From: Prorocentrum cordatum
Lineage: Eukaryota > Sar > Dinophyceae > Prorocentrales > Prorocentraceae
Direction of reading: 5' to 3'
Length of the DNA stretch: 64,000 bases
Assembly: GCA_963575745.1 (NCBI GenBank)
Contig: CAUYUJ010015024.1
Coordinates: forward strand, 284,501-348,500
The translations under genes and the position numbers were made by a program. Position 1 is the first letter of the stretch. Every line of letters starts with the position of its first letter. Below are positions 1 through 64,000 of this stretch, one piece after another. A model generated the notes under the pieces. That model worked only from the letters and a program-made list of their open reading frames with translations, was not told the origin of the DNA and did no database searches.

Positions 1-480
1 CGTCCCGCGTTCCTCTTGCCCCCTCCCGTCCTCCACCCCCCCTCTTGAGTCTCCGCCTCATCCTCGTCATCTACCCTCCTCGTTCAACCCCTCCTCCTCC
101 CTCCTCGTTACCCCCCTCCATCCCCCTGTCCTTGTCTCCCTCGCCCTGTGCCGCAGAGTGGCGGAAGGTGCGCACAATGGCGGAGGAGAGACGCGTTCCT
201 TCCCCCCGCTGCCGTCCGCTCCGCTCCGCAGGCGAGCCATCGTCAGTGGTGGGTGGGTGGGGTGGGATGGGGTGGGGTGGGGGGGGGCGCGACACGACGG
301 AGGAGAGGCGCGTCCTTTCCCTCCGACCGTCCACCCTTCCTCTCGCTCATCTCCCTCACTCTCTCTCAATCTCTCTATCTCTATCGCTCTATACATACAT
401 ATATACTACAACCACGCGCGCGCGTCGCGCGCGCTCAGGTTCCAGCGAGCCCCAGTTGTAAACTAAAGTGTTCGGCATCG
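1..480. other. Pyrimidine-rich low-complexity flank, no gene
   Basis: The plus strand is rich in CTCC and CTCT runs, with a G-run near 270-290, TCTC/TATC repeats near 355-395 and alternating CG near 415-435. The open frames here are proline/serine or arginine/glycine low-complexity and overlap in several frames, which is what biased composition gives. I see no gene. Confidence 0.6.
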
Positions 481-1200
481 GAGGACATTGATTGTCACAA
501 GGATCGTGCACCTCAGGGGGCTCCACCTGCGGCCCATCAGACAGGCTTGGGTCCCCAAGCCCATGCGGGCACACCCTTCACAGGCATCGCATCCCACAGG
601 GAGACCCACGTAATTCCATCCCCAGAAACGAGGTTCGCACAGTGGCACGCCCCTCACGAGGACCGCGCACCGCAACTAAATGCATCTGCGGCACCAGAGG
701 GGAGCTTCATAACATCGGCCCACTCACTTCGGCGCACCTCTCATTCGGATCGTGGCCCGCAAGGACATCCACGGACGGTCCCAAAGACAAGGTCCGCATC
801 CCGACGTCCCGCCTAGTTCGGCACACCTCGCACACGGATCGTGATCGTGGCCCACAGGGATCTCCACCCACGGCCCCCGAAACAAGGTTCGCACTGCGCC
901 CCCCCCGGCCATGGCGGTACACCCCGTCACATGGATCATGCCCACAATGAGCACCACCGAATTAAAGGCCCGGAAGGTTCGAACAACGCCCCCCCCCCCG
1001 CCCATGTCGGCACACCTGTCACGCGAATCATGCTCCAGAACGGGCATCTTTGCATGGCGCCCCTGCGCCCATTTCGGAACATGCTTGGCACAGGGCGTGC
1101 CCGGAGGAGGTCCACCTGCGGCCTCAATGGGCGTGTTCGCGCGACCCTTCACGCGGATCGTGCCCCACAAGGAGGTCAGCGCACCCGTGCACGCGTGCCC
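480..1200 (-). repeat. Diverged minisatellite, same family as the 51.4-53.65 kb array
   Basis: About seven degenerate units recur roughly every 90-140 bp, each recognisable by a GGATCGTGGCCCACAGGG-like core (near 503, 748, 836, 932, 1023 and 1150), then CTCCACC and AAGGTTCGCAC. Reverse-complementing the 89-bp unit at 51.4-53.65 kb gives the same order of blocks: CCTCACACG, CGTGGCCCC, GGAGCTCC, AAGGTCC, GTCCGCATGCGTCCCC and ATGTCGG. I infer an old, decayed array of the same family in opposite orientation. Open frames through it are by-products. Confidence 0.6.
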
Positions 1201-1209
1201 CGCGGCAGC

Positions 1210-1800
1210 CATCTTTCCGCATTGCCCCAGCCTCTTTGGCTGTCTTAAAGCGTTCCTGGCCCGTCGGACGCTGTCGGAAGTCGTTTTTGAAGCCTGTCTT
1301 CGCCGTCTTCGAGCCCGCTTGGAGCGTTGCGTGGCTGTCTCGGAGGCAATCTCAGGCGTGTTTAGTCCTCTTGGGCCGTCTTGGGGCCCTCCTGGGACTG
1401 TCTTTGGGGCTTCTTGGGCCGTCACGGGGCTATCGTGGAGGCCGTTTGTGTGCTCTGGGAGCGATCTTGGGAGTCTTTTGGGCCATCTGGACCGTCAGCA
1501 GACCGAGAACAAAAAATGCATAAATCTTCAAAAACCAACGGGCAATCGATGAATTTTGCTTCTTCGGGATTTCCCAACGGATGTCCTGGAGGTGTCTTGG
1601 CCGCCTCGGAGGCGATTTGGAATCATCTTGACCCCATATTGGGCCGTGTAGGTTGCATCTTGGGGCCATCGTGAGCTCTCTTGAGGCCATCTTAGCCTTC
1701 TTGCAAGCTTTTCTGAAACCATCATGGGCCATCTTGGCCGTGTTGGAAGCCATCGAGGCCGTTTTGGACCTGGAACAGGGGGTCCTGGAGCCCCGGTCCC
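1210..1800. repeat. Degenerate GGCCATCTTGGG-type repeats
   Basis: Short blocks resembling TTGGGCCATCTTGGGGCC recur every 15-40 bp with much variation. The same style appears at 2140-2790, 39240-39330 (other strand) and 43250-43520. It is a dispersed low-order repeat with no gene. Confidence 0.55.
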
Positions 1801-1849
1801 GCCATAGAGAACTGAGGCCGGCCCCCCCGGGAACCGGGAATTCCGGTGT

Positions 1850-1852
<3 letters not shown>

Positions 1853-1900
<48 letters not shown>

Positions 1901-1901
1901 A
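1853..1901. repeat. (TA)n(TG)n microsatellite
   Basis: A run of alternating AT to about 1882 is followed by GT repeats to about 1900. Confidence 0.95.
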
Positions 1902-2140
1902 TACATAAAAATAAACATTTACATATACAAGACTGCAGTGGCGCTTCGCGCCATGCACCTTGGTCCTTGCAGATTGGTATGCACTCGGAAATGGCATGAA
2001 GGTCAAGCGGACAATTTAGCGACAACTCCTTGCTGCCTTTTCTGGCATTGCCATTATAATAATGTTGTTCGTTATCCTTCCTCCATGCTAGCTGTTCCTC
2101 ATTCTCGCCATACCCTGGGCATTATCCTCATCTTCCTCAG
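1902..2140. other. Unassigned spacer
   Basis: Mixed-composition sequence between a microsatellite and degenerate repeats. Nothing recognisable. Confidence 0.5.
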
Positions 2141-2790
2141 CTCTTTTTGCGGGGTTCCTCCTTGGAAAGCCTCTGGGGGCCTCACCAAAGTTCTCAAGCT
2201 TTCTGAAAGCTTCCTGGAGGCCTCCTGGGCGTGTTCTGGGGGCCTCTGGGGCTTCCTAAGGCCAACCTGCCTCTAACCGCGGTCTCTCTGAACGCCCCGG
2301 TCCCGATTTGGAATGCTTCGGAGGGTGTCCTGGGGCCATCTTGGGCCGCCATGCAGCTCTTTTAAGGCAATGTTGGACCCCAGTTGAGCCGTTTTGGGGT
2401 TCTCTTGGACTGCCTGGAAACCCTTTCGGATGGTTGTGGGGCGATTTTGGGGCCTCTCAGGCGACTTCGGACGCCCAGAAGACTGCTGTCTTGGAGCGTC
2501 GGGAAGCCGAAAAGTGGAGAACCCCACATTCACCAAAATCCTATATGAAATAAAGTATGTGTCCCTCTTGGGGCCTTCTTGAGGGTGCTCTTGAAGGCCT
2601 CATGGTACGTTTTGGAACGATCTTTCGGGGTCTGACAGCTTCTTGGAGCGCTCTTGTGCTTTCTTGCGGTTCTCTGGGACGTTTTCGATAACCCCCCGGA
2701 TCGCCCGAGGTGTGCTGCGAAGGCGTGGCGAAACGCCCTGCGAGGCCATGGGGGCCGTTTCGAGGCTCGTCCGAAGGGCCCCAAAGCCCC
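2140..2790. repeat. Degenerate GGCC/CTTGGGG repeats
   Basis: Second stretch of the dispersed degenerate family seen at 1210-1800, with blocks such as TTGGGGCCTCT and GGGCCATCTTGGGCC. No coding signal. Confidence 0.5.
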
Positions 2791-2806
2791 ACATCCCGGG
2801 AGTCAG

Positions 2807-2831
2807 TTTTTTTTTTTTTTTTTTTTTTTTT

Positions 2832-2879
<48 letters not shown>
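2807..2879. repeat. T26C47 homopolymer pair
   Basis: Twenty-six T residues (2807-2832) run directly into forty-seven C residues (2833-2879). A CT-rich stretch without a gene follows to about 3090. Exact lengths of such runs are often unreliable in assemblies. Confidence 0.85.
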
Positions 2880-2880
<1 letters not shown>

Positions 2881-3093
2881 AACCCTCCTGCGTTGGGTGC
2901 TCGTTTTGAATAGAGCACTGCGGTCGCGTCTTCCCTTCTCCTCCTTCCCGTCCCTTTCCTCTCCTCCCTTCTCCTCCTCCTCCTCTTTTTTCTTGCATCC
3001 CCTCTCCTCTCTTCGCTCCTCCTCTTCTCTCTTGCTTCCCTCACCTCTCAACTTCGGTCCTCCTCTTCTCTCTTGCCTTTTACGTCGCCTGCC

Positions 3094-5585
3094 CCTCGCC
3101 ATCCCTGGGGAGCTGCGATCTGTGAAACTGGCGCCACTTTCGAGGGCTGCTGCGGGGTTCAGCGGAGTGACGTCCTACGGGGACTCAGATTTGACCTCGC
3201 CATTCCTGGGGGGCTGCGATCTGTGAAACTGGCGCCACGTTCGAGGCCTGCTGGGGGGACCAGCGGAGTGACGTTTTACGGGGACTCAGATTAGACATCG
3301 CCATCCCTGAAGGGCCGCGATCTGTGAAACTGTCGCCACTTTCGAGGCCTGCTGGGGGGCCCAGCACAGTGACGTCCTACGGGGACTCAGATTAGACCTC
3401 GCCATCCCTGGGGGGCTGCGATCTGTGAAGCTGTCGCCACTTTCGAGGTCTGCTGGGGGGGCCAGCGGAGCGCCGTCTTACGGGGACTCATACTAGACCT
3501 CGCCATCCCTGGGGGGCTGCGATCTGTGAAACCGTCGCCACTTTCGAGGGCTGCTGGGAGGCCCAGCACAGTGACGTCTTACGGGGACTCAGATTAGACC
3601 TCGCCATCGCTGGGGGGCTGCGATCCGTGAAACTGTCGCCACTTTCGAGGGCTGCTGGGGGGTTCAGCGGAGTGACGTCCTACGGGGACTCAGATTAGAC
3701 CTCGCCATTCCTGGGGGGCTGCGATCTGCGAAGCTTTCGCCACTTTCGAGGTCTGCTGGGGGGCCCAGCGGAGTGACGTCTTACGGGAACTCAGATTAAA
3801 CCTCGCCACCCCTGGGGGGCTGCGATCTGTGAAACTGTGGCCACTTTCGACGGCTGCTGGGGGGCCCAGCACAGTGACGTCCTGCGGGGACTCAGATTAG
3901 ACCTTGCCATTCCTGGGGGGCTGCGATCTGCGAAACTGGCGCCACTTTCGAAGTCTGCTGGGGGGCCCAGCGGAGCGACGTCTTACGGGGACTCAGATTA
4001 GACCTCGCCATCCCTGGGGGGCTGCGATCTGCGAAACTGTCGCCACTTTCGCGGCCTGCTGGGGGGCCCAGCACAGTGACGTCTTACGCTGACTCAAATT
4101 AGACCTCGCCATCCCTGGGGGGCTGCGATCTGTGAAACCGTCGCCACTTTCGAACGCTGCTGGGGGGCCCAGCACAGTGGGTACCCACGGCGGACTCAAA
4201 TGGGACCTCGCCATCCCTGGGGGGCTGCGATCTGCGAAACTGTCACCACTTTCGGGGCCTGCTGGGGGGGCCCAGCACAGTCTGCACCCGCGGCGGATTC
4301 AAATGTGACCTCGCCATCCCTGGGGGGCTGCTATCACTTTCGAGGCCTGCTGGGGGGCCCAGCACAGTCTGCACCCGCGGCGGACTCAAATGAGACCTCG
4401 CCATCCCTGGGGGGCTGCGTTCTGCGAAACTGTCGCCACTTTCGATGCCTGCTGGGGGGCCCAGCACAGTCTGCACCCGCGGCGGACTCAAATGTGACCT
4501 CGCCAGCCCTGGGGGGCTGCGATCTGCGAAACTGCCACCACTTTCGAGGCCTGCTGGGGGGCCCAGCACGGTCTGCACCCGCGGCGGATTCAAATGAGAC
4601 CTCGCCATCCCTGGGGGGCTGCGATCTGCGAAACTGTCGCCACTTTCGAGGGCTGCTGGGGGGCCCAGCACAGTGGGTACCCACACCGGACTCAAATGGG
4701 ACCTCGCCACCCCAGCACAGTCTGCACCCGCGGCGGACTCAAATGGGACCTCGCCATCCCTGGGGGGCTGCGATCTGTGAAACTGTCGCCACTTTCGAAG
4801 CCTGCTGGGGGGCCCAGCACAGTGCTGACCTCGCCACACAGGCGTTGCAACTTGTCGCCACTTTCGATGCTGGGGGGCCCAGCACAGTGCACTCAAATGG
4901 GACCTCGCCATCCCTGGGGGGCTGCGATCTGCGAAACTGTCGCCACTTTCGAGGGCTGCTGGGGGGCCCAGCACAGTGGGTACCCACGGCGGACTCAAAT
5001 GTGACCTCGCCAGCCCTGGAGGGCTGCGATCTGCGAAACTGTCACCACTTTCGAGGCCTGCTGGGGGGCCCAGCACGGTCTGCACCCGCGGCGGATTCAA
5101 ATGGGACCTCGCCATCCCTGGGGGGCTGCGATCTGTGAAACTGTTGCCACTTTCGAAGCCTTCTGGGGGGCCCAGCACAGTGGGTACCCACGGCGGACTC
5201 AAATGGGACCTCGCCCTCCCTGGGGGGGCTGCGATCTGCAAACTGTCGCCGCGTTCGAGGCCTGCTGGGGGGCCCAGCACAGTGGGTACCCACGGCGGAC
5301 TCAAATGGGACCTCGCCATCCCTGGGGGGGCTGCGATCTGTGAAACTGTCGCCACTTTCGCGGCCTGCTGGGGGGCCCAGCACAGTCTGCACCCACGGCG
5401 GATTCAAATGAGACCTCGCCATCCCTGGGGGGCTGCGATCTGTGAAACTGTCGCCACTTTCGCGGCCTGCTGGGGGGCCCAGCACAGTGATGCCACACGC
5501 AAATTCAAATTAGACCTCGCCATCCCTGGGGGGGTGCGATCTGTGAAACTGTCGCCACTTTCGAAGCTTGCTGGCTGGGCCCAAC
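3094..5585. repeat. Tandem array, 101/102-bp unit
   Basis: About 24-25 units each start CCTCGCCATCCCTGGGG. Unit starts at 3094, 3195, 3296, 3397, 3498, 3599 and 3700 give an exact 101-bp period. From about 4100 the period is mostly 102-103 bp, and the linker changes from GACGTCTTACGGGGACTCAG to GGTACCCACGGCGGACTC or CTGCACCCGCGGCGGA. Some units are shortened (4700-4900). The long frames on both strands in the second half exist because 102 is a multiple of three. I regard them as non-coding satellite. Confidence 0.95.
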
Positions 5586-5870
5586 ACAGTGAGCCCCCCC
5601 AAGTAGCTTACACATCAAGTTGATTGTCCGTACAAGTTTCGGCCAACTCCTCGTTTCCATTGATGCAAATGGGTTGGGTACGTCACATGGTATTTTTTAA
5701 TGGGGGGGGGGGAGAGGAGGGGGGGGGCAGGTTTCCCCCCCGCCCGGGCTTGAAACAAATATAAGAAGAGGATTGTATATATATATATATGGGTCCATAC
5801 ATATATATATAATTATATATACATATATATATATATATATATACATACATACATTACATTTGTATATATA
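5586..5870. other. Spacer with G/C runs and (AT)n
   Basis: Holds G-runs near 5702-5728, a C-run and long AT alternations between about 5776 and 5875. No gene. Confidence 0.7.
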
Positions 5871-5962
5871 TATACAGTGGTAGAGACGCATCACTAGGCG
5901 CATACTCGCCTGGTAAGTAATCCAAGGGTTCGCGCGCAAAGCGCAACGAAACTCCTCGCTGC
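5870..5962 (+). repeat. tRNA-like fragment, possible SINE
   Basis: The segment holds AGTGGTAGAG, similar to a tRNA D-arm, then GGCGCATACTCGCC, which can fold as an anticodon-like stem, then GGGTTCGCGCGC, similar to a pol III B box. No acceptor stem can be paired. It could be a decayed tRNA-derived SINE or coincidence. Confidence 0.2.
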
Positions 5963-6015
5963 CCCTGGCCCTGGAGCGAAAAGAGTGAACAACAAGACAT
6001 GGCATTGATATTTTC

Positions 6016-6079
6016 CTACGGAGACGCATCAGCCTGGCGCCCACTTATCTCGTCGATTGCCCACCGGCGCGCGCGCAAG

Positions 6080-6123
<44 letters not shown>

Positions 6124-6600
6124 ATCCTGAGTACGAAGCGCACATGGGCACATAGCCACTATCGCGCGGCATGGCAATACTTGCTGACTGCGACCCGCCA
6201 CGCCGCGGCAGAAGACACGGTTTCCTGCCGAAGCGCTGGAAGGGCCTCCACACCCCCAGCTGCTTCGCAGGCGCGCCGGTAAACTTCCTGGGGCCACGTT
6301 GCTCGCGGTCGCCCCCTCTTTCTCTGAGCGGGACGGGGGGGGGGGGGAGGGCTGGGGCGCGGCGCAACGCGCAGCGTCGCCACCTGGCTTTCTGGCGATA
6401 TGACCAAGCAAAAGAAGCTGTCTACAGAGGAGCACGCTGCTAAGCGGGCGGGCGCCGGCCCGTCGAAGCACGGCGTCGTTCGAGACTCTGCTGATGCATG
6501 GACGGGGAATGCGCAACAACTTGCGCAGACATCGCCCCTGGAACGCGCCCAAACGACACAGCTCGTGCTTATTAAGATACGAAGTATGCGGACAGTACAA
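6016..6600 (-). pseudogene. LINE C-terminal region after RT
   Basis: The 194-codon frame begins with CRLGAFQGRCLRKLLRIP, ISRVSNDAVLRRAGARPLS and RQLLLLGHIARKP, blocks I recognise as typical of the region downstream of RT in LINE proteins of this kind. The frame then degenerates through a proline-rich stretch and into LLACLLACLLAC, the translation of the CTTG tract. Only about the first 80 codons are likely original protein. Confidence 0.6.
6079..6123. repeat. (CAAG)n / (CTTG)n microsatellite at LINE 3' side
   Basis: About ten CAAG units lie just inside the 3' limit of the LINE on the minus strand. A simple-repeat 3' tail is usual for many LINEs. Confidence 0.9.
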
Positions 6601-6857
6601 CAGCTTACTTAAGACGCAAGAGTCAAACGTCTGAATATCTTATGTGGCTTGAGTGGAATGGCTCCACGCCCTGGCTACTCTGTCAAATTCTGCCCCTGCA
6701 GCTCCTAGACGGCGCGACAGCTCTGAACCTAGTTTGCCGTCTTCGCTAATTAAACTACCTCACTTCACAATGCTTCTTTTCCGTGGGATCGGGGCGCCGT
6801 CCGGCAGGAGAATGCGCGCGTCGGCCCCTGCAGCCAAAGCTTCTAAACTTGCGCCGA

Positions 6858-8184
6858 TTAAGCTGTAAACCGTACTGCTGCCCCAAACGTTGCGCGGCAT
6901 GCATGTGCGCCTCGGCTGATGCGCCAATGGGTGGCTAGCAAAAGTGCGTCGTCTGCGGGTGCAAGTTCATTCGCATGCATGCTCTTATTCAGATACGGAT
7001 CGGCCTCTCTTTTTGCATCGCGCGACAAAGTGGCCATCAATATTGCGAACAAGAATGGAAAGAGCGGACGTCCCTGACCGACGCCGAATGCTCGCGGATG
7101 CTCTACCGATGTTTTTTCCGGCGTCGCGGACAGAAAAGGCACGACCTGCGCATGCGGCACGCGCAACTGGTATGAAGTGGCTGGGGGCACCGAACCGCTC
7201 CAATGAAAGACGCGACGCATCGGGCGAAACGCTGTCACATGCCTTCGCCCAGTCCAAAGCCAGCAAGACTAGGCGCCCGCTTTTCGCTGCGCATGTGCGT
7301 TCAAGCAAGCGCCGAACGAGGGGGGTCGCTTCCGCTGCCCCGCGCTTGCGCTTGAAGCCGAACTGGGTGCTCCAAACTCTCTGCTCAGCACCGGCTGCTT
7401 CCAGACGGCTCAGAAGAATTGTAGAGAACATCTTATATCCAATCGACAACAAACTTACTGGGCGATAGTGTTCACAGTTTGCAACGTCGCCCTTTTTGAA
7501 GATAGCCGCGACGAGCGCCTTGCGCCAGGCGTCAGGGACAACGCGTTCGCCCCGGCACTTGTTGCGCAGCGACACGGCCCACCTGCAGGCAGGGGCCCCT
7601 GGAGTGCAAATCGGTTTCCAAAACTCGCCTGGAACTCCGTCTGCGCCGGCGGCCTTTCCCCTCTTCAGTTCGACAGCCGCTGCCAACGCCTCGTCCTCGG
7701 AGATGGGATCACACGACACAGGTAAAGTAGGGCCCAAGCTGCCTGTGCAATCGGCGGCCCAAGTCGGCCGGACAGCCCATTGGACTTGGGCGAAATACTG
7801 TGCCATGGCGTCGGCGCGCTGGTCCGAGTCCACGATCGCTCCGCTGGCGAGCCGGCCTTGCTTCGAGGCTGCGTCTTTCCGAAGCTGCCGGATCGGCGCC
7901 CACTCCCCCGTGGCGAGGCTGGTCTCCAACCGCTGCGACCTATCTGACTTCACAGATGCCTGGACCTGCCTGGCGAGCTCGCACTCCTCTTCATGCGACC
8001 TTTGCTCACGAGCGGCGTTGCGCTTCTCGATGAGCGCATGAGTGCCCGACGAGATACAAGGCCTCCTGGGCAGCAGCTTCGCGTCAGGGATCACGCGGTC
8101 CGCGGCGAAACAGAATGCCTGCGTCATCCGTTCGTTCAAAGACTGGGCGGACTCGACCGCGGCATCGTCGCTCTCCGAGCCCAT
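6858..8184 (-). pseudogene. LINE reverse transcriptase, frameshifted
   Basis: The first frame (6985-8184, 399 codons) holds the RT fingers, with KKGDVANCEHYRPVSLLS and STQFGFKRKRG. It also holds motif A as LLALDWAKACD with both aspartates. The frame then shifts near 7200-7240 into a second one (6858-7238) with motif B GVGQGRPLFPFLF and motif C ADDALLLA, where both catalytic aspartates are kept. RT of this type copies element RNA at the nicked target. The catalytic residues survive but the frame does not, so this is a recent-looking pseudogene. Confidence 0.85.
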
Positions 8185-8389
8185 CTGCTCGCAAAAGGCT
8201 TCGGCAAATGATTTCGCAGTGCCCGGGTCCCGCAGAACAGAAAATATATTTCCGTTTCTTGTCAGCCCTCGGCTTTGTCCGGGGGATGTCGATCAGGGCG
8301 CGGGCCTGCACAAGGAATTGGTGCGATGCCAACGCTGCGGCGCGGTCGCTCCAAACACGTTGCACCGAACCTTTCCACTCTGAGCTGAT

Positions 8390-9323
8390 GAAAAATAAAT
8401 CTAGTTGGCCGAAATGTTGCTCTGCGGGGCGGGTCTGCCGGAGATGAGCCGATGTCATAATAAATGATCAGTCTCTCCGCCGGCTCGTCGAAGAGCGTGT
8501 TTGCAACAGTCAGGCCCCGAGAAGAAATAGCTCGACCAGGAAAGAACCGTTCGAAGATGGGTTGTGCTGCGCACGAGGGTTGCCGAATATGCGTGCGCCC
8601 AAAACTTCTTCCTCCCCAGGGCGCTGTACGTGAAGCCTCGCGCTGAAATCGCCACATACCAAAACAGGCCCATGAGAAGATAACGACCCAAGACATGTGT
8701 TCAGCTGTTGCAAGAACGCCTGCCTCTCCGTTGGCGGTTTCCCGCCATGAGGGGCGCAAGCGCTGCGCAAAACAATCTTGCCACCAACAACTCTCAACTT
8801 CAGAGAAGCCATTCTCGAAGAGGCCTGCCGGAAACCGATGACGCTTCGGCGCAATCTGGGTGATATCAGAAATCCCACGCCTGCCGTCTCGTTAACGTCG
8901 TCGGCGGACGCCCCCGAGAAGGTCAGAAGGAAACCCTCCTCGGTGACCGTGTACTCCGATTTCGATGTGTGTGTGTCTCCTGGAGGCAAAGTAAGTCTAT
9001 CCCGCATGATGTCGTATGCACCTGGAGCTCGACAAGATCGGCCTCAGTAGAGCCCTCCACGTTCCACGTCCCAAGTTGCAGAGAGACGCCGGCAACTGAG
9101 AGCCGCCCTCCTCGGAAAAAAAATCTGCCTCGATGTTGACGTTCACTTTCGGCCTGGGCGCGTCCGCAATACCTTCGCCAGCGGGCGGTGCGCCAGAGCC
9201 CATGCAGCGTTGAATCAAACGATGTGGGTTTATACATGCAGTAGCGCCGACTGCGGGTGAAACTGTGGGTGAAACTATGCTCATGTGCGGTCTCCTATTG
9301 GGGTGGTTTCCCCTTGTAGCCAC
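8390..9323 (-). pseudogene. LINE endonuclease (EEP fold), frameshifted
   Basis: Three overlapping frames together give an apurinic-type endonuclease of the endonuclease/exonuclease/phosphatase family, which nicks target DNA to prime reverse transcription. Visible blocks are LGTWNVEGS and LLCLQETH (8923-9237 frame), then ACAPHGGKPPTERQAF and GPVLVCGDFSARL (8510-9007 frame), then TVANTLFDEPAER (8262-8759 frame). GDFSARL stands where GDFNA is usual. The start is probably the MSIVSPTVSP segment near 9284. At least two frameshifts make it non-functional as it stands. Confidence 0.7.
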
Positions 9324-9600
9324 CTTTCGCCTGCCCCTTCATGCCCGCCATCGCGCGGGAGACGATGTCCGTGCTCCTCTTGGCCAGGTCTTTGATCTTC
9401 GGATGCTCGTGGAGCGCAGCCCACGTGGCCCACTCCCCCTGCCACTCGTAGTGCACCTTGTCAGTCAGGACGTTCGCCGTCAGCGCGTGCTCTCCGCCCA
9501 CCGTGACTACGTAACCCCTGGACGGCGTCTTGAGGGTGTCGAGACCGTCTGGGGCCGCCGGGATTGCTTTCTGAGGGCTCCCCGGAGCGATTTTAGGCCT
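9295..9600 (-). pseudogene. C-terminal fragment of upstream LINE ORF
   Basis: The open frame reads in from about 9600 without a clear ATG and ends GGYKGKPPQ. It contains VHYEWQGEWATWAALHEH and a lysine/glycine-rich tail. Its place just before the endonuclease frame suggests an ORF1 or Gag-like remnant, but I do not recognise a named domain. Counted as 5'-truncated. Confidence 0.4.
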
Positions 9601-9639
9601 ACCAATGGCGCGCCCGGGCCCCCGGACCCGGCCCCCCGC

Positions 9640-11084
9640 TATACGTATATAAGCACACGTATCTCTACCTCTAGATTTATGTCTCTCTCTCTCTCACACT
9701 GTATCTATATGTCCATCTCTCCACCCAATAGTTACCCTTCTCTCTTCCTCACTCCCTCTATCCCTCTCCATATCATACCTACTCTCTCCTTATCCCTCTC
9801 CTCCTCCTCCTCCTCCTCTTCCCCTCCGCCTCCTCCTCCTCCTCCTCAGCCTCTTCCTCCTCCTCAGCCCATAATCACCCCGCCCCGAGCTGCGCCTGTG
9901 CAACGCGTTCAAGGAGCAACCAGGCTTCTCCGACGGCCCCTTGTCGGCGGGGGAAGGGGTCGGTCGGCGAGGACGGGGAGGGATGAGGGAGGAGAGGGGA
10001 CTTGATAGATGGATGGAGGAGGGATGAGGACACGGGGATACTGGATGAGGGAAGAAGGGAGGTAGGCAAGAGGACGAGCGAGGACAACGAATGCAGAGGC
10101 AATTACTTTGAGGGATGAGGGAGGGAGGGCGGAGGCGGGATGGATTGGTCGAGGGGAAAGGATGCAGAAGAGAGGTTACTTTATGGATGTAGGAGGGGTG
10201 GAGGACGGATGCAGCGATGGTTGAGGAGTGCGCAGACAGAGATGAGGGATGAGTAAGCGATAGGAGGTAGCAGACATGAGCGGTGTGGGGGGAATAGAAG
10301 AGGGAGCGAGAAGAAATAAGTGTGACGGAAAGTGGATATAAGAGGAAGGACGCGGTGGGCCGAGACGAGAGAAATGAGTGGAGGGATACGAGATACGTAC
10401 GGATAGGATGAAGCATTGAGAATGCAGCAGGGAGGGATGGCACCGACGGAATGAAGTGTTGTAGGGGAAAGATAGCGAGAGGATGGAGGCTTCCCGCTTC
10501 TGCTTCTTATTCCTCCTCATGCTCCTCACCATCATTACATTGATGTTTCGCCTCCAGCTTCAATCCCCCTTCCCCACCTCCCCCATGTTCCTCCACCCTT
10601 CTCTTTCTGCCGCTCCCCCTTTTTCCTTTTCACGCAAGCCTCGAGTCGGGGATCGACGGCAGAATTGATGTACCTCAGAATTAAGTTGTCTCGTCGAATC
10701 TATGGAACGTGAGTAGAACATGTATAGATCTACGCGCATTCCGCGTATTTGTGTTGATGATTCGACGTGCAAATCAGATTTGGTCTAAATCAAGGGTGCC
10801 TCAGAGCATCGGTGGGTCCCGAACCCTGGGGCAAGATCTTCATCCTTGCCCAAGGGCCATGCTACTGCTATGTACGGCAATGCTGGGGCAGTCCTACGCC
10901 TTGCAAGCGGAGAACTGATATCGCACCCTGTGCAAAACTGAAGGCTGGACTGCCGGAAGACTTTGAACAGAGCGGGCAAGGTAGTGACAATTCACGGCGC
11001 ATCGCGCTCCCAAAGAGTCGGGATGCACCGACTAGGCGCCTGAGTCAAGCACCCGCCTGCGAAAAGCAACGTCCTCCTCGGCAG
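9640..11084. other. Spacer with CT/CTC microsatellites and a purine-rich stretch
   Basis: CTCT and CTCCTC runs lie at 9680-9870, and a degenerate purine-rich GGATGAGG region at about 9955-10490. Ordinary sequence follows to 11084. The open frames are serine/proline/leucine low-complexity. No gene is seen. Confidence 0.6.
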
Positions 11085-11089
11085 CATCC
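11085..11089. repeat. Target-site duplication, left copy (CATCC)
   Basis: CATCC abuts the outer edge of the left LTR and is repeated exactly at 29068-29072. Five base pairs is the usual copia-type target duplication. Confidence 0.9.
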
Positions 11090-11285
11090 CGTGTATGGGG
11101 TTGAAGTACAAGAGTACAGAACCCCTGATCCGTTGGTAGAGAGATGGAGGGATAGATGGATATCTTTCCCCCCCAGGCGATCAAGGTACGATCGCTCCAA
11201 CTCAGTACCTGAGCCCAAACGGCCAGGTGCGGGAGAGGTAAGGATAAGGAGTATATATGAGGGTATTACACGGGTTCCTTCCACA
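11090..11285 (-). repeat. 3' LTR (196 bp)
   Basis: On the element strand it begins TGTGGAAGGAACCCG and ends ACCCCATACACG. The last base is G where the 5' LTR has A, so the terminal CA is mutated to CG here. The six differences from the other LTR are all transitions. A TATATAT block lies near its element 5' end. Confidence 0.95.
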
Positions 11286-11296
11286 CCCCCCGTCCC
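11286..11296 (-). other. Polypurine tract
   Basis: GGGACGGGGGG on the element strand directly abuts the 3' LTR. This is the expected place for the primer of plus-strand DNA synthesis. Confidence 0.7.
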
Positions 11297-11580
11297 GAAT
11301 CCCGCCCGTGAAGGCAGGACTCGGGAACAGAGGATAGGAATCCGTAACCTCTGAACTCCTTTAGTCCTTAAGTCAGAAAGGCAGCTGAGGCTTAAAAACA
11401 GCGAAGCCACAGCTGCAAAGTGAGGTGAGAAGAGATACCCTAAGTCTCTCTTTCATCCCCAGGCGCACTTTGGCGCCCCCTCGGTGCGCCCCCCAAAACG
11501 CTTCGGCACTCGAGGGAGGGGAAGAATGAGACAAGGGTAGGCGGAGAAAGTAGATCTGAGCATCAAGGCAACATGCAATC

Positions 11581-11603
11581 TGCCTCGCAAGATTTGCGAG
11601 GCA
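11581..11603. other. Perfect 10-bp hairpin
   Basis: TGCCTCGCAA and TTGCGAGGCA are separated by a 3-nt loop (GAT on the plus strand). Confidence 0.8.
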
Positions 11604-11670
11604 GGTGTTGCCACCAGCAAGCAGATTATTCTCGACGCAATATTGTTCAAATTGGTAAAATATGCATGCT

Positions 11671-11696
11671 AAGATCGCGTTGACGAACACAATCTT
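11671..11696 (-). other. Repeated RNA hairpin, copy 1
   Basis: In the element-sense RNA the arms AAGAUUGUGUU and AACGCGAUCUU pair over 11 bp around loop CGUC, using two G-U wobbles. On the opposite strand these would be C-A mismatches, so pairing is preserved only in the element RNA. Confidence 0.65.
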
Positions 11697-11735
11697 GAAA
11701 TGAAACACAAGTCTGCCTAAAAACACGTGTATACT

Positions 11736-11761
11736 AAGATCGCGTTGACGAACGCGATCCT
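11736..11761 (-). other. Repeated RNA hairpin, copy 2
   Basis: It lies 65 bp from copy 1. Arms AGGAUCGCGUU and AACGCGAUCUU pair over 11 bp with one G-U wobble around loop CGUC. Confidence 0.65.
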
Positions 11762-11791
11762 GAAAAGAAACGCAAATCTGTGTAAAGCAAG

Positions 11792-11805
11792 TGTCTGGCC
11801 AGACA
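11792..11805. other. 14-bp perfect palindrome
   Basis: TGTCTGGCCAGACA lies between hairpin copies 2 and 3. As RNA it could serve as a dimerisation-type palindrome, which is speculation. Confidence 0.7.
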
Positions 11806-11810
11806 AAATG

Positions 11811-11828
11811 TCGTGTTGATGAACACGA
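11811..11828 (-). other. Repeated RNA hairpin, copy 3
   Basis: TCGTGTT and AACACGA pair over 7 bp around a CATC loop. Relative to copy 2, one C-G pair has become U-A by change on both sides, a compensatory change. Confidence 0.6.
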
Positions 11829-12035
11829 AAAGAGATGTATAAAAATCTGTTTGGCGACTCCCGTTGGCGTTGCTCCTTAGGAGGCTGCCTCGGTGATCGC
11901 AAAGATATCTATATGTGTGTATGGCCACTTGTGTGAATGATTGAAGTGGCCTAAAGAATATATTAGCCACCGCTCAAGGCGAACTTTGATGAAAGGAAGT
12001 TCTGCTCTTGAGCAGTGGGCCTTGCGGCCGACTCA

Positions 12036-14840
12036 CTACGCGTCGCCGTCCTTGTAGAACCTGCGGTCCCACACCCTCTGGCCGTTGTACGTCGCGTAGC
12101 TTGTCGTAAACGTTTCCCAAGTTGTCCTCGGGATCCAGTTGCGGAACCAATCGTTGTACGCGATATCCTGGATGTACACATACTCGTCGTTGTTGATCGC
12201 AATGTAGATCCAACATTTGATGTAGTAACTCCAGCATCGAAGACCCCAATCGCTGTCTTCGAGATTGTGGCGCCAGTAAGCAGCGTAATCAGATGTACGT
12301 GCTCTCTTGGCGCGCGGCATCGCGGGCGTGTAGTCCTCCGCGACTGAGGCGCTGGATGCAGCGGCGTCGCCAGGAGCAGGGCGCGGCGGCGGGCGCGGCG
12401 GCGGCCGCGGCTCCATGGCGTCATCGGACTGTTGGGAGTGTGTATCTGGATCGGTTCTCATCCCTGTACTACCCCCCCTCTGGTCGGTGTGTGACGGATC
12501 GAGGGAGCCTATCAGTTCGTTGGCAATCGCGGCAAGCTTGCGCTGGGTGAACTGTTCACGGGTTCCGTCCCTTCGAGGGAGAGAAACCGTAATCAGTCCG
12601 CGCGCCTGCCGCGTCTGCCTGTCAATGCGTCCCTCGTTCAGCCACCACTTTCTCCGACCAGCCTGTCCTGTCCTAATACTGACGTCAAGGATGTCCCACG
12701 CGTCGCGCATGTCCTCGACGGTCCAGGGCTTCTTGCCGACATTCACGCGGGCGCCTGTCATCTGATGATGGAACTTGAGGTCGTTGAGAAAGCGTTGTAT
12801 GAGATTGGCGAATGGGTAGTCCAGAGGTCGGTCGTCCTCGGATTCGCCCATTAATCTGCATTCGTGTGCAGGCGGGCTACCGGCTTCGACCCACTTCTGA
12901 TACCTCTTTTTGGACGTATTGGCCAATCTCCGCAACTGATCTTTCTCTGCGCCTATGTGCGATCGCGCACCCGTCATAATGACGCGTGCGCCATCCTTCA
13001 TGTATCTCGCGACCTGGTCCTCGGACAACGTCGTCTTGATCCAGTTCGTCAACTTCTGGAGGTACGCGAGGTCACTCTGCGTGGCGGTGCTCTTACCTGC
13101 GGCGCCTACGGCCACAGTGTATTGCCAACATATATCACAGAGTGTGCCGTCACCTGTGACGATCCCGAGGGGCAGATCTCGACCGCAATTGTTACAGAGC
13201 GGTATGGGATGCAAGATCGTCTCGGGGGCCCCAGCCGAAGTCAGGTGATCGCGGGATCCCCAGCGGGTGTCCTGACCGCGAGCGAGGCTCTGACCGATCT
13301 GATTGATCGCCTCACGATTGATCTCGGTGTTTGGTCTGGAAGCGATCGATCTGCTTAAACCCTCGATCTCGATCCGAGACAACCTTTCCCCTGGCAGCCC
13401 TTTGTACTCTATCTTGACGTTGTCGGTATCCTCAGTACCGCCATGGCATACGTTCTCCTCACGAAGACGGCGAGCCTGCTTCTGCAAGGTAGCCTCGTTG
13501 TCGCCCTCCTCGCGAATGAGTCCCGTCTGCTCGGCTATGATACGTACCATAGTCTCCTGATCGGGAGCTGCAGACGCAACACTGCCTGGGTCCTGGGGAA
13601 TATCCTGCTCAGCGCCTTCCTCTCGAGGCGCAGCAGGTGTTTCCACCAGCTCTTCCCGCGCAGGAAAATCTGGATTACCGTATGTCGCAGTGCAATTGTT
13701 GAATAGGTCACGCAATGCTTGAAGTGCAGGATGGTTGTCATGGATGACTTCCTTGGCGAAATCTGGTAGTTCCACAATACTATATTTCAAGATGTTCTGG
13801 TATACTTTGGAAATCCATTGAAAGATGCCGGTGGTCGACTCCTCGATAGTCTCAGGGTCGAGGTAGTGTGCCAACTTTTTGAAGAAATGATCTGCACCAC
13901 AATTGGGTAAGTCACGTGCCCATTTGTGGGTATGATTGTAGTTCAATTGGTATGACTCCGCATTCCATGCTTTCGATCCAAATCGAATTTCAAATTGTAA
14001 ATGTGACTGAATTTTGTCCATTACGATTCTGTCTGCGCCACTGTGTATCTCGATGATCTGCCTCATCTTGATCATAGGCGAATCCACCAACAACGCCGAT
14101 GTCCAACAATACACGCGGCAATCATCAGATTGTCTAATCCATCTTGAATCCTCGTCGGGGTCGTAATCTGGATGGTCAAGGAAATTCGATGGCGGATCAA
14201 TGATGTTATCGAGGATGCTTGCCTCGATCTGCTCTTCTGCTTGGATGTCTGCCGAGAGGTCTGCTCTCATGTTGTCGTTCGCAGCTTTCTCATCTGCAGT
14301 GAGAGCGATATTTGATATGTCTACGATTACGGTGATCAGTGGATCCTGCGATGATGCTGTACCCTGTCGAGGAATGTCGCCCGTCTGAGCGTTGTCCTCG
14401 GCAGGTGTGGCCACCAGCTCGTATGGATCAGGTGTCCGTGGAGCGGGCCTTCTTGGTGGTGTACGCGGAATACGTGGTCTATGGATGCTAGGCATTCCAA
14501 GGTATGGTAAGCTGCCGCTATCCTTGTGCTGCAGCATCTCCTCGCTGCATGATGTCGGGCCTTTCAGGGCAGTCTCCATCCATGTTGGATCAATGGCGTG
14601 TTCTTCGATACGAATCGGTGATGCAAATACAACGCCCTTGAGGGGCATGCTTTTGTCATTATACCAGATGTTTACCCATCGTAAACCGTAGTTGAGAATA
14701 GGTACTTGTACCGCAAAGAACTTGTCGAAGATGCCGAAATGGATGATTGGACCATATATGTGTCCCTTGGACAAGGCAATCTTGGTATTGTGATTGCCTT
14801 TGGGCCAGTGGTTGTCGTAGTGGAAGCATTTGGTAGAACC
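12036..14840 (-). CDS. Accessory frame, C-terminal part (about 912 codons), unknown function
   Basis: This open stretch lies in exactly the same frame as the preceding 1,536-codon ORF and is separated from it only by a TAG (14841-14843), so the two were probably one protein. There is no ATG near its start: the frame simply continues after the stop, and the first usable alternative start near 14774 is TTG. Visible features are a proline/arginine-rich segment near residue 110, acidic stretches, and a pair of CxxC motifs, CNNCGRDLPLG and CDICWQY (coded at about 13120-13205), which look like a zinc ribbon. A proline-arginine stretch (PPPRPPPRP) and a Trp/Tyr-rich C-terminus follow. I recognise no family. 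The intact length beside a damaged pol is notable. Confidence 0.6.
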   Translation of the reverse strand, partial: GSTKCFHYDNHWPKGNHNTKIALSKGHIYGPIIHFGIFDKFFAVQVPILNYGLRWVNIWYNDKSMPLKGVVFASPIRIEEHAIDPTWMETALKGPTSCSEEMLQHKDSGSLPYLGMPSIHRPRIPRTPPRRPAPRTPDPYELVATPAEDNAQTGDIPRQGTASSQDPLITVIVDISNIALTADEKAANDNMRADLSADIQAEEQIEASILDNIIDPPSNFLDHPDYDPDEDSRWIRQSDDCRVYCWTSALLVDSPMIKMRQIIEIHSGADRIVMDKIQSHLQFEIRFGSKAWNAESYQLNYNHTHKWARDLPNCGADHFFKKLAHYLDPETIEESTTGIFQWISKVYQNILKYSIVELPDFAKEVIHDNHPALQALRDLFNNCTATYGNPDFPAREELVETPAAPREEGAEQDIPQDPGSVASAAPDQETMVRIIAEQTGLIREEGDNEATLQKQARRLREENVCHGGTEDTDNVKIEYKGLPGERLSRIEIEGLSRSIASRPNTEINREAINQIGQSLARGQDTRWGSRDHLTSAGAPETILHPIPLCNNCGRDLPLGIVTGDGTLCDICWQYTVAVGAAGKSTATQSDLAYLQKLTNWIKTTLSEDQVARYMKDGARVIMTGARSHIGAEKDQLRRLANTSKKRYQKWVEAGSPPAHECRLMGESEDDRPLDYPFANLIQRFLNDLKFHHQMTGARVNVGKKPWTVEDMRDAWDILDVSIRTGQAGRRKWWLNEGRIDRQTRQARGLITVSLPRRDGTREQFTQRKLAAIANELIGSLDPSHTDQRGGSTGMRTDPDTHSQQSDDAMEPRPPPRPPPRPAPGDAAASSASVAEDYTPAMPRAKRARTSDYAAYWRHNLEDSDWGLRCWSYYIKCWIYIAINNDEYVYIQDIAYNDWFRNWIPRTTWETFTTSYATYNGQRVWDRRFYKDGDA

Positions 14841-17800
14841 CTAATTCTTAATGACAATGAAGTCGCCCATTCGAACATCGTTAAATGCAGGACGACGATC
14901 CCAATATTTTTGCATGATCTTTGATGTGATTGGTCGAAGAGCTTCACGACAATGTGACAATGCAATTAACCATTCTTTATCATCTGCTTTGTGATTGGTC
15001 TCCTGAATCATAGCGCGTACTATTTGCTCGTCCAAGGCGTCCTCTGCGGATGTACGGCCAGCAGGGGTTCCCCCCGGCCTGGCCGAGGGTGCTGATGCTG
15101 GCGTCATCCTTGGAGGCTCCATGTCGTGGTCGGGGTCGATAGGTGCCAATCCAGGTGGGTCGTCAATAAGTTCTCCAGGGAGGCAGGCGCAAGTCTCGTA
15201 CTTGCTCAATGGCTCTCTGGCTGCCAATGGCGGGTAGTCCCATGGGTCGCCGTCTGGCCACAACTGCTGGTCATGCATGTGGTGTGGTTTGAGGCGGCGA
15301 ATTGCAATAATTGCCGCAGCGGGTACCACGTCCTCAGTCATGATAGCGCCCTGAGCACCCAAGCAAAATCTGCAACCTGCTTTTGTGGCGATTTCCATGT
15401 TGATCACCAGCTCGACTTCGTTCTTGTAGCTGTTGAACTTGTACGATTCCACTGAAGTATGTGGGTTCTTTTGAACATTGTTCAAATATGTGCTAGAACT
15501 GAAGAATGCCTCAGATCGCTGCGATGGTTTGTAATTTCTGTCTCTCTGAGAATGTGGTTCAACATATCCAGGGATGGTCCCTGTCTTCAATATGTTCTTC
15601 CAGGCACGGGATGCTGTGCCATGATGGAGATACTTGATATCTGTCCACTGTAAGCTCTCCCATCCCATATTCCATGGCTTTGAAGATGGGTTGACACAAC
15701 TGTGACCACCAACGCACCAAATAGCAATAACGCTGTTCCAGTCGAAAGTGCTGGGGTCACCTCCGTCAGGGCTCGGCTTGGCGTATATCTCGATTCTGTT
15801 TTTCTGCGGGTCAATATGCTTCTGGAACGCACGAATAATGAATATCGGATAGTAGTCGTTCCAATCGGTGTATCCATCATTTTCACCGTCTTTCTTGAAA
15901 TGTGCCACTGCCGCTTCCATGGATGGTCCATTGTGTCTTTCTTTGCGATCTCGGAATTTCCATTCGACCATTTCTTTAAATGATTTCCAATTGCTTGGAA
16001 TCTTCCAATCATTCTTTGTTGTTTTGTCCCAGATATTAATACGTCTGTCATGAAATTGGTTGATCCAAAACTTTTTGTAGTGAATCTCGTGGCGTAACAT
16101 AGTCGTGATGTCTTTGCTCATGTATTTGTTTGTTCCCAGCCATTCTTCATCAATTAGCTCAGGACCATAACGTACATCGTCGTAATGTGGCAATGGTATC
16201 CATTTCCACTCTGGGAAACAACCAGATTGTGCAATATCAGGCGCATGAGCTATCACACTATCATCATGCAGTAGCTGCTCGTACCATTCCTGGTCTCCCA
16301 TGCAGGCAAATCCATTGGTCGCTTTCGTGCCCCGCAACATTGGGCACATGTATGGATGGTCATCTTTGACGCCTGCTTGTAGCTTCCACTCGCGGCTAGT
16401 GCATGAGTTGTCGAAGATCCCGATCTTGCTGGTATCCTCGTGCAGGGAACGCTCACAGCTGTCCTGCCATGACAATATATTCATCTCATGTGGAGAAGGC
16501 TCCTCCTCGGCAGGAGTTGCCTCCAACTCCATTGCCTCAAGGTCGGTGCCGTCATCAGGGATCGGTACCGCCTCAGCTTTTGGGAGCTGATCTGCTGGTT
16601 GTTGTTCTGCTTTAGGCTCTGGAGTCGATGGTTGCGACGCTTTTATCGATTGCGGTCCAGGTTGCAGTGGATCAGGCAATGGGCCTGGTGGGGCTGGCTG
16701 TGCTATGTCATCAGCTGCCTTCCATACGGATGTAGGAACATTAGGGTCATGACCCAAAGCAACTCGATCCAGTGCATTCTGTTTGAAGAATGATTTGCAT
16801 GCCTCGATGTTCTTCTCGTTCTCGGCAGCTGGGCCGATGCGGTGAGAAGACAATCTGTTTTCTTCTGCAATGAGTCTTGATTTGGTCGCATTATCGTCTC
16901 CATCCAAGTCTTTGATCTGATGTAAGAATTGCTCGAATACAACCCAAGTAACTGCATGTGCATCTTCAACAGTTTTGACGATCTTGGGTTCTAGAAGTTC
17001 ATCTTTCTCAAGAGAATGCCAAGATGCCCAAGCCCCAGGGTATTCTTTGATCAACAGCATAAGGTACTGGAATAAGTCGTTGTATGCAATAACCCATGGA
17101 TCATTATCAGGAAGGGTTTGGTCAGGATCGCCAGGGTCAGGTGCTGGCGTACGCGTCGACCTTCCAGGAGTCGGCTCAGTCGTGTCGCCCGTCTCGGCAG
17201 GCAGTGATGCCGGCAATGTGCCCTCGGCACATGACGCCATCCACGCACAATGAGCCATCTCGTTTGCCGTCTGTGTCATCAACGTTGTGAGGCTGAGGTC
17301 TCTTTTCCATTCGTTTGTCAACTTTTCTCTGAAGTCGAGGGCTGCCATGATCTCTTTGGCCTGCGTGTAGGCCTGGTTGTCCGTGACGGAAGTCAGCAAT
17401 GGCGGCCTGAATGGATATGGCTGAGAAGGAAGAGACTGTATCAAGGCGCAAAAATTGCGATAGCATACTGCGTCGCAGAATTGCGTTGTAAACATTGCCA
17501 TGTTGTGGTTGTTCTGTTTGGCGTGCCAAGCCTGTGGGGTAACCCTGTCGTACGTATCCACCCAATGGTCGGATGGAAGAACAGTGATACCACGGTTCTG
17601 CATGATAGTGATCAAGTCGCTCGTGTGGTGATCAAAGTTCGGGTGTACGCCCCATTGCGCTGCTTTTCCAGGTCCCATGACCGTGGGGCAGCGGAAATAC
17701 TGCATCACATCGACAAAACGTGATACGTCCACGAGCACGTGCACGGGCATGAGCGTCGGGACGCCGCCCTCACATTCCATCTTTTGGAGCTCGTGTACGT

Positions 17801-19451
17801 TGGTAGGAGCACGACTGTGATGTCGGCGCATGTCGATGGTGTTCTGTCCAGGATTGGCACATGCGATGTCGTTCGCGCTCCATACGACCATGGCATTGAG
17901 TCCCCTGTGATAGTGTCTTTGTTTCATGGATGATGGGAAATCATTGGCCCAATATTCCCAGATGGTCTCGTTCAACTCGCGCCACTTCTTGATAGAAGCG
18001 TTGTCGCTTTGAAACATGAGGCCTCTGGCTTCGCGGATCTTCCTGATCATATTGCGCTGCTCGAGAGTGTTCTCAAACTGATTGTTGAGAAGAGCGTTGG
18101 TACGGCTTTCCTCTTTCTCGAAACGTTGCTTGCGTAGTTCCTCCATTCCGTATCGTACGCCTTCATAACCAGCTTCAGGCAAGAGAACGCAATATTGACC
18201 AATCGGCGTGTCATTCTGTCGGAACCATTCCCTGTAATTGCCAAAAAAGAATGCCCACATCATGATGTCGTCGCGGATCATGGCCGACAGGTGCTCAAGA
18301 GTAGCGCCTCCCATGTATTCCGCGCGGTTAAGGCACGGCATGAATAGCGGTACAAGAGCAGTATTTGATGCTTTGGCGAGGTCGATTCTCTTCTGGGCAG
18401 CGTTGAGCTCGTCGATGCCGAAAGTGGGGTACTTCTTGTGTGTTGCACCCTTAGCCCCTTTCCTCGGATGCATGATCCACGTTGAATCAGTATATAAGTT
18501 GGTCCATTTGTACGCGTGACCCGATGGCCCAAATGCATGATGTAATAGTAGTCCCAAGTCCTCTTGTATGAGGGAGTGCCACCCACTGTCTGACAATAGG
18601 GTAGAAACCAAGCGACCACCACAGAAAGCACTGTATTTTGCGTGGTCCAGCTCAAATGGGTCAACATCATTGCCAGGAGTCATGCCAGGTTCATTCGAAC
18701 CCATCTGGTCAGCAGCTTCGCCGAAGAAGTCGTCGCCCTCGTTGTATGGTGTCCAACGGTAGGTACGCTCTGTATCTTGTGGATCATCCAATATCGCCAC
18801 CCAACCATTCGGATGGTCGGATGGTGTTGCCACCGTCTTGGAGTTTGATCCGATACTTCCAAAGCCTCCACGCGCAGTCAACCATGTAGTAAGCTTGCGG
18901 CGGAACTTCTTTGTTTGGGTAAGGTCGGAAAATGCTCTCGTGTTGGTGACCAAGTTATCTTCGACGATGTGACCGATGTGTCCAGATGTATCCGATGTCC
19001 TGGCGATGCCAGGTGGACGAGTAGGTAGCTTGGCCATTGCACGGTCAGTTTTAGGAGCATAGCATGGCGTTGCCAATCCATTCTGGTATACATCGGATGG
19101 TGCACTCAGACCATTGTTGTAATATCTTTGCGTATCCGTAACGCTGTCCTCGGTGTATTGTCCCAGAACTGCACTGCCAATTTTGGACCAATCGTTGTGA
19201 ATCATCATCCACTCCGTCTTCAGTATCATTGTAGTAAAGTTTGATGGTGGACATTTGCGGTCTGATCCTGGGATCGTCGCATTCAAATGATCATGTAGTC
19301 CACGAACACTGTCTTGTACTGAAGGATTACGATTGAAAAGGCTGGAAATCATACACATAGCACGCATGAATGATAGCCACGGCGTAGCTGTGAACGTGTT
19401 GTACTCGTAGTTGGCGTTGCCGCCGACGGATCCACTCTCGTGCTGGCCCAT
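14841..19451 (-). CDS. Accessory ORF, 1,536 codons, with Tpt1/KptA-like domain
   Basis: The ATG at 19451 follows an in-frame TAA. The N-terminal two thirds is unrecognised, except that MVVWSANDI (about residue 521) faintly resembles an SGNH-hydrolase block. Between about 850 and 1010 it is proline/glutamate-rich. Residues about 1110-1395 match the RNA 2'-phosphotransferase (Tpt1/KptA) layout: LRHE (R1120, H1121), IRAFQKH (R1207, H1212), HHGTASRAW (H1277-G1278-T1279), QRSEAFFSSS (R1312) and GAIMTEDVVP (near 1370). In that family an Arg-His-Arg-Arg set binds the RNA 2'-phosphate and NAD+ and moves the phosphate to NAD+. All four can be placed here. The protein overlaps the RNase H tail by about 100 bp in another frame. 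Activity and substrate are unknown. A related ADP-ribosyltransferase is possible. Confidence 0.7.
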   Translation of the reverse strand: MGQHESGSVGGNANYEYNTFTATPWLSFMRAMCMISSLFNRNPSVQDSVRGLHDHLNATIPGSDRKCPPSNFTTMILKTEWMMIHNDWSKIGSAVLGQYTEDSVTDTQRYYNNGLSAPSDVYQNGLATPCYAPKTDRAMAKLPTRPPGIARTSDTSGHIGHIVEDNLVTNTRAFSDLTQTKKFRRKLTTWLTARGGFGSIGSNSKTVATPSDHPNGWVAILDDPQDTERTYRWTPYNEGDDFFGEAADQMGSNEPGMTPGNDVDPFELDHAKYSAFCGGRLVSTLLSDSGWHSLIQEDLGLLLHHAFGPSGHAYKWTNLYTDSTWIMHPRKGAKGATHKKYPTFGIDELNAAQKRIDLAKASNTALVPLFMPCLNRAEYMGGATLEHLSAMIRDDIMMWAFFFGNYREWFRQNDTPIGQYCVLLPEAGYEGVRYGMEELRKQRFEKEESRTNALLNNQFENTLEQRNMIRKIREARGLMFQSDNASIKKWRELNETIWEYWANDFPSSMKQRHYHRGLNAMVVWSANDIACANPGQNTIDMRRHHSRAPTNVHELQKMECEGGVPTLMPVHVLVDVSRFVDVMQYFRCPTVMGPGKAAQWGVHPNFDHHTSDLITIMQNRGITVLPSDHWVDTYDRVTPQAWHAKQNNHNMAMFTTQFCDAVCYRNFCALIQSLPSQPYPFRPPLLTSVTDNQAYTQAKEIMAALDFREKLTNEWKRDLSLTTLMTQTANEMAHCAWMASCAEGTLPASLPAETGDTTEPTPGRSTRTPAPDPGDPDQTLPDNDPWVIAYNDLFQYLMLLIKEYPGAWASWHSLEKDELLEPKIVKTVEDAHAVTWVVFEQFLHQIKDLDGDDNATKSRLIAEENRLSSHRIGPAAENEKNIEACKSFFKQNALDRVALGHDPNVPTSVWKAADDIAQPAPPGPLPDPLQPGPQSIKASQPSTPEPKAEQQPADQLPKAEAVPIPDDGTDLEAMELEATPAEEEPSPHEMNILSWQDSCERSLHEDTSKIGIFDNSCTSREWKLQAGVKDDHPYMCPMLRGTKATNGFACMGDQEWYEQLLHDDSVIAHAPDIAQSGCFPEWKWIPLPHYDDVRYGPELIDEEWLGTNKYMSKDITTMLRHEIHYKKFWINQFHDRRINIWDKTTKNDWKIPSNWKSFKEMVEWKFRDRKERHNGPSMEAAVAHFKKDGENDGYTDWNDYYPIFIIRAFQKHIDPQKNRIEIYAKPSPDGGDPSTFDWNSVIAIWCVGGHSCVNPSSKPWNMGWESLQWTDIKYLHHGTASRAWKNILKTGTIPGYVEPHSQRDRNYKPSQRSEAFFSSSTYLNNVQKNPHTSVESYKFNSYKNEVELVINMEIATKAGCRFCLGAQGAIMTEDVVPAAAIIAIRRLKPHHMHDQQLWPDGDPWDYPPLAAREPLSKYETCACLPGELIDDPPGLAPIDPDHDMEPPRMTPASAPSARPGGTPAGRTSAEDALDEQIVRAMIQETNHKADDKEWLIALSHCREALRPITSKIMQKYWDRRPAFNDVRMGDFIVIKN

Positions 19452-20365
19452 TTCTTAGCCTCGACGGACGCGAAGCGGGCAAGTTCACGGATAGAAGACT
19501 CGTCGGGTACGCGAAGATCAAATTCTCCGCTCCGATCGGCACGCTGTTGATGTATGTATATGTAACCATCTTCGGGATCACGAGGACGACCAGTTTGAGC
19601 GTGGTACGCGAAGCCCACGCGGTCATCGTCCCCGGCGTTCGGGTCGTACTCCTTGTCGTAGCCGATGGGCCAGCCGACGAGGTTGAGCGGCTGTGCCTGA
19701 TCCATCTCGTGGATGGAGGGGTCGGGATTAGAACCGATCTCACTTATTTTCGCCTCGCAAGCGGCAAACAGGATGCTTGTAAGCTTTGCAGCTCGAGTCG
19801 TAAAATTGCTGCGGTGTGAACGAATAATCAATGTCCTAACTCTCTCTGCATCTCGTTGAGGTGAGGGAGGATGGCGGGGATGTCTACCGTGCGGTGAACG
19901 TGCGCGTGAACGAGGTGTGCGCGACGCAGTATCTGCGGCTGGTACGCCAATGTGGTACATGCATGCACATAGTCCCTCGTGGCTAGCTTGCCCAACACAC
20001 TGAAATCCGCATTCTGATCCTACATCGCCCCATCTTTCTTTTTCCGTCAGCAATATCTTGCATATTTCTGGGCATCCATTCAATTTAGGAGGTTCCGCTT
20101 CATGAGGTAAACCGTCGGGCCTCCGAGGCCCTCGTATCGGCGGACATTGTATCGGAGTAACAGGAAAAATAAGCGAGTGTTCCAAGAGGTCCTTCCAAAG
20201 GTCTGCTTTCTTGGTCTCGAAATGTTTGGTCATCATATCTGCGATCTGCTCTTTTGTTCCTACATATTTAAGCTCGATATGTTCAATTTGGCATGTTTCG
20301 CATATCCAATCCAGATTGATACGATGAGTACGATGAAGATGACGAAGTGCTGGTGTACGTCCCTT
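19349..20365 (-). pseudogene. RNase H tail and C-terminal extension of Pol
   Basis: In the RNase H frame after the TAA at 20366-20368, the translation goes on with the copia-type end of Pol. It includes GRTPALRHLHRTHRINLDWI, then QIADMMTKHFETK, the usual ADxxTK block that closes copia polyproteins. The frame continues a further 270 codons with a Cys/His cluster (CGFQCVGQASHEGLCAC), an Arg/Pro/Ser-rich stretch and an acidic region. It then overlaps the accessory ORF in a different frame. The extension beyond the TK block is unusual for copia and unrecognised. Confidence 0.7.
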
Positions 20366-20938
20366 TTAGGCAATTTTGATAACGGCCTGGTTGTCCTCCA
20401 GGACGATAAATCGTACTTTCGGTGCACTGATCTCTGGAGCTGGCTCTGGATCCACGTGTAGTACAGTGCCTTCATGGGATATTGTACGTCTTTTTGGAGT
20501 CGTAGGTAAATCCGTATTTAGCGGTAGTTGCCTACGGCTAGGAGAAGATCCCCGAGTAGGGGGCGCCTTGCGAGGCGATGGTTTACGCTTCTTTTTGGCT
20601 GCCAATATGGGACACATCGCCGGGTCAACGTGTCGATGGCAACTCAGGCATGCATTCTTCTCTTTGCATGTTTTGGCAACTCCCACCACGGCTTCCCAGA
20701 ATGATAGTAGTGGTAACCCTTCCAGTCGTAGTGCGGAATCGAGAGCAACAATCTCCGATTCAGTTGATGAATGTGAAACAACCGTTTGTTTCTTACATAC
20801 AGCGTTGACTGGAAAGAACGTATTGGGTCCAACAAGCGCAGCAAAAACACCGGTAGTCGATTTGGATGATGTAATGCAACCAGCGAACGAGGCGTCAGTG
20901 AAGAGCATGATGGATAACTTGTCTGACGAATCGCCTAT
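20366..20938 (-). CDS. RNase H domain of copia Pol
   Basis: Degrades the RNA strand of the RNA-DNA hybrid during reverse transcription. Visible blocks are LFTDASFAGC, SKSTTGVFAAL, KKQTVVSHSSTESEIVALD and LEDNQAV, with the acidic residues of the copia RNase H in place. It is in the same frame as RT and separated from it by a TGA (20939-20941), after which translation continues IGDSSDKLSIM. The ORF has a K/R/P/S-rich insertion between the last two blocks and is then cut by TAA at 20366-20368 inside the domain. Either a nonsense mutation or recoding would explain this. Confidence 0.85.
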   Translation of the reverse strand: MGDSSDKLSIMLFTDASFAGCITSSKSTTGVFAALVGPNTFFPVNAVCKKQTVVSHSSTESEIVALDSALRLEGLPLLSFWEAVVGVAKTCKEKNACLSCHRHVDPAMCPILAAKKKRKPSPRKAPPTRGSSPSRRQLPLNTDLPTTPKRRTISHEGTVLHVDPEPAPEISAPKVRFIVLEDNQAVIKIA

Positions 20939-22330
20939 TCATCCGTGTAAGCAATGTGTACGCGTCGTTTTGATGTAGCATATCAACCGATGTAGACGTT
21001 TGTCACATGTAGTATTCCATTTGGTAATTTCTCTGGCCAACATACATACCGGATGTAGAAGATCGAAACGACAGCAACGTGCCAAGTACAGGATCTTCAT
21101 TAGTACACTTGCCGCGTCCTGGCCGAGAACGCCCTCGTCTGAATAGTCGGACTCAGTGAAGGAGGTGTCCTCGATGCCAGGGGTCTCTGCGTCGGGTAGA
21201 TCATGGTATGTGGCGGGTATGGTATTGGTAGAAGTTGTGTCGACCGATTTTGCTGGGCTGGATGATCTTGTCCGTGCGTTGAGCACACTAGTAGGTCTGG
21301 CGACCGACCCGGAGGAGGATGGCGATTTGGATCGCGAAGCCCTCGGCGAGTCGGATCGTTTCCGACGTGACCCTGTTCCCTGGGCGCGCTTGGAGGCGCA
21401 TTCCAGGTACCGCTCAATGCACTGATCTGTAAAACCAAGCATGTCATGTCGAATACCACGAACGTGTTTTGCCGTATTGTAATATTTCTCATTGTGTGCA
21501 GGTAGCATAGGGCGTATTGTGGACATTCTTTTGTCGAAGATGCTCTGCGGTACATCATATGCTTGTTGTCCACAACCCAAATATTGTGAGTATGGAGTAG
21601 GTGGATCCAAATCGATACCGCTTTTGCGAATATAATCCCAGCCAGTCTGTAGATTATGAGCTGGGCCGGCCAATTTAAAATCGTCCACATATACTGAAAG
21701 TATCAATCCCAGTTTGTTGTGTCTCCATACGCATTCCCATCCTGAAATAGGCTCGAAACCGACGCTTTCCAAGCATGTACGGCATTTTCGTTCCCAAAAG
21801 ACACCTGCGAGAGGGTGTCCGTATAGTGCCAATCGCAATCGGCACACTGGGTTCTTGTATTTTGACCATGATGTCGGTTGTCGCCATTTTGGTATAGTAA
21901 TCCAAGTATCAACTGGATCAATTCGTCCGTCGCCGTATAATAGTGCCTGCGTGTAAGCTCCAGGTGCGTCACTTTGCTCTCCCGCATATTGCGGTAATAA
22001 CGCAGTAGCATCGCAAAGTTTGGGAGCCTCTATATGCGAAGCACTGGAAGCGGCGTCGGCGAATATGGCGGCCAAACCAGTTTCGTCTTTGCCTGTATTG
22101 CCCTGAACCACCACTCTGCCCTTGAATTTACGTAGATCAGGAGGAAGTTCCTCATGTTTGACTGAAGATAACTCCAAGATATTGGAGAAATGCACCTTTG
22201 TTCCATTGCGGATAGCTTGTGACTCAATATCAGCTTTTTTCTGAAACAGTCTCCAACATCCATGTTTGTTTCTTTTCCTATCTCTCGTATTATTTTCGTA
22301 GGGCTTCTTGTGCACGTGGTTCTGCGGCAA
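20939..22330 (-). CDS. Copia-type reverse transcriptase
   Basis: The 463-codon frame starts without a secure ATG because an upstream frameshift near 22280-22400 joins it to the integrase tail. Motifs include KFKGRVVVQGN (about 69-78), SDAPGAYTQAL with the first catalytic Asp (121), LALYGHPLAGVFWE (about 167-180) and the active-site box VYVDDFKLAG (YVDD at 214-217). Catalytic residues are complete. Between RT and RNase H lies a Ser/Arg-rich insertion (about 310-350), then the connection region ending KTTRTHCLHG before a TGA. The family is unmistakably Ty1/copia (Pseudoviridae-like), of a divergent lineage. Confidence 0.9.
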   Translation of the reverse strand: MPQNHVHKKPYENNTRDRKRNKHGCWRLFQKKADIESQAIRNGTKVHFSNILELSSVKHEELPPDLRKFKGRVVVQGNTGKDETGLAAIFADAASSASHIEAPKLCDATALLPQYAGEQSDAPGAYTQALLYGDGRIDPVDTWITIPKWRQPTSWSKYKNPVCRLRLALYGHPLAGVFWERKCRTCLESVGFEPISGWECVWRHNKLGLILSVYVDDFKLAGPAHNLQTGWDYIRKSGIDLDPPTPYSQYLGCGQQAYDVPQSIFDKRMSTIRPMLPAHNEKYYNTAKHVRGIRHDMLGFTDQCIERYLECASKRAQGTGSRRKRSDSPRASRSKSPSSSGSVARPTSVLNARTRSSSPAKSVDTTSTNTIPATYHDLPDAETPGIEDTSFTESDYSDEGVLGQDAASVLMKILYLARCCRFDLLHPVCMLAREITKWNTTCDKRLHRLICYIKTTRTHCLHG

Positions 22331-22392
22331 CTTCTTTCTTACTCAGGTTTCTGGTAACTAATGCTGGGCGTGACCATGTCGAATCTGGTATG

Positions 22393-22752
22393 TTATCTCT
22401 GTGTGCCGTAGTTGGTCTCACGTGGCATGGTTGGTATTACTACCGACTGGGTGAACTTGCGTATGAGCGGGTTCAAAGTCCCAAAGTCGGTTCCCTCATT
22501 ATCCACAAATACCAAAGCACGTTCTTCTCCATCGTGCTGTTGTGGTAGTTGACGGTAGTATAGTACCGTGGTAATGTCACGTGGCCCACCAGGTAATTTG
22601 GCATACAGTATTTCTTTGTTTGTCACGCCTTTGACATTCTCATCGCGGATGACGTCGCCATTGTCAGTGTCGTATGTAATCCGTCGTTCCACAGTATTCC
22701 ATGTGGGTCCGCCTGATGTAGTAGTACGGAAATTATTGACCTGTTTATCCTG
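22393..22752 (-). pseudogene. Linker between integrase and RT, after in-frame TGA
   Basis: The same frame as the integrase runs on after the TGA at 22753-22755 through NGDVIRDENVKGVTNKEI and PGGPRDITTVLYYRQLP to a TAA at 22393-22395. A different frame (KKEVAAEPRAQEALRK) then leads toward RT. It is part of one former polyprotein. Confidence 0.65.
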
Positions 22753-24872
22753 TCATGTCCACACTCTCAATGCAGCACGATCGCGAATCTCACGAGCTCG
22801 TTTAACGTCGTTGGCGTAATCGATCTCTTTCTTTTGCTGTCCACGAGAAAAAGTTTTCCAATGCTCGGGAAGAACGTGATCAGGACGTGTAGTAGTCTGC
22901 ACACGTGTCTCGCGTCCACGAACCACCATTTTGCCGTCTGGCGTCATTTTTGGAAGCTCATAGAACTGTATCGTGCCTGTCCATGGCTCGCTCAGCTCCC
23001 TGTGGTCGTTGGCGCTAACACCATCCCAAACATCTCGGAAATTACTTTCGCCTTCGAAAGTAGAAGTCGTTTTGAAATCTCGTGTCACGTCGAGTTGGTC
23101 AACAGGTACCGGTATATTCATGACGTCGTCCGTCGGGATGAACAGTTTCTTTCTTGGGGTACGAATGTGTCTGATGACGCAATATCCACGCTGTTCCCAG
23201 CAGTCTGGCTCCGGCGCTGGTGCAGCAACTTCAGAAGCCGATGTCTGGATATCAACAGCGTTATCTTCCGTTGTCATCATAGATGGATCATCCCATTCTT
23301 TAGGGCAAGAAAGTGGAGGATCAGGCATTGGCTTGTCGCCCAAGGGGCGAGAAGTAGAGGCCTTCACCTCGTCGTGTGCCTCCGGGTTGTGATGTCGTAG
23401 GGTACCATCTTTCACGGGGTAGGTGAACTTGCCATCGGGGATGATGATGTCTTTGACTCTGTGCACATGACACAGTTCACCATCAGGATTCTTGGCGTAT
23501 GTAGCCGTGTCCAAAACAAGGTAGTCACCTGACCATCGTCCACCAGAGTGTAAGTGGTATCCCATGAATAACCCTTCCCGAATATTTTCTTTAAACTTTG
23601 CAGTCTCGTTGTTAATCTCGGGGTTGAGGCATTTCCAAAATATCCGAGCACCGAATGGTATGCAGTGCCCAGGAAAGCTTTCGCCAAATCTTATTTCATG
23701 AGCTGTCTTTTCTGCGTGCTCCTCGTTGAGGGCAGCGACGCCCGTGGATGTATGCACAAAGTTGTGTCCACAGCAAAAGGCTTGCATGGCCTCTTTCCAC
23801 CATTCGTGTCCCAGACCAGACATATGTAACACAGCTCTGGTACCAAGAATGACTATTTTGACAACGCGCTCAATCAATCCATTTGTCTGTGGACGATGTG
23901 GCGTACTCGTGTCGTGTCTCCATCCCAGTTGGCGGCAAGCTTTCTGAAGCTCTCCAGAGTTGTCTGTGTAGATATGCTTCACCTCATCGTTCGCGGCGAT
24001 GAACTGTTGAAAGGATGCCTTTGTAGTAGCTGCGTCTTTGTGTAGCGCTGGGTAGGCCATGAAGATGCCAGTATATCTGTCAAGGACAACGAGTGCATAT
24101 TTGTCGCCATGTTTGTCCGCGGCATCGTCTTTGGCCAGTACGATATGGTCGGCAGTTAGAGCCTCACCGAACTTCTTCGGGACAAAAGCCTCGTAGGCGT
24201 TATCCTCTTCGGTGGGGTCTGCCGGTGGATGTGGTTTGTGCTGTCGTCTACACGGGGCATTCTGTGCCATCGTACGAGAGCAGATCTCACAGTCAGGATG
24301 CTTTGGGCTGTGAGTCATGTAATGCATCGGGTCGATCAGTTTCTTTTGTCTGTTGGGTAGAACTCGATCGTTGTCTGGATGCGTTCGTGTGGGTGTCTCT
24401 GTCGGTATGTCGTTGTCTGCTTGAGCTATATCGAGCCCCCCGCATTGTGGAGGAGAACACTGCGTCTGAGACGTAGGCGAGTCGGTGGTTGTGTCCACGT
24501 TGGGCTCGTCTGTTCTTGTGTCGGGAGGTTCTTCGACCGTGGTGGTCCGTGCTCCTCCTCCCTCTCCGACGTGTGGTCTCTTGGGGCAGGTCCCTATGTG
24601 GGGTCGTAGCTCATCTGCAGTGGTTGGTTGCTCTGTAGTTTTGCAGCACCAACAAGTGTCGTTACAGCGGGCGGATGAACGCTTTCGCTGACGACGGCGG
24701 GGTGCTGACGAAGTGCATAAACGTGGTGGTGGTATCCGTGTTAAGTCGTCGAGTCGTAACTCTGGCACTCGATTGTTGACTGGAATCTTATACCATTGGC
24801 CCCCCGGATCCTGAAGCATGTAGCCCAGCTCAGGATCCCAAAGCTGTCGAAAGCCATCAACCTCAATCAATT
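22753..24872 (-). CDS. Copia integrase
   Basis: Joins the element cDNA to host DNA. About 705 codons. The N-terminal zinc-binding HHCC set is visible in HYMTHSPKHPDCEIC (H183, H187, C194, C197). The catalytic triad is D241 (TADHIVLA), D303 (IYTDNSGEL) and E334 (PQTNGLIERVV). An extra Cys-rich patch (CNDTCWCC, near 70) and a Thr/Pro-rich spacer precede it. The C-terminal part carries GYHLHSGGRW and LVLDTATY, expected downstream of copia integrases. The first codon here is TTG in KLIEV: the frame follows the protease by a one-base shift, not by its own start. It ends at a TGA. Confidence 0.9.
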
Positions 24873-25148
24873 TCCAACTGATAGTAATGATGGGCAGTCT
24901 GGTAAAGCAAGGGCTGAACTATGCAGTCCAACCTCGGGTAGCCGTATGTCGTAGTGCTCGTTGACGGTACGATCACCATTTGCAGTTTCCAGAATATGCT
25001 CTTCGCGAATAGATATGCGATCCGACTCGGTCTGCGTAAGTTCATGTTTTCCCTGAATATGATGAGCAGATCCACTGTCAAGAACCCAAGACCTTGTCAA
25101 TGCTGCAGTCGAACGTGGAGTGTCGACTTGCTTTGTCGTTGTTGTCGT
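24867..25148 (-). pseudogene. Copia aspartic protease
   Basis: Cleaves Gag-Pol into mature proteins. The active-site block is SWVLDSGSAHHI (DSG), followed by a beta-strand-rich 70 residues ending CPSLLSVGN. It is in the Gag frame: between Gag and this domain the same frame carries TAA (25278-25280) and TAG (25149-25151). At its end the frame hits TGA, while the homologous continuation KLIEVDGF is in the -1 frame, overlapping at GGAAATTGATT. Whether this is programmed frameshifting or a one-base deletion is open. Confidence 0.8.
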
Positions 25149-25277
25149 CTAGGCAGTCTTTGATGACTGCTTGACAGTGTCGTCATGCTTTCGGATCACA
25201 GTTGGTGTGGCCACCGACTCTTTGTTGTGTCGGTAGTCGGACAGTTCGTCGTACCATAGTTGTGCCTCTTTTTGACA

Positions 25278-28200
25278 TTATCGTAAGGCCTCTGCACTAT
25301 CATCCCACCATTTTTGTGGTAATGGATCTGGTACTTTGACGATGTCACCCTCATTCGGCAGCTCTTTCCATCTGTCCAGTCTGGCTCTGCCAGATATGGT
25401 ATGGAAATAGTAGTCCACGTTGCGTACGTCGAAGCGTATCCGACGACGTATCTTGGTAGATGTCGCTGTGGCCTTAGTGTTGGCCATGAGGGTCTTGTCA
25501 CGGATGACGTAACTGCGGTCTGTACGGCGTGAACGTCTAAAGTTGGCAGGAGAACGTGCTCTGGTGTTGGGTGAACCACGGGACGATCCGCGGCTCGGAT
25601 ACCGCTTGCCACGTCCTTTGTCACTGCCATATGACCTATCACGGCCGCGTGGACTGCCGCGTCCGCCGCCGCGATTGTCTCGTCCTCGGGAGGTAGATCT
25701 CGAAGATCTGTCGTAACGACTTCTCGATTGGCTGCGAGAGTCGTGGGACCTCCTGGATGTCGAACGGGATCGGTCGCATTGGCGTCGGTTGTCACGTCCC
25801 TGTCGTGAATCGCTTGCGTAGCGAACCCCCCCGCGTTGTGAAGACCGTTGGCTTCCTGATCCGCGGGATGGTGATCGGCCACGGCTGTCCTGGCTGGAAG
25901 TCCGTGGTCGACTCGGGCTTCGTTCAGGAGTCTTTGCACCAGGTGCGAGATGAGCGCATTTGCATTTGCCGCCTTTTGTGCACTTGTTCTGTGCGAAATC
26001 CTTGCACTGCGCGACGTGCGGGTAGTTACACTTATCACCTCTGGTACATGTGTTGCGCTTGGCAAAATCGAAGCAGAATGGCCTTGATGCTGGCTTCTTG
26101 TGATTCGCAGGAGTAGACATACTACGGCGGGGGTTGCCACCAGCCGTTGATGTTCTGGAAGATTTGTTGTTCTTCCAATCCCTGGAATATGTATGTAAAG
26201 CCTTGCACCGTTCACCATTGCGGCAATTGCCTTTCTTCCATGCAGCGCACAGGTTGACCTGAGATCGTGGTTCGTGTTCGTACCGTAGCTTGTTTTGATT
26301 CTTCCCCAATTGTTTAATCTCCAGTATGTCCAGGACACGCTGTCGAAGCCAACCGTAGGTACGATTCGGGTCGCTCATCTTCATGCGCTGGTACTCGTAC
26401 ATGTCTTGTTTCATCCATGCATGTCTACGAATCTGTGTGCGAAATAGCGATTCCAATATCTTTGGATCGGGTACTTCTCGGCTTTCCAAGAGTAAGGCGT
26501 CCCAATCGGTAATGAAACGTTGCAAATCTTCGTCTCTCATCCTCAGTTCTGTAAGGCGCTCGAAATCGTGCAGGTCGTCGTCGACGTCTGTCACTTTGTA
26601 GGACTGTAGGATATGCCAGTATATCTGGCGTCCTTTGAGCATGCGTCCTGCTTTGTGCTCTCTGGTCTCGATGAGCCTGATTTGGTAGCGTAAGTCTGAG
26701 GATAAGATGTCGCTCAGAGCGGTTGCGAGTTTGCAATCGATGCTCTCAAAGTCTCCACTGTCTTGTAAATCCTCGAATGTACATTCGGGCTGTTCTGCCA
26801 CGCATAGGAAGGCGTATGCTTTGGATGGTCGCCCTGAGGCGGCCCCGAAGTTCTTTCGCACTCTTTGCTGCCACTTCAGCAGCTGCGTGATCTTAGGCAA
26901 GACAGGTACTCGGACGGTGTCTGACTCCTTGATAGGCGTCGTTGTATGGACCGACACCGCGGACACTGGTTGTGAGGGTATCGGTGCACCGTCGATGGTT
27001 GGTTCTGTGCGCACAGGAGACACATGACGTGTCTGTGCAGAAGCTGCCGCTGAGGCTGCTCCTGGAGATGTACGTCGTTGTTGTCCTGCTGAAGCTTGTG
27101 GTGCTTCGGCGGACGCTGCCGTCGGCCTGTGCAGGTCGGCTGCAGGTCGAAGGTGAATGTTGGTGTCGTTAGTGTGGTCGATCAGCTGATTGGTCCAGCT
27201 CGTCATGTCTTCTTGTATTTGACCCACCTTTTGGCGTGTATACTCATCAGTATCCCGAGACCGTTGGGAATACCGATCAAGTCGATGCTCGCATGCTCGG
27301 AGACGGGCGCTTTGTGCCTCCACCTCGCTTTCCAGACGTGCGAGATAACTCTCAACACGTACCTTCTCAGTATCTCTTTCATGAATAACCTGGGAGAGCT
27401 CTAACTGCGTGTGGTCCGCCGCCTTCTCAACCTCCTGCAACCTGTCAGTGAGGCGGGCGAAATCGTAAACCGTGGGAGGAGAATCCAGCTGGCCAGTCTG
27501 GGCTCGTCCGACACGCAACTCTGCCAGGGCGTCCTGTACACCAGGAAAACGCTGCTCTATGTCAGAGATCCGGTTAGCGAGTGGCTGCACGACAGCGTTG
27601 GTCGCATCAAGCCTTTGAGTGATGACTCTCTCAGTACGCTGCAACATGTCGATCAGGTTCGACGAGTTTGTGTGTGCTTCGGTACGAAGCGTCGCCGTAG
27701 TGTGGTCTAGGTAAGATCGAAGATCATTGATCTGAGACTGAACGTCGCCGAGGTCTGTGGCCTCGGTTGGAGTTGGTCGGTTACGGAGCTGGTCGTGGAT
27801 CTCATCATGTAAAATCCTGACCGCAGAAATACCTGTGTCGCGTACGATCACAAGTTGTTGCTCCATCTGCGCGAGATAGTTGCGCAGGTTCTCGACCATC
27901 GCCGTTCGTTCACCTGAGTGTGACACCTCGCGATCAACCTGGTGCTGCAGTTCTCCTATGATGCGTCGATCTTCGGCGATCCTGGAATCGATGATCCCTA
28001 AGGCGCCGTCAAGATCGCGGCGTATGGCTGCAGTATCAGTGGCGTTCGTCTGAACGCTCTGTAGTAGCCCAGAGTATTGGCTGGACACAAAGGTTTCAAC
28101 CTGGTCTCTGAGCTCAGCTATGTCACCTGCGGCGGACGTCTCCGCCAGCTGGTCGTCTGAGATGGAGAGGTGGGGGGCGTCAGCTTCCCTGTGTCCCCTG

Positions 28201-28349
28201 TCGCGGGGAGTGCATGGCCTCTGAGAGGCAGTGCGCGGGCTCGACCTGCTTTCGCCGCATGGGCCTGGGGCTCCACGGCGGTTGCGCGCGGACGAGCTGC
28301 GACTCGGACCATGTGTGTGTGGTGTCTCATCGATGATACCTCGGGGCAC
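25278..28349 (-). CDS. Gag-like protein with three CCCH zinc fingers and RS-rich tail
   Basis: Structural protein expected to form the particle and bind element RNA. About 1,023 codons. The N-terminal half is heptad-like and probably coiled coil (about residues 70-400). A Ser/Ala/Pro linker and a capsid-like helical region (about 490-680: KITQLLKWQQRVRKNFG, DLHDFERLTELRMRDEDLQ) follow. Then come three fingers of the form C-x7/8-C-x5-C-x3-H (about 700-810), for example CFDFAKRNTCTRGDKCNYPH. A long Arg/Ser/Gly tail follows. Copia Gag normally carries a CCHC knuckle; none is seen. The true start is probably upstream at 28807 in another frame. It ends with TAA, after which the same frame continues to the protease. 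Confidence 0.8.
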   Translation of the reverse strand: MPRGIIDETPHTHGPSRSSSARNRRGAPGPCGESRSSPRTASQRPCTPRDRGHREADAPHLSISDDQLAETSAAGDIAELRDQVETFVSSQYSGLLQSVQTNATDTAAIRRDLDGALGIIDSRIAEDRRIIGELQHQVDREVSHSGERTAMVENLRNYLAQMEQQLVIVRDTGISAVRILHDEIHDQLRNRPTPTEATDLGDVQSQINDLRSYLDHTTATLRTEAHTNSSNLIDMLQRTERVITQRLDATNAVVQPLANRISDIEQRFPGVQDALAELRVGRAQTGQLDSPPTVYDFARLTDRLQEVEKAADHTQLELSQVIHERDTEKVRVESYLARLESEVEAQSARLRACEHRLDRYSQRSRDTDEYTRQKVGQIQEDMTSWTNQLIDHTNDTNIHLRPAADLHRPTAASAEAPQASAGQQRRTSPGAASAAASAQTRHVSPVRTEPTIDGAPIPSQPVSAVSVHTTTPIKESDTVRVPVLPKITQLLKWQQRVRKNFGAASGRPSKAYAFLCVAEQPECTFEDLQDSGDFESIDCKLATALSDILSSDLRYQIRLIETREHKAGRMLKGRQIYWHILQSYKVTDVDDDLHDFERLTELRMRDEDLQRFITDWDALLLESREVPDPKILESLFRTQIRRHAWMKQDMYEYQRMKMSDPNRTYGWLRQRVLDILEIKQLGKNQNKLRYEHEPRSQVNLCAAWKKGNCRNGERCKALHTYSRDWKNNKSSRTSTAGGNPRRSMSTPANHKKPASRPFCFDFAKRNTCTRGDKCNYPHVAQCKDFAQNKCTKGGKCKCAHLAPGAKTPERSPSRPRTSSQDSRGRSPSRGSGSQRSSQRGGVRYASDSRQGRDNRRQCDRSRSTSRRSHDSRSQSRSRYDRSSRSTSRGRDNRGGGRGSPRGRDRSYGSDKGRGKRYPSRGSSRGSPNTRARSPANFRRSRRTDRSYVIRDKTLMANTKATATSTKIRRRIRFDVRNVDYYFHTISGRARLDRWKELPNEGDIVKVPDPLPQKWWDDSAEALR

Positions 28350-28807
28350 CGCGTCTGTGGCTGTGCCGACGCTGGTCTACTGAGTTCCTCGAAGGTAGCT
28401 ACGTGCTCCGCCACAGGGACGGTCGCAGGGCTGGGGGTCCCAGCACCTGAGGTCCATCGGCGGTTAGCGCGAAAGCGCCCTGGAGTATCGAGGCCGGCAA
28501 GGCTTTCGCCTGGCGCGGTTGGGATTGCTCCCGACGGGGAAGGGGAGGGAGGATCGAAGGTCGGCGTGTGAAACTCCTCCCTTCCTGTTCCTACTCCTTC
28601 TCCTGTCCCCCCGCGGGCGGCGCTGCGGCGAAGTTCAGCAGCTAGACGCGCCTCGGGTCCTCGGGAGCTGGGGGGGGGGGTATCGGGGACACCAACACAG
28701 TCCGCACTAATGCTCTCCAACTCGTCACCGAGCCGTCGCACCGTGGGAGAGCTTGGACGCGAAGCCCCAATGGAACCCTTACGGCGCATGCGCCGAAGCG
28801 GCTCCAT
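28340..28807 (-). pseudogene. Probable N-terminal segment of Gag in another frame
   Basis: A frame starting MEPLRRMRRKGSIG at 28807 reads through a proline/serine-rich stretch and overlaps the start of the main Gag frame. The overlap translates similar DNA in two frames (SSMRHHTHMVRV against the Gag frame's start). I infer a one-base shift near 28340. Confidence 0.45.
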
Positions 28808-28857
28808 TAGGCTCGCATGCAAGGTCACCGCGGTCGAGTCGGTGAGGGTGAGCTTTA

Positions 28858-28871
28858 AAGGGCTGATAACC
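28858..28871 (-). other. Candidate primer-binding site
   Basis: GGTTATCAGCCCTT follows the 5' LTR directly on the element strand. It resembles the initiator-methionine tRNA type of copia primer site (TGGTATCAGAGC) with one inserted T, so the assignment is weak. Confidence 0.35.
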
Positions 28872-29067
28872 TGTGTATGGGGTTGAAGTACAAGAGTACA
28901 GAACCCCTGATCCGTTGGTAGAGAGATGGAGGGATAGATGGATATCTTTCCCTCCCAGGCGATCAAGGTACGATCGCCCCAACTCAGCACCTGAGCCCAA
29001 ACGGCCAGGTGCGGGAGGGGTAAGGATAAGGGGTATATATGAGGGTATTACACGGGTTCCTTCCACA
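28872..29067 (-). repeat. 5' LTR (196 bp)
   Basis: On the element strand it runs from TGTGGAAGGAACCCG to ACCCCATACACA, so it keeps TG...CA ends. It is 190/196 identical to the 3' LTR by my base count. Confidence 0.95.
29034..29040 (-). promoter_or_regulatory. TATA-like block in 5' LTR
   Basis: An alternating TATATAT lies about 30 bp inside the LTR on the element strand and is conserved in both LTRs. Dinoflagellate promoters rarely use a classical TATA box, so a promoter role is only possible. Confidence 0.25.
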
Positions 29068-29072
29068 CATCC
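29068..29072. repeat. Target-site duplication, right copy (CATCC)
   Basis: Exact repeat of 11085-11089 directly outside the 5' LTR. Confidence 0.9.
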
Positions 29073-29138
29073 TGCACTCGTTACGGGGAAGGCCGAGGAT
29101 AAGGCAGGCTGGAAAGGGGCCAGCCGTAGCGACTGGGC

Positions 29139-29419
29139 AGAGGAGGAGGAGGAGGAGGAGGAGGAGGAGGAGGACGAGGAGGAGGAGGAGGAGGAGGAGG
29201 AGGAGGAGGAGGAGCAGAGGGAGGAGGAGGAAGAGGAGGAGGAGGAGGAGGAGGAGGAAGAGGAGGAGGAGGAGGGGGAGGAGGAGGAGGAGGAGGAGGA
29301 TCAGGAGGAGGAGCAGGAGGAGGAGGAGGAGGGGAGGAGGAGGAGGAGGAGGGAGGAGGAGGAGGAGGAGGGGGAGGGGGGGGAGGGGGAGGAGGGGAGG
29401 ATGATGATGATGATGATGA
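29139..29419. repeat. (GGA)n microsatellite plus (ATG)n, left flank of the spliced-leader element
   Basis: About 260 bp of GAG/GGA repeats with a few interruptions ends in six ATG units (29401-29419). The next base belongs to the 3' end of the element read on the minus strand. Poly-Glu/Arg/Pro frames here are translations of the repeat. Confidence 0.95.
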
Positions 29420-30221
29420 AGCGCCTTGAAAGGTCGGTCCTCCCATAACACAAACCTGAGAAGCCACCAATACGCCAAATGCGTAAGGTAGAGAGAGAAA
29501 GAAGGCGAAGAAGCAGGAAAGAATAGAAGCGGAGAATAGGTAAAGCCCAACCCAGGATTGAAACCCAGGATACTGAAAGAAAACATAAATGAAAGACTGT
29601 CCAAGATCCCAAATAAATCCCACCACTAGGTTCCTCTTGTGTTGAATGAAGATAGAGAAACAGAAGAAAAGGGATGCCCAAATTTGACTAACAAGATCTT
29701 GAGTGACAATTGGGTCCCAACTTTGAAAGCACATGGTCCCAAGGTCTAAAGTAAGAGGTGAAGAAAACTTTCATTAAGTCCCATGAAACCCATTTAACAT
29801 GAGTAGTGATCAAGGCTGATATATATGACTAAAAGAGAATCTGAATGATAAACTGAACGACCCAAGCACGCAATGAAACCAGAAGATACGGAGGCACGCA
29901 AGATGAACGGTCAAAGCTGAATGAGATCCCAACCATGAGAACCCACGCCAGACCTGTCGAGGAATATGTAATATGGATGAATTCAAACTAATATGGAGAA
30001 CGCAAGGTGGCTGGAATTGTTTATAACCTTTTGTATTTGCAAACCACCATCGTAGGCGAGCCGCCGACGTTTGAACTGAAATGTCTGAGGACCCTATCCC
30101 CAGGACATAAGAAATACATGCAAGAAAGACTGAGACAGACTGAGAGCCCTCCAAGAAGCCGCAGGCCCACGCACCACGGACACCAGAAGATTCCAGTCTA
30201 AGGAAGTCCCAGGATTGCTCT
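29420..30221 (-). other. 3' untranslated region of the spliced-leader element
   Basis: About 800 bp without a convincing coding frame. On the element strand it has a long pyrimidine-rich stretch (about 29490-29540) and then a TCA-repeat tail. Open frames are hydrophobic or low-complexity and overlap the GGA tract. Confidence 0.5.
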
Positions 30222-30789
30222 TCAGCCATACCTCCACCGCCACTTCTCCACGAAGAAATCTCCATCCCACCAGTAATCGGACAAGTACCACACAACCGGG
30301 TGAGGCCAGCCCGAATCGGGATCGATCCACGTGTCAAAGTACTCCGTTTTCCACACTTTCGCGTAGACTTCGTCTACTTCGCAGTAGTTCCACATTCCGC
30401 CCGAGCCATGGGACCACTTGAGACGCTTCTTGGCAGCAAGCATGACTGGAAGGCAGCGTTTAGCCATCCACTGGAGTTGAAAGTTTCCCAGCCGTACCAG
30501 ACAGGAGCTCCAGAAAGGATTTGAGGCAAAACGGCTACTGATCCGCAACAAATTCTGTCCAAGGAACTCTACGAACCCTCTCATCGGGACCCCGAACGTT
30601 GACATACAGACCATGATAGCCGCTGTCCCGGCAAGCTTTGAAGTATGGGATTTTGCACCAGTCATAAACCGTGTGATGTAACATACCGAAAGCTTGAGCC
30701 CGAGACTGCAGGAGCCGACAGGGGTCAAGTGGAGAGAAGGGGCCCATCCCTCCAAAGCCTAAGGGAGGTGAACAGACGCCGAGGCCCAA
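30222..30789 (-). pseudogene. ORF5 of the spliced-leader element, one frameshift
   Basis: Two frames join near 30535-30560. The first (from about 30690) reads CKIPYFKACRDSGYHGLYV and GPDERVRRVPWTEFVADQ. The second gives FWSSCLVRLGNFQLQW, MLAAKKRLKWSHGSGG and a Trp/Asp-rich end WYLSDYWWDGDFFVEKWRW. I recognise no family. Protein-like composition and absence of repeats argue for a real, decayed gene of about 170-180 codons. Confidence 0.4.
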
Positions 30790-31009
30790 GGACTCAGAGG
30801 CTTCCTGAGGGGAGGAAAGGATTGTTGCGAAGCCACGGTATCCCTAAGATCGCAGGGACCGAGCGGGTCCCAGATAGAATCGCACAAGTGACATCTCCTG
30901 GCGTCAGCCAATCCACTAGGTGGTAGGCAGAGGAAGGGGGAGATCCCAATGGGGTCTCGATTCAGAACCCAAAGGCAAATTCCGTGAGGCGTCAGATGCC
31001 CCGGCTCCA
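30790..31009 (-). other. Short spacer between ORF4 and ORF5
   Basis: About 220 bp that reads open in the ORF5 frame family to a TAG near 30759 but shows no recognisable protein. Confidence 0.4.
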
Positions 31010-32029
31010 CTAGTATTGAAGCCTGTTCTCTGAGGCCGCAATTAGGTAAGAGACCCAGACCTCTGAAGATTCTGTAACATTGAATTTGTGCACTTGCATT
31101 CCGTGGAACATTGCCACGGCGAACTTCCGAGTATAGGGCGCACATGGGCCACGAAAAAAGCGACGGTCTTTCCCAATCCTAGCAAAGGACCCATGTTGAT
31201 CGACAAACGTCAAAATTGAACGAATGGAGCAGATGATGGGAGAGATCCCCTGAATTACGTTCCAGAACCGATCTGGGTCAACATACCCCGCTCCCAGCCC
31301 AAGCTCCATCAGATCTCCAATAAGCTCAAGCCATCGAGAAGTGTCGGGTTCCCTTTTCCACCGATCGCGGACCATCCTCTGTACATCGGTGACCCGACCA
31401 GCGATTAAGCGAAGCTCCTCCATGGATTTAGACGAGGCCCTGGTAGGCTGTCGTTTTTGAAGATACCTGGCCATTTGACCCCATATATTCCACCAAACTG
31501 TGTAAATGAAATTCCCAGGGTCCGACCAGCGATTGTCGTAGAACACTGCGCCTTTGTATGACATCGTCTTGATCTGTACAAAAGACATAGAGCGCACTGC
31601 GATTCCCACGATCCCAATAAGGTTCTTGCATGCCTCACTTGAGAAGAATTCCTCAAAGAGATTCCATAGCTGCCTGAGAGGTATATCGAATTCACGCCCC
31701 TTCTCATACATGTGGAGTGTGACGCATTTCTGTGGATTGTATGAACCCAAATTTACAGGAACGATCTCGGAACTTTCAATTGCCAGTGCACGTGAGCAGA
31801 CGGATGCCCATGCCTCGAAGACACAACACTGGAGAGATTTTGAATTCCATGGCCTGACGACCCTCTGAGGGGCAAGCATGAGAGTGTGTTCCCAGATAAC
31901 TTGAGAAGAGGTTGAAGCAAAACGAGGTAAGGCGGATTGAACCAAAATGACTACAGAAAAGCACCAGGACACCAAGACAATCGACAGATGGAGATCCAGG
32001 AGATGGGGAGACAGGGGTGTGAGGTACAC
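31010..32029 (-). CDS. ORF4 of the spliced-leader element, unknown
   Basis: The 339-codon open frame is in a different frame from ORF1-3. The N-terminus is hydrophobic (LLDLHLSIVLVSWCFSVVILVQ, about residues 10-31; possible membrane anchor or signal, or non-coding 5' extension). The rest is soluble-looking with natural composition: FEEFFSSEACKNLIGIVG, WRSDPGN-like region near 170, SKSMEELRLIAGRVTDVQ, RWLELIGDLMELGLGAGYV. No catalytic motif is obvious. It lies downstream of RT on the same strand, so it is probably element cargo. Confidence 0.5.
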   Translation of the reverse strand: MYLTPLSPHLLDLHLSIVLVSWCFSVVILVQSALPRFASTSSQVIWEHTLMLAPQRVVRPWNSKSLQCCVFEAWASVCSRALAIESSEIVPVNLGSYNPQKCVTLHMYEKGREFDIPLRQLWNLFEEFFSSEACKNLIGIVGIAVRSMSFVQIKTMSYKGAVFYDNRWSDPGNFIYTVWWNIWGQMARYLQKRQPTRASSKSMEELRLIAGRVTDVQRMVRDRWKREPDTSRWLELIGDLMELGLGAGYVDPDRFWNVIQGISPIICSIRSILTFVDQHGSFARIGKDRRFFRGPCAPYTRKFAVAMFHGMQVHKFNVTESSEVWVSYLIAASENRLQY

Positions 32030-32050
32030 TTTATCAGGGATCGGACGGCA

Positions 32051-32590
32051 GTCATCGTCCTGGCCAACGTAGTGAGATTAACAATCCCAGGCCAAACCCA
32101 TTTTGAACTGAAGTAAAGAAGCAAACTAAGCGCAAAGCAACCCCAAGTTGAAACTTGTCACGTCGAGGCTGTGGGAAAAGAGCAAGAACCGACCCCACTA
32201 CTTTGGCCCCGACAATCGGATTGAGAAGAGCATGATGTAATCCCAGCTCATGAGAAATGACCTGAAGGCCCAATGAAATGAAGCACTTGTAATCCCAGAT
32301 ATTCCCAGATTGAACCAAGAGTCACCGTCCTGGCCAACGTAGTGAGATTAACAATCCCAGGCCAGACCCATTTAGAACTGAAGTGTAGAATCAAACTAAG
32401 CGCAAAGCAATCCCAAGTTGAAACTTGTCACGTCGAGGCTGTGGGCAAAGAGCAAGAATCGACCCCACTACTTTGGCCCCGACAATCGAATTGAGGAGAA
32501 CATGATGTAATCCCAGCCCCAGAGAAATGACCTGAGTGCTCAATGAAATGAAGCACTTGTAATCCCAGATATTCCCAGATTGAACCAAGA
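32051..32590 (-). repeat. 270-bp tandem duplication inside the element
   Basis: 32051-32320 and 32321-32590 are near-identical (about 90% or more by eye), each starting at GTCCTGGCCAACGTAGTGAG and ending TTCCCAGATTGAACCAAGA. A third fragment follows at about 32596-32632. It is non-coding, between ORF3 and ORF4. Confidence 0.9.
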
Positions 32591-32649
32591 AATAAGCTGA
32601 GGGCCCAATGGAATGAAACACTTGAGCCGTATCTTCGGAACGACCTTGA

Positions 32650-33906
32650 TCACATCAGGAAGCGAGGTTTGCAAAGCAAATGGCACCTTACATTGGCTCC
32701 GTTACTCCCAGACTCCACCGTGATAAGATCTCCCACATCTTCAAACATATCCTTAATGAAGAGGAGGGCCACAATGCAGCTGCCAGCAAAGATCTGCGAT
32801 TTGTCATGGAGCCTCTCCTTCTTTGGGCAGACCTCTGGGCCAATAAAGGCCTCTTTGGTGTAAAAGCGCGCATTGAACAAATGAACGTCCTTGAAACGAA
32901 ATGTTTGGAGCCCAAAGTGCCAAAGAATCTTCGTGACATCCCTGGTAGTGAGGTATCCGTGCTCTCCCAAGACTGGAATACTGTCTGAAACCAAGGGACC
33001 TTGATTATCAATGATGAAAGGCGTCAGCTCACGAACTGTGATGATTTGGAAATGTTCTCCAACCTTGGCCTTGAAGGTATTCAAACCCGTGAGCTGAGGT
33101 ACGAAAACCATAATGTAACGCCTTGAGCTCGTGTGGTCTGTGCCGCCCTTCGGAGCGAATATTGGGCAGCCTGAGTGGTCGTATTCCAACTGTGACTTGA
33201 ACACAGGTGGGCCCAACTTGCTGATCCAGGGCTTCTTGTCCTGTTCCCAGCTTTTGGGAGCTGGTTGCGACCTCCTGTCAGGCGAGTCGACCTCCGCTTC
33301 AGATCCTGAGGTAGAGCTCCTGGTGTCTGAGCCCCCCGAAGACGGGGGGGAGTGCCTGACAGGCGCTTCCTCTCGGTAGTCCTGTGTCTCTGGCAAGGCC
33401 TCGTCCGGATCTGGCTTGGAAACCGACGCACCACCCTGCAATTGTTTCTTGGACCCACCTGAGAACTGCATCTTCCTGGCAATCGGTGATCGGCTCCGAG
33501 ACAAGGAGTCACCCCTGTGCACAGGTGCTGGAGGCGGGGTAGGGAGCACCCTGGACTCGCGAGAGTCAGCACCTGACGATGCTTTGGCCTTGAGGCCCTG
33601 ATTCCTGATCTCGACCGTCCTCGCTTGGTCCTCCTTTTTCTGCTCGAGCTTCTTCTGCAGCTTGGCTTTCTTCTCATTCGTGGTAAGCACGGGCTTCGGC
33701 TCCATCTTATCAAAACGCTTCCGAGCCCAACAATCCAAGGCGTGGCGATCGAATCCAAAGAAAAGAGGAACTGTCGGCTGAATCTGATTCCCAACCAAAT
33801 CCAGATCCTGAGAGTAACAGGTGTCCGTGGTGAAAAGAAAGGTAGCCCCGCTGGGCGCAGTACGGTAACAAATGTGAGTCTGGATCACGCCAGACAAAGC
33901 CAATGG
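32650..33906 (-). CDS. ORF3 of the spliced-leader element, unknown
   Basis: About 417 codons in the same frame as ORF2, separated from it by a single TAG (33907-33909). There is no ATG at the junction (CCA TTG follows). Residues about 70-105 are a Lys/Glu/Gln-rich helix (EKKAKLQKKLEQKKEDQAR). Residues 105-240 are Ser/Pro-rich and disordered (SLSRSRSPIARK, SSGGSDTRSSTSGSE). Residues about 255-417 form a folded-looking domain (RRYIMVFVPQLTGLNTFKAK, TRDVTKILWHFGLQTFRFKD, SCIVALLFIKDMFEDVGDLI). No family recognised. It may be made by readthrough of the RT stop. Confidence 0.55.
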   Translation of the reverse strand, partial: PLALSGVIQTHICYRTAPSGATFLFTTDTCYSQDLDLVGNQIQPTVPLFFGFDRHALDCWARKRFDKMEPKPVLTTNEKKAKLQKKLEQKKEDQARTVEIRNQGLKAKASSGADSRESRVLPTPPPAPVHRGDSLSRSRSPIARKMQFSGGSKKQLQGGASVSKPDPDEALPETQDYREEAPVRHSPPSSGGSDTRSSTSGSEAEVDSPDRRSQPAPKSWEQDKKPWISKLGPPVFKSQLEYDHSGCPIFAPKGGTDHTSSRRYIMVFVPQLTGLNTFKAKVGEHFQIITVRELTPFIIDNQGPLVSDSIPVLGEHGYLTTRDVTKILWHFGLQTFRFKDVHLFNARFYTKEAFIGPEVCPKKERLHDKSQIFAGSCIVALLFIKDMFEDVGDLITVESGSNGANVRCHLLCKPRFLM

Positions 33907-36858
33907 CTACTGAAGGCGAAGGTGAAGCGGTTGCCGAACCCAATCAAGCATTTCTTGAGCAAGACCCAAACGAAACTTTTTGTCCCGGGAGCCCTGAGGG
34001 GAGAATAAGGTGGTCCAGGCATCCTTGTCATACCTGAAAACATATCCCCTATGCGAGCGAGAGAAGGTACGGCTGCCCCCAGAGTTATCAAAGGAGCGAT
34101 TCTGAATGACCCAATGCTTGCAATATTGAAACAGCCTCGACGAAAAATCTTCTGGATGTCTTTGCATGTGTGAAACCCAACTAATAGCTGAATCCAAATG
34201 AAAAATAGCCCAAGAAACATCTTTGTATCCCTTGGTTTTACGATTTCTGCGTAAACTAAACTGTTCGGGAGATTCCCCAGGGAGCCTTTTGAGTTTCAAC
34301 ATGATCCTGATACATTGATTTTGAGCCTTGGTAATCAAATCCGCCGTCGTCTTACAAGGGACCCAGGCAGCACCTCTGGAGCGGATAATCCCCCCCGCCA
34401 TACAGTTAAGTTTTGAGAGACGTTTTGACATGGGGATCTGCTCGTTGATCAAGAACCTACTGTTAGCCCAAAAGGCTTTGTTAATCTGTGAAATACCCTG
34501 CTTGACATCTTCGTGACAGGATCCAGTGGCAGAGAGAATCGGACCCAACACCTTAGCCTCCGGTACAACAGACCAAGTTTTCCCAAAGGGATCGGACCAA
34601 TTGTATCCTTGAAAGAAATAGGGGTAGGCCGGAAGGATTTCCCGATCGTCTTTGAGTTTGAGCCGATGTTCATTCCAGAGCTCCGACTCTACCAGTGCAG
34701 TCAGAGTTGCAAGGTCCTGTTCCGAGGACGCCACCACGAAGATATTATCTGACCAGCTGAGAAGGGCAATCCTGAAATCGAAGCCCAACTGCTCACAACG
34801 GATAGAGATTCCCAAAGAAGAATGGGTGATTTTCTCCAGGGTGGAGGCGAAGCAATCTTCTACGGAAACGCGCGCCAGTATGCATGCAGTCCCAGCTCCC
34901 TGCATCAACCCACGGTCTCTCTGGATAATCCCAGTGTTTGAGTCCAAAAGAGAGATGGAGACTCGAGGGTTCCTATGCAATCTGATGCAGCCAACTGCTA
35001 AGAAAAGAGGGACTCCCCGTCCCAGTAGACTCCGCAGGACTAATCCATAACGAATCTGATCGTGGTGAGCTTTGATGTCAGTAATCCCAACCATTCCTTT
35101 GTTAAAATGATCTCGGCCGTATTCTAAAATGTGATAGACACTGGTATGAAGTTCTTGTAATTGTCCACCTTTGCTGAGCCCAAAAATAAGACCTTTGAGA
35201 CCTTTTGAATCAGTGTATGAATCCAAAACTGGCAGAATGGCCCTTGCCACATATGCGTGCCCGATCTTGGCAATTGCTGGCTGGGGAATGACAACTCTGG
35301 TTTGAGAGGGGGTTCCAAAACCCTTGATCTTGTTACCCAGGTGGCCCCCGAATGTGACATCATTCCAAAATTCGGGATCGCCTAAGCAGGCCTGTATACA
35401 CCCCGTGAGCCTCTGGGACCATCCCGAGGCTTTTACTACCGCCGTACAGGCGAACTCTGTGTCGATCTTACGGGGTGCCTTGATGTTGTCCAGCGCGTCT
35501 TCCAGCAGGGAAGGAATGATGGGGTCGTTGTAGAAGTTGAAGAAACCCAAAGAGCGAAGCCAGGCGAAGTCCTCTTGCCGCTCCGATTCTGAGAGTCCCC
35601 ACCTCTCGCTGTATTCTTCAGCCACCAGTTTGGTACAGCGGTCCACTTCAAAAATCTTGACTTGATCTACACAGAAACCCAAAATGGGTAGGAGTGTCTT
35701 GCGGGAGGCCCAGACCTGTTTTCCTTGAGAGGCGTTGAGCGCAACCTGAGCCAAATCGCGTTGAAGTTTAGTTATTTTGAGAGCTTTCAAGAGGAGCTGA
35801 CCCAATGAGACCCTCGTGGCTTCGTTAAGTTCGGAGTTGAACCGTGTCCTGAGACTCTTGACCCAAAATGGCTCTTCGGCAAATCTCCTAAAACTCCTTG
35901 GGAGAGCCTGAGTCGCTTCATAAACCTGGCCCAACATGTTTTCCCAGAAATCAAAGGAGAGGGTGAGGTCCCTTGGGTCATGATACCTGACCGCACATGA
36001 ATCGGGCTGTTCTTCGTCATTTAAACGAATAAGTTCCGATGATTCGGGAAACAGACCTTGGGCGATCTTCCTAACCTCCAAAATGTTTGTAGGAGTCCAC
36101 ATGAGAGGTCTCCTCTTACGCATCTGCTGGTGAAAGGCCAGCACATCACAGCCAACAAGAGCATGGTCCCCTGGGACGCCCGCCCAGCGGGCGAAACAAT
36201 CAAAAGTGAGATCACTCCTGGCGAGAGCTATGTGATCGATCGTGCTGTTGGCCTGAGAGAGCGCCTGATCACCATCAGGCTTCCTAGTGAATTGCATGGA
36301 GGTCTCTTGGAACCTGAGAGGACACCAACGGAGATTGAGGCATGAACAAGCTTCACTGAATGATCGGAATTTCGGATCTCCGTTACCTTGATCGGCATTC
36401 ATGTCCCCCAACCAAGAAAGAGTAGACCCCACGGGGCGGGATCGACCGAGTTGGATGGCACAGTTGAGAGAATCATGGAAAAAATCGCGGGCAAGATGAG
36501 AGAAGAGAAAAAATCTGGCATGATGGTGGCAACCATCGAGACAGTCGGGACGAAGATCAACACGGATAGATCTCCAATCGCAGACAATGTCTTTCACACG
36601 TTTTCTCAGAGATTTGTGCACAAGCACGCCCATGGCCCTACACCCAGGGCCAGAGTGATGGCGGTAGTAAGCGTGGCCATTGAAAACAGGGCGTAGTAGC
36701 CCATCGTTTTGAAGACAGCCCTTAAAATCCGCCTCTAAGATACAAATTAAGCCCCAGCACTTCAGCTCGAGCAAATCTAGGTTGGCTTGCATTTGAGTCT
36801 CGTCGGCCCATTTACCCTGCACATTGAGTGCACATACGAGACCCCTCACGTGAGCATC
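33907..36858 (-). CDS. ORF2: endonuclease-reverse transcriptase
   Basis: About 980 codons. The endonuclease (residues 1-240) shows CALNVQG, ILEAD (E39), WLGDMNAD (148-153), STIDHIALARSD (202-213) and GDHALVG (227-233), the EEP-type nuclease of LINEs. The RT (about 510-780) has motif A GITDIKAHHD (D591, D597), motif B LMQGAGTACILAR (648-660) and motif C LLSWSDNIFVVAS, where SDN (700-702) stands for the usual xDD, so the second aspartate is asparagine. The C-terminal region includes MSKRLSKLNCMAGGII and KAQNQCIRIMLKLKRLPGE. The frame continues from ORF1 after a TGA (36859-36861). The first start in frame is GTG at 36849. Otherwise uninterrupted. Confidence 0.85.
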   Translation of the reverse strand, partial: DAHVRGLVCALNVQGKWADETQMQANLDLLELKCWGLICILEADFKGCLQNDGLLRPVFNGHAYYRHHSGPGCRAMGVLVHKSLRKRVKDIVCDWRSIRVDLRPDCLDGCHHHARFFLFSHLARDFFHDSLNCAIQLGRSRPVGSTLSWLGDMNADQGNGDPKFRSFSEACSCLNLRWCPLRFQETSMQFTRKPDGDQALSQANSTIDHIALARSDLTFDCFARWAGVPGDHALVGCDVLAFHQQMRKRRPLMWTPTNILEVRKIAQGLFPESSELIRLNDEEQPDSCAVRYHDPRDLTLSFDFWENMLGQVYEATQALPRSFRRFAEEPFWVKSLRTRFNSELNEATRVSLGQLLLKALKITKLQRDLAQVALNASQGKQVWASRKTLLPILGFCVDQVKIFEVDRCTKLVAEEYSERWGLSESERQEDFAWLRSLGFFNFYNDPIIPSLLEDALDNIKAPRKIDTEFACTAVVKASGWSQRLTGCIQACLGDPEFWNDVTFGGHLGNKIKGFGTPSQTRVVIPQPAIAKIGHAYVARAILPVLDSYTDSKGLKGLIFGLSKGGQLQELHTSVYHILEYGRDHFNKGMVGITDIKAHHDQIRYGLVLRSLLGRGVPLFLAVGCIRLHRNPRVSISLLDSNTGIIQRDRGLMQGAGTACILARVSVEDCFASTLEKITHSSLGISIRCEQLGFDFRIALLSWSDNIFVVASSEQDLATLTALVESELWNEHRLKLKDDREILPAYPYFFQGYNWSDPFGKTWSVVPEAKVLGPILSATGSCHEDVKQGISQINKAFWANSRFLINEQIPMSKRLSKLNCMAGGIIRSRGAAWVPCKTTADLITKAQNQCIRIMLKLKRLPGESPEQFSLRRNRKTKGYKDVSWAIFHLDSAISWVSHMQRHPEDFSSRLFQYCKHWVIQNRSFDNSGGSRTFSRSHRGYVFRYDKDAWTTLFSPQGSRDKKFRLGLAQEMLDWVRQPLHLRLQ

Positions 36859-37998
36859 TCAAAGAGATAGTGCTTCGTCGATTGTGTCTTTGAGCGTCTT
36901 ACGGAGCGCTTCGTCGGGAATCTCCTTGAGTGACCCGTGCCACTGAAATTCCCCATCTCTGATAGCACCTATCTGACGGTCCAAGACGAAAGTTTTTCGA
37001 GTCCGAGAGCAAACCACGTAACTGTCCGTGCGATCTCCCATTGCCCTTTCCAGGGCTTCTGATACGGTCTTGAACAATTTTGCTGGGCCACGCTCCTCCT
37101 TCGTACTAATCTGGCCACACCAGATCGTATGTTCCAAGTGCCCAGGGATCTTAAGATCACGAATCGCAGCTGCCGCTTGAAGTCCCACTGCAATCGAACT
37201 CCATTTAATCTCCACACAACTCCCATACCCAAATGGTGCAACAATATGCGTGGGCTGGGGAACATCCGCCCGGCGAAGGACAGCCCGTGCCTTCTCCAGG
37301 GCCTCCTGCTTCTTGAGATTCCAGCCCAGGTTGGTGAGAATGAAGATGTCCCTATCTGCCCTTGGGGTGCTAGCCCACGGCGGACCCTTTTTCCTCGACG
37401 GACCCTGGCTCGACTGACTTTCTAACTGTTTGGCTGCCATTTCCGCGCGCAGAGACTTCTGCTCCAGCTCAACGGCAAGAATCCTTTCGTTGAAGGCTTT
37501 CTGCACCTCGGTTTCACCCGCTTCAAGGTTGGCAAGCTTTACTTCATGGTCATTGATCAGAGTGACGGCCACTGAAAATTCCTGAGCCATCGCCTTTTGA
37601 GTTCCCAACACATCGAATTGTAACGAATCAATACGATCTTTGATAGGAGCGATCTTTTTGTCTAGGAGAGACTCGAGTTGGGCAAGAAACCCGTCGGCAC
37701 CGGTGGCGGTCGAGGCAGCCCCCGATGGAATCGAACCATTTTCTCCCAAACCAGTACCCTTAGCAGCTCCCTTGGCCGCCAAGGTTCTCATAGCTTTCGA
37801 GGCTTCTTGCTGATTTTCTTTGTCGTCGTCTACCATCCGAGCTTCGTCCCTCAGTCTTTTCTGCTTATCGATGTCCAATGATAAGAGCTTTTGCATGGTT
37901 TCTCCAATCTGCAATGCCGGCATGGCCAAAAGGATGAAGCAAGAGCCAGTTTCCCAAAATTTGAGATAGAAATGAAGCGCTGAATTGACAAAACCCAA
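36859..37998 (-). CDS. ORF1 of the spliced-leader element, RNA-binding/coiled-coil type
   Basis: The frame is 379 codons. The start may be the first ATG (37998) or MPALQIGETM about 25 codons later. Residues about 25-70 are charged. A coiled-coil-like segment at about 105-195 follows (LESLLDKKIAPIKDRIDSLQ, ERILAVELEQKSLRAEM). The C-terminal domain (about 215-379: DIFILTNLGWNLKKQEALEK, AVGLQAAAAIRDLKIPGH, DSYVVCSRTRKTFVLDRQIG) has the size and position of the RNA-binding domain in LINE ORF1 proteins. The layout matches that family; the exact fold is inference. The TGA at its end lies in frame with ORF2. Confidence 0.65.
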   Translation of the reverse strand: MGFVNSALHFYLKFWETGSCFILLAMPALQIGETMQKLLSLDIDKQKRLRDEARMVDDDKENQQEASKAMRTLAAKGAAKGTGLGENGSIPSGAASTATGADGFLAQLESLLDKKIAPIKDRIDSLQFDVLGTQKAMAQEFSVAVTLINDHEVKLANLEAGETEVQKAFNERILAVELEQKSLRAEMAAKQLESQSSQGPSRKKGPPWASTPRADRDIFILTNLGWNLKKQEALEKARAVLRRADVPQPTHIVAPFGYGSCVEIKWSSIAVGLQAAAAIRDLKIPGHLEHTIWCGQISTKEERGPAKLFKTVSEALERAMGDRTDSYVVCSRTRKTFVLDRQIGAIRDGEFQWHGSLKEIPDEALRKTLKDTIDEALSL

Positions 37999-38087
37999 TA
38001 AGATTCACGAATTCACCAAATTGAGGCGATATCCCACTGATTGAACCCAATAACCGATCCCCAAAGGCTCAAGGAACAGTTGCGGTA

Positions 38088-38130
38088 CCGAAATGGCTCG
38101 TGGTAATGAATGAGCCAAACCTTGAGCCAA
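38088..38130 (-). repeat. Relics of older spliced leaders
   Basis: Directly after the full leader, on the minus strand, comes TTGGCTCAAG (38121-38130), then GTTTGGCTCA (38111-38120), then the weaker GAGCCATTTCGG (38088-38099). The first two match the 3' part of DinoSL. The third matches its middle with one change. Such stacked relics form when a trans-spliced mRNA is copied into the genome, transcribed and trans-spliced again. Confidence 0.75.
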
Positions 38131-38152
38131 CTTGAGCCAAAATGGCTACGGA
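38131..38152 (-). other. Complete dinoflagellate spliced leader (22 nt)
   Basis: On the minus strand the sequence starts TCCGTAGCCATTTTGGC and ends TCAAG, identical to the canonical 22-nt DinoSL including an allowed first base. There is no donor GT after it and no SL RNA body; instead it is followed by leader relics and the 5' UTR of ORF1, so it is a retroposed mRNA end, not an SL RNA gene. Confidence 0.95.
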
Positions 38153-38335
38153 GGGGGAGGAGGAGGAGGAGGAGGAGGAGGAGGAGGAGGAGGAGGAGGG
38201 GGAGCGGGAGGAGGAGGAGGAGGAGGAGGAGGAGGACGACGAGGAGGGGGAGGAGGAGGAGGAGGAGGAGGAGGAGGAGGAGGAGGAGGAGGGGGAGGAG
38301 GAGGAGGAGGAGAGAGGAGGGGGAGGAGAGGAGAA
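38153..38335. repeat. (GGA)n microsatellite, right flank of the spliced-leader element
   Basis: About 180 bp of GGA/GAG repeats with some GGGGA interruptions begins at the first base outside the leader. Same repeat as on the other side of the element. Confidence 0.95.
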
Positions 38336-39770
38336 GGCCAGGAAGCAACGGAAAATCGCTACGAGCATGCACAACCATGCAGGAGGCGCGGGGAGGCAGC
38401 AAAAGCAACAGAAGGCAAGCCTTGCACGACGGGGGCGGGGCGGGCGGGGGGCGGAAGGAACGAGGGTCTAAATCAATAGTGTAGTCGACCCCATACTCGG
38501 GAGCCACAGGAACGGCAGCTCGAGGGGCCAGTCCCACTGCCCCCACACCAGGAGAAGGGCACGGGAGCAGGGCGGGGAGCGGAGGGAGGACCAGACAGGC
38601 GAGAGTGCGAGGGGCAACGATCGCGTTCGTATTCATTGTTTTGCCTGTCGGCCTCGCCACGCGGAGGCGCTCTGCCCGCATGGGCGAGCGCATCGTCGCC
38701 CAAAATCTGCGCAATCACGCCGTGCGCAGCATCGCTGCGCGGGGGCAATCCGCCCATGCAAGACACGCGCAACAAACATGCGCAACGGGCGTTCCGCGCC
38801 GCCGTAAGCATAGTGTTGCAATGCCGCAGCGACCACGTTTTTACTATTGCGACCCCCTCTGATCAGCGCGATCGCGGGTCGCGGCCAACGGGCGCCGCCG
38901 CACGCGATCGCCACTCGGCCTCGCGAAAACACGTTGAGGGGATCTCCGCGGGGAAAGCGCCGCAAATGGCCAGGCTGCAGCCTTTCGAGAAAGCACTGCG
39001 CCATGCCAAACACGCTCGCCAACGATCGCCGCGACGCAGAAACAACCGACCAAAAACATACTTCTTTAAAGCGTCCAGAACTTCCGGTTGCGGTGGTTTC
39101 TTGCGCGGCCATGGGATTCCACCAGCTCGCGCCGCCCCCGCCCACCCCGAGCCCACCCCGGTACGCAGACACACGCGCTCATTCCGCACATTGTGGGGAG
39201 AAGAATTGCGGCGCGAAGCTAAATGCGCCTGTTGCATTAGAAATCCACGGGGTGTTCAAGACAACATCGAGACGATTCAACAGGACCCCAAGACGGCCCA
39301 AGACGATTCCAAAATACCCACTAAGAATGCATATGTTACGAAAGAATGCGATGCATACCTAAAGTAGCCATATCGGCATACCATGAGAAACGGACGAGGG
39401 AATCAGAGGTAGTGGCGCAAACGCATGTAGCATGGGCGAAAGGCCTGCGGCATTGGGGGGGAATGTCACTCAAATCTTGCGCGAAAAAAGAAACGTGGCC
39501 CAGTGACACTGAGAATGGTCGCGCGGCGCCGAGCGCAGGTGGGTCGAGTGGATTAGAGGTGAAAGGGGAAAGAATTTGACCGAATAGACAAAAAACGTAA
39601 GAGACTTGATACGGCTAGCGAGAGATAAGGTAGATCACGGCGTTGAATGGTTTCGCGCGCGTGTACCAGGTGCCGTGCGCGATTTCAACGACGAAATGAG
39701 AGCGATGCGCGACTGTTTCTGAAGATCGCATCCGCGAGATTTTGTTGGTGGCTGTGTTGGATTAAATTTG
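38336..39770. other. No recognised gene; GC-rich then AT-richer spacer
   Basis: Overlapping open frames occur on both strands at 38470-39370, but none has a recognisable domain or coherent start. 39240-39330 resembles the degenerate GGCCATCTTGGG repeats on the opposite strand. 39370-39770 is ordinary spacer. Confidence 0.5.
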
Positions 39771-42470
39771 CCTAAACGTCACGGAAATTGTTGCGTCGCT
39801 CCGTTTTTTCTCCTCGAGCCGGCCTCGTTTGGTTAAATGACGCGTGCGTAATTAAATGTGGTGCGCGTGCATAAAACTGTTTCTTCTGACTCTCGCGGAT
39901 TGCCGTGGGTCCCTCCCCGATCGGGCCGGGGTGCTTTATGGCATCCCGCGCCTGCACCTCGACCTGCGCCCCCCCTCCGAGCTCGCCCCTAGCGCCGCCG
40001 CTGCGTCCGTCGCGGGCCGCTCCGCGCAAATCGACGCCCTCGCATTCCCCGAGAAGTAGGCGCCGCGGCTGAGCCCCCGCCTCGGCCCCATCGCCGAAAC
40101 CCGGGCAGATCTTCACCGACGTTCCCCTGGAGCCACTGCTGCGCAAGCATCCGGGCGCCGCGCCCGGCTGGCCGAGAGCGGCCCGCGCTGCCAGGCCCCG
40201 CCGAGCGCGGGCGTCGCTGCGCTGGGCTGGGCGGCGCCGCGGCTCGATTGGGCGCCGGCGCTGACGACCCCCTATAGGGTGCCCGACGCAAGGGCCCGCG
40301 CCCGCCTCGGCCCCCAACGCGCACCCCCCAAACGTCGGCCCTCGAGCCGCCAGCGAAGCGGTCGCCCTCTCCACGGGTGGAACATGCTCTGTGGGCGACG
40401 CGGACGTCGCCGCGGCCACCGCGGGGCGGGGCGACGGCCCAAGTCCTTCGCCGGCCCAGGGCTAAGGCCCCCCCGCCCCCTAAGTCACTTCCACACGCCT
40501 CCGCAGAGCCCGAGCCGAATGGTAGCCTCGACCCGCGGCGGGGCACCGTCGCCGCTTCCGACGCGTTCCCCGTGCATCGGGGCGCCGCGGGGACGCCGCC
40601 CGATGGCGCGTTGGCATGCCGCGCTTGCGCCCCAGCAGCGTCGACCGATATCGCGCGGGCTGATGGGTCCGCGCCGTCTCCCCCGCCCAAGGCGCCGCCG
40701 CGTCCTAAGCGGCGGCGCCCTCCACCAATCGCACCGTCGGCTCCATCAGCCCTCGGTCGGAGCATCCCTCGGGCTGCAAGGGCAGGGCCCTGTTCGCCAG
40801 CTGCGCGCCTGCCCTCGCCGCCTGGCACGGGCGCCCCTCCGCCTCGCCGCCGCTCTCCGAAACCGGCGCAAGCGGGCGACTTCCCGCAGCGTCGCCGACG
40901 CAGCGGGGTCCCGGGCGCGGGCAGCGCGCCCGCTCGACATTAGCCCGCGCAAGCCCAAAGAACAAGCAACCGCCGGATCAGCGCGCCCGCCTGGCGCAGT
41001 CGAACGGCTGCGGCTCGGCGCGGCGTCGCCGCCCCGTGCCCCCCCTGGCCCATGATCTGGGCGTGGCCGATGGCCGCGGACTGGTCGACGCGCATCGGGT
41101 GGGCCGCCGCGCACCCCGCCGCCCGGCAGAGGTGCACCTGCGCGCGCGGTTCGCCCTCCAGGCGCGACTCGCGCAGCCCTGCGCCTGGTCGACGCGCGCA
41201 GCTAGCCCGCGGCGATCGAGCCGCGGTTTCGACGGGGCGCCCCCGGGCTCCGCGGCAGCTTCGAAGGTGCAAGAGGTGCGGGCCACCTGGCCGTGCTTGC
41301 GCGGAAGCAGGTGGTTCGGCGCCTGGTTGGCGCCTTGGCCACGCGCACCCCTGTTGTTGGAGTGAGCGGCGTCGGTGTCCCCGCCCGCTCCCGGACCCCG
41401 AAGCCACGCGCTGCGGAGGGGGGCGGCGGCGGCGGGAGGGCCGCCCCCGGCCCCGCGGGCCGTCGCCGGCAGCGCGTCGGAAGCTGTATCAGCGCCCGCG
41501 CTAGCCCTGCGTAGCTAAGAGCCAATGGCGCCGGGACCGCGTCGACTCAGCGCACGGCGGCCCCCGGCAGCCATCGTCGCGCGCAGGGCCATCATCGCGC
41601 GCAGCGCGGCTGCGCCCCACCAGCCTAGAAGGTTCGCGCCCAAGCTGTCCACCGCCGCACCGGCCCACCCCCCCGCTCTGCCAGAGCGTGCCCACACGCT
41701 CCGGGATGCTGAACTAGCCAGATGCCCAGCTCGCTCACCTCGAAGGCACGAGCAGTTAATCCACGCGCCCCCCCCGTCGCGGGCCCACGGCCCCGCGAGC
41801 GGTGGCGCGCGGGGCGCCGGCGGGCCGACCTCAGCGCGCCGCCGAGCCGGCGTGGTCGGCATCCAAGAAAACCGACTCTTGTTGCCTGAGCCCGAAGGCC
41901 CCTCTGGCCCCGCAGGCTCGGGGCTCGCTCGCGAGGTCGCCCTCGCCGCCGGAGGCGTGTCCCGTAGTGGAGGTCGCGGTCGCGGTGGTCGGAGCGGCCG
42001 TCGGGGCATCTATTGCATGCCGCCCCTTTCCGGTTGCGGGCGGCACGGGGGGCGGGGCCCGCCCCTTCCCATGCCCCTCGCCGCCCTTCGCGGCCGGCGG
42101 CGCTCGCCGCATTCCCCGGGGCGCCCCTCGCCCTTCGGGCCCGGGCCCGCCACGAGGCCAAGGGGGGGGGCGCAGGCACGTGCTCGGCCCGCCCGGCCGC
42201 CGGCGCGCAGAACCCGCGCCGCCCGGCCCTCGGCCGAACGGCCAGCACCCAGTGGCCAGACTCGTCCGCGCCCCACCGACGACGATGACGGCGGCATGCG
42301 CGCAGAGCCCCCATTGCCCCATCGCCCGCGCGCCACCCCCGGCGCAGCGCGGTTCAGGCCAGCCGCGGTCCACAGCCTCGCGGCTGCAGAGCTAAAATGG
42401 GCAAACCCAAGGTCCCCACTCCTTCCGCGCATAGCCTGCAGTTGCAAAAACCGGACTTTACATCGCCCAC
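39771..42470. other. Very GC-rich region, long open frames but no convincing gene
   Basis: Long frames run on both strands and in several phases at once (for example plus 40279-41055 and 41525-42808, minus 41625-42314 and 40940-41407). Their products are Ala/Arg/Pro/Gly-rich with no domain. That is what high GC gives when stop codons are rare. A proline-rich frame at plus 40377-40943 looks slightly more protein-like but I cannot support it. Confidence 0.5.
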
Positions 42471-42670
42471 TCCCGCGCCCGCGCCCAGACCCAAGCCTGG
42501 GCCCAAGCCCGCGCCCACTCCCGCGCCGCGCCCGCGACCGCGCCCACGCCCGCGCCCACCCCCACGCCCGCGCCCGCGCCAACGCGCGCGCCCGCGTCCA
42601 CTCCCGCGCCCAGGCAGGCCCAGGCTCAGGCCCAGGCCCAGGCCCGCGCCCGCGCCACCGCTGGCACAGG
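42470..42670. repeat. CCCGCG/CCCACG/CCCAGG hexamer-type minisatellite
   Basis: Degenerate six-base units run for about 190 bp. They translate as Pro-Arg or Ala-Arg repeats in every frame. Confidence 0.85.
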
Positions 42671-42957
42671 CCCGGGGGGGGGGGGGCGGTTCTGGACCCA
42701 CGCCTTTCGGAGGTCCGCGCCGTCTTCTTCCTCCGGACAAGATGCCGCAAAATCCCCCGTTCAATCAAAATCCGGCTACAATGCCTGGAAGCCCTTTCCT
42801 CATGCTAGACGCTCAAGGCCCCGCCTCGCCCTGGCAACTTCCAGGAGCCCCGCATTTCGTCTGGGATCGGTGAATTGGCGAAATATTCTTGGATCCGCCC
42901 GCCCACCGGACTGAGGGGCGCGTGAGACTTGACTGCGCGAGCTTCTAACAAGGCTTT

Positions 42958-42985
42958 CCCCCCCCCCCCCCCCCCCCCCCCCCCC
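42958..42985. repeat. C28 homopolymer
   Basis: Twenty-eight consecutive C residues. Confidence 0.85.
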
Positions 42986-43189
42986 GCCTCTGCCATTCCG
43001 CCGCACGGCTGCGGCGTCGACGCTTCTTTGCCCCAAGATGGCTTCCAAACGGCGTCCAAAACGAACTCAGGCCGTTCCCAACACGCCTTCGGGGCGCAAT
43101 TTCGCACCATTTCCACCCCTCTTCAGCCCTTTGTGGGCATCCAGAAATGGTTCCCGGGGCCCTCAGGAGCGCCCCTTGACGGCTAACTG

Positions 43190-43560
43190 TCAGGCTCGCT
43201 CGTCTGGGCGATTCTCCACATGCAAACGTCGACTACGTTTTTGAGCTCGCTCAATTGTGGACAATGCTGGGCTCGCATGCGGCCCAAAACGAGGCCCAGA
43301 CTGGCCCCGATACGGCCCGGTCTTGATGGCATCCGCACGAGGTTGCGGCCCATCCCGAAGTGCTCTCTCGCGGGCTGTCCTGGAGCTCCCCCGGGCCGCC
43401 TCGTGCTCCTCTAGGCCGACTTGTGGGCCGCTCTCGGGGCCCTCTTCGGCCCTCGTGGGCGCCTTTTGGGTCGTCTCTGGCTGGTCATGGGCAGCGTTCC
43501 AACTATCTCTGGTTTGCTGCTGCGGGAGAAGAAATCCTGGCTCCAGACAGCCAGCGTCCA
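43190..43560. repeat. Degenerate GGCCC-type repeats
   Basis: Blocks such as CGGCCCAAAACGAGGCCCAG and GGGCCCTCTTCGG recur every 20-30 bp. Same style as 1210-1800. The region up to 44110 otherwise holds a short GAC repeat (43955-43978) and no gene. Confidence 0.45.
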
Positions 43561-44110
43561 TGCCATGACCCGCTGGCAATGATGGCGGGCCGACGACTCA
43601 TCGACGACTTCAGCATCGATCAGCCGCGCTGCGCGCCCGAGCCAAATGTGCGACGGGATGGAGGGGGCATGGGGCGCAAGAGAAATACAGAAAGCACGCG
43701 CGTGGGGGAACCTGCCTTCCTTTTCGGAAAATTGCCGCCCGTTCTTGGCGCCGTCTGCATCTCTTCCAGCGAGAACCGGAATGGTCGGGCGGTGAAAGCG
43801 AAGCGCCCTGAATGCATATTCGGAGGCCCGCGCAACTTTTTTTGACTGGACGCCCGAAATGAGTGCGGAGGTATGTTGCCCAAACACCAAATGGTGCCCA
43901 AAACCGACAGCGGCCGCTATGGGCAGGCGGCGCGGTGTTTCAAATGGACAAAGCCCGCGGCGACGACGACGACGACGATAGCGAATCAGGTCAAAAATCA
44001 CAAGACAGCTCGCGGCTTGGGCCCCCCCGCCTGCCCAAACGGCGAGCATAAATCGGGCGTAGCCCCGCGCGCACTCGAATGCCCACGCCTCGTCCTCGTA
44101 CTATTCGTAG

Positions 44111-44380
44111 TGCTCGCCCCTTCCTTCTCCTCCTCCTCAGCGCCGCACGCGGCGCCCTTGTTTGCGCGCGCCGCGGCGGCGGGCACCCCGTGGTGCGAGC
44201 GCGGCCGAGCCCGGGGCGCCCGTCGACCAGCGGCCACCTGCTGGCCGCAGCCGCCCCCGCCCCCCCCCCTGCCCTCGCAGGGGGCGCCGCCTTGGGCGCA
44301 GGGGGCCGGACCTCCGCCGAGGGCGGGAATAGCGGGGCCACGGCGGCGCTGCGCGGCCTCGATCCTCAGAGCGCCCCTCC
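44111..44380 (+). repeat. Direct duplication, copy 1
   Basis: 270 bp starting TGCTCGCCCCTTCC, matching 44523-44790 with about 93-95% identity by eye. Confidence 0.85.
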
Positions 44381-44522
44381 CCCGCTCAGCGCGGGGTAGA
44401 ACCGCGCGAGCTCGTCGGCGTCGAAGAACCTCAAGACGCGGGGCGGGTCGGTGGCCCCACATGGCTGCAAGGAGGTCGGAGTGACCAGGAGCTCGCACTA
44501 ATAAACGAAGTCGAATATCTAA

Positions 44523-44790
44523 TGCTCGTCCCTTCCTTCTCCTCCTCCTCAGCGCCGCACGCGGCGCTCTTGTTTGCGCGCGCCGCGGCGGCGGGCGCCC
44601 CGTGGTGCGAGCGCGGCCGAGCCCGGGGCGCCCGTCGCCCAGCGGCCACCTGCTGGCCGCAGCCGCCCCCCCCCCCCCCTGCCCTCGCAGGGGGCGCCAC
44701 CGCGGGCGCAGGGGGCCGGACCTCTGCCGAGGGCGAGAAGAGCAGGACCACGGCGCCACTGCGCGGCCGCGATCCTCAGGGCGCCCCTCC
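44523..44790 (+). repeat. Direct duplication, copy 2
   Basis: 268 bp, offset 412 bp from copy 1. A 142-bp spacer separates the copies. No ORF is shared in a meaningful frame. Confidence 0.85.
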
Positions 44791-44838
44791 ATGCTCCCCA
44801 GATTGACGATGCGAGGAGGCATCGGGCTGGCCGAGGGC

Positions 44839-45831
44839 TCACAGCAGGCGTCGCAACAGCGCCTTACCTTCACACACGAGTGCCGTCTCTCGGCTCGACA
44901 GGCGAACACGCTCCAGCATCGCCACGCCATCCTGGATGTACGTCCTTGCTGTCGGCTGATGCCTCCAGCGGCCTCGCACACAGGTCATGCTCAAGCTGCC
45001 AATGACCTGGAAATGATGCGTGGCTCCTGCCCGGCGCAGCTTATGAGGGCAATGGCGATCGGGATTAGCTCCAATCTGCCCCACCAGACGGCGGAATGTT
45101 GCCCTAAAGCCTGCAGCCCCTCGGGGGAAAAGCTGGGCCCCGCCTGGTGCGTCGCCCAGCACTCGAGCCAAGAGAACCACTGCCTCGAGCTCGTCTATGA
45201 CAACGTGCTCGGCAACTCCAGCGCGATTGCCGCCCTTGGTGAAACCGAGGCTGATGTGCGCCAAGCCGCGGTCGAAGTCCCACGCGAGCTGGCTCGCCTG
45301 CAGCATGGCCTCCACAGGCCGCAAAAAGCAGTTGAAACTCACGAGGATGGCGGCATCTCCCCTGGACATCGCAAAGCCTGCCATGGCCAAGGCCTGCTCA
45401 GGCAGGAGCGGCCTGGCCCTCGGGGGGACCTAGTTCTTCGACCAAGTCGAGAAGATCCGCCGCGAGCAATTGAGCGCACGCCGCAAGCACGAGGCGAAGT
45501 GCTGCAAAGAGGACAGGACGTCGCCGACCATCGACTTGGCTTGGCTTCGCCGTCTGCCCAACACCCCTCCAAACATTATCCCGGGACCTCGTCGGGACTG
45601 GGGCGTCGGCTCATTCCGCTTGGCGAGACAATTGCAGAAGAAGTTGGCGGCCCCAGCGTAGCGCGTCAGCGTGAGCGGCTGGAGTTGAAATGATCGCAAT
45701 GAACCTGCTGCTGCTCGGTTGCGTTGTCTCTGCTGTCTCGTGCCCGTCGCCAGAATGGTCACCACCGGCAAGGCGCGGACTTGCGGTAAAAGCGCTGGCA
45801 AGCAACCGTCCGCTACAGACGCGGCCAGCAC
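44839..45831 (-). pseudogene. Tyrosine recombinase-like protein, one in-frame TAG
   Basis: One frame from 45831 to 44839 (about 330 codons) is interrupted only by TAG at 45430-45432. The N-terminal part has QLQPLTLTRYAGAANFF and VGDVLSSLQHFASCLRR, like the helical core-binding domain of site-specific recombinases. After the stop, numbering from the Met at 45390, the catalytic set is complete: R24 (CFLRPVEAM), K52 (GFTKGGNRAG), H116-K-L-R119 (CPHKLRRAG), W142 (GRW) and Y151 (ARTYIQD). Such enzymes cut and rejoin DNA through the tyrosine. No RT or terminal repeats are seen nearby, so whether it belongs to a Crypton, DIRS-like or solitary family is unknown. Confidence 0.75.
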
Positions 45832-46765
45832 AACACTTAATTTCTACTGGAAAAACAGACACTGCCAAGCCGAAAAGTTCAGCGGCGTTTTCGCTGCTTG
45901 TTTTAAAAGTTGTTTGGGTTCGTGGTGTGATCGAATAACGCACGCGCCGACGCTATGCCGATCATGAGCGGCGACGCGCGCCCTTTGCGCGGCCGCGCCC
46001 GAACGCCCAAGGACTCGTCGGGCCGCGGCTGCGCGGTGACACGAACGAGCCCGCAACGCCATGAACAACGCATTGAACGTCGGGAAGCCGATCGGCGCTG
46101 GCGCGCGCTCGCGAAATCACGCCCTAGGCGCAACGCGCGGAGCGGCCCGGCCGCATTGTCAGCGCAAGCATCCTCAAACGCGGCGCGCGCGACGGCATTC
46201 ACTTGCAGCGCTCGTGATTGAGTCTGGCCCCGCCGCCCCGGCGCGCGCGTCTGCTGCTGGATGCGCCCCCCGCTCGCACTCAAGGTCCGCCAATGCGCCC
46301 GCGGCGCGCGAAAGGCGGTCAGACGTCGCGGCGCGGCCGCGGCATCTGGCCGCCTGTTGCGGGCGACGGGCGCGTCGGCGAACCTCGGGCGCGCTCGGGC
46401 GGCTACTCCCGCGACGGGCGCGCTCGCTGCAGTGGCAAGGCCGAACTCGATCGCGACCGCCGTCAATGACGGCCGCGAACCCCCTGCCCCGCGACCGCCC
46501 TCCCCCGCCACCCTCGCGCCCCTCGCGCGCGCCCCGTGGGCGATCGTTCTGCCCCCCCGCGCGTGCATCATCCTCTAGCCTCGCGAGTTCTTCCGACTTC
46601 CCCCCCTGTCCCCCTCTGCGCCCTCCTGTCACTTCGCCCCCCCGCGCCCCCCATTCGTCGCCCGCTCTCTCGCGCGCCCTCTGTTCCCGCCCCTTTCTCG
46701 CGAGGGCGCGGCCCCAGAAGGCGCCCCTAAGTGGCCGTGCCGGCTCAACTATCTGTCGCGCGCAC
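45832..46765. other. GC-rich spacer, no gene recognised
   Basis: Overlapping Arg/Ala-rich frames on both strands, and no domain. Confidence 0.5.
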
Positions 46766-46800
46766 GTCGAATGGCACGGTGCTTTAGAGCGCCATTCGAC
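46766..46800. other. 10-bp inverted repeat, 15-nt loop
   Basis: GTCGAATGGC (46766-46775) and GCCATTCGAC (46791-46800) are perfect reverse complements. Confidence 0.8.
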
Positions 46801-46818
46801 ATGCAATCAGGTTACATA

Positions 46819-46960
46819 GAGCGAAGCTCCCGATATAGATGACATCAGGGGTGCTGAGAGCGAAGCTCAGGGAATAAAAGATATCTGGGCGCAGGGAGCG
46901 ATGCTCCAGATATGATAAACAACATGCGGCATTGAGCGGAGCCCCAGATATGCAGCAACA
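46819..46960. repeat. Short tandem repeat, about 39-bp period
   Basis: Four degenerate units each begin AGCGAAGCTC or a variant and contain GATAT (starts near 46819, 46859, 46897, 46935). Confidence 0.6.
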
Positions 46961-47172
46961 CATTGGCATGACGAGGCGGAGGAGCAAAGGAGCACTCGGC
47001 CACGGCGATCGCCCTGATGAGCGGATCTCGAAAGCTCAGGTCGCATGGAACACTCCACCCTGGGCGTGCAAAGGCATCGCATCAATCTCAGTGCCACAAG
47101 CTGGGACCGTTACGCGTTGATTCAGAGCGCGCCTCCATGACTAGTGTTACATTCGTATCTCCATATGTCGGG
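46961..47172. other. Spacer, nothing recognised
   Basis: Ordinary sequence up to the stop of the next minus-strand frame. Confidence 0.4.
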
Positions 47173-48411
47173 CTAGTTGTACACTGCATCGGACGCCTTG
47201 GAGCGCTCATCCCACATCGCACGACCCGTCGTCGTGCCGAAGTGGGCCTTGTTCAAAGCGACGATCGCTCCCTTCTCGTTGGCCTCAACAGTGCCCCACA
47301 GCGTCGGTGAGTATATTGGCGCGGCGGTGGCCATGCCGATCACGTCCTCACCCAAAGGCGTCGTCGAGGCCTTAGCCTTCGCCTTCCCTTTTGGTTTCGC
47401 CTTCGCCTCGCCCTTTTCTGCTGCTAAAGCATCGCGGGGCCCCGCGTTCACCGTGAAGGACCACCAACACGCCGCGGGAATGTACATGTTGCCCCCTGGG
47501 TTGACGATAACTAATGTCGATTGCTGGACGACGTCTGCTCCCGTCGGTGTCGCCAGGAACTGCTCGTAGTTGTTCACGGCGATGCCTTGGTTCAGGAATT
47601 CTATCATGCGCACAGCGTGGATCAAGAGCGGCTTGCCCATGGCGACAGTGACCGTTGGCGTGCCTGGCATGGGCGCGCTCTAAGGACTAATGCGAAGGTC
47701 GCCAGCCCTCGCGCACACGAGCCAGCACTCCGAGCCCTTCGCCGTGGTGTTCTGCGCGACGAAGGGGGTGATCCCGTCGAGGCTGTGGGCGAAGCAGTCT
47801 GACACCCTCCCCTGCGCGCCTGGCCACTGCGGGTCGTTGTCGAGCTCAGCATTCATGTTGGTGGTCTCGTGGTCGATGAAGGTCCTCGCGCTCTCGTGCA
47901 GCAGCCCCGTCATGCCCCACCGCGCCGACTGCGACTGGTTGGCCTCATCGGCGCCCTCTTTCGTGAAGAGAGCTACCTTGGCCACGTCGAAACACTTGAC
48001 CTCGGGGTTGAGTTGCGCACTCTCGCGCACAGCGGGCCCGCCATCGGTGTCGGTGCAACTGGGATTAGCAGCACTGTGGATCTGCTCCGACACCCACTTG
48101 GGCAAGTTCAGGCCTGCGCCTCCTCTGCTCAACATATGTTGGATCTTCGCCTTCCCCCAGCGCATCCTCTGGTACTCGGACCCCTGGTTGGAGCAAGCCT
48201 TTTGGAACTCGGAGTTCAACTGGTCCGCGAGGGCAATCACCCGCCGGAAACAAATGGACTTCTGCCTCTGGATGTTCGAGAGCGCCCCCTCGAGAGGCGG
48301 AGCTTCCTCCAACTTGGCGGGGCCGATCTTCTCGAGCTCGGATTTGGCCAACGAGCTCACGCGAGAGAGGTCGTTGACCGCCGTGTTGACGTCGCGGGGT
48401 AAGTCATGCAC
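47173..48411 (-). pseudogene. Unknown coding unit, C-terminal part, one in-frame TAG
   Basis: One continuous minus-strand frame of about 412 codons carries a single TAG at 47680-47682. Before it lie VNDLSRVSSLAKSELEKIGP, QKSICFRRVIALADQLNSEF, RMRWGKAKIQHML and WGMTGLLHESARTFIDHE. After it lie KPLLIHAVRMIEFLNQGI, TLVIVNPGGNMYIPAACWW and a Lys/Ala-rich stretch (EKGEAKAKPKGKAKAKA). Composition is protein-like and non-repetitive. I do not recognise the family. Absence of introns over 1.2 kb would fit a retroposed copy or another mobile element. Confidence 0.5.
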
Positions 48412-48995
48412 CCCGATGGTCTTCTCACGCCGTGCAGTACCTGGAGCTTGCTGATCGCGGCGGCCCCCTTTTTACTGCCATCGATGCTTGAGGCGATCTC
48501 TCGAAGCGCGGCCTGGATGTCTTCCTTCTGCTTCAAGAAGCCCTGCGACGGCTGCAGCTGCGGCGCGACGCGGCTGCTGCGTCCACCGCGAGTGCGCGAG
48601 CTCACCACTGACTCAACATCCTCTCCAACCTCATCGAATGCAACTGCGAGGCGCTTGAAGTTCTGCTCCGTCAGTCCGCTGCGGCGCGCCCCACCGTCTC
48701 GCCCTGCTTCTGGAGGGGGCATAGCGCCGCCAGAAGAAGTCATTGCATATGACGGCAACGGGAAGGCTCCAATCTCCACGCCGTTCGGGCCTCGCTTCAC
48801 GGACTGGCACTCCGCCCCCTCCCACTCCCTGGTCACCTCGGGGCCTTCGATGGCAATGCATTTCTCGCCCTTCTTATTGACCGTCGGGTGTTCTGCGCAC
48901 TCGCTGTCCCAGTCGGCGCTCGCCCCGTCCGAATCCATACCCCTCAACTTCGCCTTCATGTACTGCGCCTTGGTGTACTTCGTGGTGTCATACAT
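48357..48995 (-). pseudogene. Unknown coding unit, middle part
   Basis: The frame of 212 codons starts MYDTTKYTKAQYMKAKLRG and includes GEKCIAIEGPEVTREWEG, LTEQNFKRLAVAFDEVGEDV and FLKQKEDIQAALREIASSID, probably helical. It overlaps the downstream unit by 55 bp. The continuation TIGVHDLPRDVN is in another frame, so a one-base shift near 48410-48430 splits what looks like one gene. Confidence 0.5.
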
Positions 48996-49026
48996 TGTCA
49001 GTTCAGCCTGTCGCTTCAGCTCAAGC

Positions 49027-49545
49027 TCATAGTCTGACTATCTGCTTCGTCAGAGTCGGCCGCGCCTGTGTTCGGTTGCTCTCTGGGTGACTCGAGTCGA
49101 AGAGCTTCGCTGCAGTGCGCCACTTGCCAAGATCGCCGCTCATCAAGTGGAGCTCGCGCCTGAGGCCGTTCGGCCAGTTCAAGCAAATGCGCTGGCGAGT
49201 CCGAATATGATTCCAACGCGGGCTCGCATGGGGCGAGTAGCCGTGCCACTTCTTGGTGGGCCCCCGTGGGCGACGCGGTTCCAAGCAGAGGAAGCACTCG
49301 CATGGTGCCTCGACCTTGGCAGCAGCGGCCTGCTCGCTGGCCGAACTCCTCCTGCGAACCGCCGGTTGGGTTGGCGGGGGCGGCATCTGGGAGCCATCCG
49401 CCTCGTCTCCAGAGACGGGCATGGTTGCTGAGAGACGTTCAGTCAACTGAAGGGATGCGCACCTCGCCCTGGGCCTCAGGGTGCATCGAGAAAACGGTAC
49501 TGAGCCAGAATGGATACGGAAGCGAACGGGGAATGATAAGTCCAA
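49027..49545 (-). pseudogene. Unknown coding unit, N-terminal part
   Basis: A frame containing MPVSGDEADGSQMPPPPTQP, a Ser/Ala stretch, CECFLCLEPR (two CxxC-like pairs) and DLGKWRTAAKLFDSSHPESN precedes the 48995 frame on the same strand, with a frame change near 49050-49100. It probably starts at or near the Met at about 49425. No family recognised. Confidence 0.4.
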
Positions 49546-50144
49546 AGGCTGCCCCGACGGATCGCACGGTCATAATGACGGCCACGCCGCTCGACATGTC
49601 ACGGAGCGTTCTCTCTGCCCGAACCCTGGAAAAGACTGTTGATATTTTCGAGCCCCAGGACCTGACCCCGAAAGAAATGCTGGCCGAACAATTCTTCGGA
49701 TTGGCACCGAAAAGCCCTGATAGCCCACGAGAATGCGGAGAGCAGCAAACGTCGTAACACCTACTGACCATTATCGCGGTGGTTACACATCGTCTGCCCG
49801 TGACAACACGGCTGTCGGGGCCTCGACGCCAAGCCGGCCTGCCCGGCGCCGCGGTCTCGAACGCCGTGGCCGTGGGAAGACGGGGCGAACCCGCTTGTGT
49901 TCTCCTTGCTCGGGAAGCCAAGTCAGAGTGCGGATGCTCCGCGTTTGGGCGTTCCTTACAGAGACCAACGGCGAGAGCCCTCATAACAACGCGCTGTATA
50001 CAATGTGCCCCATAATTGCAGAAAGCGGGCGCGCATAGCATCAACGCTGCATGGTACATAGCGCAACGCCGACAAGCAACATCAGCATACCATGTGCAAA
50101 TGCGCAAATCCTTAGAGCCCAGGAACCCTTGCAGAGGCCTTGGG

Positions 50145-50175
<31 letters not shown>

Positions 50176-51080
50176 GGGGGGGGGTCTTGCCAGCCAATGA
50201 CACGCGTTGAACTGTGCTCGTGCCCAGCGCGCGTGCTCTGTATTGCTGTCTTATACTAGTGCTACGCTGTGCCACCAATGCGCCACGCGAGTGGCGCATT
50301 GGGTAAGCTCGCGCCGCTAAGCAGTTGGGTGCAACTTGCTACTAGATGGCACGATATGTCGCCCTTTGCCTTGAGAGAAGCGCGTAATCCTGCTCGCGGG
50401 CTCGCGTCAAGTCTTGGATTCGCGCGAGTTGCGTTGCAGCAAATGGGCGCGGCCATCGCTGGCCACGGCAAGCTGCGCAAGGACCGCTTCCTGTCGCGAG
50501 CGCAGATGATGACGCGACTTGGCGAATCGGGCATCCCGAACCACCGCGAAACCATGTCGCCAAACACGATTTGCACAGGCCTTGTCCCTGGCGTCGCCAA
50601 AAAGCCGGACGCAGGACCCAACGATATGCAGGTGTGAGCACAACAATTGTGATTCACTTTTCGGCGGTGATCCCTATGAGGCAACGAACCGTGCTAGGGG
50701 TGTGCCGAAATCAGTGGCGCGGTACACAACGCGAGCGAAAACGATTGATCTGAGTACGTAAGGAGACTGAGCGCGGGTGAATATGAGCGCGAGCGCGTCT
50801 GACTGTGAATGAGTCTGCGTGCGAGCGAGTCTACGTGCATGAATGCGAGTACAACAAAGCATGTTGTACTTGTATATGAATGTCAATAGTTTGAGACTGG
50901 CTGCCTCTGATACCTCGTGACGCTGAGCGTGGCCGCCGCAAGGAGCTTCCCCGGGACTCCCCGACGGCATCGCCCGCGCGCCGCGACGCCAATGTCGGCG
51001 CGCCCCCCCGCGAGGATCGCGCCCGCTTCCTCCCCTTTTTTTGCCCCCTCTTTGCCCGCGCACTCAGATGCCCAAGGCTG
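49546..51080. other. Spacer without recognised gene
   Basis: Holds a (GT)n/G-run (about 50144-50183) and a perfect hairpin at 50275-50302. Small overlapping frames show no domain. Confidence 0.45.
50275..50302. other. Perfect 12-bp hairpin, 4-nt loop
   Basis: CCAATGCGCCAC, loop GCGA, GTGGCGCATTGG. Confidence 0.85.
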
Positions 51081-51405
51081 CGGGCGCAGCGCAGCGCGGA
51101 GTTCCCGCGACGCGCGCAGGTCGCCCTGGAGGGGTCCCAGCGACGCGCGCGGGACGTCCGCTGCGCGGGGCAAAGAGAGCTAGCTGGCTGGCCGATAGCG
51201 GGCAGGGCTCTTGCCGCTGGGCAGAGCGACGACGGGCGAGCGAGGCGCTCGGCAGAACGCAGCACGGAGTCCCCGCGACGCGCGCTGGTCGCCCCGGAGG
51301 GGTCCCAGCGACGCGCGCGGGTCGTCCGCTGCGCGGAGCAAAAAGAGCTAGCTGGCCGGCTGCTGATAGCGGGCAAAGCTCTTGCCGCTGGGCAGAGCGG
51401 CGCAC
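51080..51405. repeat. Two tandem copies of a 168-bp unit
   Basis: GGTCCCAGCGACGCGCGCGG occurs at 51133 and 51301. Flanking blocks AAGAGAGCTAGCTGGC and TCTTGCCGCTGGGCAGAGC repeat at the same spacing. Confidence 0.8.
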
Positions 51406-53650
51406 GATACAGGGACCTTTGGCGGAGCTACTATGGGGCCACGAAGCGTGCGAGGGGTGGGCCGACATGAATGGCGGGGGCGCGTGCGGACTGTGCCACT
51501 GGGGCCGTCGGCAGAGCTCCTATGGGGCCACGAGACGTGTGAGGGGTGGGCCGACATGAATGGCGGGGACGCGTGCGGACTGTGCCACTGGGACCTTCGG
51601 CGGAGCTCCTATGGGGCCACGAAACGTGTGAGGGGTGTGCCTACATGAATGGCGGTGACGCATGCCGACTGTGCCACTGGGACCTTCGGCGGAGCTCCTC
51701 TGGGGCCACGAAACGTGCGAGGGGCGGGCCGAAATGAGTGGCGGGGTCGCATGCGGACTGTGCCACTGGGACCTTCGGCGGAGCTCCTATGGGGCCACGA
51801 AGCGTGTGAGGGGTGTGCCCAAATCAATGGCGGGAACGCATGCGGACTGTGCCACTGGGATCTTCGGCGGAGCTCCTGTGGGGCCACGAAACGTGTAAGG
51901 GGTGGGCCGACATGAATGGCGGGGACGCGCGCGGACTGTGCCGCTGGGACCTTCGGCGGAGCTCCCTGTGGGGCAACGAGTCGTGTGAGGGGTGGGCCGA
52001 CATGAATGGCGGGGACGCATGCGGACTGTGCAACTGGGACCGCCGGCGGAGCTCCTATGGGGCCACGAAACGTGTGAGGGGTGTGCCGAAATAAATGCCG
52101 GGGACGCATGTGGACTGTGCCACTGGGACCTTCGGCGGAGCTCCTGTGGGGCCACGAAACGTGTGAGGGGTGTGCCGGAATTAATGGCGGGGACGCATGC
52201 GGACTGTGCCCCTGCGACCTTCGGCGGAGCTTCCATGAGGCCGCGAAGCGTGTGAGGGGTGTGCCGAAATTAATGGCGGGAACGCATGCGGACTGCGCCA
52301 CTGGGACCGTCGGCGGAGCTCCTATGGGGCCACGAGACGTGTGAGGGGTGGGCCGACATGAATGGCGGGGACGCATGCGGACTGTGCCACTGGAACCTTC
52401 GGCAGAGCTCCTGCGGGGCCACGAAACGTGTGAGGGGTGGGCCGACATGAATGGCGGGGACGCGCGCGGACTGTGCCACTGCGACCTTCGGCGGAGCCCC
52501 TCTGGGGCCACGATGCGCGTGAGGGGTTGAAATGAATGGCGGGGGCGCGTGCGGACTGTGCCACTGGGACCGTCGGCAGAAACAGGTGAGGGGTGTGCCT
52601 ACATGAATGGCGGTGACGCACGCGGACTGTGCCACTGGGGCCGCCGGCTGAGCTCCCATGGGGCCACGGAACTTGCGAGGGGTGGGCCGACATGAATGGC
52701 GGGAACGCATGTGGACTGTGCCACTGGGACCTTCGGCGGAGCTCCTGTGAGGCCACGAAACGTGTAAGGGGTGTGCCGGAATTAATGGCGGGGACGCATG
52801 CGGACTGAGCTACTGGGACCTTTGACGGAGCTCCGATGAGGCTGCTAAACATGTGAGGGGTGTGCCGAAATGAATGGCGGGGGCGCATGCAGACTGTGCC
52901 CCTGCGACCTTCGGCGGAGCCCCTATGGGGCCACGAAGCGTGTGATGGGGTGGGCCGACATGAATGGCGGGGACGCATGCCGACTTTGCCACTGGGACCG
53001 TCGGCAGAGCTCCCATACGGCCATGAGGCGTGTGAGGGGCGGGCCGAAATGAGTGGCGGGGACGCATGCGGACTGTGCCACTGGGACCTTAGGCAGAGCT
53101 CCTGTGGGGCCACGAGACGCGTGAGGGGCGGGCCGACATGAATGGCGGGGGCGCATGCGGACTGTGCAACTGGGACCTTCGGCGGAGCTCCTATGGGGCC
53201 ACGAGGCGTTTGAAGGGTGTGCCGAAATGAATGGCGGGGACGCATGCGGACTGTGCCACTGGGACCGTCGGCAGAGCTCCTATGGGGCCACGAAACGCGT
53301 GAAGGGGTGTGCCGAAATAAATGCCGGGGACGCGCGCGGACTGTGCCACTGGGACCGTCGGCAGAACTCCTATGGGGCCACGGAACGTGTGAGGGGCGGG
53401 CCGAAAAGAATGGCGGGGACGCGCGCGGACTGTGCCACTGGGACCTTCGGCAGAGCTCCTATGGGACCACGAAACTGAGGGGTGGGCCGAAATGAATGGC
53501 GGGGTCGCGCGCGGACTGTGCCACTAGGACCTTCGGCGGAGCTCCTACGGGGCCACGAGACGCGTGAAGGGTGTGCCGACATGAATGGCGGGGACGCATG
53601 CAGACTGCGCCACTGGGACCTTCGGCGGGGCCCCTATGGGGCCACGAAAC
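51405..53650. repeat. Tandem array, 89-bp unit, about 25 copies
   Basis: The landmark ACTGTGCCACTGGGACC recurs at 51579, 51668, 51757, 51846, 51935, 52025 and 52114, an 89-bp period. Each unit carries CCGACATGAATGGCGGGG, the palindrome GGAGCTCC and GGGGCCACGAAACGTGTGAG. Some units lack blocks (near 52530-52620). Frames on both strands are shadows of the repeat. Confidence 0.95.
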
Positions 53651-54640
53651 GCTGATGACGACGGCAATGACGATGATGGCGATGATGAGAGGAGGGGAGG
53701 AGGGAGGAATGGGAGGAGACGCTGGGATGGTCTCTTCGAAACGAGGACCGAACAACACAGGCTGGTTGGGAAAAAACGACGCGGACGATCCATTGGAGTA
53801 GGCGCGACGCGCAAGGCCACGTCGTCGGGATATGTCCGGCATGCTCCTGGCGGAACCCAGTGTTATGTTGTGGCTCCTCTGCGCGAGGAAGCCTGCGATG
53901 GGGGTGGCGGCGGTGGGGCCTGTCACCTTCGCGCCCGCAGCTCAACGCTGTCGTTGCTCAGCTCGCGTAAGGTCCAAATCGGCTCTGCGATTCGCATGCC
54001 CCGCGCGCGATGGACTCTATGCGCGTCGCGAGCATTTCTGCAAGGGTTCGGCCCTGAGACCTCGCAGGCCCAGGCGCAGCGCAGCAGCGCGGCACTGTGC
54101 GGAGTGCTGTAGAAGAGCAAGCATGACTCGCGCACGCGCCCAAAACATTAGCACGTCAACAATGTTTGGCGGTGGTTTAGACCTTCCAACGCAGAAGCCA
54201 ATCGCAGCCCAGGACTAGCCGCGCGCGGCTATGCACATGGCCGCCCATAGCCCAGCGATGGCAGGGACGAGCCCACGCGCACCTCGGGGCTGCGCCAGGG
54301 GGCGCTAGTTGGTTGGAACGCATGGCTACGCGAAACGCAATGGCCGCGGCAAACAGCCCAGCGCTGAGTCGGAACCGAGCAAATTCTTGCAGACCCGAGT
54401 TCCAAATTGGCTCAAATACTGATCATGATGACTCGGGTGCGTCGCGCGGGCGTATCATGCTACATGGTTTTATCACGGTTGCTCGGCGTCCAAAGCGTCG
54501 CTGGCACGTTCTGCCTCACTTGTAGTTTAGGGCAAGCCAGGATTCTGCAGCACAGCTCAAGCGCAGGCTAAGTGCATATGACGCAAGGCGCGTGCTCTCT
54601 GGGCGATCGACAGCCAGTCCCCGTCTGCAACGCAATAAGC
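53651..54640. other. Spacer, no gene recognised
   Basis: Starts with a short GAT-rich stretch (53655-53692). The rest is mixed GC-rich sequence with small overlapping frames. Confidence 0.45.
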
Positions 54641-54649
54641 TAGCCGTTC

Positions 54650-57600
54650 ATGAGTAGCTCAGGGTGGTTCAGGTCGTCGCGCTCATCGTTCAAGCGTCTT
54701 GCAGCTTTCGTTCAGGGTGGACCAGCCCCGAGCCTCCAATGGCTCACCGCTGCCGCCGTCGCAGTCCAAACGTCGCTCAAGTGTATGTCAAAGCGGTGCA
54801 GGGCCTTTGCGCTTGCAGTTCTAAAGCAGTTCAAGACTAGTTCAGAGTGGTTCAGCGTTTAGTAACCCGTGCACCACTGCAATGTGTGTGTCGTAGCAGA
54901 ACGGCGGATCACGTCTACCTCAGGTTGCCCCAGGGCTTCGCGCGCGTAGTTCAATATCACTCCAAGTTTAGTTCAAAGTGGCCCAGTCTGTGGCAACGAC
55001 GGCAGCATCACTTCTGGCGTCGCAATTCAAGGCTCGTTCAGGAGTAGCTCGCGGTAGGCCAAGCCGTTGCGCGAGTAGTTCAGGCGTAGTTCAAGACTGA
55101 ACCAACGCGGTTCGGCTTGTGCTCACCCGTGCCCCACGGCTCTGGGCGCTGTAGTTCCAGAGCAGTTCAGGAGTAGCTCAGTGTGGTTGAGGTCGTCGCG
55201 CGCTAGTTCAGGACTCGATCAAACTGGTTCAGCCCATAGTCGCCCTCGCGCCCCTCCCGTCGGCGTCGTAATTCAAGAATAGTTCAGGGGTAGCCCAGGG
55301 TGGTTCAGGCCGTTGCGCGCATAGCCCAAGAGCAGTTCAGGACTAGATCAAAGTGGCTCAAGAGTAGTTCAAGAGTAGTTCAGGGTGGATCAGGTCGTCG
55401 CGCGCGCAGTTCAAGTATAGTCCAGGACTAGTTCGAAAAGGGCTCAGCCTTTGACCGTCCATGCGCCACGGCTGTGAGCGCTGTATTTCAAGAGCAGTTC
55501 AAGAGTAGTTCAGGGTGGTTCAGGCCGTCGCGCGCGTAGCCCAAGAGAAGCCCAGGACTAATTCAAAATGGTTCAGCCCTTGGTCGTCCTCGCGCCCCTC
55601 CTGTCGGAATCGTAGTCCAAGAGTAGTTCAGGACAAGTTCAGGGTGGTTCAGGCCGCCGCGCGCGCAGTTCAAGAGTAGTCCAGGACTAGTTCAAAGTGG
55701 TTCAGCTCTTGGCCGCCCTTGGAACACCGCTGTGGGCGCTGCAATTCAAAAGTAGCTCGGGAGTAGTTCGGTGGTTCAGGCCGCCGCGCGCGTAGTTCAA
55801 ACGTAATTCAGGAGTAGATCAACGTGGCTCGGATTGTCATTTCCCATGGCCCACGGCTGTGAACGCTGTACTTCAAGAGCAGTTCAGGAGTAGTTCAGGG
55901 TGGTTCAGGCCGCCGCGCGCGGAGTTCAAGAGCAGTTCAGGACTAGTTCAACATGGTTCTTGCGCTAGGCCATGGCCAGCGGCTGTGAGCGCTGTAGTTC
56001 AAGAATAGTGCCGGAGTAGCTCCGAGTAGTTCAGGTCGTCGAGCAAGTAGCTCAAGACTAGTTCAGGGCTAGTTCAAACTGGTTGAGCTCGTGCAGGCTC
56101 AAGCACTGCTGCTGTGAACGCTTTAGTTCAGGAGTAGTTCAGGAGTGGTTCAAGGTAGTTCAGGCCGCTGCGCGCGCAGTTCAAGAGTAGCCCAAGACTA
56201 GTTCAAAATGGTTCAGCCCCTGGTGGCCCGCGCGCCCATCCCGTCGGCGTCGTAGATCAAGTGTGGGTCAGAAGTAGTTCAGGGTGGTTCAGGTCGTCGC
56301 GCGCGTAGTTCAAAGGCAGTTCAAGACTAGTTCAAACTGGTTCAGCCCTTGGTCGCCCTCGCGCCCCTCCCGTCGGCATCGTAGTTCAAGAGTAGTTCAA
56401 GCGTAGGTCAGGGGTAGTTCAGGGTGGTTCAGGCCGTCGCGCGCGTAGTTCAAGAATAGTTCAGGACTCTTTCAAAGTGGTTCCGCCTGTGGCCGCCCAT
56501 GCGCCACGGCTGTGAGCGCTGTAGTTCAAGAACGGTTCAGGTGTAGTTCAAGGTAGTTCAGGTCGTCGAACAAGTAGCTCGAGACTAGTTCAAGACTAGT
56601 TCAAACTGGTTGAGTTGTGCAGGCTCAAACACTGCTGCTGTGAACGCTGTAGTTCAGGAGTAGTTCAGGAGTGGTTCAAGGTAGTTCAGGCCGCTGCGCG
56701 CATAGTTCAAGAGCAACCCAGGACTAGTTCAAAGTGGTTCAGCCCCTGGTGGCCCGCGCGCCCCTCCCTTCGGCGCCGTAGATCAAGTGTAGTTCAGAAG
56801 TAGTTCAGGGTGGTCCACGTCGCCGCGCGCGTAGTTCAAGAGCAGACCAGGACTAGTTCAAACTGGTTCAGCCCTTGGTCGCCCTTGCGCCCCTCCCGCC
56901 GGCATCGTAGTTCAAGAGTAGTTCAAGAGTAACTCAGGAGTAGCTCAGGGTGATTCAGGCCGTCGCGCGCGTAGTTCAAGAATAGTTCAGGACTCTTTCA
57001 AAGTGTTTCCGCCTGTGGCCGCCCATGCGCCACGGCTGTGGGCGCTGTAATTCAAGAATAGTGCAGGAGTAGTTCAGGGTAGTTTAGGTCGTCGAGCAAG
57101 TAGCTCGAGACTAGTTCAGGACTACTTCAAACTGGTTGAGCTCGAGCAGGCTCAAACACTGCTGCTGTGAACGCTGTAGTTCAGGAGTAGTTCAGGAGTG
57201 TTTCAAGGTAGTTCAGGCCGGCGCGCGCGTAGTTCAAGAGTAGTCCAGGACTAGTTCAAAGTGGTTCAGCCCCTGGTGGCCCGCGCGCCCCTCCCGTCGG
57301 AGTAGTTCAAGAGTAGTTCAAGACTATTTCAAAGTGGTTCAGCATTTGACCGCCCATGCGCCACGGCTGTGAGCGCTGTAGTTCAGGAGTAGTTCAAGAA
57401 TAGTTCAGGGTGGTTCAGGCCGTCGCGCGCGTAGTTCAAGAGCAGTCCATGGCTAATTCGAACTGGATCGGCACTTGGTAGACCGGTTGCCCCTCCCGCC
57501 GGCGTCGTAGTTCAAGAGTAGTTCAGCAGTTCAGTGTGATGCAGGTCGTCGAGCGCGCAGTTCCAAAGGAGCTCGGGACTAGTTCAACCTGGCTCAGCCC

Positions 57601-58390
57601 TTGGTCGCCCTCGCGCCCCTCCCGTCGGCATCATAGTTCAAGAGTAGTTCAAGAGTAGTTCAGGGTGGTTCAGGTCGTCGGGCGCGCAATTCAACAATAG
57701 TTCAGGGGTAGTTCAAACTGGTTCAGCCCTTGGTAGCCCTCGCGCCCCCCCTGTCGGCATCGTAGTACAAGAGTAGTTCAAGAGTAGTTCAGGGCTTTTC
57801 AGGCCGTCGCGCGCGCAATTCAAGAGCAGTTCAGGACTAGTTCAACATGGTTCAGCCCTTGGTCGCCCTCGCGCCCCTCCTGTCGGCATCGTAGGTCAAG
57901 AGTAGTTCAGAAGTACTTCAGGGTGGTTCAGGCCGTCGCGCGCGTAGTTCAAGAGAGGTCCAGGACTAGTTCAAAGTGGTTCAGCCCTTGGCCGCCCTTC
58001 GAACACCGCTGTGAGCGCTGTAGTTCAAGAGTAGTTCAAGAGTATTGCAAGCGTAGTTCAGGGTGGTTCAGGCCGTCGCGCGAGTAGTTCAAGTGTAGTC
58101 CAAGACTAGTTCAGGGGTGCCTGCCATCCGCCACGCCGCAGCCAATCCTTGGCTCCATAGTTCAAAGGCAGTTCAGGTGTAGTTCAGGGTGGTTCAGGCC
58201 ATCGCGCGTGTGCTGCAAGTGCAGGTCAGGACCAGTTCAGGATGCGTCTGGCCCTAGGCGGTCATGCCCCGCTGTTCTGACCGCCGTAGGCCAAGAGCCG
58301 TTCAGGTTTAGTTCAGTGTAAATCAGGTTGTCGCGCGCGCAGCTCAAGCGCATCACCAACGTAATTCAGTGACTGGGGCCCCTGGCCGCC
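54650..58390. repeat. Large higher-order array of GTAGTTCAG-type 10-mers
   Basis: The basic element is about ten bases (GTAGTTCAAG, AGTAGTTCAG, GTGGTTCAGG). Higher-order units add a spacer such as CAGCCCTTGGTCGCCCTCGC, CCCCTCCCGTCGGCATC or GCGCCACGGCTGTGAGCGC. In the 57.5-58.0 kb part the period is about 129 bp. No coding potential. Confidence 0.95.
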
Positions 58391-59344
58391 CGTGGTCCAC
58401 CGCTGGCGCCGTCGGAGGTTAACTTTAGCAGCCGCGCCGATCAGGCTACGCGCTGATACCGCCCGCGCATTTCAGGCCTGGGCAAGCCGGACCACAGCGC
58501 CATTCGCCGCGTCTGGCGCGCCCCCCACAGCTTGCGGCCCCCAAGCAAATCGCGCACACGCGACCCCCAATATAGTCGGAACCTCCGCGATCGCGGGGGC
58601 GCAGCGCGAGATGGCCAGCGGAAGGCGGGCAATGGGAATCGGGCGGCCGCGCGCCTCACCGTCTCGCAGCAGCTCCGCCGCGCGTGCGGAGCGCCGCTGC
58701 GCGCGCGGGCTCCCAGCGCGCCGCGTAAACCACCGCGCCGCGCCACCCCCCCCCGCCGCCCCGCGCGCGCGGGAACGCCAACTGCGCGGCGCATGGCGTC
58801 GTCGCCCGCAGCGGCGGAGGACGCGCGCACTGCTGCAGCGCAGCCGCCCGGCACGTGCACAACGATACGGGCGGAAACCCTATGCAATCATATAGTGTCA
58901 TACACATCGGCCCCCCGTGCCGCCCCGCCGCGTGAAGATCTGTCGAACGCGCCGCCGCCCCGCGCACCGCCCCCGCTCACGGCCCTCAGCGCCCCCCAGC
59001 GTGTCCGAACAGGCGCCCCGACCAATGGCGCCACCAAGTTGGCAAGCAAACGACGGCACTAAGGCTACGGTTGGCGAACGATGCGGCGCCTTGCGCCCCA
59101 AGGCGCGCAGACGGCGCTCCGCAATCTGAAAATGCACGCGCGGGGCAGGCGCCTGCGCGACCTGCCCACACCGTCACGGTTAGCATTGGCGCGACGAAGG
59201 CCACCGCTTGCGTGCGGAAAACGCAGCGCGGCACCCGCGCCATTCGCTGCGCGACCGCTGCCCACTGATCCAGCCCGCAGTCGCGGAGTCGCGGACATGG
59301 TGCCCGCGGGGAACCCAAATGCGATTCACGAGCGTTGATCGCCC
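58391..59344. other. Unique GC-rich insert within the array
   Basis: About 950 bp without the 10-mer repeat, with overlapping Arg/Ala frames on both strands (58392-58895 plus, 58441-58887 minus). No domain and no clear terminal repeats. Flanks share a rough GTCGG..GGTTA motif, too imperfect to call a target duplication. Confidence 0.5.
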
Positions 59345-61560
59345 ATGCGTACCGTTATGCCGCTGTCGGCGGGTTAGTGCAAAGGTGGTGCAGACTAGTC
59401 CAGAGTGGTTCAGGCAGCCGCACTCTTAGCCCAAGAGTAGGCCAATAATAAGCCAGGGCGGTTCAGCTCGTGGCAGTCCGTAGCACACCGTTGGCACCAG
59501 CGCTGCCCCAGACTGGTTCAGACGTAGTACAGGGTGGTTCAAATCGTCGCGCGCGTAGTTCAAGGGCAGCTCAGGGCTAGTCCAGGTTCAGTTCAGCTTA
59601 TGGTCGTCCGTAGCCCACCACTGTAGCCGCTGTAGTCCGAAGTGTAGTTCATGGGGGGGCCAGGGTGGTTCAGGCAGCCGCGCGCGTATGTCAAGCGCAA
59701 CCCAGGACTAGCCCATGGCAACTCGCTCCTGGGAAACGGCCCACCGCTGTCTGCATCGCAACCGACGGCAAGCCAGGGCTAGTTCAGGACTGGCTCAGGT
59801 CGTCGCGCGCATTGTTCAAGAGTAGTTCAGGACTGGCTCAGGGTGGTTCAGCTTCTGGTCGTCCGCGGCCCACCGCTGGCATCTGTGCAGTTCAAAGCCA
59901 GTTCAGGAGTAGTTCAGGGTGGCTCAGGTCGTCCCGCCCGTAGCCCAAGTCTAGTTCAGGACTAGATCAGAGTGGTTCAACTTGTGGCCGTCCGTAGCCC
60001 ACTGCTGGCATCTTTGTAGTTCAGGAGTAGTTCAGGGTGGTTCAGGTCGCCACGCGCGTAGTTCAGGAGTAGTTCAAGAGTAGCGCAGGGCGGTTCAGCC
60101 CATTGCCGCCTCGTGCCAACCGCTGACATCTGTGCAGTTCAAGAGCAGTTCAGGATTAGTCCCGGGTGGTTCAGGTCGCCGCACTTGTAGTTCAAGTATA
60201 GTTCAGGACGAGTTCAGGGTGGTTCAGCTTCTGGCCGCCCGTAGCCCACCGCTGGCATACATGTAGTTCACAAGTAGTTATAGTAAAGGGTGGTGCAGGT
60301 CGTCGCGCGCGTAGTTCAGGAGTAGTTCAGAGGTAAGCCAGGGCGGCTCAGCCCATGGTCGCTTTGGGCCAACCACTGGCACCTGCGTAGTTCAAACGTA
60401 GTTCGGGACTAGGCCAGGGTGGTTCAGGTCGTCGCACTCGTATTTCAAGTCTAGTGCAGGACTAGTTCAAGAGTGGTTAAACGTCTCCTCGTCCGTAGCC
60501 CACCGCTGGCATCTGTGTATTTCAACAACGGTTCAAGAATAGATCGTGGTGGTTCAGGTCTTCGCACCCGTAATGCAAGTCTGGTTCAGGACTAATTCAG
60601 GGTGGTCCAGCTTGTGGCCGTCCGTAGCACGCCGCTGGCATACACGTAGTTCAAGAGCAGTGCAGGAGTAGTTCAGCGTGGTTCAGGTCGTCGCGTCCGT
60701 AGTTCAAGAATAGCTCAAGGGTAGTCCAGGGCGGTTCAGCCGATGGCCGCCCTGGGCCAACCATTGGCATCGGCGTGGTTCAAACGTAGTTCAGGACTAG
60801 TTCAGGGTAGTTCAGGTCATCGCACTTGTAGTTCAAGTCTCGTGCAATACTATTTCAGGGTGGTCCAGCCCATGGTCGCCTCCTTCCGCTGTCGACGGAG
60901 TCGTTCGAAATGCGGCTCTCGTAACTAATACATGATGTTTGAGGTCGACACGCGCATAGTTCAAAAGCAGTTCAGAACTAGTTCAGGGTGTATCAACTTG
61001 TGGTCGTTCATCGCCGACCGCTGGCACCCGTGCATTTCAAATGTAGTTCAGGAGTAGTTCAGGGTGGCTCAGGTCGTCGCGCGCGTAATCCAAGAGTAGT
61101 GCAGGAGTGAATCAGGGTGGTTCTGCTTGTGGTAGCCGATCGCCAACCGATGGGATCGGTGTAGTTCAGAAGAGCTCAGGGATGTATCAGGGCGGTTCAG
61201 GTCGCCACGCCCGTAGTTCAAGTTCAACCCAGGACTAGTTCGGGACTGGTTCGGTTTGTGGTCGTCCGCAATCCACCGATGGCGCCTGCGCAGTCCAAGA
61301 GTAATTCAGGACTAGACCAGGGTGGTTCAGGTCGCCGGACTCGTAGTTCAAGTGTAAGACATGCGTAGTTCAGAGTGGTTCAGCTGTTGGTCGTCCGCAG
61401 ACTTCCGCTGGCATGTGCGCGGCGCAAGAGTCGTTCTGACGTAGTTCAGGGTGGTTCAGGTTGTCGCGCCCCCTGTTCAAGTGCATGCCAGGACTAGCTC
61501 ATGGTGGCACAACCATTGGCCATCCGTGGTCCCCCGTTGTCGGCGTCGTAGGCTAAGGGC
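59345..61560. repeat. Second part of the 10-mer array, variant spacer
   Basis: Same 10-mer logic, but the spacer reads GTCCGTAGCCCACCGCTGGC and the period is about 120-130 bp. Stray units occur to about 62040. Confidence 0.95.
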
Positions 61561-62760
61561 GTGTCATGTTTTGTGGTTGGTGGTCCACCTTGCTTTTCGC
61601 GGAGATGAATATTCAATTTCGGCTGCGCACCCCGTGGGCATCGTGAAAATGCAGCCACCCGCGCTGTGCTTATGTTGGGTGCCCCATCGATGTGGTCAGG
61701 GTGATTGGTCTTGCTCGTGGTGCTAAAGAGTTGTCAGTCGTACTTCCAAGTGGCAACCGGAGCTGTCGTTGCCCATGTGCGTTTCAAGCGTAAGTGTCGC
61801 TGCTGGCGCGCTGCATCCAAATCCGTGGATCAGGAGCAGCTTCGGAGCGGGCAAGGGTCAGTGGACCCCTGTGCGCCCGCAGCGCAAGCGCGGCAAGCAC
61901 CACGTGGCACGTGACATGTCAGGAGCCGCGCGGTGGTTCAGTCTTTGGCGCGCGTAGCCCAGCGAAATCTAATGGTGGTTCAAGGCGGGGAGGGACGGGG
62001 GTCAACGCCGCCCGAGTGCCATATGTAGTCCAGGAATGGTTCACGGCCGCCGCGCCGCGCACCCCCTGGGCCCATAGAGGGCCGAGCCGCGAAAACAGCG
62101 CCCGCTTGCCAAGGCCCCCGCGGGCGCCCCCGAGCACCGCGAGGCCCGCGATCCTCGGTGAGTAGAGGAACGCTGAGACCAGACGTTGGTGCCCCTAAGG
62201 GCTTCCGCCCTGAGAGCCCGCTCCAACAAGTCTCACCACCAATGGCTTTGCGGGGGGCGGGGTGCACCCCCCCCCGCGGCCCGCGCGGCGGTGCCCCGCC
62301 CCCGCGGGGCCTCGCCCGAAAAGGTCTGACGCCGGAGAGCCCCGCACCATCAAGGCCTAAGCCAAGAGGGCCCCCCCAACGGAATCCCGCCAGAGCGGGC
62401 CCCAGAACTTAGGGGCCAGCTCGCAGGGTCAAACCAGCCAATTCGGACGACGACCCCCCCCCCACCACCACGCACACACTTTATCTATAAAGGCCTCGCC
62501 TCGTGGGGTCCCACCCTATACAGATATGGTTCACATCTTGACCCAGTGCGATATGCTGCGCGCGTGTGAGTGCGTTTTACAATCACGCGGGTGATTGCAC
62601 AGTACCAGCGCATGTATCATACGCTTGAGGCTGGTATTGCATGTGCTGCGCGTTGCGCGCTTAAAGCAGCGCGTTCGTTCAGGCGCGCTGTAGGTGTTGA
62701 TTGGGGGTCGGGGGCCCCTGGGGCGATTGCATGTTCGCATTGCATCGCATCTGTTTTGCA
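61561..62760. other. Spacer, no gene recognised
   Basis: GC-rich sequence with C/G runs near 62250-62290 and 62450-62465. Small frames without domains. Confidence 0.5.
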
Positions 62761-62789
62761 CGGCTGCGCGCCGACTACAAGTCCATGGA

Positions 62790-64000
62790 TCAAATAGTAC
62801 CCCACGAACTGGCCAACACATACAACCTGATGTCATTGCGGCCTGGCCCCCGCCCCCTGCGAGCCGGAACGTCCATGGCCAAACTCTTGGCCGCCCACGG
62901 ATTCAGGAACAGCGTCGGCGCATCTGCCCCGGACTCCCCCGCCCACAACTTAACGCTTCGATGGCAACTGCAGTTCGCGTGAACTGGATCCGAACAGTTC
63001 GCTCTCAAGCCCAAGCTTCCTCGGCCAAGGTGGGGCTCCCGAGTGGCGGCCATGCCGTCGATGAGGAAAGGGCGCGGGTCTGGCGCGCCAGGGCCGTCTC
63101 CGTCTACGGAACCCTCATCGGCGGACGCGCGCGACGAAGATGTGCGTGAGTGCCCGCTGGATCCACAGTCATCTGCAGGCGGTGGCGCAGCTGGCGCACG
63201 ATGAGGGGGGCCGTCGTCGCCGTCAATGTCCGAGTCGACTCTCGCCACAACCTCGCTCGTGGCGGGCCTGCTCGGGAGCCCCATGGGTTGTGCAGGAGTT
63301 GGGCCATCGTGAGATTATCCGACCTGCTCTGTGCACTCGATTGCTGGCAGCCCTGGCAACGTCGTTGGATCCCTCAGCGACGCATAATAAATGGCTGAGG
63401 CCCATTCGATTTCACTCGCGGCTAAGGTGCGATTGCACGAGGGCACGCGGCAAATAAGAGCGCTTCGAGGGGAGCCCGCGGTTGTCGAGCTCCCGAGAGC
63501 AGCCTGGGGCGCGAGTCGCGATGCGGCCGCGGCCGACATAGCCCTGGGCCTCCAACTCCTCGCGGAAGCAAGTGTCTGGGCAAACAAAGCTCCCTCCTCC
63601 TCCTCCTCATCATCATTCGCCCGTCCACTCCTCCTGTCCTTCCCGTTCTCCACCAGCCTGCCGCCGCCTTCCTCCATCATTCCCACGCCGGCAAACATGC
63701 GCATCCGCACATCCCCTGCGGCGTCGGTCCTCCAGCAACGTCAAGACAGGCGCGTCCTTGAGCTCCACCGTCGGGCAGCGCGGCCGAGGACAGGTGAGCG
63801 CCATGAAACCGCCCAAGTCAGACTCGGCCCACGTCCAATACTGCACGTGGCGCCTGCTCTCCGCGGCGGCAACGACAAGACCGAGCAAGTCGACGTACTC
63901 TGGATGGGGAGCCCGTGAACGCGTCCATCATGCTCGTGTCGTAGCGCTTGGTGTCCACTTTCAACACTTCCAGCTCCTTCGCGCAGACTCTCAAGCCAAA
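62790..64000 (-). pseudogene. Decayed coding segment of unknown family, runs off the right edge
   Basis: On the minus strand, entering from the window edge, translation reads FGLRVCAKELEVLKVDTKRY, then after a shift YVDLLGLVVAAAESRRHVQY and ALTCPRPRCPTVELKDAPVL. It then shifts to a frame (63710-62790) that reads SRLAPQAALGSSTTAGSPRS, CRVPSCNRTLAASEIEWASA and AIECTEQVG. This is followed by an in-frame TAA (63315-63317) and then SHDGPTPAQPMGLPSRPATS and an acidic, Ser/Pro-rich tail. Two frameshifts and one stop. Composition is protein-like; function unknown. A short Glu-rich run near 63600 comes from a TCC repeat. Confidence 0.4.

Follow-up and report, generated by a model that had tools for sequence, protein, structure and literature searches.

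Mobility of a LINE requires that its 5′ end and promoter be kept, and in trypanosomatids the non-LTR elements SLACS and CZAR insert into spliced leader (SL) RNA genes. The elements described here are likewise non-LTR and tied to a spliced leader, yet the leader is carried on the ends of copies that are inserted elsewhere. In dinoflagellates, retrogenes with relics of the spliced leader (DinoSL), attributed to mRNA recycling (Slamovits and Keeling 2008, via PMC3229502, PMC6050394 and PMC12014239), also start with an SL followed by relics cut between GTAG and CC, which the accessible parts of these papers interpret as repeated trans-splicing and retroposition. The carriers there are host genes, whereas in Prorocentrum cordatum the carrier is a transposon family with ORF1 and ORF2, whose copies sit in microsatellites and, for most of the close ones, use a shorter relic unit, GTTTGGCTCAAG. 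Six SL-bearing transposable elements of Schistosoma mansoni were suggested to be trans-spliced and retro-transcribed, but the authors warn of possible assembly chimaeras, and neither stacks nor copy series are described in the accessible text (PMC5832876). The SymbioLINE-Dnmt elements of Symbiodinium are also LINEs of a dinoflagellate in which one ORF precedes the reverse transcriptase (RT)-bearing ORF, but the paper contains neither ‘leader’ nor ‘spliced’, and its accessible text describes no 5′ leader (PMC5890265). Non-LTR elements that target microsatellites likewise insert into such repeats, but, as far as the accessible text goes, with restriction-like endonucleases (PMC4640811), whereas here relatives match Exo_endo_phos and the leader itself provides the TCC of the junction.

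The locus lies in a 64-kb stretch of P. cordatum DNA, here called the window. Judged from the sequences of the locus and its copies, it very probably belongs to a multi-copy LINE-like (non-LTR) family that moves as DinoSL trans-spliced mRNA, with the host leader renewing its 5′ end. The kinds involved, LINE and DinoSL retroposition, are known, and the leader-headed family is not a new class. In the accessible parts of the literature searched (PMC6050394, PMC3229502, PMC12014239, PMC10235124, PMC8045281, PMC11453091, PMC7245778, PMC3942190, PMC7789003, PMC10666404, PMC4558846, PMC5832876, PMC5890265 and PMC6053224; subscription papers and preprints fall outside this scope), neither LINE copies headed by DinoSL nor a preference for (TCC)n was found described. 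What is new relative to that literature is the use of microsatellite targets with leader microhomology as a regularity.

The insertion is an 8.75-kb unit with DinoSL at its 5′ end and a (TCA)n tail at its 3′ end. A (TCC)n tract adjoins the leader on its 5′ side and reappears behind the (TCA)n tail, beyond the 3′ end, thus the unit splits a microsatellite. Along the element strand the features are as follows.

38150–38337, no strand: 5′-side microsatellite, (GGA)n on plus and (TCC)n on the element strand, 89% alike to 29142–29332
38131–38152, minus: complete DinoSL, the element's 5′ terminus; its first three bases, TCC, are equally assignable to the microsatellite
38121–38130, minus: leader relic TTGGCTCAAG, directly behind the DinoSL
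38111–38120, minus: leader relic GTTTGGCTCA, the usual unit of the family stacks
38088–38099, minus: candidate older relic GAGCCATTTCGG, within the conserved body
36859–37923, minus: ORF1, 354 aa from its first ATG, no Pfam match
33907–36858, minus: ORF2 frame, 983 aa, first ATG at 36792, weak RT similarity at residues 592–811
32650–33705, minus: ORF3, 351 aa, no family above cut-off
32050–32590, minus: 270-bp tandem duplication, 93%
31936–31956, minus: internal DinoSL-like site, 17/21, ~55 bases before an ATG, in five of six fetched copies
31010–31879, minus: ORF4, 289 aa, no Pfam match
30520–30540, minus: internal DinoSL-like site, 17/21, in four of six fetched windows
29401–29460, minus: conserved 3′ end (...GACCGACCTTTCAAGGCGC), of which 29401–29420 is the (TCA)n tail
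29137–29400, no strand: 3′-side microsatellite, (GGA)n on plus and (TCC)n on the element strand

ORF1, ORF2 and ORF3 are consecutive in one reading frame (32650–38004), separated by single stop codons, and G+C is 0.50 in the element versus 0.68 upstream. Self-comparison of the element for LTRs gave only the 270-bp duplication. Eight other copies were inspected for their 3′ ends near the position expected from the window, and seven of them have the window's 3′ end with the (TCA)n tail; the 3′ end of L116 comes ~0.4 kb early, and for the C16733 copy (L117–L119; L037/L119) none of three pieces matched, the 3′ part being absent at the expected place. A constant 3′ end with a tail, a variable 5′ end and the absence of LTRs, by which LINEs are recognized, are thereby found together. 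Seven copies were compared for target-site duplications. One (L039/L129) has a clean, flush 12-bp duplication next to a truncated leader; a non-flush 14-bp repeat is present in L040, and the remaining five either sit within repeats or have no such duplication. In L060/L061, one copy is inserted behind the (TCA)n tail of another.

Elsewhere in the window, a Ty1/copia-like element (minus strand, 11088–29068) is next on the element's 3′ side; its ends are a 199-bp repeat pair (11088–11286 and 28870–29068; 97%), and its RVT_2 and rve matches are slightly under the Pfam cut-offs. Tandem arrays occupy 3094–5592, 51412–53651 and 55344–61507 (units of ~101, 89/178 and 129 bases, respectively), and Rfam gave no match in the 64 kb.

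The complete 22-nt DinoSL (TCCGTAGCCATTTTGGCTCAAG) is the sole place in the window at ≤3 mismatches. No such match arose in 100 shuffles of the window, and a chance origin is ruled out by these shuffles together with permuted-leader scans. The first-pass annotation had described a full leader with stacked relics on the element strand, which is borne out, GAGCCATTTCGG being the weakest of the relics; the leader does lie upstream of ORF1, yet not at the ~90 bp given there, as the first ATG of ORF1 (37923) is ~207 bases behind it. At the position of GAGCCATTTCGG, 19 of 21 close copies show AAGCCATTCCGG, which resembles an old boundary between CAAG and CCATTTTGG. The 10-mer TTGGCTCAAG has exact copies in the window only at 38121–38130 and within the leader; no canonical acceptor explains this relic directly, and a 10-nt slippage duplication could be its alternative origin.

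A gapped scan of the element found four sense sites scoring ≥28 (the terminus, 35857, 31937 and 30521) and no antisense site, while 300 permutations of the leader averaged 0.003. The sites at 31937 and 30521 are present in both subfamilies (as to the misses, the L115 piece ends short of the site and L117/L118 belong to the unmatched copy), and we read them as putative remains of old fusions with leader-bearing transcripts. The site at 35857–35877 encodes EEPFWVK, kept as KEPFWVK in P0001, a protein 89% identical to ORF2, and is probably a coincidence; a further site at 33898 scores at chance level. Outside the element, the minus strand has another DinoSL-like site at 49499–49519, which differs from the leader at 4 of 21 bases.

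The coding capacity of ORF2 was compared with known families. ORF2 had no Pfam match, whereas P0001 matched RVT_1 at E 0.19; hhalign of ORF2 against RT gave a probability of 1.5% when six RT sequences were used and of 52% when twelve were, with motifs A–C lined up. Neither Pfam nor the EN profile from other SL-headed loci revealed an endonuclease (EN; hhalign EN 0.5%), and GDMNAD, IDHI and GDHALV appear APE-like by eye only. Motif C, also assigned by eye, is SDN in ORF2 and P0001 and CADD in L012, L014, L020 and L031; the RT of the window's family may thus be inactive, and the family may be mobilized in trans by elements such as these four. An AlphaFold model of ORF2 was uninformative (mean pLDDT 30.8). 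The protein collection yielded one relative when searched with ORF2 or with ORF2 plus P0001; neither protein was found in IMG/VR, nor A1 in GTDB contigs.

To compare 5′ ends across copies, the P. cordatum assembly (4,128,499,153 bases; 21,875 contigs) was searched with the element's first 653 bases. With 40 of 190 candidate places scored, 41 matches at 40 places were obtained, window included: 22 places are 97–100% identical and match from query position 1–23, and 18 are 92–95% identical and match only from ~position 108. The 5′ ends of the 39 other places were fetched; L063 is masked in front, which leaves 39 readable starts including that of the window, with those of L052, L059 and L069 assigned by eye. 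All 39 fall in DinoSL or its relics (16 exact SLs, 2 SLs with one error and 21 truncated inside the SL or relics), and among these 39, from the 40 of 190 candidates scored, there is no shared non-leader start. Since L032 is the window locus again (251 of 251 flank bases identical) and L060/L061 and L067/L070 are near-identical pairs, 36 starts are distinct; the full leader heads 18 of the 39 and 16 of the 36. The first-pass annotation had suggested looking for the leader at other copies' 5′ ends, and regarded its reading as refuted if copies shared a conserved non-leader start or if the leader was that of a neighbouring host gene. Neither is seen among the 39 readable starts: the leader forms the end of a unit that recurs at many places with a conserved 3′ end of its own, which rules out the leader of an adjacent host gene.

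The microsatellite in front of the leader recurs at other loci. Among the first 68 SL loci of the genome listing, 46 have (TCC)n or (GGA)n in the 60 bases before the SL, compared with 3.7% of random 60-mers from 20 longer loci (P value=2e-49); the repeat is (TCC)n in 32, (GGA)n in 14 and another repeat in 1, with none in 21. In the same 68 loci the base preceding CCGTAG is T in 62, which suggests that T is what P. cordatum has at the leader's variable first position. Genome-wide, the junctions TCCTCC+TCCG..., CCTCCT+TCCG... and CTCCTC+TCCG... occur 1993, 411 and 221 times, respectively, so that 76% are in register with the leader's TCC where one third is expected; a new copy at an in-register junction regains a pyrimidine tract plus AG. 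For 12 loci with a tract in front, the next downstream tract has the same orientation in 9, the opposite one in 1 and is absent in 2, although in L016, L018, L023 and L026 the next tract is perhaps inside the element; in L012, L013, L016, L018, L020 and L024 a tract of the same orientation lies shortly past the last long ORF. The best account of the tracts and their register is insertion into microsatellites by way of TCC microhomology. The tracts could instead reflect survival or selection of spliceable copies, or repeat expansion after insertion. The excess of TCC over GGA (P value=0.011) leaves room for such selection, and flanks with CT ≥0.8 are commoner in full-SL than in truncated family copies (11 of 18 versus 5 of 21; P value=0.025); however, 14 of the 46 tracts are GGA, the tracts of the window and several other loci resume beyond the element with orientation unchanged, and the TCC register indicates joining chemistry, for which reasons we hold survival or expansion to be unlikely as the main cause, while leaving it some weight beside preferred insertion.

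A doublet of an SL and a 15-nt relic is, in the accessible text of PMC3229502, the published mark of re-splicing into a genomic SL. SL plus CCATTTTGGCTCAAG was found in 7 family copies, and genome-wide CCATTTTGGCTCAAG stands behind 1202 of the 14,218 exact SLs, with none in reversed controls. A complete SL or the CCATTTTGGCTCAAG relic at the 5′ end, which defines a DinoSL-tagged retroposed sequence, is present in both the window and the family. These doublets support the proposal of the first-pass annotation that the lineage would have moved through trans-spliced mRNA more than once. Alternatively, the SL-headed copies might be by-products of masters that keep a promoter and a non-leader 5′ end, their SL-capped mRNAs being retroposed in trans like host mRNAs. 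Any mRNA in the cell may bear an SL, the SDN of motif C makes mobilization in trans by other LINEs plausible, and the family's 5′ ends are known from the scored 40 of 190 candidates; yet there is no non-leader start in the 39 readable copies, and the doublets require SL-headed genomic copies to be transcribed, spliced and retroposed again, which renders by-products improbable.

Leader renewal by trans-splicing is also suggested by the stacks, which differ among copies 97–100% alike. The number of CTCA units per copy, leader counted, ranges from 1 to 12, and L058 has a full leader without a CTCA relic. Within L032–L070, 47 of 52 GTTT(T)GGCTC units stand directly after AG, and the 15 exact outer SLs are followed by CCATTT in 6, GTTTGG in 2, GCGCCT in 2, which are duplicates of each other, and by five types that occur once each, including GTTTTG and the window's TTGGCT. 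A perfect leader outside decayed units, joined at varying inner positions, fits trans-splicing better than slippage, which may nevertheless lengthen arrays such as L036 and L051 and be the source of the window's TTGGCTCAAG. That stacks grew mainly by slippage of reverse transcriptase or replication on short repeats after a single ancient SL gain is hardly credible, for although the long near-identical 12-mer arrays (L036, L051) and the window's perfect 10-nt duplication speak for it, 16 copies combine a perfect 21-base SL as outermost unit with decayed inner units, and outer SLs are joined to varied inner units that mostly follow AG. As a separate observation, in L093, L096, L024 and L109 the exact leader is followed by a second sequence starting TCCGTAGC or TCCATAGC, as if the whole older leader, not the usual 15-nt relic, were retained.

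That trans-splicing rebuilds the element's 5′ end, as first proposed from the window alone, is thus a reading to which both the 39 starts and the copy-specific stacks lend support. A genomic copy would be transcribed from somewhere upstream, and the host would splice a fresh leader onto an AG within the old leader stack, removing the unrelated 5′ sequence. Splicing between GTAG and CC inside a genomic SL would leave a 15-nt relic, and splicing at the AG that ends a relic would only replace the front. The leader-capped RNA would presumably be copied into a new site by a LINE-type EN–RT, its own or one acting in trans; that site would often be a tract of (TCC)n/(GGA)n, and in at least one case lay behind a (TCA)n tail, with the cDNA end often joined to the target via TCC microhomology. 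Behind (TCC)n, the pyrimidine tract plus GTAG would restore a splice acceptor that the following round could use. At the sequence level, support comes from copy-specific stacks, doublets, the split microsatellite, the register, the 3′ end with its tail and one flush target-site duplication. Beyond this family, we lean towards a broader model in which LINEs of P. cordatum would lack a 5′ end of their own and trans-splicing would make one from read-through transcripts, while insertion into TCC microsatellites via the leader's TCC would rebuild the pyrimidine tract and AG; leader, acceptor and target would then form a self-renewing 5′ module of several LINE families, whose machinery would likely make DinoSL-tagged retrogenes. 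If true, a 5′ end that host trans-splicing provides and restores would be a different solution to LINE mobility, and the leader–microsatellite junction makes target choice testable.

To survey leaders outside the family, the 28 SL places at the top of the genome listing were taken, a non-random draw; 20 of them have ~9.3 kb downstream. RT and/or EN follows on the same strand in 13 of the 20 (L012, L013, L014, L016, L017, L018, L020, L021, L022, L026, L027, L030 and L031), with none on the opposite strand in these 20; L028, whose match is 8.3 kb away, was left out. Pfam, run on the ORFs of 12 loci, matched RT, EN or RNase H in 8 at E ≤0.01, with RVT_1 over the curated cut-off in L012, L014, L020 and L031 and no match in L016, L021, L024 and L026; the remaining RT/EN assignments use profiles built from the same loci and are partly circular. 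Moreover, 15 of 55 other SL loci have a head in common with one of the 13. Putative leader-headed LINEs are thus common among the sampled SL loci, and genomic DinoSLs should not all be taken for retrogenes. Leader-headed LINEs are at the same time a concrete candidate machinery for leader-tagged retrogenes, which make up 22–23% of genes in two Symbiodinium genomes according to the accessible text of PMC6050394.

The DinoSL pattern was also seen in one virus-like contig and two MAG contigs among IMG/VR and GTDB contigs, none of which helped to trace the family. In the AT-rich virus-like contig (L001; IMGVR_UViG_3300045993_001077, 1936–2913), two exact DinoSLs lie 147 bases apart and a G+C-richer ORF of 254 aa follows just behind the inner one, an arrangement that looks like the copy of a dinoflagellate mRNA within the contig. 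A Dehalococcoidia MAG contig (L002; CAJXDJ010000191.1, 1–52) starts with (CAT)n and has an exact DinoSL directly after; it is probably an assembly chimaera with dinoflagellate DNA, with a microsatellite again before the leader.
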